Assembly (NCBI GenBank): GCA_964036295.1
Contig: OZ038462.1
Span: forward strand, 40,653,680 to 40,717,679
Length of the DNA: 64,000 nucleotides
Source of the DNA: Plumapathes pennacea
Lineage: Eukaryota > Cnidaria > Anthozoa > Antipatharia > Myriopathidae
Direction of reading: 5' to 3'
Below, piece after piece: positions 1 through 64,000 of the stretch. Numbering within the stretch: the stretch's first letter is position 1; every line of letters starts with the position of its first letter. Under the pieces are notes generated by a model. The model made no database searches, was not told where the DNA came from, and saw only the letters and a list, made by a program, of their open reading frames with translations. The translations under genes and the position numbers were made by a program.

Positions 1-372
1 CATCATAACACTTAACAGTAAAACATTTAGGCCCATAACACTTAACAATAAACCCCATCTAGGCCCTCTTGTATTGTTTTATTAAATACCTAGTCTTGTA
101 ACACTTAATAACTGTAATTTTTTACATAATACTTAACATTAATTTTTTTGGCATCATAACACTTAACAGTAAAACATTCAGGCCCATAACACTTTAACAA
201 TAAACCCCATCTAGGCCCTCTTGTATTGTTTTATTAAATACCTAGTCTTGTAACACTTAATAACTGTAATTTTTTACATAACACTTAACATTAATTTTTT
301 TGGCTTCATAACACTTAACAGTAAAAAATTCGGGCCCATAACACTTAACAATAAACCCCATTTAGGCCCTCT
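1..372. repeat. Tandem repeat, about 151-bp unit, ~2.4 copies
   Basis: A unit containing 'cataacacttaacagtaaaac', then 'aataaaccccatctaggccc', then an AT-rich stretch with 'taataactgtaattttt' repeats with a period of about 151-152 bp (starts near 1, 152 and 304; the last copy is cut off near 372). Within each unit the 10-mer 'ataacactta' recurs, so the repeat has a higher-order structure. It touches the window edge, so the array is probably longer. No coding potential was seen. Confidence 0.85.
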
Positions 373-520
373 TATAGCACTTTTAACGTTGCCTACACAA
401 TTTATCCAAACACTTGCGTCCGACTACGGAATTTCGAAACGTCCGCTGCGCTCACCAGCTCGCTCTTTCTTCTATAAAATACTGTAATAAACTGTTGTTT
501 ATTCGGCTATCGATTAAACT

Positions 521-1062
521 GCTCAACCGTTACTGATAAACAAAATCAGTTATGACTCTAGCTTATGCAACTTGTCTCGCAATATCTCGGTGCACTGCAA
601 GTTGCAAGGAGGGGTATTAGAGCTGTTTTAGTCGCATGACTGTAATCGTGAAAGTAATCGTGTGATGCTCAACCGTTGCTCATGAACAAAATCAGTTATG
701 ACTCTACAATCAGTGACAAAGTCTTGGGACACTTGCACAGTTTCAGTAATTTCTCTACTGCTTCACTTGAAAGACAACCCCCCCGCTCAATGTTGAAGTG
801 GCCTGAACTTGTTTTCCCAAACACACGCAACATTGTACAGAGGGGAGGGGGGAGAAAAATGGTTTCGCGCCTTTCAGTACGCTTAGTCAATGACTTGTGT
901 CTGAGACACATCGGTTTTTGAAAGCGTCCCGAGAACTTTTGTCACTGATTGTAGCTTATGCAACTTGTTCCGCAATATCTCGGTGCGTTGCAAGCTGCAA
1001 AGAGGGGTTTTAGAGCTGCTTTAGTCGCATGACTTTCGAAAGTAATCGTGTGATTGCTTTGG
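521..1062. repeat. Local tandem duplication, second copy split by a MITE
   Basis: The segment from 'gctcaaccgtt' at 521 to about 662 recurs from 667 to about 1062. Both copies share 'aaaatcagttatgactcta', 'gcttatgcaacttg' and 'agtcgcatgact'. The second copy carries a 245-bp insertion at 707-951, so the first copy preserves the unoccupied site. Apart from the insertion the copies differ by a few substitutions. Confidence 0.8.
707..951. mobile_element. MITE with TA target duplication (Tc1/mariner-type)
   Basis: The 245-bp insertion starts CAATCAGTGACAAA and ends TTTGTCACTGATTG, giving inverted termini of roughly 30 bp with a few mismatches. It is flanked by TA on both sides (705-706 and 952-953). 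The neighbouring duplicate at 521-662 has the uninterrupted sequence with a single TA. It holds no transposase. TA target duplication is typical of Tc1/mariner-derived non-autonomous elements; the family assignment is inference. Confidence 0.85.
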
Positions 1063-1158
1063 TTTTGCGTTTGCTATACGCTTTCCGATTGGTCGTAACA
1101 AGTTTAGCAACATTCTTGGCCAATCAAGAGCAAAATCAAAATCGCACGCAAGAAAGCA

Positions 1159-1399
1159 GGGCCCGGTTTTTCAAAGCACGATTAGGCTAATCTTGGATTA
1201 GGTCTAAACTTTGTTGTTATTTATAAGTTTCAAAATGTGAAGGTTTCGTTCTACAACGACTTCCTTGATACGTCTTAAGCTGGAACAAGCTTTTTAATCT
1301 ATCTTTGAACAAAACCGTACAGTTTATTGGCAGAGAGGTCGAGAGAATAAATTTTGTTAATCCTGTATTAGCTTAATCGGCTTTCGAAAAACCGGGCCC
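1159..1399. mobile_element. MITE with ~30-bp inverted termini (GGGCCCGGTTTTTC type)
   Basis: The left end GGGCCCGGTTTTTCAAAGC is answered by the right end GCTTTCGAAAAACCGGGCCC, and the inverted similarity continues inward (GATTAGGCTAAT against ATTAGCTTAATC). The 241-bp element has an AT-rich non-coding core. Confidence 0.8.
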
Positions 1400-1691
1400 A
1401 GGCGGCGATAGCATGTAAGTTGTCGCACTGCTGATTAGTTAGCAAAACTAATCGCAATTACTTGGTTTTGGTTTTGCTCGTACTTCTAATATATTGGTCG
1501 GACCTGTGTTTACTCGCCTCATTGATTGGTTCTGTGATTACATTGGTTTTGGTTTTCGACAGTCATCCAAAAACCGTTCCATACGCGCGCAATATTGCTT
1601 CTGCAACTTGTCTCGCAACGGCGTTGCGTTGCAAGTCGTAAGAAAAGGTCCCTCGTGTAACAGTCCAATGTAAAGACATTGGACGAAACAG

Positions 1692-4600
1692 AGAAGCGAT
1701 GAATTCTGTGGTTACTAATTATGCAATGGATGAAACATACGCAGGGGGCTTAGCAACAGGTGTACCTGGAGAAGTGATGGGAATGTATGAAGCACATAAA
1801 AAGTACGGCAAACTGGAATGGAAGGATCTTGTACAACCGTCAATCAATCTGACTAAGTACGGCTACAAAATTGGAATTCCGGTATATGAGGCAATGGTGG
1901 GGCAACCCGACTACTTGAGGAAAGATCCTGGACTAAGGTACTTAACAAAATATATTCTTATTGTCCCTGCTATATTCAGAAAAAACTCGAGCCCGCATGG
2001 TCCCTTTTCTGACGGACGTCCCATTGTACGCGAAAAAAGCTGCTGTGTATGCATTTGTTACCATTTATAGGTCATGTCTGTATTTTGAGATTCGGAGCAA
2101 AATGGTGTACACTACTGACGGATGGGACAAAAACAATTATAAAATATAATAAAACGTTAGTGGAAGTTTGACTGTAAGTCTTAGCTAACACGGTTTCTCA
2201 CTGTCCCTGACCTGCAGGCAGCTGTTGATGGTCAGAGACGAGTTACGAGAGCTCGGGGAAACCATAACAAATCCTCAACTGTCCATCACACTGGAAAAAA
2301 TCAAAGAAAATCCGATGTCTTTTTACAACGGCTCTCTAGCAGTGGAGATCGCGCGGGACATCAAGAGAGCGGGTGGAATTGTCACAGTGGAGGACTTGGC
2401 TAGTTATTCTGCTAAGTGGAAGGAGGCCATACGAAACGATTTAGGAGATTTGACATGGTACACCGCCCCTCCCCCGGCCAGTGGACCAGTCATTACAATG
2501 ATCCTGAACATTCTAAAGGGTAAGGATTGATCTTGTGATAATTTGGCATATTTCAATTACGATGTAGTGTGTGGTATGGCTTATGAATTTGGCGTTGACC
2601 TTCCACTGGTGCAGCACTGGAACATTAATAATGATAATACGACTGAGTGGAGTCCGATTCGGTCTGTAATCATACGAGTGATTACGAAATCGGACGACCG
2701 CGCGACCTGACGACCTGAGTCCGATTTCGTAATCACGAGTATGATTAAGTGGGTGTTAATGGTTGAGCGATTTGGTACACATTTCAAAATTATTTTTATT
2801 CCCAGGCTACAACTTTACGCCTGGTGATCGCGCAGATGACGAGAAGACCTCCTTGGCATATCACCGGATAATTGAAGCCTTCAAGTATGCGTACGCTTGG
2901 AGGACGCAACTTGGGGACCCGGATTTTGTAAATGGCACGGCATACACCAACATCTCCGAGGTATTGAGTTCAGTGAGTGTGCGTGTGGGATTCTGGGATG
3001 CAACAAACTCTATGGACTTCGGTCACTGCAAAATGGTTAACAGGTTTTCTCGTGGACTGTACTCTTCTTAATTAAAGATTGATATACTTAAAAAAAATTA
3101 CCACGATTAGAGGCAAAGTGCGAGGTTGCAGTAGTATAGATCAAACTAGTTCGAAAACCGAACCTAGCCATGAGATACAGACCCATTAGAAGCAGCTCGC
3201 AGGGGATAAACGAGGTGTAAGGGAGGGATGCTTTGAAAGCACAACATCCCATGAAACAGACTATATGTCCGTATTGTCTGTAGATCGCCAAAAAGATGGT
3301 CAAAGCTTCATTCGCAGATGAAATCCGCCAAAAAATCAGAGACAATTCCACATCACACAACATAAGGGCTTATGGAAATTTCACAGGGACCCGTAGTCAC
3401 GAAGGAACGTCGCATATCTCAGTTGTGGCCGGCAATGGTGACGCGGTGTCCGTTACTAACACGATCAACTACAGGTTGGTATATCATAAACACCACACAC
3501 TTGTACCACCAGAATTTCGGATCCCAGCCCCTGACTTTGCCTGATCAAACTCTTTAGTCTCCAGATTCCAGCATCCTAGATTCCGGATTCCATGTCATGG
3601 TGGATTTGGCTTCCAAACCGATGTGGATACCATACCTGATATTTTACAATGCACGTCAGACCTAGTTTTGTCTGCACCTTAATGGTGGTTTTCATTATAT
3701 AGAGACGTAAGCATAAGCACAAGTGCCAGTGAAGACAACAGCGACAAAATCATATAAGAATAGCGAATGGAACGTTACTTTGCATTCCTTATGCTTACTG
3801 TATGTTTATGTCGCCAGTCAAAACCAGCCTTTAACGGTAGTTCACAAGCGTCATATGCAAAACCTCCGTCGGATTTCTCGCATCGGATCTGTATTTTCTC
3901 ACAGATGAATTTACTTTCTTTAAACTTTCCGCTTTTGTAGATTTAATGCGAGGAAGAGTGCACAGTTTTGCCAGTCGAGCTTTACTGATGCATGTGATAC
4001 CAAACTTCAAGAAGAACAAAACATTCATTATACTATACAACTCAGTAGTGGACCCTTTCAGCCAATGTGTTAAGTTACTTACTTTGTAATTCTTCTAACC
4101 TGCTCTGAGCAAAATATACGAGTAGCACAAGGAGAATTGAAAGTATGATTAGCTTGAACTGAAACAAGAGACCATGTCTAGACTTAAATATCAAGAGGAG
4201 ACGTTTGTTTCTGATCATGGCTCTTCCTGAAACTTTATCTTAGGTTCGGTGCAAAATACCGTTCTCCTGTTACTGGCATTATATTTAACAACGAAATGGA
4301 CGACTTTTCAAAGCCTCGACCCCTTGACAAGTTTGGCGTAGGCCCGTCTCCAAGTAACTTCATTAAACCTGGCAAACGACCCCAGTCTTCTATCAGCCCT
4401 GTTGTGTTCACTGATAGCAATGGCGCTGTAAAACTGGTTGCGGGAGCTTCAGGTGGAAAGAGGATCACTACTGCGACTGCACTGGTGAGCGAGCCCAATA
4501 TTCAGTTAGGGGTGGGGAGGGAGGGGGCAATTGCTGCTCATCACAACACTTTTCACGAGGAGTTAACATAATTTTTGCACTGACGAGGAAAGGTTACTTT

Positions 4601-5212
4601 AAGAAACGTACAGTGATACGATGCAAAAATTTCCCCTCGTTTGCCTCAACGACGCGGTTTCAGTTCAACATTTCACAAGTATCATAAATTTCGAAACAGA
4701 AAGTGTGTACATTAGCCAATCATAAATGGTGTCGTACTGAAATGCAGAAATGCTTTGCTAGCTAGCTGAACAAAATCGTGTTACCTTTTCTTTACCAAAC
4801 ATCTCACAGTATAAGTCGAGTTTTTTTTACTTAACTCTCTGTCTCGACTGCACTTTGTTTCTGTTATTATGCCTCATTCAGTTTAGGAGTAATTTATTTG
4901 CCTGTTGTCAGATTGTTTGTTTACATTTGATAATTGATTTTACAGGTTGTCATGCAAAAGCTGTGGTTTGGAAAGGATCTTTCCGTGGCCGTCGAGGAAC
5001 CCAGAATCCATAATCAAGTATCAAACACAACCTTCGAGTCGAAAACGCGGTACATGCTGCCAGAAGCCATCCAGAACGGTCTGCGGAAGCGTGGGAATTG
5101 GGTACAAGTCTCCAAGTCCTACTCGGTAGTTCAAGCAATATCGAGAGATGAAAATGAAAAGCTGTATGGAAAATCAGACCCAAGGAAGCATGGCTGGGCG
5201 GCGGGGTACTGA
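1692..5212 (+). CDS. Gamma-glutamyltransferase (glutathione hydrolase), 5'-incomplete, six exons
   Basis: Gamma-glutamyltransferase is an extracellular membrane-anchored enzyme that cleaves and transfers the gamma-glutamyl group of glutathione. Exons: ~1692-1937, 2218-2519, 2806-2960 (or 2972), 3284-3474, 4244-4484, 4946-5212; phases match at every junction. Visible family motifs are AGGLATGVPGE, AFYNGSL-like FYNGSL, AGGIVTVEDL, LNILKGYNF, the autoprocessing/catalytic Thr in GTSHISVV (codon 3407-3409), NNEMDDFS, QSSISP, the oxyanion-type SGGKRITTATAL, and the C-terminal WAAGY before TGA. The exon-3 donor is ambiguous: GAG|GTATTG aligns without gaps to known GGTs, while TCA|GTGAGT twelve bases on is the better consensus. 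The roughly 100 N-terminal residues (signal anchor and the substrate-binding Arg region) are not found here, so the gene either starts upstream or is truncated. AATAAA signals occur near 5549 and 5594. GGT1/5-like paralogy cannot be settled. Confidence 0.93.
2668..2746. mobile_element. Foldback/MITE-like inverted repeat in a GGT intron
   Basis: Two 28-base arms (2668-2695 and 2719-2746) are inverted copies with a short central mismatch (ACGAGTG against ACTCGTG); both contain GATTACGAAATCGGAC. The spacer is a GC-rich 23 bases. It lies in the intron between the second and third visible GGT exons. Confidence 0.7.
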
Positions 5213-6709
5213 GCGGTACTAAGCACCCATCACCCAGAACAAATATCTACACTGTGATCCGACTATCTTTCTTACCACTAATCGATAACTTACCGACCAC
5301 ATACCGACCATTTACCGACACGTTACCGACCCGGTCGTATATCTACCAATGTAACTTGTTCACCATTATCATCCATGTAACTGCCTAGAATCAGCTATAT
5401 CTGTTTTTAGAAATATGTTTTCCGCCAACAGTCTGATCCGCTTATGAACAAAACATACGATGCGATGTGGTTTAGAGGTTCGAATGGAAAAGTTTGCAAA
5501 ATGATGACGTCAGACTTTACCACTCTATTACCATAATATAATCAACAAATAAATAATTAATACAAACGTGAATGTCGCAAGTTACTAGTGTCTGAATAAA
5601 AAGTCGTAACGGGCTTGCGGACCCAGTAGGACCAGCATTCCATCGCGTCACGTGAGTCACTTTCGGTTCGTTCCCAGGCTCCGGTCAGTGCGGAATTTGC
5701 ATGCCAAGCGTGAGTCTTCTTTTACGACACGATGTAGCGGGCCTTACAGCCAGCATCTTGAACCACACACATGACCCAATTCGCGAGGCTCATTGTCATA
5801 TAAGGGACCCTCAAAAAGAAACCCTGTGAAATATAAGTAATGCGGTGTTTTGTGACAAGTGATACGAAAACCTTGGACAAGAAAGTTTACTTGAGATACT
5901 TCACTCACCTGTACGTTATCAAACTTGCTTGACACTTTGATTGACGACTAAACCCAAAACGAAAAAGCTGCCAAATAACGGTAATAAGCGGCTCCGTTTG
6001 AAAACTGGCAAGCAAATAAACCCGTTCAAAATCTCGACAGTTTTCAGCCTTTTGCAATTTGACCAAATATATTGCTAGCAAATAAAAATTGGACTAGTAT
6101 AATTAGTCTGATAATTCTGACAAAATTCCAAATCAGTGTTACCCAACTGATCCTTCCCATGTGTAGGAAAATTCGTAGGGTACATCAGCTTGAACAGCAT
6201 CAATCAACTCCGAAACAAGTTTATGAACATTTCGGTAAAAAGCTATCGACAATTAGTCGGAGCGGAAATGAGTAAATACAGAGTTTGACTGAGAGTTTAA
6301 GCGGAGTTTCGTGAAAGGCGACTGTACGAGAGTGTCCGCTCAGAGAGCTCCGACTTTGTTTAAACATAATGGATAAATTTTTCAGCGGCAACTCTTAACG
6401 TAGAGAAATCTCCCGCATAAACCAGATGCCGTATCCAAGCCTTGTAAACAATCTTTTGTTTGGGAGATAAGTTCTTTGCTTTCTTAAATCTTTTTCCAAA
6501 CAGTGTTCCTTTAGTCGTCCAAGCAAGGTAAACAAACGCACCACTTCGCTAACACAGGAGGTCCTGTTTGTTTGAATATTGTGTCCGCAGTGATTGAGTC
6601 TGTCAGATTGTGCTCAGCCAAGACAGTGATAAAAACACCGTGCTCACTGAACAGCTGCAGTCGCTAGTGGGTACTCGATTCAAACAAAAAGCTGAAAGTA
6701 ACTCTTTGG
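5213..6709. other. Intergenic, GGT 3' UTR and spacer
   Basis: After the GGT stop this region has a short stretch of degenerate 'taccgacc' repeats (about 5290-5335) and possible polyadenylation signals (AATAAA near 5549 and 5594). No other coding region was convincing; the short open frames here have no recognisable motifs. Confidence 0.6.
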
Positions 6710-6716
6710 TATAAAA
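6710..6716 (+). promoter_or_regulatory. Probable TATA box of the PAN/fibrinogen-like gene
   Basis: TATAAAA sits 53 bases before the ATG at 6769. This spacing fits a transcription start around 6740 and a short 5' UTR. The call rests on sequence and position only. Confidence 0.5.
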
Positions 6717-6768
6717 CCTTTGGCGTTATTCTTGTTGGGGCATCAATCGTCCAAGTCCCTGAGTTGAA

Positions 6769-8045
6769 ATGCATTTCACATTTTTCATCATTCCAAGTCT
6801 TCTTCTCCCAGTAACGACATGTTTAGCTCAGCTTCGGGAAACCGAGAAGATCCAGCAACATTTGTCCTTCTCTGGGGCTTTTATCACTCGTCTTGACCGC
6901 TCTCACACGATTCAACCATTTCGTTGTCTCGAGGTGGACGGGCTTCTCTCGTGCGCTCACGCCTGCCTGAAGTATCCGCAGTGCTCATCCTTCAATTATG
7001 AGATTTCGGCGCCGAAGAGGGGGCTATGCGAACTCAACGATGTCGTGATCTCTAACGACTTGAAGGACGACCAGCTAGAAGAACGGCCAGGCTTTATTTA
7101 TGTGCAGCCTACTCTTGACGTGAAAGTAAGTAAATAACGAGAGAGAGAGAAAGAGAATTGAGTTGATGTAAGCTTCAAAGGTCAAAGTATTTATCCCACA
7201 CGTTTTACTCATACCAAGCAAGGTTTTCCCCGCATACCGTAAAAATATCTAATTCTATAAATAAATTGTCAGTATCAGCTTTGAAGAGATGTTTAGATGA
7301 CATGTGCAGTGTAACTCAGATTAAAGCGTTACGTTGGGCACATCATGGCTTTAGCATGTCTTTTTTATTCCAGCCCTCATTACTCAACTGACTTTGGAAT
7401 TCTCAGAAAGCAAGAAGCTGCCTCGATCACAAGAAAGCTGGGGCGAGAGTTTCTCAGCGGTAAACCATATACGACAGAGAGGGGATTGGGTACGAAGTCT
7501 TCTGCGACCTGACGTCAGAAGCCGGAGCGGCCTGGACGCTGATCATGAGCGAGAATATGCCAGGGGTCCCAGTTACCCAACAAACCGCTTTGTATGCGAA
7601 CAAACCATTCCAGGAACGCAACGTAAACTGGCACGCGTACAGGATGCCTCTACGATGGATGGAGGACGTGAAAAACGTCTCCACTCACTGGAGAGTTACT
7701 TGCAGTTTCGCGCTTGTGGGCGCGGATCACACGGACTATGTGCGTGCCAAGTTATCCCAGTTTGATCTCATCAACTTTAAAGGTCAAAACGTTTGCATGC
7801 TCGTGGAATTTATCAACGTCCGCAGTCATTCCTGCACGGATTGCACAGTCGCCTGGTCACAGCGGATCGACGCTGTTGTTCATCAAGACAGCAGTCTAGA
7901 TTTCTGCGAGTTCGGGGCCACGCCAGATTCCGTGCCCTCTGAAAACAGTTTCGGATTTTATGATGTCTTCAACCCCAAGTTCCGGTGCACTGATCCGGGA
8001 GAAATGTTTTCGTCGACCAACCACTGGATTGGAGGCTATGTCTAA
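6769..8045 (+). pseudogene. Secreted PAN/Apple + fibrinogen-like protein, interrupted by in-frame TAA
   Basis: Exon 1 (6769-7125) encodes a signal peptide (hydrophobic FFIIPSLLLPV, likely cleavage after TCLA) and a PAN/Apple-type module with Cys residues in RCLEVDG, CAHACLKYPQCSSF and GLCEL. Donor AAA|GTAAGT joins in phase to the acceptor TTCTCAG|AAAGC, so exon 2 is 7407-8045. Exon 2 opens with RSCLDHKKAGA and continues IYDREGIGYEVFCDLTSE and AWTLIM, the start of a fibrinogen-C-like domain common in cnidarians, then runs open to the TGG..GGYV end at 8045. One codon, TAA at 7461-7463, breaks the frame between VSQR and TIYD, where I expect Tyr (YTIYD) from relatives. The frame is the same on both sides, so this is a nonsense codon and not a frameshift. 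It could be an allele, a sequencing error, or a young pseudogene; everything else looks intact. The product would end at 137 aa. A likely polyA signal AATAAA is at 8441. Confidence 0.8.
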
Positions 8046-9445
8046 CAAAACTCAAGTACATTTCTAAGAAGTCTGCCGAGAGACTTCTGAGAATTTACTC
8101 ATACTGGGTGCTCAAGGTGTAACACGCCTGTAGACCTCAGGATTGTCCCATGTGAGTGAATGCTGATATTAGCGATCTTAAGAAATGTCAGAGCTGCAGT
8201 GCCTTGAAAATCTGGATAGTTCCAGCTATTTCGATTTCTATTGTGGAGAATGTCTTATCAGTTTCTGTACAACCGTCAGGTTTATGTAGTGAAACATTAA
8301 GATATTTAGCCGGGTAGTCGAAGAGGTCTATACGATCCACTGAAACCACGAGGCTGAGTTACTTTCTTTCAATTTATTATACTTTTTTCTGGACTCTTTT
8401 TTCCCTTCAACCAAACTGCCTCGTTGTGCATGATCTCAAGAATAAAGGTTGACTTTCTGGTAACAATAGCGAATCATCGCTTGGCATAATAAAAGCGAAT
8501 GTCAATAGTCTTTGACTGCCGTCTGACTTCCTCAAACGCTGATAACCTTGCCTTAGAGAACAAAGCATAACAACTTGCTATAGTGGTATCGTTTAATACA
8601 GAATGTTTAATGACTTTCAGATGAGTGTTGAGACTTTGTAACGACAGGAATTTTCATTTTTCGTTGAATTAAAAAATATATTCTTTGGGGGGGGGGGGGG
8701 GGGGGGGGGGGGGGAGTGGTGATGAGTTGCATATTTCGAACTGAAATTATGGCCCTCACCAGATGTAAATGCTGTTGAAAGTTCAATTCGCTCGTTGCGA
8801 TTCAAACAATTGAAGTTAAATTTGGTAATGTGTAAAGAATCTCAAAAGCGTGACCCCATGTGATTAATCAATCAAAAAAGATTCCCCAATATTATACTAA
8901 ATGTCATCACCCTTAGTAATTGTACATTGTACGTGAAACACGCGTGAAATTCCAACAGCGTTTTAAACCACACTCAGGCATGCACTACGGTGCTACGTAA
9001 CTATGGTGTAACAACTGTATAAGCTTCCGGTGAAACTAACTCATCGTGTGTTGATCGTTTATAGCGCAGAAACAACAGGCATGATCAACCCAGTTCCTTG
9101 GTAGTTCGTTACATTGGGCTTTCACTCAAGTGTCGTATGCTGTATCAACAGATGAGAACATAATCTACCAAAATAGACAACTGCACGTTTACAGCCAATT
9201 TTATCACTTTTTGAAGTGAACACAAAGTATTTGGAAGACAGCACAGTGCGAAGTGGCCGGCAAATCTCGGAAGAGAGCTGTCATGCTTCCTTCCTACTCA
9301 AGTTTCAGGACTACAGCACGGCGCATCAGAATTCTGCAGCCATTCTTCACTCAAGGGGGTGGGCCCATCCTCACTTGGGAAGTGGCTCTTGCAGCTGCAC
9401 CCCATCAGACACGGACCTGCCCATACTAAGACATGACCGATTCAC
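8046..9445. other. Intergenic spacer between convergent genes
   Basis: This lies between the 3' ends of the PAN/fibrinogen-like gene (+) and DSTYK (-). It contains the polyG run at 8687-8714 and otherwise unremarkable AT-rich DNA. The long open frame on the plus strand from 9216 runs into antisense DSTYK and is not supported as a gene. Confidence 0.6.
8687..8714. repeat. (G)28 homopolymer
   Basis: An uninterrupted run of 28 guanines (28 cytosines on the minus strand) in the spacer 3' of the PAN/fibrinogen-like gene. Such a run has G-quadruplex potential and its length is error-prone in assemblies. Confidence 0.95.
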
Positions 9446-9909
9446 TTACTTGCAAATCAAACTCCGATTATCTACCCGCCGAGACTGCTTGGATGAGTGG
9501 CTCCGTCTGCTCTCGGCGCGCTTCAGAATCTCTCCAAGTTTGGGCTGGATAATTCCCAGGAGGGGGCGGTTGATGTGGTCCCCGCTCCAGCAGGCCTCCA
9601 TCAGGGCCCAGCAATCGTCCTCAAAGTTCGACAACCGCTCCGGTCGGATACCGCGGCGTACTGCAGACCACAGGTGGTCCTTACTCGCGCACTGCTCGAA
9701 CGCCAGCGGTAGACGCACCGTTCCCGCGCAAACGTACCAGAATAGGATGCCAAATGCGTACACGTCCACGCTGTTGTCATAGCGACCCGAGAACAGCTCT
9801 GGTGCCATGTGGATGGGCGTACCCACGATTGAGCCGGACATCATGGCTTCCGGTTTACAAAAGCCCAGATCTGTGATCTTGCCTCTGTTCTTTGAGTCGA
9901 GCTAGGCGG

Positions 9910-9947
<38 letters not shown>

Positions 9948-11007
9948 GATATCAGCCTTTGAATTGGACCCTTTTTTTACATGTACAGATAGGCTCACGG
10001 CTATGCAGATGACACTCGGCTATACATCTCCTTCTGCCCCAACAAAAGCTCTGACGTAGAGCTAGCAATCAGTGCCATGGATAAATGCCTAAAAGATGTA
10101 AGAAGTTGGATGATCTCAGACAACCTGATAATAAATGACGAGAAGACGGAATTCATGATCATCGGAACCCGCCAGCAGCTAGCAAAGGTAAACATCGATC
10201 AAATAACTGTTGGTGACTGCAACGTGGAACCGGTGCCCCTTGTCAGAAGTCTGGGTGTGTGGCTTGATCACAAGCTGACCATGTCCACGCACATAACCAA
10301 AACTTGCTCTTCAGCATTTTATAAATTGCATAACATTAGGCGCATAAGAAAATATTTATCTCAGGAATCCACCGAAACCCTGATTCACGCTTTCATCACT
10401 AGCCGCATCGACTATTGTAATAGTATCCTAAACGATCTACCTAAATGCCAAATGAAGAAACTTCAGAGAGTACAAAACGCAGCTGCCAGGCTTATTTTCT
10501 ATGCCTCTAAATTTTCCCATATTACCCCTCTTTTAGTCCAGCTACATTGGTTACCAGTTAAAGAACGCATTAATTTTAAGATCTTATTAATCACTTACAA
10601 AGCGCTTCATGGCTTAGCACTCTTATACATTAGTAATCTACTCAGTATCAAGCGCTCCACTTATAGTCTTAGGTCCAATGAAGAGCGATTGCTTAATCCC
10701 CCCAAATGGAAAACTCTCGTTACCCTTGGGTTAGAGCATTTAGTGCTGCAGCTCCAAAACTTTGGAATTCCCTCCCGAAAAATATCAGAGGCGCAGCAAC
10801 AGTAGACAGTTTTAAACGACTTTTGAAGTCTTATCTTTTTATAGAGGCGTTTTAGAAACTACTTTTGATCATTAAGATTAGACATTTATGAAATAGGAGG
10901 GGTGGGAACACATGTATTTACAACATATTTTATTGCTAATAGTTTTAGGTTAGATTGTTATGTGCATTTGATCATGTCTATGAAATTTGCACAATATAAA
11001 TTAATAA

Positions 11008-11064
<57 letters not shown>

Positions 11065-14000
11065 GAAGTTGGATGGTATGGCAACATTTGTCTAGACCTC
11101 CCTGCAATATGGTACTTGTACTAAATATTACTGTACATTCTAATGCCTGTTAAAAGTATAGATTGCAACAGTTATGACTTACCAGCACATTCTTTAGCTT
11201 GATATCTCTGTGAACCAAGCCTTGGCTGTGCAAAAAACGAATCCCTTCCACGACGTCAACTGCCACTTGGAGTCTAGCCCTGTACGTCATCCCAGATTTA
11301 ATGCCTTGATACAAGTCTCGCTGCAACCGATCCATGATCAGTAGAACTGCTGGGGAGCTGCCGCCTCCATAGCTGTAGTCGATTACTGAGCCAAGGATGG
11401 TTACTATTCGTTCATGCTTTACCAATGATCTGATGAGAAGGGAAATTAGTGACGGGAGGAAGGTGGGTGGGAATGACAATCAGCCACACAATAATATTTG
11501 AAAAGTAATAGAGAAGTGTGCTTCCTAAACCCTGCCAAATGGATCCAATGTATGTATTAGAAGCCCTACAGCAGCTTCACTTGTAAAGACAGAAGGAGCT
11601 GAAGTTGATCAATGCAAATCTTGAAATGTTGTCAACATTGAACATTTTTAAATTCATTAATAGCAGTTGTGGTGTTTTAACATCCACATGTTCACACATT
11701 ACATTAACAGCGTTTAATGAAAAAAAGAAGAAAAAAAAAAAAAAGAAACCAGTTTCAAAGTTATCAGAATCAGATTCGATTTGTTTTCAAGCCTGTTGGG
11801 CCTCAAGTTGTAGAGTTAAATAATTATTTCATCAATGCATGCCTGAAGATCACACTTGGGTTCAACATACTGTGCTGTTAATCCCCTTATTTATGACTAA
11901 AAAACGTATTGCAGCTACTGTTTGTTATTACCTTGTGTAGTAAAATTCCAAGGCTAAGTCATTCCAGTGCTTGTCATCTGGAGGCACAACAGACTTAATA
12001 GCACAAGGATGGTGACCAGCCCATCTGTCGCAGGAATACACAACACCATACTGACCCCTGCCTACCTCCCGACCCATCTGTGGCATGCCGTAGGTGACGA
12101 CATCGGCAAGAGACTTGCTCTCAAGTGCAAGACGTGCTATCTTTGGAGCATAGCACTTCCTCACCTTCATTCTCTTCTCTTCAGTTCTTTCCAGCCTTCC
12201 TGAATGGTGGGCCTCAAGAATTCGCATTGAGGCCAAAAATGCTTCGTGAGACTTCATCAGACGCAGTCTGAACTGACAGCAGATGTGCTTGGCCAGGCGT
12301 GTTTCACTGAGGCTTGTCAACATGTCTTGTGCGACCTTCCTTTTCCAAGCACTGTCTACTTTGGGAGACGTCTTGCCGGGGAGGGTTTGGAGGGCTTGTT
12401 TCATTCTTTCCCACAGAAGCCAGGCAAGTGAGGAACTTGCACGCACCGTCACTTCCACTTGGTAAGCAGAATCAAGCACCTGGAAATAATAAAATATGGA
12501 GGAAGTAATTAGTCACCGGAGGAAACAGTGTGAGAATCACTATATCTACTAGGTTGGGTTTGTTTTCCTAGTTGTATGTTTGTTCAGCATAATGCCATTC
12601 ATATTGAATTCAAGAAATTCATGAAAGCAATCAATAACAAACACAAAAAAAACTCTGCTTAACAATCTGAACACTGATGAATTGTGAATTTGATCATCGC
12701 AGTGAGTGAAGCAACTTAAGCAGTTGCAATGAACCTGGAAAAAAATCCGAGCTTCGATTCCCTTGAAGCTCGGATTTTTTTCCGGGCTCATTGCAACTTC
12801 TTAAGTTGCTTCACTCACTGCGATGATCAAATTCACAATTCAATCTGAACACTGTTATTAGAACTTCCTCATTGAGAGCTTTCACTTGAGTGGCACACCA
12901 TTAGGTTTCATTTGAAAATGGTCAGGTTTGTGATTACCGTGTTAGCTGTCTGTACTTTTCACCTTGCCACAAGCCAGGTTCAAATTTCATGTTTTTTTTT
13001 TTTTTTTTTTGCATTCGATGAAGGAGAACGCAACCCTAATCTCAACTGATGTGGGTTCCACTGGATACCTGTCACATGCTTTCGACCAGTGCGAAGAATT
13101 GAGATTTTTTGGGTGGACAGTGTTGTGGACATTTTGAATAATTACTATAAGGCTCTGTGTTGCATGAGTGGCTCTGAATGAGGTCTGTCAAGGCAAAGGC
13201 ACCTAATTTTCAGTAAAAGAAGCCAATATCTGGGATAATAAGGGCAGCACGACAGCAAGAATTCCACAGAAAAATGTAATCGACTCGCGATTGCCGTTGT
13301 GCTCTGTGTTGCACGAGTGGCTCTGAATGATCACTATGAGGTCTATCAAAGGCAAAGACAGTTACTTTTCACTGAAAGAAGCCAATATCTGGGATAATAA
13401 GGGCATCATGACAGCAAGAGAAAAGTGTAACTCGACTCGCGATTGCCATATTTCAGTTTCTGCGTTGATGAAAATATACTCAATATGCAACCGACACTTC
13501 TGATGTTCCAGATACTTATCTGGAAGAAATATACAGTATGGCTTTGTGGAGACAGAGGCATCGCGGTGATTTAATCGTAAGCCACAGGATAGTCGAATTG
13601 TGAAACTCTCATGTGCAACTCAACTTATTTCTTCCACGAAGGTATAAATTGCATTTGAACATGTCTTACAATTTTTGTATCTTCAAAGAATTAAAAAAAC
13701 AAAAAAAAAAAAAAAAATACAAAAAAAAAAAAAAGAAAGAAAGAAAAAGTTTTGGTTTAATATTGCTTGGCCAGGGTTCGAACCTGGACCGCGTGGTCTT
13801 TGTGCTGTTCACTTCCAGTTTCAGATGAAACCCACAAACTTTTCGAGATCGTTATAGGGAAAAGCATTTTAGAACAAAAACAACTCCAAGCAAAGAGAAG
13901 TTGAGTGCACCTGACTAATCTCAGATTACTACTAGTTTTAGCATCAGTCTGTATGTTTTTTTTTGTTTTTTTGTTTTTGTTTTTTTTGTTTTTTTTTTTC

Positions 14001-14134
14001 AATTTAAACAATACTTGAGCATTACATTTGCTCCAGGAGCTAAAGCTGATCGAGGGAGCTTATGTAAATTTAATACATGCAACGTTATACCAGACACAAA
14101 ATAGAAACAGAGTTTTTGGACAAAAAAAAAAAAA

Positions 14135-14193
<59 letters not shown>

Positions 14194-17100
14194 TAATCAA
14201 GCAAATTATCATTAACTGCTAAGATGTAAATCGTGCAGACTGCATGATATAAGATTGAACAGCTTTGAACAAGTTTACATTGGTCTGAGAGTCGATATAA
14301 GGAGAACCATATAAAAACCAATGAATCTTTTGAGCCTTAGTTGAATGCAGCCAGTTACTGCCAAGATTCAGAGCAGCAAAGATAAACAACGTATCATGCA
14401 GGGCAGCAAATCGGTGACAGAACAAAAGAAAGTGCTCAACAGTTTCGTTTGATTTTCCGCAAATACATAAAGGCGAAGGAATGCAACCCTTTAAGTATAA
14501 GTGAGCGTTGAGAGCACTATTACCTAATCTTAGTCTAGTATGGAGAATTGAAGGATATCGGTCACCAACATAGAATAAATAATTTCTCGGTGATATACGA
14601 AAGCTGTCATTAAGTAGTTGTTTTTTGAAAGAAGCTGGTGATAAGCATTGACGTATTCTGTATAACAGGTTGTTCCATAATTGGATTGTAGAATAAATGA
14701 AAGACTTTTTAAACCTTTCAGTAAGAGACTGAGGCAAACTAAGATTGACTCACTCGAGCAGAGACAGTATGATGTGCGTTCAATGACTTGTTTCGGACAT
14801 ATAGACTGCAAGTATGATGGAACTAACTTGTTAAAAATTTTGTACATCATAACTATTTTGAGAACAGATCGCCTATTTTCCAATGTATGCCATGACATAT
14901 CTTCAAGTAAATTCGCCCTATGAGTCCCTTTCACTGCTCCAGTGACAAGCCTAGCAGCTTCAAATTGTACTCCCTCAAGCAAGTCACTCTCTCTAGTCAA
15001 GCAACCGCCCCAGACAACATCAGCATATTCTATGGTAGAACGGATAATGCTTTTATACAAAACTTCCAACGCAAATCTATTCAGCTTAAACTTCAGTCCT
15101 TTTAACATGTTTAACCTTTTAGAGGCCTTTTGATGTATTTTTAAAATGTGTGGACGCCAAGACAGATCACATGACAAAGTAACGCCAAGGTGGTCATGGG
15201 AAATAACCTCTTCAATAGGACGGAGTGCAAGATACAAAGAAGGATGTATGGGTTTTATACGTTTGGAAGAAAATGTCATAGTTTTTGTTTTGGAGGCATT
15301 TAGGGTCACTAGCCAGCGATCCGACCAATCAGAAATGGCTTGCAAGTCATTATTGAGTTTCTCAGCAGATAGTTCAGGTGAAGATACTTTTTCCAACAGA
15401 AAAGAGTCGTCAGCAAAAAGAAAACAGTCAGAGGCAATTCCAGTAGTTATATCGTTTATATAAATCAGGAAGAGCAGTGGCCCAAGTACAGAACCTTGCG
15501 GAACACCTGCTTGAATTTCACGCCACTCAGAATTTAGACCATCCACTACAACTCTTTGTGAACGCCCTAGTAGATAACTTCTAAACCAATTATATAAGTT
15601 TCCTGTAATCCCTAGTTGTCTACGTTTTGCCAACAATCCCTTATGCCAAACCCTGATGAAAGCTTTGGATATGTCCAAAAACACAGCTTTAACTTCGTTT
15701 CCTCTTTCTAAAGCATTTACAATTTATCGACAATGTAGATCAGTTGCATGATCGTTGAATCGCCTGGTCGAAAACCAGATTGTAGGTGGTAAAAGAATCC
15801 AACCTCATTAAGAAAATTATACAGTTGAATAAAAGCAAGTTTCTCACAAATTTTAGATATGCAAGGTAAGAGATAGACCGGACGGTAGTTAGAAGTGACT
15901 TGTTGGTCTCCCTTTTTGAATAAAGGCAGTACATTAGCCATTTTCCAAGAGTTGGGATATTGACCAGAAGAAAAAGATAAATTGACTAACCGTGGCCACA
16001 AATTTTAAGGATTCTGTTGCTAATACCATCATGTCCACTCCCTTTTGCAGTGTTTAGGTTGTTTAAAATATTAAGAACCTCATTTTGCGATACTCTTATG
16101 CATCCAAGGGTATGGTTAGGGGAAAGGGCAAGGAAGATTGGGAGTATCAATTGAGTTGGATCCTGGGAGAAAAGTCTGAGCAACAAAATATTCATTGAAG
16201 ACTTCAGCTTTTTTCTTAGAGTCAGTAATGAGATCGTTGTTCTCTTTCAGTGGAGGAATAGAAGAACATAATTTGTCGCCATATAAAGATTTAGTTATTC
16301 GCCACCACCTTTTTAAGATGTGCTGGGATCAGACAAGAGATTATTAATCTTCTTTTCGTGAGCGGATTTTGCTATGCGAATTAAATGTACAACCAAATTA
16401 CGCTGCTGACGGTATTTGTCCCAGCGAGATGCCAATTTTGACCTGGAAAAAGCTTTCAGAAGGTGATCACGTTTTCTCATTGCACACCTAATTGTGCTGT
16501 TCATCCACAGCTTGTCACGCGTGCGTATACTGTAACAACACTCTTATGTGGAATATGAAAACTAACAGTTTTATAGAACAACGAAAACCATTGTTCATAA
16601 ATAGTGTCAATATTCAATTCAGATCTAGAGCTTGAGAGTATGCTGTCCCATTCAGCAGTAGCAAGGGTGTCATTTAACACATCCACTTCAACGTCGTTAA
16701 AATTCCATATAATGTCTTCTGTACGTGTGTTGCTTCTTAATGGGGATGTTTAGATTAGCAAAAATCAAATTGTGATCACAGTTGGCAGGGGGACTAAAGG
16801 TACCAGAATGAGTAAAAAGACCCGGGGAATCTGATATAATCAAATCAAGAATAGATTCACTTGAGGACGTAATTCGGGCCAGTTCGTCAATTATTTGAAA
16901 GAGATAAAGTTTGATCCCCACATCCGTATTACGTAAAATAGTCACAACGAAATTATAATGGGCAATTCAGATCACCAACAGAATGACAGCTGCATAACTC
17001 ATGGTATTAGTTTTGTCTAAACTATCTTGTAGTCTGTATGTGCTACACAAACAAGAATCTCTGGCTTGAGAGACCCAGGAGTCACTTGCAGTGTGTATGC

Positions 17101-19241
17101 ACAGTACTGTAGTTAAGCCAAACAACCAAACTAAGGATCATGTTTCCATATAAACTTACATGCTTCAAGGAGGATGTTGCTGACTCCTCGCATTCCCAGA
17201 CATGATCCTTATCCATCTTCTCCAGACTTTCAAGACATCTTTGTAGAGTTCCGACAAAGCTCTCGCGCAGATATTCCACAGACTTGATCATATTTGCAGC
17301 TACTGACTTGTTGATTCTTCCAAGAACCAGCTCCCGAATCATTTGCGTACAGTAGTCTAAGTCCTTTGGATTTGAGAGTTCTTCACCTGAAGTCATGGAG
17401 ACTCCAGTGAACTCCAGTTTCTCTGCTTCAGCAATGACACTCTGGGAAATGGCAAGTATGGTTGAGTGAATTTCTCCTCTGATTTCTTCCTGCTTTCTAT
17501 TGGCACTATCCATCAGTGCGGCATACAGTTCTGCCTCTTTCTCCTTGGCATATTCAATTCGTCTCGGCGTGATAGAAATGTCCCTGGCCATGTCAAATGC
17601 TGTGGTGATAAACATACTCAAAACCCTAGCATGTGCATCTTGTAAAACTTTTGTGGCTGCAAGTAAGTGATACTGGAGAACCTGCCTTATGAATAGAAGG
17701 AAACAAGGAAACAGAGAAAAGTCTTCTATTAAGTTTGATTTGGGGTACACCATCAGGTGGGTTTTCGAATCCTTTCTTCTAGGCTCCTTGTTATTCTCTT
17801 CAGTGTCACAAGATAGATAGCCTGCTTCACATAACTGTTCAAACAGATTAGAAACACTGCTAGTCTTTGAGGCCTTGCCACTGTCAGCACATGGCTCTGG
17901 GTTTGCCTCATTGATTTCTGCAAGTACTTGATCTCGTCCAGATTCAGTCATGGATTCGGTCAGCTGCGATACTGACTTCTTGTTACACTTGACAAAAAAG
18001 ATGGCCATGTCAGGAGCAAGAGCCTTCACTTGCATCAGCTCCGCTTTATCCTGTAAACAATAACATTACAAAATTAGATTGGATAAAAATTTCGCTTCAA
18101 CCTTTCTCAACATCAAACTTTCATATGCCGAACTCAATGCAAATTAGCTCAAACAGTGTGCTAATTTGAATTCAGTTTAGCACGGCAGTGGCGCAACGTT
18201 TGAAATGGGCCCTTTGGGGTACTAGACAACAATAGAGATCAGGAGCAGTAGTAATGAGAGGTAATCATACGTCTTGATGTTTATAATAACACAGATAAAT
18301 TATTAATTACAGCACCAAAAAACACTATAAATGCGCAGTATATATATATTTTTTTACGAACTGCTTTCGTTTTTCGTACAATACATGCATATAATATTCT
18401 ATTTATGAACACGGAAGGTTCACGAAATGTACAACCTCAAAAGAAATAAAGTACAAATTGATACGCTGTACTAGTTTAGTACTTTTTATGACCGTAGACT
18501 AACCAAATAAAAAAGAGGAAACAAAGTATTGCAACAACAACAACAACAACAACAACAATAACATGATGATTTGTGAGAGATTGCACATGCATATAAATTC
18601 ACCTTCTCGCTGAGGGAGTCACGTTCGATGGCGTACAAAACGATTGGCAGGACATCTTCACAACAGGCACGAAAAATGTTCTCAACGTCTCCTTCGTGAT
18701 TGCTGGGCGAGCAAACGAGTTCTGCCCCCGCTTTCAACAAAGGATGGTTCAACGAAATCTCAGCCACAGCGCTCGCCATTGCAAGGTCCTCCTTTTGCCC
18801 ATCATTCAGCTCAAGGTCAGCGCGAGGTACACACTCCCAAGATCCTTCATATGCATCGAGAGCTGCTGCTAACTCAAAACTGCCCGGCAGAACCAGGCTA
18901 ACATTCGAGATGCTTCCATACTTGATCCGAATCATCCGCCATGAAGTGCGGCTGTCCAATTCACCGACAGCGGGAAGAACCGGCTCGCCGAGGAGCTCGT
19001 TGATCGCACATACCTTTGCATAGCACGTCTGTCCCAGGACTAAGAGAGTCGGTGGTTTGTCACAAACCTTGCCAAGAAAGTTGTACTCTTCATCTGCCAA
19101 GTGGTCTGAAAGAACGTCTCGACTATATTGTCCCGTTTCGTGTATTTCCTGAAAATATCGATTCGTGTCGCGTTTTATCTGCTTCAGGAGCTTCGTGTAC
19201 TCTTGAAACTTGGTGATCTCGTACGGAAGGTTTGCAGCCAT
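9446..19241 (-). CDS. DSTYK: Dual serine/threonine and tyrosine protein kinase
   Basis: Known role of the family: a cytoplasmic/membrane-associated kinase (RIPK5) linked to FGF-receptor signalling and cell death. Coding exons on the minus strand: 19241-18603, 18050-17160, 12479-11932, 11429-11183, 9901-9446; all phases close and give 926 aa, against 929 in human. The N-terminal ~590 residues form the DSTYK-specific region, starting [12 protein letters not shown] with a GTPase-like [11 protein letters not shown]. The kinase domain (about residues 635-900) shows the Gly loop [13 protein letters not shown], the Lys in [27 protein letters not shown] in place of DFG as in vertebrate DSTYK, and [10 protein letters not shown], so catalysis looks retained. 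ATG 19241 is the natural start. The stop TAA at 9446 overlaps a GTAAGT string, so a further 3' exon cannot be excluded, but the length already matches. LINE relics sit in introns 2 and 4. Confidence 0.96.
9910..9947. repeat. (AAC)n microsatellite
   Basis: About 12 AAC units lie just upstream (in gene sense) of the last DSTYK exon. Read on the gene strand it is a GTT tract close to the acceptor of that exon. Confidence 0.9.
9990..11065 (+). mobile_element. 5'-truncated LINE (CR1/L2-type) in DSTYK intron 4
   Basis: An open frame from about 9990 to 10803 encodes the C-terminal part of a non-LTR reverse transcriptase. It has the YADD active-site box at 10002-10013, then [46 protein letters not shown] and [13 protein letters not shown]. 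Near 10735 one frameshift occurs; the continuation (ending SYLFIEAF and a stop at 10853) is in another frame. A 3' tail of (ATT)n at 10999-11064 ends the copy, as is usual for this LINE group. It lies antisense to DSTYK. The 5' truncation falls just before YADD, where a stop codon precedes the open frame. The limited decay suggests a fairly recent insertion. Confidence 0.88.
12677..12840. mobile_element. Near-palindromic foldback element with 14-bp target duplication
   Basis: The left arm from 12679 (GAATTGTGAATTTGATCATC...) and the right arm ending at 12840 are inverted copies over about 75 bases with few mismatches; the centre is a short hairpin loop around 'gattccctt'. The 14-base direct repeat CAATCTGAACACTG flanks it (12663-12676 and 12841-12854), as expected for a target-site duplication. 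It lies in DSTYK intron 2. Confidence 0.82.
13148..13450. repeat. Tandem duplication, ~150-bp unit, two copies
   Basis: The segment 'gctctgtgttgca..gagtgg' to 'gactcgcgattgcc' occurs twice in tandem (about 13148-13300 and 13301-13450). The copies share 'gccaatatctgggataataa' and 'cgactcgcgattgcc' with small indels. It is intronic in DSTYK and non-coding. Confidence 0.8.
14110..16990 (-). mobile_element. Degenerate LINE (jockey/CR1-like) in DSTYK intron 2
   Basis: Read on the minus strand, the remnant starts in the endonuclease domain with VGDLNCP near 16985 and LDLIISDSP near 16850. It then continues through several broken frames (16945-16697, 16686-16313, 16195-15717) into a long reverse-transcriptase stretch at 15684-14530 with [13 protein letters not shown], the FADD box, and ALNASK-type [13 protein letters not shown] shifted frame at 14737-14219 carries the C-terminal region with a Cys-rich [14 protein letters not shown] zinc-binding motif. 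The 3' end has a simple tail (TTTA/TTA repeats, 14131-14198 on the plus strand). Multiple frameshifts and the missing 5' end make it inactive. Confidence 0.88.
18110..18216. mobile_element. MITE remnant related to the element at 26053
   Basis: It contains 'gcaaattagctcaaac' and ends 'gcgcaacgtttgaaatgggccctt', matching the core and the right terminus (GCGCGACGTTTGAAACGGGCCTT) of the complete palindromic copy near 26053-26177. It lies in DSTYK intron 1. Confidence 0.6.
18531..18558. repeat. (CAA)n microsatellite in DSTYK intron 1
   Basis: About nine CAA units just 3' of the first coding exon of DSTYK. Read through on the gene strand this gives a poly-Cys run, but that lies beyond the splice donor at 18602 and is not coding. 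Confidence 0.85.
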
Positions 19242-20693
19242 GTTACACGGTTCACTTGGTAATCTGAAGCACTTTCCTGCGCCTCATTGTACCAATGAAG
19301 AAATAGCAAAACCTGTCGAATCAAGCACTACTTGTGCAAGAACAGGAAACCAAAAATCAATACGTCAGCCCTAATTAGGCCATGATTACCATATATAGTA
19401 AATGGCGCCCAGTCTCCCCTTGTTCGTTTGATCATGTACTTTTGTTTTGGTTAGAGCCGGGGGTTTGGGCAGACTTATCGACTGAAGTATTACACCAGGA
19501 ATTGATAACCGCACAAACTTCACGCACAGAACACAGGGGCTAGGCTCCATTTTCTAACATAGAGTTTTAAAGATTTTGAATTTATTCTTAAATGTGTCCC
19601 GGCCGGCATAAATTGTTGCTGCTTGTCACTACGGATTTTAAAATTTCTTTGGCTACAAAATCCTCACCCTCCCAACATACGCAGAATCTCGCTCAATGTG
19701 CCTCAACCAAATGTTAAAAAGCAGGTAATTAATTCAGCCTCGCATCTCCCATGTATATACAAAAGTAAATGAACCATTACAGTTTCCCTGCAAAAATGCT
19801 CACAGCAGAAAAAGTAGTGGCTTCCTTACTATCAGTCTCTCCGGTATAACAAACAGCTACGCTGACAGACTATGGAGAAACAGAGAACAAACAGACGCTC
19901 AACAAATGTTCGATGATTTAATAGCGGCACTTAAACCTTCTGCAAACGCACCGTCTCAGTTTTTCTATCCAGAGAAGTTCTAGGAGATGAGCAAAATCTC
20001 ACGAACGCCGTGTATACTACCAAAATATACAAACAAACAAATATTATAGTTTAGTGCTGCTCGAAATGCATGTTTACTGAGGCTTTCGTGAGTTGAAGCT
20101 TCGAGCGTTAGCCCTTTATCAGAGAAACCCTAAATCGCTTATCCTCCAAACGTCACTGCATTACTGTAAGCAATACCAACTGTCGAAACAGAATTACTTG
20201 AAATAATCGCAAGGCTAAACTAGTGCATGTATACTTGTGCACTACATAATATATATACATTTTGCTTACATATAATATTACACCAAACTCCTCACAATTT
20301 ACCATAATAAGCAGCATGGTGATCCACTGCGCCTGAAGCTAACTGTCAAGAAACTTATCTCTGATAATGATTACACTATCAAGAGTCAAGCAAATAATAA
20401 ATGACTATAGGGTAAGATGTATCAACAAACAAACTGGTTTGAGTCCTGGTTCTTCAAGAATTCATCAGTTTTGACATTGATACGTTGTACAAGAGTAAGA
20501 CAATTAGAAACAACTTAATTCAACTTTAGGTTACATTCCAACTTTGTGCCTGAAATTAAAGTGGACGAGAACTTTTTTTTTCGCACTTCAAATAGCTGGA
20601 AAATTTAAGATTGAAAGAGTTTCTGCCATCACCAACCAGCAGATAAATTAGTCGACTTATGCTTCTCTTGTCGACCAACTGAAAGGCAGTTCG
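19242..20693. other. Intergenic: DSTYK promoter side and USP19 3' side
   Basis: This is a 1.45-kb spacer between two minus-strand genes. It should carry the DSTYK 5' UTR/promoter (right after 19241) and the USP19 3' UTR (before 20694). I see no coding region, no clear TATA box and no repeat of note. Confidence 0.5.
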
Positions 20694-37011
<16,318 letters not shown>

Positions 37012-37715
37012 TTTCCCGCAACTTAGCCGCTTCCGACAATGACGAGGTTTAAAAGTATAGTTGTGACGGGAAACGTCACTTACTTGCGGCGTTTTGAAGT
37101 CGGATATTTTTCAATCGTAATCATAAAAAAAAATAGCATATGACTTTAGAATTCGATTAACAACGACGCTAGACTGGCCTCCGTGCAGTGATCCAATCAG
37201 GAAAGCGACCAGAGTCTACATGTGTTCACAAAAACACAAAGTCCAACTTCTTTCATTTTCTGCGACTGAAATAATGTTGAGCCCGTGACATCATGTGTAC
37301 ACGTGCGATTGAGGCATGCGCATTGAAGTACGTCGAACCGGAAGTTGGAAACGGCCAATTCCAATCTCGTACCCAGACTCTTCCGCTGTCTTATGGAGGA
37401 CAGCGGAAGAGTCTGGGTATGAGATTGGGCCAATTCAATAAACTTAACTAGTTGGACCATTTATTCTAACACCAAACTGACTCTAATCTTGCAAAGTCTG
37501 CACAATCGGTACGCCTCGTTTATTATGTCCTTGAAAGGGGGGGGGGGGGGATTTTGTAGATACACTTTTTCAAATTGCAATAAGCCACTTTCACAATCCT
37601 GTGCACTAGGAAATAGCACTATTTATTCCCCACATAGACGAGTGTCTGTCAAGTAAACCTCTGCTGAGCTTGGCTTTGTGTCAATATAATTGCATTAAGT
37701 TATACACGCCCATCA

Positions 37716-37748
<33 letters not shown>

Positions 37749-38431
37749 TCACTCGCTCGCTAGAACACCTGCGCTTCGCGAACTGCGCATGACTGTGAAA
37801 GTGGCTTATTGAAGGTGGTGGGATTTTCAACTGAAATTTACTGTGGGGATGCCAATTTCAGAAAACATGCCATTAGTGATGGGTCTTGAAGCTGATGGCC
37901 TTACTGATAGGTGTCACTAAAACACGAAACAGCAAAACAACGAAACAACGTACCACAGTATTTGCACTTTTATTAATGATTAACAATGAGAAGCAAAAAA
38001 CGAAAACAATAATAATAACAATAACAAAAAATCAAAACATAAAACATGCTATAACAAAAAACAATAACAATAACAAAAATACAACTTCAAAACACAGTCT
38101 GTCTGATAAAAGTTTATTTCCATTTTGATTACATGAATGCAAACTCAATACAACTTGGAGTATTCCCGTGAAAGTTTACTGATGTCCTTAGAATATAGCG
38201 TGACCTTCCAAAACGGGCTGACATGGTGATCTCCTAGTTGTGTCGGGTGTACCTGTGTAAAACCAGGAATCATACGCAAGCAATATACTTCAGTAATAAA
38301 TAATTGCTATGAATGATTTTGGATTTTGCACGCTGAACCATACACTCCTCTTGAGAATTAGTTTGCATGCACTCAGATTTAAATCAATGAAAAAAAGGAT
38401 ATTATAAATATAAGCCGGGATTATGATAACC
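37012..38431. other. Intergenic: USP19 promoter side, lectin 3' side
   Basis: This region holds the USP19 5' flank, a strong hairpin (37361-37428), a G-rich run (about 37538-37550), a (T)30 run (37718-37747) and a low-complexity AAC/AAT region (about 37980-38090). TTTATT at 38112 (AATAAA on the minus strand) may be the lectin polyA signal. No gene was recognised. Confidence 0.6.
37361..37428. repeat. Long hairpin, ~30-bp arms
   Basis: CCAATCTCGTACCCAGACTC plus TTCCGCTGTC (37361-37390) is the inverse of 37399-37428 apart from one mismatch; the loop is 8 bases (ttatggag). It may be a minimal MITE or a fold-back duplication. Confidence 0.85.
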
Positions 38432-40588
<2,157 letters not shown>

Positions 40589-40673
40589 CTTGATTTCCAA
40601 AAGTTACTCTTCCTCGCGCTGTTCCCAAGTCTTTTGAGTAAACTGTAGCTTTAGAGACCAGCAACCGTTAATA

Positions 40674-40683
40674 TTATATATAG
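40674..40683 (-). promoter_or_regulatory. Probable TATA box of the lectin gene
   Basis: On the minus strand CTATATATAATATT lies about 90 bases before the ATG at 40588, a reasonable distance for a short 5' UTR. Confidence 0.45.
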
Positions 40684-42040
40684 TTCCGTGTATCTGCAGC
40701 TGATCCGCCTGTTTAAATTGGACTGCCAAGCCACGCGGGCAATGAGTGTGAAGCATATTGACTCTTTAGCAAACTTGATGTGATCTGAAACTTAGCTGTT
40801 AAAGCATCAGAGAATCAGCTGGCAAGCTGTGGAAAGCAGCGTATGTACAAGTTGTAGTAGATGCGTTGCAGCTGTCTGCAGTATTTGACAAAGTTTGTCA
40901 GCGAGTCCTGGACATAAAACCAACCATACGTCATATCGGCTTTTTTATTTTTAACGACTGCAAATTCTTGGTGAGCAGTTGGTACGAGCTATGAAAAATA
41001 TCGACGTCAATTTAGCAGGCACTGATCTCATGCTGCTCAGACCAGAAAAGAAGCGGAAAGAAATGCAGAAGAACTCCGGCCACAGCACTGCAGTATAAAA
41101 CTATATGTGTGGCCCGTTCACTTAAGATTCAGTTCTTTAAGTACCCACATGATAAAAAGACTGTAATAAGAGAACGCCGAAGGGTGCATGTTCATAGTAT
41201 TTAGATTATGTTGTGATGAACTATTTTCAATTTAAAGCTGTATTGACTTTCTTTCTTGGTGACACTTTGTCCATAAGTACGGTTCTCTGAAGGTTATATT
41301 TGTCGCATTCATATAAACATACTCTAGAAATCCTAGCTGTGTGTAGCACTCTCTGTCTCTTGGAACTGAAAGAGTGCCGATGATTTCAAATTAAAGTTCC
41401 TTTCGGCGCTAGTGCACACGAAGTACACCGCGACACTGCATGCACGTTCAGATGGCCGCCCGAGACAAGTACACGGACTGTCAAATTATCAAACCACATT
41501 ACGTTTTCATTTTGGTTATTTAAGTTCAATGAAAACAAAGGGAAATAATAACACAAACAAATACGTGTTCTCGCTAGAACACTCGCACACAAAACGAAGA
41601 TTACATAAAAGAAAATCTTCCACAACTAATATCGAACTACAATATTGTCCTGTATGACCCGCCGATTATAAAAATATCCGAAGGCTATTCCTTCTCGAAG
41701 CTATTTCGAAATACCAAGTTCTCTATACGGTACCATGAATCTCTGGTGAGACGTGAAAGCCGAAAGATTGAGAAGAGTGAATGGGGTTAATATAGTGGCC
41801 AATTCAATAAAACGTTTAGGGGGGCCAATTTCTCTTCCACACACTTTATCCAATACTATTACCAAATTATGTTGCAAGTATGGATTTGACACCAATCCTG
41901 TATCCGTAACTTTATAGACTTATTTTATAGACTTTCGTCAGATTAATGTCAGTACGGACCGACTAAAAACTCTAATGGAAAAATATTAAAGAAAATTGAG
42001 TCATTGTGTTGTGAGTGAATTATAATGAAATGATGAAAGT

Positions 42041-42167
<127 letters not shown>

Positions 42168-43292
42168 GTTTGTTAAGCAACCCTTCCACGCCATGCGGCT
42201 CTTCGTTTGTTCATAAAGTAAAACAATGCAATGATAGTCTATAATAATCTATGCTAGTCTAAAATCCTTAAATAAATATACCACAAAACACAGAGAATTA
42301 AAAGCTATGATATAAAATCTAGTAAAAAGACCAAAAAAAATCAGCAATGAACCTACCCTATGTAAAGAAAATGTAAAGACTCGTATCTGCTCTTGAAGTT
42401 TAAGTAGAAATGCTTTTGCTAATTTGATAAACCGACTGTAATTGCTGACGCGTCTAATAAAGTCTCGTAGTAACGATTTCGCTGCAGTCCTGAAATGTTC
42501 AGCTTCCTTACTGGAATATCGAGTTTAGGCACCGTTAGGGAACGCAGGGCATTCACCGTGTGAATTATTCCTATTTTCAGGCTCAAAGATGTTCCGCTGG
42601 TGGTTCAACGCGTGGTATCAAGTCTGGAGCACACCTTATGTATGGTCTTGATGGTATATTATCAAATCCATGCAACTATATTATGTAACTTGGTTCATGC
42701 CGGGAGAATATACGTTTAGTTTACGCATTCTCAAAGTGAAGATGGGATAACAAGGAGGAACGTGCTAGTATTAACCAGAATCGCTGCTGGGCGAGAGACG
42801 CAATAAATGTTTCGTTTAACTGCGATCGCACATCGTAGAGTCAAGGAATCAACAAAGGATATGGCCGACTCAAGGATGTTTCTTTTTTGATACACAGCTT
42901 TAAATCGCAAACATTTTTAGGTCTTACTTCTCTAAACGTGCCCTGAAAGGATACAATTTTCCAAGTTGGGCCGCCATTTTTTGTTCTTCGTCATAGTGAA
43001 CCGCGCCTAAAAGTTACTTTACACCTTAGTGAGTGATCGACGAATAAAAACCGTGTTTGAAGTGTGTTTTTATTCTCTTCAAATTATTAAACTAGGAGTG
43101 ATGTTTAGGACATCTAATTCTTAAAAGCGCACACTTGGTATACTCCAAAAAATATGCAGACACCATGCATGTTAACCACCGCTCTCGGACTTCTGAATCA
43201 GATAAAATCAGCCAATCAGACAAAATGCGAGACAAAAAGAGCAAAGTAGTGTGGTTAAAAACTATACTCGCTCTGAAAATAGTTGAGTTATA

Positions 43293-43479
43293 CAGTAGAA
43301 CCCCGCTATCTCGAACTCTCAAGGGAAGCGAGAATTATAGTTCGAGATAGCGGGGGATCGAGATAGCGGGGTTCTACCAAGGGAAATTTCTACCAAGTTC
43401 ATTTCCGAGGGAAAGCGGATTCTGTTCGAGAGAGCGGGGAGTTCGACATAGCCGAGGTCGAGATAGCGGCGTTCTACTG
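43293..43479. mobile_element. MITE with pogo/Tigger-like termini and TA target duplication
   Basis: The left end CAGTAGAACCCCGCTATCTC is matched by the right end GAGATAGCGGCGTTCTACTG (one mismatch). TA flanks both ends (43291-43292 and 43480-43481). Inside, further inverted copies of 'gttcgagatagcggg' occur. CAGTAGAACC-type ends with TA duplications are known from Tigger/pogo-derived elements; this copy encodes nothing. Confidence 0.85.
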
Positions 43480-45211
43480 TATCTATATTTCTCAACTTAT
43501 TAACGATTTCCGAAAGGGGCTTATGGTTTATTCGTTTGTTGTTTTACAACAAGAGAAGATGATCCAAGTGACCAAAAATATTTTTAGATTTGCCAAGAAT
43601 TAAATCACCACCCATACTTCCCTGCACAAACTGATTCAAGCCGAGTAAACTTAGTGTAGGATATTACTCATGACCGACAATCGACTGACCCAGATTAGAC
43701 ACAAATTCAACTAAAGATTCGTAGTAAAAGGTGTTACCGATTCCATGTCTTTTAATCTCGGAGAATTTTATCTTCTGTTTCCTTTAATTGTTTAACTTTG
43801 GCTTTGCATCAAACCACATTTAAAACAAACCGACACTGCTGATAACTAAATATTAACACAACGATCTGTTTCTACAAAAGTTGGAAGTGCGGTGACGCGG
43901 AAGGAAGAGGAACTGTAAACACTTAGGTTGACGTAAAGGCCAAGAGAAAGTAATTGTAACTAAAAGCAATCACCTCCGTATTTCAAAGCAATTCATGGTC
44001 AAATGTTTCTCATTACTTCATCTATAAGCAGTATATGGGGTGATACATGAAGCATTTGATCACTTTGTACAGTAGGCAGCTAATCAACTATAAATTGTCT
44101 TTGTCACCCACGCTTTCTCTTCCGTCTTCAGTTTATAGTGGGAAAATTTGCATTCAAGGTTTAATTGTCGTGTTGTCGATTTACACTTTGTGTGAAAATA
44201 TACATTTCCCGACAAGAACGAATAAAAGAAAGACAAACAAGTTTAATTCTCAAAACAAAGTAAATTAGCTATTTGAGAAAAGCAATTTTGTCCTTTGCTT
44301 ATTTGTCCCATACATTTCTGACACTGTTAGCTGGCTATAGCTGGAACAAAAATAACAACAAAAAATTAATTGAAAAAATACAAAGAAAAAAAAGGAAGAA
44401 AGCTTTGGAAAAAAAAAATTAATTACAGTTGTCTTTTTTTTCTTTTGTGCAGTTCCACTATTTGGGAAAAATACAATCTTACAAGTTGATTTAATCGAGA
44501 AGCAATTTGGAAATATTCCACTTAAGTTGGACATAAATAAATAAATTGTGGTTACAACTGTAAAAAAACGTTTCTAAAAATCTATTAAGCTATACCTGTA
44601 GCTTGCTTTTTTCTTTGAAGGTACAAAATCTTGTATTCACTATTTAACTAGAGCAACATTAAACACATGCACCACAAGGCTCTGTGTTTACATCCTTTCC
44701 CCGTTACTGTCATTACTAACCAAACAAGAAAAATCTCATTTCCTATGAATTAATTTTGAACGACAAGTTCATGATAACCCTTCATCCCTGTAGGTAGCCC
44801 TACAGCCGTAACAACCAAAACCTCACATCGGAAGACGTATACGGAAAGAAACCTCAAGATATTGGCGCTGTTTAGTAACAGACTAATTTAGTGAAAATTC
44901 GATGTTTAAGCTGCATAAACAGCCATGTAAATAGCAGGTATCTTAACCATTTGAGGTGAATGAGCGTCGACGAAATGGTGCCAAAATAATGGCATCTCAA
45001 TAAACTTATGTCAAGCCAATCAAAGAACAAAAACAACACAGGATGCAGTGCAAGGCAAATGCAATTGGACGGTATCATAACATGTGATATCTCGATGACG
45101 GTAAATCTCCCGATTTGGCAGGATAAGCTGTGTAAATAGCTATACAAAAGCAGGAATATCAAGAAGGGAATAGCTAGCACTTAACCAAGGGAGCTAACTT
45201 AAGGCGCAAGA

Positions 45212-46273
45212 ATGCCCAACAGATCCGCGCTGCAGCCTCCGGAGGATCTTCGTGAGATCCGTGTTTTGTGGGACGCATACAATGTAGTTTATTTTGCCAC
45301 TGGCATCTTGATCGCTCTCTTGTCAATTATCACCGTGGTAGGCAATGGTGTGCTGCTGTTGGCGATCTGGAAAGATCCGTTCAAATCTTTCAGAACGCCA
45401 ACCACCATCTTCGTGATCGGTCTCGCCTTGGCAGACCTCATCACGGGCGCTATTGTAGGTCCGTGTGCCTCGTATGTGAGCTTCCTTTCCTACATGAAAA
45501 TACTCAGGCAACACAAGGAGACATACAACACGCTAGTGAGTGTCTCTAGCCACGTGGCATCCATCACAATGAATACGTCGTTTTTTCTTCTGCTTGCTCT
45601 GACATGGAGTCAGTTCACTGCCATCCATTACCCCTTCAAGCACAAGGATGTAGTGACGAAACGCCGCGTCTTTCTGGCTGTTGTGGTGATCTGGGTCTAT
45701 TCCATCCTTCTGTCGCTGCTTGGAGACTTTGGCGTGCCGTACGATATTGCAAGAGAAATAGACATTCACTTGAACACTAACACTGTCCTAGTTTTCTTAC
45801 TGCTGGCCTATGGCTGCCTCCTCGTAGCCTTTTTGCGGCATCTACACAACGTCAACTCTCTAGAGGAGAGCAAAGCCAATCAAGAACGAAGGCGCGAGCA
45901 AGAGAGGCGTTTCACCTCCGTAAACTTGCTTCTTGTCACATTCCTTCTTGTGTGCTCATTACCTTCGATAGTGATTTGGCACCTGGAATTGTACAGGTTT
46001 CCCAACCAAAGCTTTGAAAGCGTACAGCAAAGGGCTCGCTTTGCAATCGCACAAGTTGTGGCGCAAGCAGTGCTTCAGATGAAATTTGCTCTGGACCCGT
46101 TTGCGTACGCGTGGAGGCTGCCAAAATACCGCCAAGCTTTCAAAAAGATGATGACATGTGGAAGGAACGGCCTTCAGGAAGACCCAAGTTCTGGGAATAC
46201 TTTGTCAACGAGTGGCACAGGTCAAACAGCTTCGCCAGTGCAACTGCGCCGTTATAAACGGCCCACATCTTGA
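45212..46273 (+). CDS. Intronless atypical class A (rhodopsin-like) GPCR
   Basis: A single 353-aa open frame with seven hydrophobic segments at roughly 23-50, 62-85, 108-135, 148-170, 187-210, 232-256 and 272-300. Class A hallmarks are kept in TM1 (VVGNGVLLL) and TM2 (GLALADL). Others are changed: the TM3 DRY position reads SQF (W132-S133-Q134-F135), TM6 has VCSLPS instead of CWxP, and the TM7 NPxxY is DPFAY (295-299). No Cys pair of the TM3-ECL2 type is evident. The start at 45212 has N-glycosylation potential (NRS). Such one-exon orphan receptors are numerous in cnidarians; the ligand is unknown. The C-tail is Ser/Thr-rich. Coupling may be altered because the TM3 Arg is missing. Confidence 0.9.
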   Translation: MPNRSALQPPEDLREIRVLWDAYNVVYFATGILIALLSIITVVGNGVLLLAIWKDPFKSFRTPTTIFVIGLALADLITGAIVGPCASYVSFLSYMKILRQHKETYNTLVSVSSHVASITMNTSFFLLLALTWSQFTAIHYPFKHKDVVTKRRVFLAVVVIWVYSILLSLLGDFGVPYDIAREIDIHLNTNTVLVFLLLAYGCLLVAFLRHLHNVNSLEESKANQERRREQERRFTSVNLLLVTFLLVCSLPSIVIWHLELYRFPNQSFESVQQRARFAIAQVVAQAVLQMKFALDPFAYAWRLPKYRQAFKKMMTCGRNGLQEDPSSGNTLSTSGTGQTASPVQLRRYKRPTS

Positions 46274-47359
46274 AAAAAAAAACCTTTTTGACTACGACTG
46301 TTATTTGAAGGAACGTACGCGAATCAGTAACGGTATAGTGTATGCGGCCTGCTGTATAAGATATGAAGAACTGGGCAACAGTCAAGTCACCTCGTTAATT
46401 ATATCCTCAAACTAGAAAACCTTCAAACCCCGAATGAGATCTCAACGTCACCATTAAAACAAGAGCTCCCAAATCTAGAAACAAATTTCATGCTCATTGA
46501 CCAGAATCAATAATTCATTTTTCTTTTTTGCGTTTTTAAGCTGAACAGTGGACAGCTTTGCTTGTTAACAAAAACCGCCCCCTTTTAACTGCCCACTAAT
46601 AGTTTACTTTCCAAGGGAAACAATTATATACGTACCCGCTGATTGCTATTTCTTTACCCCTTGATTAATAATTTAAGTGTACATATTTCACGGTTTATGT
46701 TTACCTACATCGACAAAGTTTTTTTCTAAATTCTACACGGTTGCTAAATTAAAATGATGATGATGATGAAATTATACCTTCCTCCCCATGCAATGGGATA
46801 ATTATGTATCCATGGTGACGCCAAGGCAACGCGCACGTGGTTGTGTTAGTCTCTATATATGAATAGACGGTCTAAGAAAACAAGCGTTACTTTTAAATTG
46901 TATAGTGTCCATGAAAGCACAAAAAAAAAAAAAAAAAAATGACGAGAATACACACATCCTATCGACACAAATGCATATATCTTCTGCACAAAGTCCGTCT
47001 GTTGATCATGATAGGACAAACGTCACATTTAAAAATTGTACTGAGTGACCTGTAAATAGGTGTTAAAACATCTGGCAGGGAAGCCCTAATAATAAACTAC
47101 AAGTTTGTCAATCGTTCACTGTAACACGTCTTTTCCTCCGCCACATTTCTCCTTCTCTTTCTCATCCTCCTTCTTCTCCTCCTTCTTGTTTTGTTCTTGT
47201 TCTTCTCCTTCTTTCTTTTGTCTGCTTCTCGATATTATGTCGTTAAAGCCCACTGATAGATAGGATTAAAAAGACAACTTCACAAATTTCACACTCGTGT
47301 CAATATCCCTATTAAGACACACAGCCTCGTCAGCCAAGCACCCTCGCTGCACCAACCAA
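46274..47359. other. Spacer between convergent GPCR and TEC-like genes
   Basis: About 1.1 kb with 3' UTR material of both genes, a (A)n run near 46920-46940 and a pyrimidine-rich stretch at about 47140-47220. AATAAA occurs at about 47089 on the plus strand. No gene was seen. Confidence 0.55.
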
Positions 47360-50300
47360 TCACAAGCATGTCTGGAGGATCCCTTCTTCACTTCCAGACA
47401 GGTCGTACACCATACGAGTCTCGCCAACTCCATCCGCCCTAGTGAAGTCGTCCATTTCGTCCTCAGAAACACAGTCCCCATTTGATTGGACATTGTGGTT
47501 TTCGTCGACAAGAGTGATCTCGATTTCAGGCAATCCGCATGTTTCTTCGTCTCCCGGCCTGTCCGCCTCCTCAATACGAACTGTTGGGATCGCAAAGGTC
47601 CTTGGGGTCTTTTTGCATTGAACATTACCTTGTACCTCGTCGTCGACCCAATCCTCTTCAAGGTGCATTACGGGGGATTCTGGCGGTGAGTGGTCAGCGG
47701 ATGATCCTGACGTGCCAGCCAGTTGCAGGTAATTCACGTGTATGAACCTTTGAGGTGAGGACTCGCTGGCATCTGAGTCTGATTCGTTGTCGCTAATGGC
47801 TGGGCTGTCATGTGACATAACGATAGTCGTTTCGTAGCTCTGTAGCAGCGTCGAGTTGTCGTCAGCCTTCTGTGAATCTGCAGGCGCACCGCTTTCGTGA
47901 AGGTTTACGTCGTCCATTGACGAAGCCCCTTTGACCATTGCTTTGTTTCCTTTCTTTGTTGCTGGGGGCAACAAGTCTAACAGATGCTCAGAGAGCCTTC
48001 GTAAGTTTGGATTTGGCGTTGATTTTGGCTTCGCCTTAATTTCCTTGATATCGTCGTCCAAAGAGGTCGTTGAGCAAACCGAGATCCGTTTCTTCGGCAC
48101 TTCCGACTCGGCCTGTCGTAGCTTCATAAGTGACATATCTGTCAACAGTTGCAACTGGTCTCTCTCCCGCTCCACTTGTTGTCTCTTCTGCATTATCGTG
48201 GCAGCCTCTTCTTTAAGCCTTTCCTTTTCATAGTGAACCTCTTCTAGCTTTATGCTTAGCTCCTTGATATCCTTCGTACTTTGTTCAAGAGCCGCTTTCG
48301 CTTGATTCGCTTCAGCGAAAACGCTTTCGCGTTCGTTGATGAGTCGATCTCTCTGCTTGACGACTCCATAGAGCTGTTCTTTTAAACTTTGGATAGTTTT
48401 ATCACTAGTAGATATGTAACGCCCGTACCTGTTGTCCAGTTCTTGGATCGAGTCCGTGCGATGCCGCGAGCTTCCACCTACTTTCTTGTCAAAGTCCTTT
48501 CCCACTGCCTTCAGAGCCGCAATCAGCTCATCCCTTTCTAAGAGAGTGTCTTCTAGCATGCTCTTGAGATCTTGAATGGTTCTCTCGCTTTCATACTTGT
48601 ACAGTGTGAATTTCTCTTCAGTCAATCTTTTCACTTCTTCAGCAAGATAGCGTGCACGCTCGCTTTCCGTGGCGCGATCATTAGCCTCGTTCAAGCGGAC
48701 CAGGAACGTTTTGGAGATCATTTCAACCTCTTTCAGACATTTTGTTTCCGCTTCTTGAATTTGGTGTAGAATCCGAGTTTTCTCAGCTTCGGCTCGTTTC
48801 TGCAGAGCTTTGGCTTTTAAGGTCTCCAGCTCCGCCGATTTCAGTCGATCCATAAAGTTTCCCTCGCTAGAGAAAAGACTGCTTGGCCTTCTCCAGAGGT
48901 CAACGGATTCATCCCATTCCATAGTGGACCTGCGGCCAAGAACATTTTCTGACCTTCGTCGGAGTTTAGCTTGTTTTGAACTTTCGACAAACACCTCATC
49001 ATCCATCAGATTTTGAAGTCCACTTGAACCTAAAGAAGATAACAATTCATCACAGAAGAACTCATTCTTATCTTCGAGTAGTTATCATCCAGGTTCTGTG
49101 CATGTATACATCGAAAGTCGACTGGGGAATGGCAAATACTTTTGAAGGCAAGAGTATCAGTTGTTCGTGTAGGGGGTCGTCCGGGTAGCAATAAAACTGT
49201 AATTGTTGGTGACTGACGGTTCGACCTGACCTTCAGAGTCAAGTGAAGATTCGTCATCAGAGGTACCTACATTGCTTCAGGTTGAAAAAAGAAAACTAAC
49301 CTTCCAGAGATTGCGTGGACCCGCTCGGAGTGGAATCCAGTAATGGCACCTGGATGTGCTCGCGGATATCCTGGAATGTTGGCCGTACCTCGGGGACCTG
49401 ATGAAGTCACGTTGCAAGATGTAGTGAAGGGAAGGCATTATTCAAATTTCCACCAAAACCAGGTTTCTACAGTACTTTAGAGCATATGCTAACCAAGCCT
49501 CAAACCTAAACCTAAACCTTTGGATTTAGTTAAGTGGTGGTTAGCATGTGGTCATTCATCAAATACTTACAGCTCGTAAGCACGAGGGCAGGATTTCTTG
49601 AAAGCTGCCAAGCTGCTCCGCAGTGGTAGCCACACTCCCATACTTCACAACCTAATGAAGAAGTCAAAACGAACAAACTGACAAAAGAAACCTTAATAAG
49701 GTTTGAAAAATTGAACGACTTCTGCTCCAGCAACCTTTAAGCCTAAAATATAGATTTTTCCCACCATTTATGACGAGACAATATAGGTGACAAAAAGAGA
49801 ATTCATAAAAGGTTCAGTTGTCTCCTGTGCAAGCGATCAGCTAATTTCCCCATGGCATACTACATGTTTCTGCTCTAAGGTAGTAAAGAGAAGATGTATT
49901 TTGGGTATTTTGAGTTTTGTAATAGATTTTAAAAATAGCTCGAATGACAAAGAAAGAAGTAAAAGGGTGTTCAACGAGATTTGGTACAAATTGATGATAG
50001 AGTGGTTTTCTTCATGTAGTTGTGACGTAATAAAGTTACGATGACATCAACACCACGGTACGAATAGCTATACCAAATTGATTAAATAGCTATACCAAAT
50101 TGATTACATGGATGGCTAGAACATTGGCCTTATAAGATATCAATATGCCTACATTGTTTCTGATGTTACTGACCTGTTAAGGTCCACACGTCTGATATCA
50201 TGTGATGTCAAACTCACCTGGTCGACACTTGTAATTGGTTGTTGACCAGCAGTGAGTATGATATAAACAAGCAGACCTGCAACAGATATAAAGAAGCAGT

Positions 50301-53300
50301 ACAGTGAAGAGATGAGAAACTATGTACGTAAGACAATGAAGAACATACAGAAACAGAAACAGAAACAAGAGCAAGGAGAAGAGTAAGCGTAAAAATATGA
50401 GCATAAAAGCAAGAGCAGGAGAAGGAGCAAGAACAAGAACAAGGGCGATAGCAAGAACAAGAGCGAGTGTAAAATAATTAGAATGAGAAAGAGCTAGACC
50501 TAGAACAAGAAAAAAAGCGACAGCGAGAACGCTAGCAAAAGCATTTATTCAGCATCAGCATCCAGGGACGAGAACGAGAATAATGACAACAACAACAACA
50601 ACAACGACGACGACGACGACGAGCGAGCGAGCGAGCGAGACAAGGACAAGAATGAGTAAAATAAAAGCGGGGGTGGGGAGTCTTAAAATACAGTAGCAGG
50701 TAGATTAAGGCCCGGAGGGACACCCTCCAAGAAGAGTAAAACAATAGTCTCCCTTTACATGCCAAGCGCTACAGGGTGACCCTACCTATTATGTAAACGG
50801 AACAAGGAATTTCAATAGAGAAGGGTGAGCCTTCTAGGATGGTGTCCCTCCTGGGAGGTTACACTCCTTCCATGTAAACAGAACCTAAGAAGACTGTGCA
50901 GAGAAAGACGAGGACATTTTTTAAACACACCGAATGCCCACGTATCTGATTTGCTCGTTGCTTCGCCTGAGTGAGTCTCTGGGGGTGGAATGGAAACTTT
51001 ATTGATATACCCCTCAAATGAAAGAGGCGTAGTGCACCAAGGAGACCTATGAAGCAACAACAAGCAAATATAAGTTCGGTAGTCATGTTGGATTTGAATG
51101 ACTAAAAGTACAGCAGTTTACCTTGAGTTATGAAATCCTGACAGTTTTATAGATCCGTTATCACCAACCAAGCAGTGTTCTGCCACCTGCGAAATCGAAC
51201 CATCGAAATCATTAGCAGCCTTTTAGCGTATCCACGTCAACCTTAAGTTGATACATTATACATTATACTTATTTAAATCTCTGAGCAGAGGCAGATTTTA
51301 AAATTAGTTCTCATAGGGGCTACAATCTTGGACAAAGTTTGTTAACACATGCTTCATATTCCAAAATTTTGACAAAACGACCACTGCACGCTCATAAGTC
51401 ATCTGATTGCAGAAAAACTGTTTATGATCACCCCCTCCGCCTGGTGTTGTTTCTCGCTTAAGGACGAGTTCCGGTAGGGTTTTGAAGGGAAACCAAGGTC
51501 CAACAATAATTTGTTTAACGTTGTATGTAGCATTCCATCTTTTTAGCTGCACCTTATCTTTTATGTCCCATCGTATTGCACCTTAACTTTTATGTCCCAT
51601 CGTACTGCACCTTATCTTTTATGTCCCATCGTACTGCACCTTATCTTTTATGTCCCATCGTATTGCACCTTATCTTTTATGTCCCATCGTACTGCACCTT
51701 ATCTTTTATGTCCCATCGTATTGCACCTTATCTTTTATGTCCCATCGTGTGATACAAATGCGACTCCTTTCTTACCAGTTCTCCATGGACGATTCCGTTT
51801 CCTTCGAGGTACACCATTCCATTCAAGACCTGACTTGTAATGCGCACCAATTCGCTGGGATGCAGCAAAAGCAGCGAGGAATTTCTTTCTAAATACTGTT
51901 TCAAATCACCTAAAGAATGGAACCACACTGTATACTCACTGACATATTTTACTCAAACCTACAACTGTCAATTTTGAAAAAGAAAATGTATGAATCCTCT
52001 CTCAATGAATATACTCTAATGGTATTGGCAGTGTTCATGTTGTGTTGTCTCATCTGCAAAACACGCAGGAAATAGTTATCTAATCCACGACTTTAGGACT
52101 TGGTTAGTACACTCTGTAAAGTGGAGTCCTCGTTTTGAAGTGGACCCGTTAGGTTCAGGTATCAGAACAAGATCTCTACGCCGCTGCCCTCTCCTCACCT
52201 CGGAGACATTTGTAAAATGCTGATTATCTTACGATGTTAAGGCAAATGATGCGCACCTTTCGTCAAAAACTCGTGGATGAAGAAATTCCTCGTTCCTTTC
52301 ATACCAACTCCAAACAAATGTACAACGTTCTCGTGATTTAATGTCCTGCAGGGAAGAAAATAACATCCTCAACCTGACCTCTTCTAGAACGCCTTGGGTT
52401 CCTATTTCTCTCCATTTATTCGTAATTTGGCTCTTATTTTCTCAAATCAATCATGATTTGATTTAATTTTAAGACCAACCACGAAGGAAAAATCAATCAC
52501 ATAACTATTTTTGCTAGTGTAATGGGTTAATACAGTCATACTCACATAATCAACTTCCCCTCGTTTGTGAATTGCTCCTTTAATGTATCCGAGCTTCCTT
52601 CGGGTAGAATATGAACCAAAACATCCTTCTCATGAAATTTTCCAGCAAACACTCCCTGGCAGAAGAACAAAAGACAATTGGTTCTGACAAGTGTTGCTTT
52701 TTTAAATTAAATCCTGGAGCAATAATCTTCAGTAATTCTATATTGTGTTAAACTGGGACTCTCCAATGCTTTTGTTTGCTGAAAATTTGTACAAAATCAA
52801 AATTCAACACGAAAAAACAATCAAATTGATGGCTAAACAAATCTTCACGAACAAATCGGATAGAAATGGATTTGCCCTGAAAATGGCGGATCGAGGATTG
52901 CGACGCACAAAGGACTGTGGTTGACACAGAGGGCCGGCCTCTCAAGGTAAACAACTTATCAGAACATAGGCACGACCGTACAAACAAAAACGAGCTTGAA
53001 ATATACAACAACTCACAAGGCAAGAGCCGAACTGTAGAAATGTCTCATCTGCTTCGACTTCGCTGGTTCCTAAGCCAAGTCAAAGCCTGAGTTTGACATT
53101 GGCTACTCCAATAGAGTAATCGTACTTATCATTAGTCTTACCCATGGAAGTTCAGAGGGTTGCTCTTCGCTGGACTCGATTTCTGCCCAGTCAACTTTCC
53201 AGATTTCTAACAACAGAAAGGAAAAGCTTGATTATATTTCAAATTCATTGATTTCACGAGACTATGTTTACGGATGCAGAGTGAAGGTGCAAAAGGTGAA

Positions 53301-56300
53301 AAGAGAGTTCCGACCTTGTGTTCTTTACAAAAATTCGGAACTTACCACCAATATTTTTCAGTGTTGGAAACTTGTCCAAAGTTATTCCTAGCGCTGCAAA
53401 AGGAATATAAAGGGATAAATTATCGTAACACCTGCATTAGAATCTGGGAACCTTGTTTTAACTTTGCACACGGCAATCACACAACCCCTCCCCCTTTCCT
53501 TTTCAATGTTGGAAAGCGGACATCCAAGACATAAGGGGGAAGGGGGATAATGAGCGTCAAAGCTGTGTGTTAGAGCCGCCCAAGATAGGTGTCCCACACA
53601 GTTTTGTGTTGGTTTGTAAACATGATACTAAGACTATGAAATTGTTACTGACTAGGCCGCCGTTTGCACTGATCCAGGAGTTCCTGCACGCTTTCAAATT
53701 GAAGAAAGTTGGCGAACGAGACCGAGTCCGACTCATCCTTCAGACGGAAATTCTGACTTGATTCGTCAAACGTTATTTCCACGTGTTTTATGGTCTTCTC
53801 TGTTCTGTGAAGCGAAATAAACACATTCAAATAATAAGCCAAACGTGGGGTTCAGCCAATTACATTTGAGCAAACACTTTGAGCAGCAGCACAGAACGGA
53901 CTCGTTCTCAGGCGAACTCCCTTCCCGGGAAAAGGGTCTGGAAACGCAGGACGATGAACTTCACGCCAGAGCACGACGCATCGCATTACATTAAAAGGAC
54001 GACATCCAAAGGCTGTAGCTTTAACTATGACCGCTGTATAATATGTGACTGGCACAACACATAACAAACATTGTGCTATATTTAATCGAACATGGCATAA
54101 GACAGCGAGGATTAGAACAACAAAACTCAGCACGAAGCTAAATAAAATCTGCAGTAGAATGATATACACTGTACTACGTACTGTGCTGGCTGAGGTTTCT
54201 AACGTTATCCTATCGTCAGAACAAAAAAGGAATGGAAACTAACCTGAATGAGAGTACAGTCCGACTCCCAAAGGATTTCGTACGAAGACAGAAGCATCCT
54301 GGATTCTGCATCCCACGCCAAAGTAAACAACCAAATATAGAGAGAGAAAGAAAGAAAGAAACAGTGAACAAGAACGTATGTCCACGAGCTACGCAAGCAC
54401 GAGTAATATGCGTCCGTGAAAACGAGCAACGCAAACATGGGCGCAAGAGCAAGGAAAAGGAGACATTTGATCCTTGTGCTTGCTCTTGCGTCGAGCCTGT
54501 TTTCACTGTCAAATTATATGCTTGCGTCACTGATGAAAACTGGGTTTAAAAGGTGGGAACTTAAACTCTCGTGCCTTCGTGTTTCACGCGGGGTACAATG
54601 TTGCGTGCACGAGTCTCTTCCTTTTCTGGTCTGATGAAGATCTGTGATGCTTTGAGTACAATAATTTCCAATCAGAACACTTTACCTGATTTCTTAGAAT
54701 AGCAGTTGTAATTGCTGTTGGGATCTCTCCGAAGAACCACCTGCACGAAGAAGGAAGTCAGTATTTTAGATTATTAATGCATCCTGAAGCCTGAAGTTAG
54801 TTGGAATCACAAAGGTTTACAACCTACTTTTCCTGTTTAGTTTTATTTAAAATGCGTTTAAAAAACTTATCCATACGTCTTACATAACAAAGCCCGAACT
54901 GAAATTTTCAAAATAATCACCAGTTGACAATAGGGATTACAAATTCTAGGAGAACTGTGATGAGAAGGAGACTATTTTCTCTATGTGAGAGCCCGTGACA
55001 GGCCATCGGCTTCGAGCGACGATTATATTGGCGCTGTAATAACGTTGGTTTTGGTGTCACAAAAGGCAATGGAGCAGCCAACAGAGATAATTGGCACTTA
55101 AAGAGACCCTCTCACCGTAGATGCTTTGCGCGCCCATGTTTATATTTACATTCGGAGCTCGACTTTCCTGAGGTGCTCACGTTATGACTGATCGATCTGA
55201 CTGTCGCTGCTTGCCGTATTCAATACACTTTCTGAGTTTGTGCTGATTTATTTCGCGATAAAATATAGAAAAACATGAGAATCCGCCATTTTCGTATGAT
55301 AGGAAAATGGCCACCGTCAGTCACTGGGCGCGCAAAGAATCTACGGTGAGAGGAGTCTCTTTAATAAGCGCACATAAGCACTCCTACAAGAAGTATTCAA
55401 ACCGTACATGTCTTGCGTTTTGTCGGAGAATAAAAACTTAAGACTTACACTTTGATCCTCCAACAAATAACTCTACCACCTAAAACAGATCGTACTCTCA
55501 CTGTGGCTTGGGGACCAGGGGCAGAGGAAGAGCGTCTACGTTGTCTTTAGTTCCGTTCACTCTTTCCCTGCACCACTTTTCGTCCCACCCCTACTCACCG
55601 CGGTGCCTGTGGAGCTGTCGGTGCTCGCTAACATTCTTATTATACTTACGGTTCGTCCTCAAGCTCCGACAGTGCGACACACTCTTTGGGAACAATTCCA
55701 AAGTCACTTGTGCTGAGGGAAAGACAAGGATCGAGAAAATAGATCATCTAAGTGTACAGTGTACGGCGTGCTAAATGATAGAAAACAAATCTCTTCTGCT
55801 GTGAACGCTCTATTTAGTGGAAAGATGGAGGGTCCAATCCTGGCTGAAAACCAACGCAACTTGTTTAAACGTCTTTAACTTACGAGTGATGTAGTAAGAA
55901 TTGATAGCCAAATCAACTGTCAAATGATCAAGCTATCAAATACCAAACTCTCCATAATAAATCACTAGAGAGACACTGAAAGAGAAAGTTGATCACCTAA
56001 TCAAGAGAACTTAAGGACCCAATGTATCCCTGAAAAAGGCTGAACCAAATGGGACGTTTTGTGAACTGTAGTCTCTGCGGTTCAACCATGTCTTTCTATA
56101 CTGGGAGATGTCTCTTGACTGTCGAGGCCTGATACATTGTGGCAGCCAAAATGGAGACACAACAACTTCCAACTATAACAGCCTCCAGCAATGGCGGACA
56201 TCTTCAGCCATTAGGAAATACCTGTCGCAAGTGAAACCCACGCTATTTGCTACAAACTAAACCTCGTACTCGTTCGATACTTTTAATGGTACTGCGCGGG

Positions 56301-56989
56301 GTTACAAGCAAAATCAACGCCATTTCTGGATGGGTAAAAATAAGTGCAACTAATGCATACTCACGAGGATGTCGAAAACGCTTTCCACTCGAGTTTCGAA
56401 GATGCGTCTGTTATGGTCAGGTGGTTCCCCTGTACGTAAGAAGAGGCACGCATTAATTAAATCCGGGCAACACTTGCTTTTGTGTGTGTCAATCAAAACC
56501 TCATAGGACGTGATTTTCGGATGGCGTTACACTAAACTATACCAAGACTAGAGCCTTTTCTCCAGTCGTGGACTTGACGCGCATAATGTAATACTTTCCG
56601 CAAAGTACACCAAGTAATATACACATGCACATTTCTGAACAAATATTCAAGTTTCGTGGGTTAGGGGCATACTTAAGGGACAAGGGAAACAACACAGACC
56701 ACAATGACAAAATATGGACAGTCACTATATAGTACAGCTTACCTCTCGGAAGGGCAATCTACCAGGGTGACTGGACGAATACGACTCGCGCGCTACCACT
56801 GAGAAGCCTCGGAAAGGAATGGCTGAAGACAGCTAAACGGCAAGCGAAAAAGTCAGAAACTGTGTTTTTAGAAAGTCATAGGCACGTTGAGACACGACAC
56901 CAATCTCGTTTTCATATTCACCTTCGTATTTGTTCCTTACCTGGATTCTCTTCTTCTTCAATTCTGGTAAACCTACAACAAAAATAAAC

Positions 56990-57025
<36 letters not shown>

Positions 57026-59768
57026 AATATGTCAGATAGTAATATCAAACAGCGATATTTCTCTGTCATTCTGCACTTTTCCGCTTCCACCTTGCAGCTT
57101 TAAACACCAACACAAACCAAATGCACTCACGGTCTTACTTCTCTTCACTTACCGTAGCTCGTGCATGGTTTACATCCGTGCGACTGCTTAAACGAAACTG
57201 CTGCACAGCAAGTCCAGTTGCTGCCCACGAACCTCCCAGGATGATGGAAAGCCAGACACACAGGGTTTTCAGCGCAAGCTGCCAGCAACGGAGAAAAGGG
57301 TCAGGGTAGTTATTTTGGAGTGGTTCAAACAAAATTAATCAAGATGAAAATTTAAAAGTAACCCTGTCACAAGACAGAGCACATCTAAAATAGTGTTTAA
57401 GCACAGATGAACCATCAGAAACTGAATGGCGAGCTTTTAAAAGTCAGCAAAATAGGAGACTTTAGTAAGGGGCGAACAAGCGTCCACTCTCCCGTAACCT
57501 TACTAAAGTCTGTTATTCAGTTTCCGATGGGCCAATCGTACTGGAAAAACCTGGAATACTTACTATTCTGGATGTGTGTTACTATTCTTTGTTTTGACAG
57601 GGTTATTATTTTTTATTTGATTCGTCTTACACAACTCCGATATCATGGCTAATAAGTGCAACCTCGTAGGATTTCGGATAGGAAAATATGCTTTTGGTAA
57701 AAACCTTACCATATCTCAGCGATGTTAACCATGAATTAAACTCTTCCACATCGTGAGCACAAAAGTACATCGACCGTCTGTTGTCATCCTTCTTGCTGTG
57801 GCTGAGATAAACAATCTGTCAAATAAGGAGCGCAAAGCATAAACAAACAAATAAACAAATAACGACTCGGAGTCAAGGCGGACTACGGAAGTTTGACTGC
57901 ATGTCCATGGAAAATGCCACATACTCAAAGTTTGAATGAAAAGAGGGATTGTGACTGGAAATGTATGGCAAATGCCATGATGTCGCTGTGTAAATAACTT
58001 ATAAGTGTATAAATATGAACTGGAAGACTGACCGAAGCCTGTAGAAAGTGCCATGAATTCGGTGCCTGCATTCATGGGTCTAAATGTGCGTACTTAAAGT
58101 ACACTCCGACACCGACAATAGAATAATTTCAAATAACCCGGGTCTGTACTAAATTCCATTAGTGAGTGTGTAGTAGTATCAAGAGACCACAATGTTTCTT
58201 ATTTGTGTGTATTAGGTGAAACATATATAAGCATAATCGATCTGACGGAAGACAGTGCGGCCGCCAAATCGGTCACGGCCTCTGCACCAAGTAGCCGCTA
58301 TCCAGCAACTGGCAAACATCGATTATATGCAGATATGCTCAAGGCCATTCTACAGAACGTAGAAAAATGGAAATCGACTCGCAAAAAGAAAGGCACTTTG
58401 TTGTTCTTTTATCAGCCAAATGCCAATAGCTAACGTAGGTGGAATTGCAATTCACAAAAATGCTACTCATTTTTATATCAAACTACCTTAGCTTAACCCC
58501 GAGGTGTCCATGTTGCAAACAAAATTATAACGCGCAAGATTGACACTTTCCGGCTGTGGCTTGTTGCCTCTAAATAAATAAATTTCATGACACTCACCTG
58601 AAAGCAAGTAGCCTTGCCGAAGGCTTTCAGATCGACTTCCTCAACTGCTTGGATGTCGTTGACGTTGATCGAAAATAATGGTTTTTCTTTATTCGTCTGC
58701 GGATATAATAGATAAATACGTTTGAATATAGGTTTATTAGGTGTACACGAAATTATGCATGCTTATTTTTTTAAGGCCCGCTGGCTCCATCAGAAATGCT
58801 TCGATACCCTCTTGATCTTGAACAAACAGATTTAGATATTGTTTGACTTAGTTTCATGCAATAAAATCGTCTAATGGTATAGCACGTCGTGGCTTATTTC
58901 TCTAAGCAACTTTCAAAACAATGCGCAGAAGTTAATAGTATTTTCTGCTCCCCATACAAACAAGTTGCTGTAAATCAAACGTCTCTGCTGAACCGGATGC
59001 CCACCAAGTTTGATCTGAAGTGGCTCGTCAAAATCCTTCACCCTGAACTGCGTATTAACTGTGTGACTTATCTCACATACGAAGATCCAGAATCAGTGAA
59101 AACTGGACTATTTCCCGAAAAACATATGTAATGAACTACGGGTACACGAGTCAGGTGAGCAACTGGCAATCGAAATTCCGCTCATTAAAGGTCATAGTAC
59201 CTTGAAAAGAACTGTGACTAAGCTTTAATGTAACCGTACTTGTTATTTATACTGATCGATCCATAATTATTGTCTGAACGTCCGCTTAGAGTTCAATTAT
59301 AAAACAAGTTAACTGAAGTTTTGGATAGAAGATTGCGAGCAGAGTAAAATTTGGCTTTAGCGGTTTAAGTGTGCTCGTAGCTGATGGACATGACCAAAGG
59401 ATGATAGACGTCAACGCTTCCATTGTTAGAACTGAGTGATAATAATGATATCTGGTCCCGTTTCTGCTGAAGAAGTTGTAGAACAAAGCGCAGGGTGTGG
59501 AAACCTTTATATATCAGGGCGCTAAATGCGAACGCCCAAAAGGATTAGGATTGTTTTGTCAGATCACATCCACTTTGTTCACAAACCCGACAACCGCATT
59601 GCAACAAACGAATTCACTCACCCACGGCGCCGAGCTGTTGTAGTATTCGAACGCTTCGTCCGTTAAAACACCAAATACACCTTCGAAGACGGACTTGCGC
59701 AAAAAACTTCGCCGCCTGATGCGACGAACAAGAATGTTTCCGCAGAACGTTGCCCGCTTAGCGTCCAT
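47360..59768 (-). CDS. TEC/BTK-like PH-BTK-SH3-SH2-pseudokinase with long coiled-coil tail
   Basis: Exons (minus): 59768-59622, 58696-58598, 57815-57710, 57278-57153, 56972-56941, 56832-56743, 56429-56365, 55706-55650, 55472-55449, 54740-54686, 54305-54244, 53804-53653, 53393-53346, 53206-53142, 52655-52546, 52345-52257, 51909-51776, 51186-51122, 51046-50931, 50276-50218, 49651-49571, 49397-49301, 49029-47360. All phases close; 1182 codons including the stop. Domains: PH (1-117, ends FNSWLTSLRY); BTK zinc motif (H-P-x9-CC-x10-C, HHPGRFVGSNWTCC); SH3 (about 172-240, LTITDASSKLEW, FGIVPKECV); SH2 (250-350, WFFGEI, FCLRTKS with the phosphotyrosine-binding Arg); linker EIWKVDW; kinase fold 377-625. 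The kinase lacks the Gly loop. The Lys is His (DVLVHIL), HRDLAARN is HGELVAEH and DFG is SGF, while PPE, SDTWAFG and the late RPTF persist, so it should be catalytically dead. Residues 627-1182, mostly one exon, form a coiled coil (about 670-960) and an acidic Ser-rich tail. Inferred role: a phosphoinositide- and phosphotyrosine-recruited oligomeric scaffold. Confidence 0.9.
50589..50640. repeat. (AAC)n(GAC)n(GAGC)n compound microsatellite
   Basis: Adjacent short trinucleotide and tetranucleotide runs in the TEC-like intron between the 51046-50931 and 50276-50218 exons. The wider intron (50280-50640) is rich in 'aagaacaagagc'-type purine repeats. Confidence 0.8.
51546..51750. repeat. Minisatellite, 29-bp unit, 7 copies
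   Basis: The unit 'tgcaccttatcttttatgtc' plus 'ccatcgtac' repeats seven times with one-base variants (tta/taa, tac/tat). It lies in a TEC-like intron with the array ending about 25 bases from the splice donor at 51775. Confidence 0.92.
55099..55364. mobile_element. MITE family A, copy 2 (TTAA-flanked, ~260 bp)
   Basis: TTAA precedes AGAGACCCTCTCACCGTAGA at the left; the right end reads TCTACGGTGAGAGGAGTCTC before TTTAA. The internal sequence matches the copy at 39348-39606. It lies in the TEC-like intron between the short 55472-55449 exon and the exon that opens the SH2 domain. Confidence 0.85.
56988..57024. repeat. (AAC)n microsatellite
   Basis: About 12 AAC units in the TEC-like intron just upstream (gene sense) of the exon 56972-56941. 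Confidence 0.88.
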
Positions 59769-60499
59769 CAGTGTTATTTTCCGCCTAAAGTGGAGGCGGT
59801 TTTACAAATATGTCAAGAAACTAAACAAACTTCCAAACCTTATTTTGCATACGGCAACGAAAACGTGTTTGTCATCGTAACCGCCAGCTAAACAAAAGAC
59901 TGCAATGAAATTTTCCGCATAGTTCCACGCAATGAAAACTCTGGGTGTCTATATCTTTATATATAGGAACTGATTGGCATTAGGTGCTCAGTTATGTTAC
60001 ATCATACACGCGAGCAAGCATTAAGTTTAATTCAAGATGACAGTGCACCAGCTTTGTATTATTCCTGACGTCAAAGGTTATAGTCGAATAACATCGTATC
60101 CTTCCGCGTTTTGTTGTAAGATTATACTCAAATAAAAGGTGACATGGCAGAGTTCGCTTTCATACGATTAAGTCCTCTGCTGACGTAATTGGCGGTTTAT
60201 TTTGAGGCCAATGTGTACACTAGTCCATAGCTCCGTTGCCAACACGACAAACGTCATTGAAAGGTTGCATTCCTGTGGCCCAGCTGTTTGACCTGGAGTT
60301 ACCAGACAGACTCTCACAATCCCAATTGTGCCTCTTCCCCTATCCCCTGGAAGGCAGTTGGCTAAGCAAACACATAGTATAGAAAGGGGACTGGGAGAAA
60401 CTACACCAAAATAATCATTCACCAGAAATTTCGGACACGTTGATTGTTCGATTGATTAAGGTCATTTTCAGCGGGTTACAGTGGGAGTGTTACCCTTGT

Positions 60500-60527
60500 G
60501 AGCAGAACCACTAAGGTGGTTCTGCTC
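60500..60527. repeat. Short perfect hairpin
   Basis: GAGCAGAACCACC-type arms: GAGCAGAACCAC and GTGGTTCTGCTC flank 'taag'. It is not followed by a T-run on either strand and is far from any gene end, so its role is unknown. Confidence 0.7.
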
Positions 60528-61089
60528 GTAAGGTATGTGAGTGTGCGCAGTTCTAACTAAATAGAACATGGCGTCGCGTCAGAAATGTGCATACGTTTCT
60601 GGAGATATGATGTATTCCAGAAGTCCTTTCATTTAGTGACCTTGACAAACTCAAGACTGAATGTAACCTTTTAAGCAGATATAAACCCTCCAAGAGATGA
60701 CATAACTACAATTTTCACAATAATACTGACATCCCTCATTTTATGGTCATGTTATAGTGAGTCGGTTCCACTACTGGAGTCTCGATTCAGAAACAATGTT
60801 AATAGGCCTGAGCGCGAAGATACGGTATGTTTAATACCGTTTCGTGAAATCAACATTTTATGCAAATATTTGTTATATCAGGCCCGTTCGCACTGGACTG
60901 GATAGTTAATAATTAACTAAGCATTCAGAGCAAGGCGACTTAAAACTTTTTCGTTTGCACTTGAAAACTTGTAAATATGGACGTTATCAGTCGTTAAAGT
61001 CATAAGAGGGAACGGGGCCTTAATTTCAACGGAAAGAATGCCATAAGTTCCAGGATAAACTAATGACGTTAATATATATAATAAGATAG

Positions 61090-61560
61090 TCTTACACAGA
61101 TTACGCAGCTTGCTTAAGAGGGAATAGAAATTCCGATTGCATGAAAAACCTCGAAGCCTAACGTAAGCTGGTAATCAGACTTTGAGTGAAGACATCCAAT
61201 AAGATAGCCGGCTTACGCAGATTAGCTAGTATCCTCCGTTTTCGAGTCGCCCGTCCATGCTAATCAGTTTTCGTTTAAAAACGCATACTTTTTTATGTTT
61301 TTGCTTTTTGTCCACTAAAACGATGACGGAGGTTTTCAAAAACGCTTCCCAAAGTGGATACTTTCAAAACGGATGCGTTTTCAAATGAAAACAAATTTAT
61401 GGCGTGGACGGGCGAGTCGAAAACGGGGACTCTGTGGACAGACGAAATAGCGCATTAATGTGGACGTAGCCTTACGCAGAATTTTTAAAAGGGGATAAAA
61501 ATTCCGATTGCCTGAAAAAATCTCAAGGCGTAACGTTAGCTGGTAATTAGACTTTGAGTT
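61090..61560. mobile_element. Direct repeats flanking a MITE-like inverted repeat
   Basis: Two ~95-bp direct copies share 'aaattccgattgc', 'gaaaaa', 'cgta..gctggtaat' and 'agactttgagt' (about 61100-61190 and 61470-61560). Between them CGTTTTCGAGTCGCCCGTCC and GGACGGGCGAGTCGAAAACG form inverted termini (about 61238-61427) around a 'gttttc'-rich core. Confidence 0.7.
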
Positions 61561-64000
61561 TGCTAATGAACTCTGTTTCAAATAAAAAAAATAAGAACTT
61601 CAATCGCAATAAAACGGGTTTATGGATCGACGTCTACTTTAAACCTGCAGCGTGTTTGTTTAGTTTTAAACCTACATCGATATTGTTCAATATCATTCTG
61701 CAAAATAATATTCTTTATATTTGCCCTCTTGACATTTCGCTGCAAAAAAAATTCGGGAAGACATTTCTCAAATGACATCGCGTGTCGAACGGGTAGCTTG
61801 CATGACTCGTCTCTTAGAGTATGTCATCACTTCACTTTGATCTTAATTTAGTCAACGAGCCGGTAGTCAACTCTTAAGGTTCAATTGTAGGCTTTGACGT
61901 CATCTATTCACTCTGAGAGAAAATAATTCCCTGTTTGTTGTAGACCAACAGGATTTTTAACATAACTCTTGCTTCCAGGAGCTGATGAAACGTATGTACA
62001 AGAGACAGGTTTAGTTTAATATATATTTTTTACTGTCTCGCAGCCCGCTGTGCCTGGCAGAAGCATGAACACCTGAGAGCTAATGAAAACCAGTTTTTCA
62101 CACAGAATATCGAAACATGAGCATAAATAAAACGGTTTCATTTTCATTTGCTAATGTATTATTCTGCTGTTGTCGTGAAAACCAGCCTTAACAAATGCTA
62201 CAAAATATTTCTTTGCGGCTCGCACCGTCTGCTTTTGCACCACTATATAAATTTACCAGACTCTCGTCTCTAGTCATGTCTTGAAAATTAACTTTCAAAG
62301 CGCCAGTTAACGGCATATGTAGCCATAACTTCAGTTCCAACAAAATTCATTCTCGATGACTGTGAAAGTGACCTTCACCGTAAAAAAAAATCGTTCTCCT
62401 TGATCTAAATTCTGACAGTTTTCAACGTGTATAACCAAAAACCATAATCAAGTATAACAAGTAAAACTAGATTGCCGTACACGAACTGCATTTTCTCGAA
62501 TATTGATATCAGAAACAAACGAAACTCAGAAATGTATGGGCGCACGGTCGGGCATGGTTGTCAATTACTCATGGCTGCAGTAAATTTATATATGCCCTAG
62601 TCTAGTACCTCCGTTAAAAAGCATGAGATTCGAATTTCCCAACGATTGACGGTTATCGGTTTACGTTTGGGATACAAACTCACTCCTTCAAAACAACATA
62701 TCGCGCAAACAGATTGCAAGATAAAGCGTATAACCTATTGACATACGGAGTCACTTAGCGCTCGATTGCGTTAAGGATTTTTAAAGGCGTCTCCACACTG
62801 AGACAATTTAGAGTCGATAGGCATACACGTAGCTGTCCCACAAGTGTACAAAATATGTGCAGGGATTTTCAAACGAAGTAGAATGACAATATAAAGTCCT
62901 GGGCGTTACCAGTTTCGGCACTCCAACTCCGCCCTGATGCGGTTTTACTTAAGTGGATGCCTTTCGTGGTCAACAAAGACCAAACCGATATTTGCTCTCT
63001 GACTCTTCTATACGCAAGGTCAACAAATTACTCAATCCCACATGAGCAATATGTGTTAATAATTGGAATCAGAGAAAAACACCGGGAAGAAACTAGGTAA
63101 ACTGGAAGAAAAAAGAGCGAGAGAGAGAGAGTTTACTTGCATGATCCTAAATACAAATTAACGTATTACTAAAGCTGTTATAGCGGCGGAGACAGACGAC
63201 GCGTCACGTGATCTAGGAGAGCAGATTACACAGTTTTACACAAAAACTCATGTCATGGATGTCAGTCTTTTCACATCAATACCTAATCACACACACACAC
63301 ACACATATACAAATTATACCTAAATGTATATAATATATACTATATATTTCAACAGAAGCTACGCGTGTATATGTCAAAGACCGACACTGCGAGACCCTAT
63401 AATCAGTACTCATGCACTAATCCTTTAAATGTTCGGATCCAATTCTGGGTGAATATTGATAACTAAGGCTGCCTGGTACTGAGGTAAGCTGGTAATCTCA
63501 AGTACACAGAGGTAATCGTGAATCTCCGTAAAACGGAACTTTAAGAAACTTGGAAAATTCAATTTGTAAAATTTTAATCTCCTTTAAAGCTGTGTTACAG
63601 ATTCCTGCGTTACACATACCAACAAATATCTGTATTTCATTCGATATTGCCAAAGCTTTCTTTGCGTACGTAACAACACAAGCACGTAGTATCCAATGCT
63701 GGGGTGCAAAAAGATCTTCGTGGGAGAGATGTAACAAGGCAGGAGGCTTCAGACAACGAACTTTATCGAGCACGGGTGAATTTCGAATTTGACCTCGTAA
63801 ACGAACAAAAGGGCAGAGAGCCATATAGACAGCGACCGGAGATTGGCTAGACACACAATTCGGAAGAGAATGTTCGAAACAAATGCACGCTATCACGAAT
63901 GACCAGGGCAAGGACAGACGCTCCAACAAATGTTCAACAGAACCTCCCAGATTGCGAGTCAGTAAACCCCAGGAGAAAGCAAAAAAATACCCTGCATATC

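Follow-up and report, generated by a model that had tools for sequence, protein, structure and literature searches.

Several described protein families share parts of the architecture considered here. PTK7/CCK4, the JAK JH2 domain and HER3 are tyrosine-group pseudokinases, and we know of none among them with a PH-BTK-SH3-SH2 front end or a C-terminal tail of the present type; the Src and Abl families are, to our knowledge, also without a PH-BTK front end, and GAP1-type Ras GAPs begin with a PH domain followed by a BTK motif. Residues K12, K26 and R28 of BTK, an immune kinase, are those which we take to be the basic PIP3-contacting residues of its PH domain. As far as the accessible text of the relevant accounts extends, the TEC family predates the animals and has remained conserved, CCK4 rather than TEC is named as a pseudokinase family (PMC8662651), and the PH domain of BTK binds PIP3 for recruitment (PMC12326152).

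The window, i.e. the whole 64,000-nucleotide stretch of Plumapathes pennacea DNA that was analysed, contains a gene whose product resembles BTK, TEC, ITK and BMX in its PH-BTK motif-SH3-SH2-kinase order, its zinc ligands and its SH2 arginine, and resembles BTK in the positions and phases of its introns. It differs from these enzymes in being without the catalytic residues, the activation-loop tyrosine, the SH3 tyrosine, the counterparts of R28 and K26 and the SH3 ligand site, and in possessing a 556-aa tail with a coiled-coil-like region and a QTxL end. With Src and Abl it shares the SH3-SH2-kinase order, and the SH3-SH2 part of its profile has its highest scores with Lck and Src, but its PH-BTK front matches Tec and BTK, and a search with the tail returned only members of a single coral and anemone family. 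Its likeness to PTK7/CCK4, JAK JH2 and HER3 lies in a kinase fold with the catalytic residues missing and in a presumptive non-catalytic role. The PH-BTK start is also like that of the GAP1-type Ras GAPs, the class named in the database label of an Exaiptasia homologue, but the coral protein continues into SH3-SH2-kinase, and Pfam, run on the first 621 aa of the model, returned no RasGAP domain among its matches.

Gene structure and genomic setting

Exon-by-exon reading resolved the whole gene into 22 coding exons on the minus strand, from 59768 to 47360, as follows.

59622..59768, minus strand: exon 1, start codon and first part of the PH domain, aa 1-49; V31 codon at 59678-59676
58598..58696, minus strand: exon 2, PH domain, aa 50-82 (model and Pfam)
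57710..57815, minus strand: exon 3, end of the PH domain, aa 83-117 (model and Pfam)
57153..57278, minus strand: exon 4, BTK zinc motif His130-Cys141-Cys142-Cys153, codons 57243-57172
56941..56972, minus strand: exon 5, linker to SH3; junction set by agreement with homologues
56743..56832, minus strand: exon 6, first part of the degenerate SH3 (alignment)
56365..56429, minus strand: exon 7, degenerate SH3 (alignment)
55650..55712, minus strand: exon 8, end of SH3, 63 nt (alignment)
54686..54740, minus strand: exon 9, start of SH2, 55 nt (model and Pfam)
54244..54305, minus strand: exon 10, SH2 with Arg269, codon 54284-54282, the equivalent of BTK R307
53653..53804, minus strand: exon 11, end of SH2, His289
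53346..53393, minus strand: exon 12, SH2-kinase linker
53142..53206, minus strand: exon 13, start of the kinase N-lobe; glycine loop lost
52546..52655, minus strand: exon 14, His385 in place of the VAIK lysine, codon 52613-52611
52257..52345, minus strand: exon 15, kinase-like domain
51776..51909, minus strand: exon 16, HGE in place of HRD, codons 51787-51779
51122..51186, minus strand: exon 17, GFH in place of DFG, codons 51138-51130
50931..51046, minus strand: exon 18, conserved SPWC activation-loop segment (Arg split by the intron) and PPE, APE-like
50218..50276, minus strand: exon 19, C-lobe, found from homologues
49571..49651, minus strand: exon 20, C-lobe (model and homologues)
49301..49397, minus strand: exon 21, end of the kinase-like domain, RPTF
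47360..49029, minus strand: exon 22, coiled-coil-like aa 673-925, acidic/Ser tail and stop codon
47363..47374, minus strand: C-terminal QTCL, class I PDZ-ligand-like

All introns are GT-AG and every phase is compatible, giving a product of 1176 aa with its sole stop at the end; the ORF is complete, and an in-frame stop lies 12 codons 5' of the ATG. The encoded order is PH domain, BTK zinc motif, degenerate SH3, SH2, kinase-like domain, a stretch of ~250 aa resembling a coiled coil, and acidic tail. The original prediction had located all these domains at 47360-59768, and they do lie there, on the minus strand and within one 22-exon ORF; its joined model of 1182 aa gives way to the present one of 1176 aa. 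The 3' end of the gene is unfixed because neither AATAAA nor ATTAAA occurs within ~1 kb downstream of the stop codon, and alternative splicing is possible.

Two candidate features were discarded during assembly. An exon at 49488-49460 was dropped because the homologues pointed instead to the C-lobe exon at 50276-50218, a replacement that raised the Pfam kinase score from 106.5 to 124.1 bits, and an exon 5/6 junction at 56922/56822 was rejected for that at 56941/56832, which agreed with the homologues. Within the exon 16-17 intron, at 51546-51750, a unit of ~29 bases (counted by eye) is repeated in tandem.

Elsewhere in the window, a single-ORF rhodopsin-type GPCR (45203-46273, plus strand; 7tm_1, 7.4e-19) lies on the strand opposite to the TEC-like gene, ~1.1 kb past that gene's stop codon. 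The minus strand also carries the start of a ubiquitin-specific protease domain (32934-33770; UCH positions 1-31, 2.2e-9), a retroelement reverse transcriptase ORF (14530-15723; RVT_1, 5.8e-22) and pieces of a second kinase gene at 9449-9901, 11153-11479, 11931-12512 and 18486-19283, with HRDIK and HMAPE motifs; Pfam recognised a kinase in 9449-9901 (2.6e-10) and none in 18486-19283. These pieces, which we take to resemble DSTYK, are at a guess parts of one gene.

Homologues in corals and anemones

Protein searches recovered nine members of the family (P0001-P0005, P0009, P0010, P0024 and P0025), the remaining matches (P0006-P0008 and P0011-P0023) being kinases outside it. Named homologues include a protein of Acropora cervicornis labelled 'Tyrosine-protein kinase abl-1', LOC141879006 of Acropora palmata, isoform X2 of Nematostella vectensis LOC5521937, which begins within SH3, and a protein of Exaiptasia diaphana labelled 'putative Ras GTPase-activating protein 4B', which covers the N-terminal half only. 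As far as their sequences extend, the homologues follow the same plan; one record (P0002) skips the BTK-motif exon. Spliced structure and relatives alike identify the window as animal DNA. Bilaterian, octocoral and medusozoan orthologues were absent from the named matches, but the search requires shared 5-residue words, and orthologues beyond Hexacorallia may have escaped it.

P0001 aligned over the full length, with 49% identity to the first gene model. Its 1184 aa on a contig of 4506 bases leave no room for introns of the kind present in the window, which suggests that it represents a spliced transcript, and P0004, with 945 aa on 3721 bases, agrees. A single protein unites the kinase part and the tail in each of P0001-P0005, P0010 and P0024, in keeping with the earlier assignment of the tail to the same gene; P0025 carries the tail behind an N-terminus unlike that of the family. 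Identity between the model and its homologues was 52-64% in PH, 34-61% in SH3, 63-69% in SH2 and 48-52% in the kinase-like domain, falling to 12-29% in the loop after the kinase and 16-25% in the acidic/Ser stretch, while the core of the tail (53-66%) was nearly as constrained as SH2.

Descent from the TEC kinases

A profile built from the N-terminal half matched Tec (2lul, 7.9e-8) and BTK (8gmb, 6.4e-4) with its PH-BTK part, and among 60 of 75 solved chains that part matched only Tec and BTK, the others being matched in SH3-SH2. The window sequence used alone gave values that are not significant for PH-BTK (Tec 2lul, E 0.065; BMX, 0.51). Scores with a kinase profile did not separate the families, the Src-Abl ancestor (134.8 bits), ITK (132.7), BTK (128.8) and ABL (124.3) lying close together beneath a top row of 139.1 bits that was summed over a chain with two kinase domains.

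Intron positions provided an independent test. The accessible parts of four reports place BTK junctions at c.392, c.589, c.776, c.839, c.894/895, c.1103, c.1349, c.1567, c.1631 and c.1750/1751 (PMC10560089, PMC7498534, PMC7302398, PMC8857151), and 8 of these 10 fell inside the BTK fragment used, c.392 and c.589 lying outside it. Each of the 8 mappable introns, so far as those reports define them, had a counterpart of the same phase here within 2 alignment columns, 6 of them exactly. When 20 introns were placed at random, none of 100,000 trials reached 8 within 4 columns (the best reached 6), and none of 100,000 reached 6 exact. This test indicates descent shared with BTK, not exclusivity, the introns of Src and Abl being outside the comparison. 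Taken with the PH-BTK match to Tec and BTK, the intron agreement supports the TEC/BTK descent of the gene that the original prediction had proposed from domain order.

Loss of the catalytic residues

The kinase-like domain retains a near-complete fold (Pfam PK_Tyr_Ser-Thr 8.1e-36 within the first 621 aa, profile positions 25-257 of 258), but alignment to BTK revealed replacements at each catalytic motif: K430 by H385, H519-R520-D521 by HGE and D539-F540-G541 by G-F-H. These are features of the family. The VAIK lysine is His in all six covering sequences, the HRD aspartate is Glu in seven of seven (P0025, which has unrelated sequence there, was dropped), and DFG is GFH in seven of seven; P0002, a mispredicted record with other residues at DFG, was dropped from this count and from that for the asparagine at HRD+5. 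P0001 retains the Arg of HRD. Residues G409, G411 and G414 of the glycine loop are P, E and W in the window protein; the alignment places a Gly at G411 in P0001, and G414 is replaced by W in 5/5 sequences compared. The alphaC glutamate is present in the window protein and is Q or H in other members, and the position of the activation-loop tyrosine Y551 is occupied by P510 here and by T, P or A elsewhere. Within the activation loop, the segment R-S-P-W-C is conserved, with S for P in Nematostella.

With the VAIK Lys, HRD Asp, DFG Asp and glycine loop all lost, the kinase of this family is, judged by its residues, dead. The Lys to His and HRD to HGE replacements and the missing glycine loop had been predicted, and the homologue alignment bears them out; the predicted loss of DFG likewise stands, but the replacement triplet is GFH (D to G and G to H) rather than SGF, which was read one register off, its S being the residue that precedes the DFG position.

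Alternative exons encoding an intact VAIK/HRD/DFG set, which would have called this conclusion into question, were sought in the 47-60 kb region. The search turned up none there: the minus-strand profile matches were exons 14-18 of the model, and neither HRD[LIVM] nor DFG[LFMA] occurs in any minus-strand frame of that region. The profile, built from four kinases, saw five of the nine kinase exons of the model (13-21), and the search was limited in sensitivity because exons 13 and 19-21 were missed. An HRD-bearing exon at 11.2-11.5 kb was set aside, as it lies ~36 kb distant and is part of another gene.

Condition of the PH, BTK, SH3 and SH2 regions

Over the first 621 aa, Pfam recognised PH (6.4e-11), SH2 (2.4e-5) and, under its 24-bit cut-off, the BTK motif (2.7e-4, 21.2 bits); it did not recognise SH3, which emerges only when the protein is aligned with BTK, Lck and Src. 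With these two qualifications, the predicted PH-BTK-SH3-SH2-kinase-like order of a TEC protein was present. The first three zinc ligands are kept in 3/3 covering sequences and the last in 4/4.

Against the predicted recruitment to PIP3, the alignment, which included the Tec chain 2lul, placed E29 at BTK K26 and V31 at R28 in all four covering sequences (one misaligned P0005 row having been dropped from the PH residue counts), while the counterpart of K12 is R15, still basic, again in 4/4. The canonical PIP3-binding site has thus probably been lost, as far as its residues indicate. An arginine-rich loop remains before the E29 and V31 positions, and a weaker or other contact with acidic membrane lipids is possible through it. 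The SH3 keeps its place, though its residues at BTK Y223, W251 and Y268 are E (E186), E and C, and on these replacements its proline-peptide binding site is probably lost. Y223 and the activation-loop Y551 are the pair of regulatory tyrosines, both of them absent here.

SH2 is better preserved. Its betaB5 (FLVR) arginine, R269, equivalent to BTK R307, is kept in seven of seven covering sequences, as the original prediction of an SH2 arginine implied, and so is the betaD4 histidine (7/7). The alphaA2 arginine of BTK, R288, is T or S in the coral and anemone proteins, and phosphotyrosine binding could for that reason be weak.

The C-terminal tail

Of the ~550-residue coiled coil originally described, the length holds (556 aa), but only ~250 aa (673-925) are coiled-coil-like and conserved, with 53-66% identity to 8 homologues; the remainder is mostly variable and acidic. 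Residues 673-925 contain 6 Pro/Gly in 253 residues and are 39% charged, but their heptad periodicity is weak, being reached by 100 of 2000 shuffles. The best stretch, 851-925, was reached by 21/2000, while periodicity was not significant in 673-720 (234/2000) or 721-790 (435/2000). A search with the tail matched 8 proteins, all of this family, and no separate origin for it was found among the 8000 candidates sharing most words that were scored.

All nine family members that have a C-terminus end in QTxL. A class I PDZ ligand has S or T at position -2 and a hydrophobic C-terminal residue, and the QTxL end, as a match of four residues, is possibly such a ligand. The tail also contains conserved basic-Ser motifs, [KR]KRxS and LR[RK]LS, and near the C-terminus a block IPTxxIEE (each in 6 aligned rows; IPTVLIDE in P0025), all candidate phosphorylation or binding sites.

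Proposed function and alternative explanations

Since the enzyme part has been lost while SH2, a conserved and probably helical tail and a putative docking motif at its end are kept, the protein probably acts in signalling as a scaffold and not as an enzyme, and we assign a probability of about 0.6 to its being a non-catalytic phosphotyrosine scaffold that combines SH2 docking, tail oligomerisation, PDZ docking and a pseudokinase binding surface. SH2 would attach the protein to phosphotyrosine sites, oligomerisation would come from the tail and PDZ proteins would be bound by the C-terminus, whereby the protein might cluster partners or, at receptors phosphorylated on tyrosine, compete with kinases that contain SH2. 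The pseudokinase, with its conserved RSPWC loop, would serve as a binding surface, and any contact of the basic PH loop with the membrane might be no more than weak and independent of PIP3. Instead of self-associating, the tail could bind partners. A scaffold, perhaps immune or adhesive, had been envisaged in the original prediction, and the catalytic losses, the kept SH2 arginine and the conserved tail favour the scaffold part of it.

STRAD and the JAK JH2 domain illustrate how a pseudokinase can switch an active kinase, and the present domain might bind and switch one in the same way, with the tail and SH2 uniting the pair. The nearly whole fold (25-257 of 258), the constraint on the domain (48-52% identity to homologues) and the conserved activation-loop segment speak for such an allosteric role, but nothing in the sequence indicates a partner, and we regard it as possible but rather unlikely. 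Residual or atypical activity, in which unusual residues would bind ATP and transfer phosphate, is improbable: the asparagine at HRD+5 (BTK N526) is indeed found in five of six properly covering sequences, the window protein with H485 being the sixth, and the window protein has the alphaC glutamate, though others have Q or H there, but the VAIK lysine and the HRD and DFG aspartates are replaced in every covering homologue and the glycine loop is lost.

Very improbable indeed is the explanation that the model misjoins a decaying TEC copy and a neighbouring coiled-coil gene, or describes a pseudogene. The 271-nt intron that parts the final kinase exon from the tail-encoding one would permit it, and P0025, with its different N-terminus, might be cited in its favour; against it stand the single proteins that unite kinase part and tail in the homologues listed above, a P0001 contig too short to accommodate such introns, an intact frame and conserved sites.

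No paper describing such a pseudokinase, in the TEC family or in corals, was found among the best-ranked literature results, which covered titles and abstract openings of papers outside subscription access. The original statement that no such member was known therefore holds for the literature found, but not for the databases, where the family sits as uncharacterised, as 'abl-1' or as 'putative Ras GTPase-activating protein 4B'. We put at even odds the fuller proposal that these proteins constitute an undescribed hexacoral family of TEC-derived pseudokinases, in which the means to sense membrane lipids, bind proline peptides and catalyse would have gone along with the tyrosine switches, phosphotyrosine reading would have been kept and an oligomerising, PDZ-docking tail would have been gained. 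The product would then act, outside Bilateria, either as a dedicated scaffold for phosphotyrosine or as a naturally occurring antagonist of signalling of the TEC type.

Both database names suggest wrong functions and would be corrected by such an assignment. The TEC kinases are an ancient group in which roles independent of catalysis are difficult to tell apart from enzyme activity. A conserved family with the TEC body but no working enzyme would offer a natural test of how the body functions by itself, in corals and anemones, a little-studied setting for such signalling.
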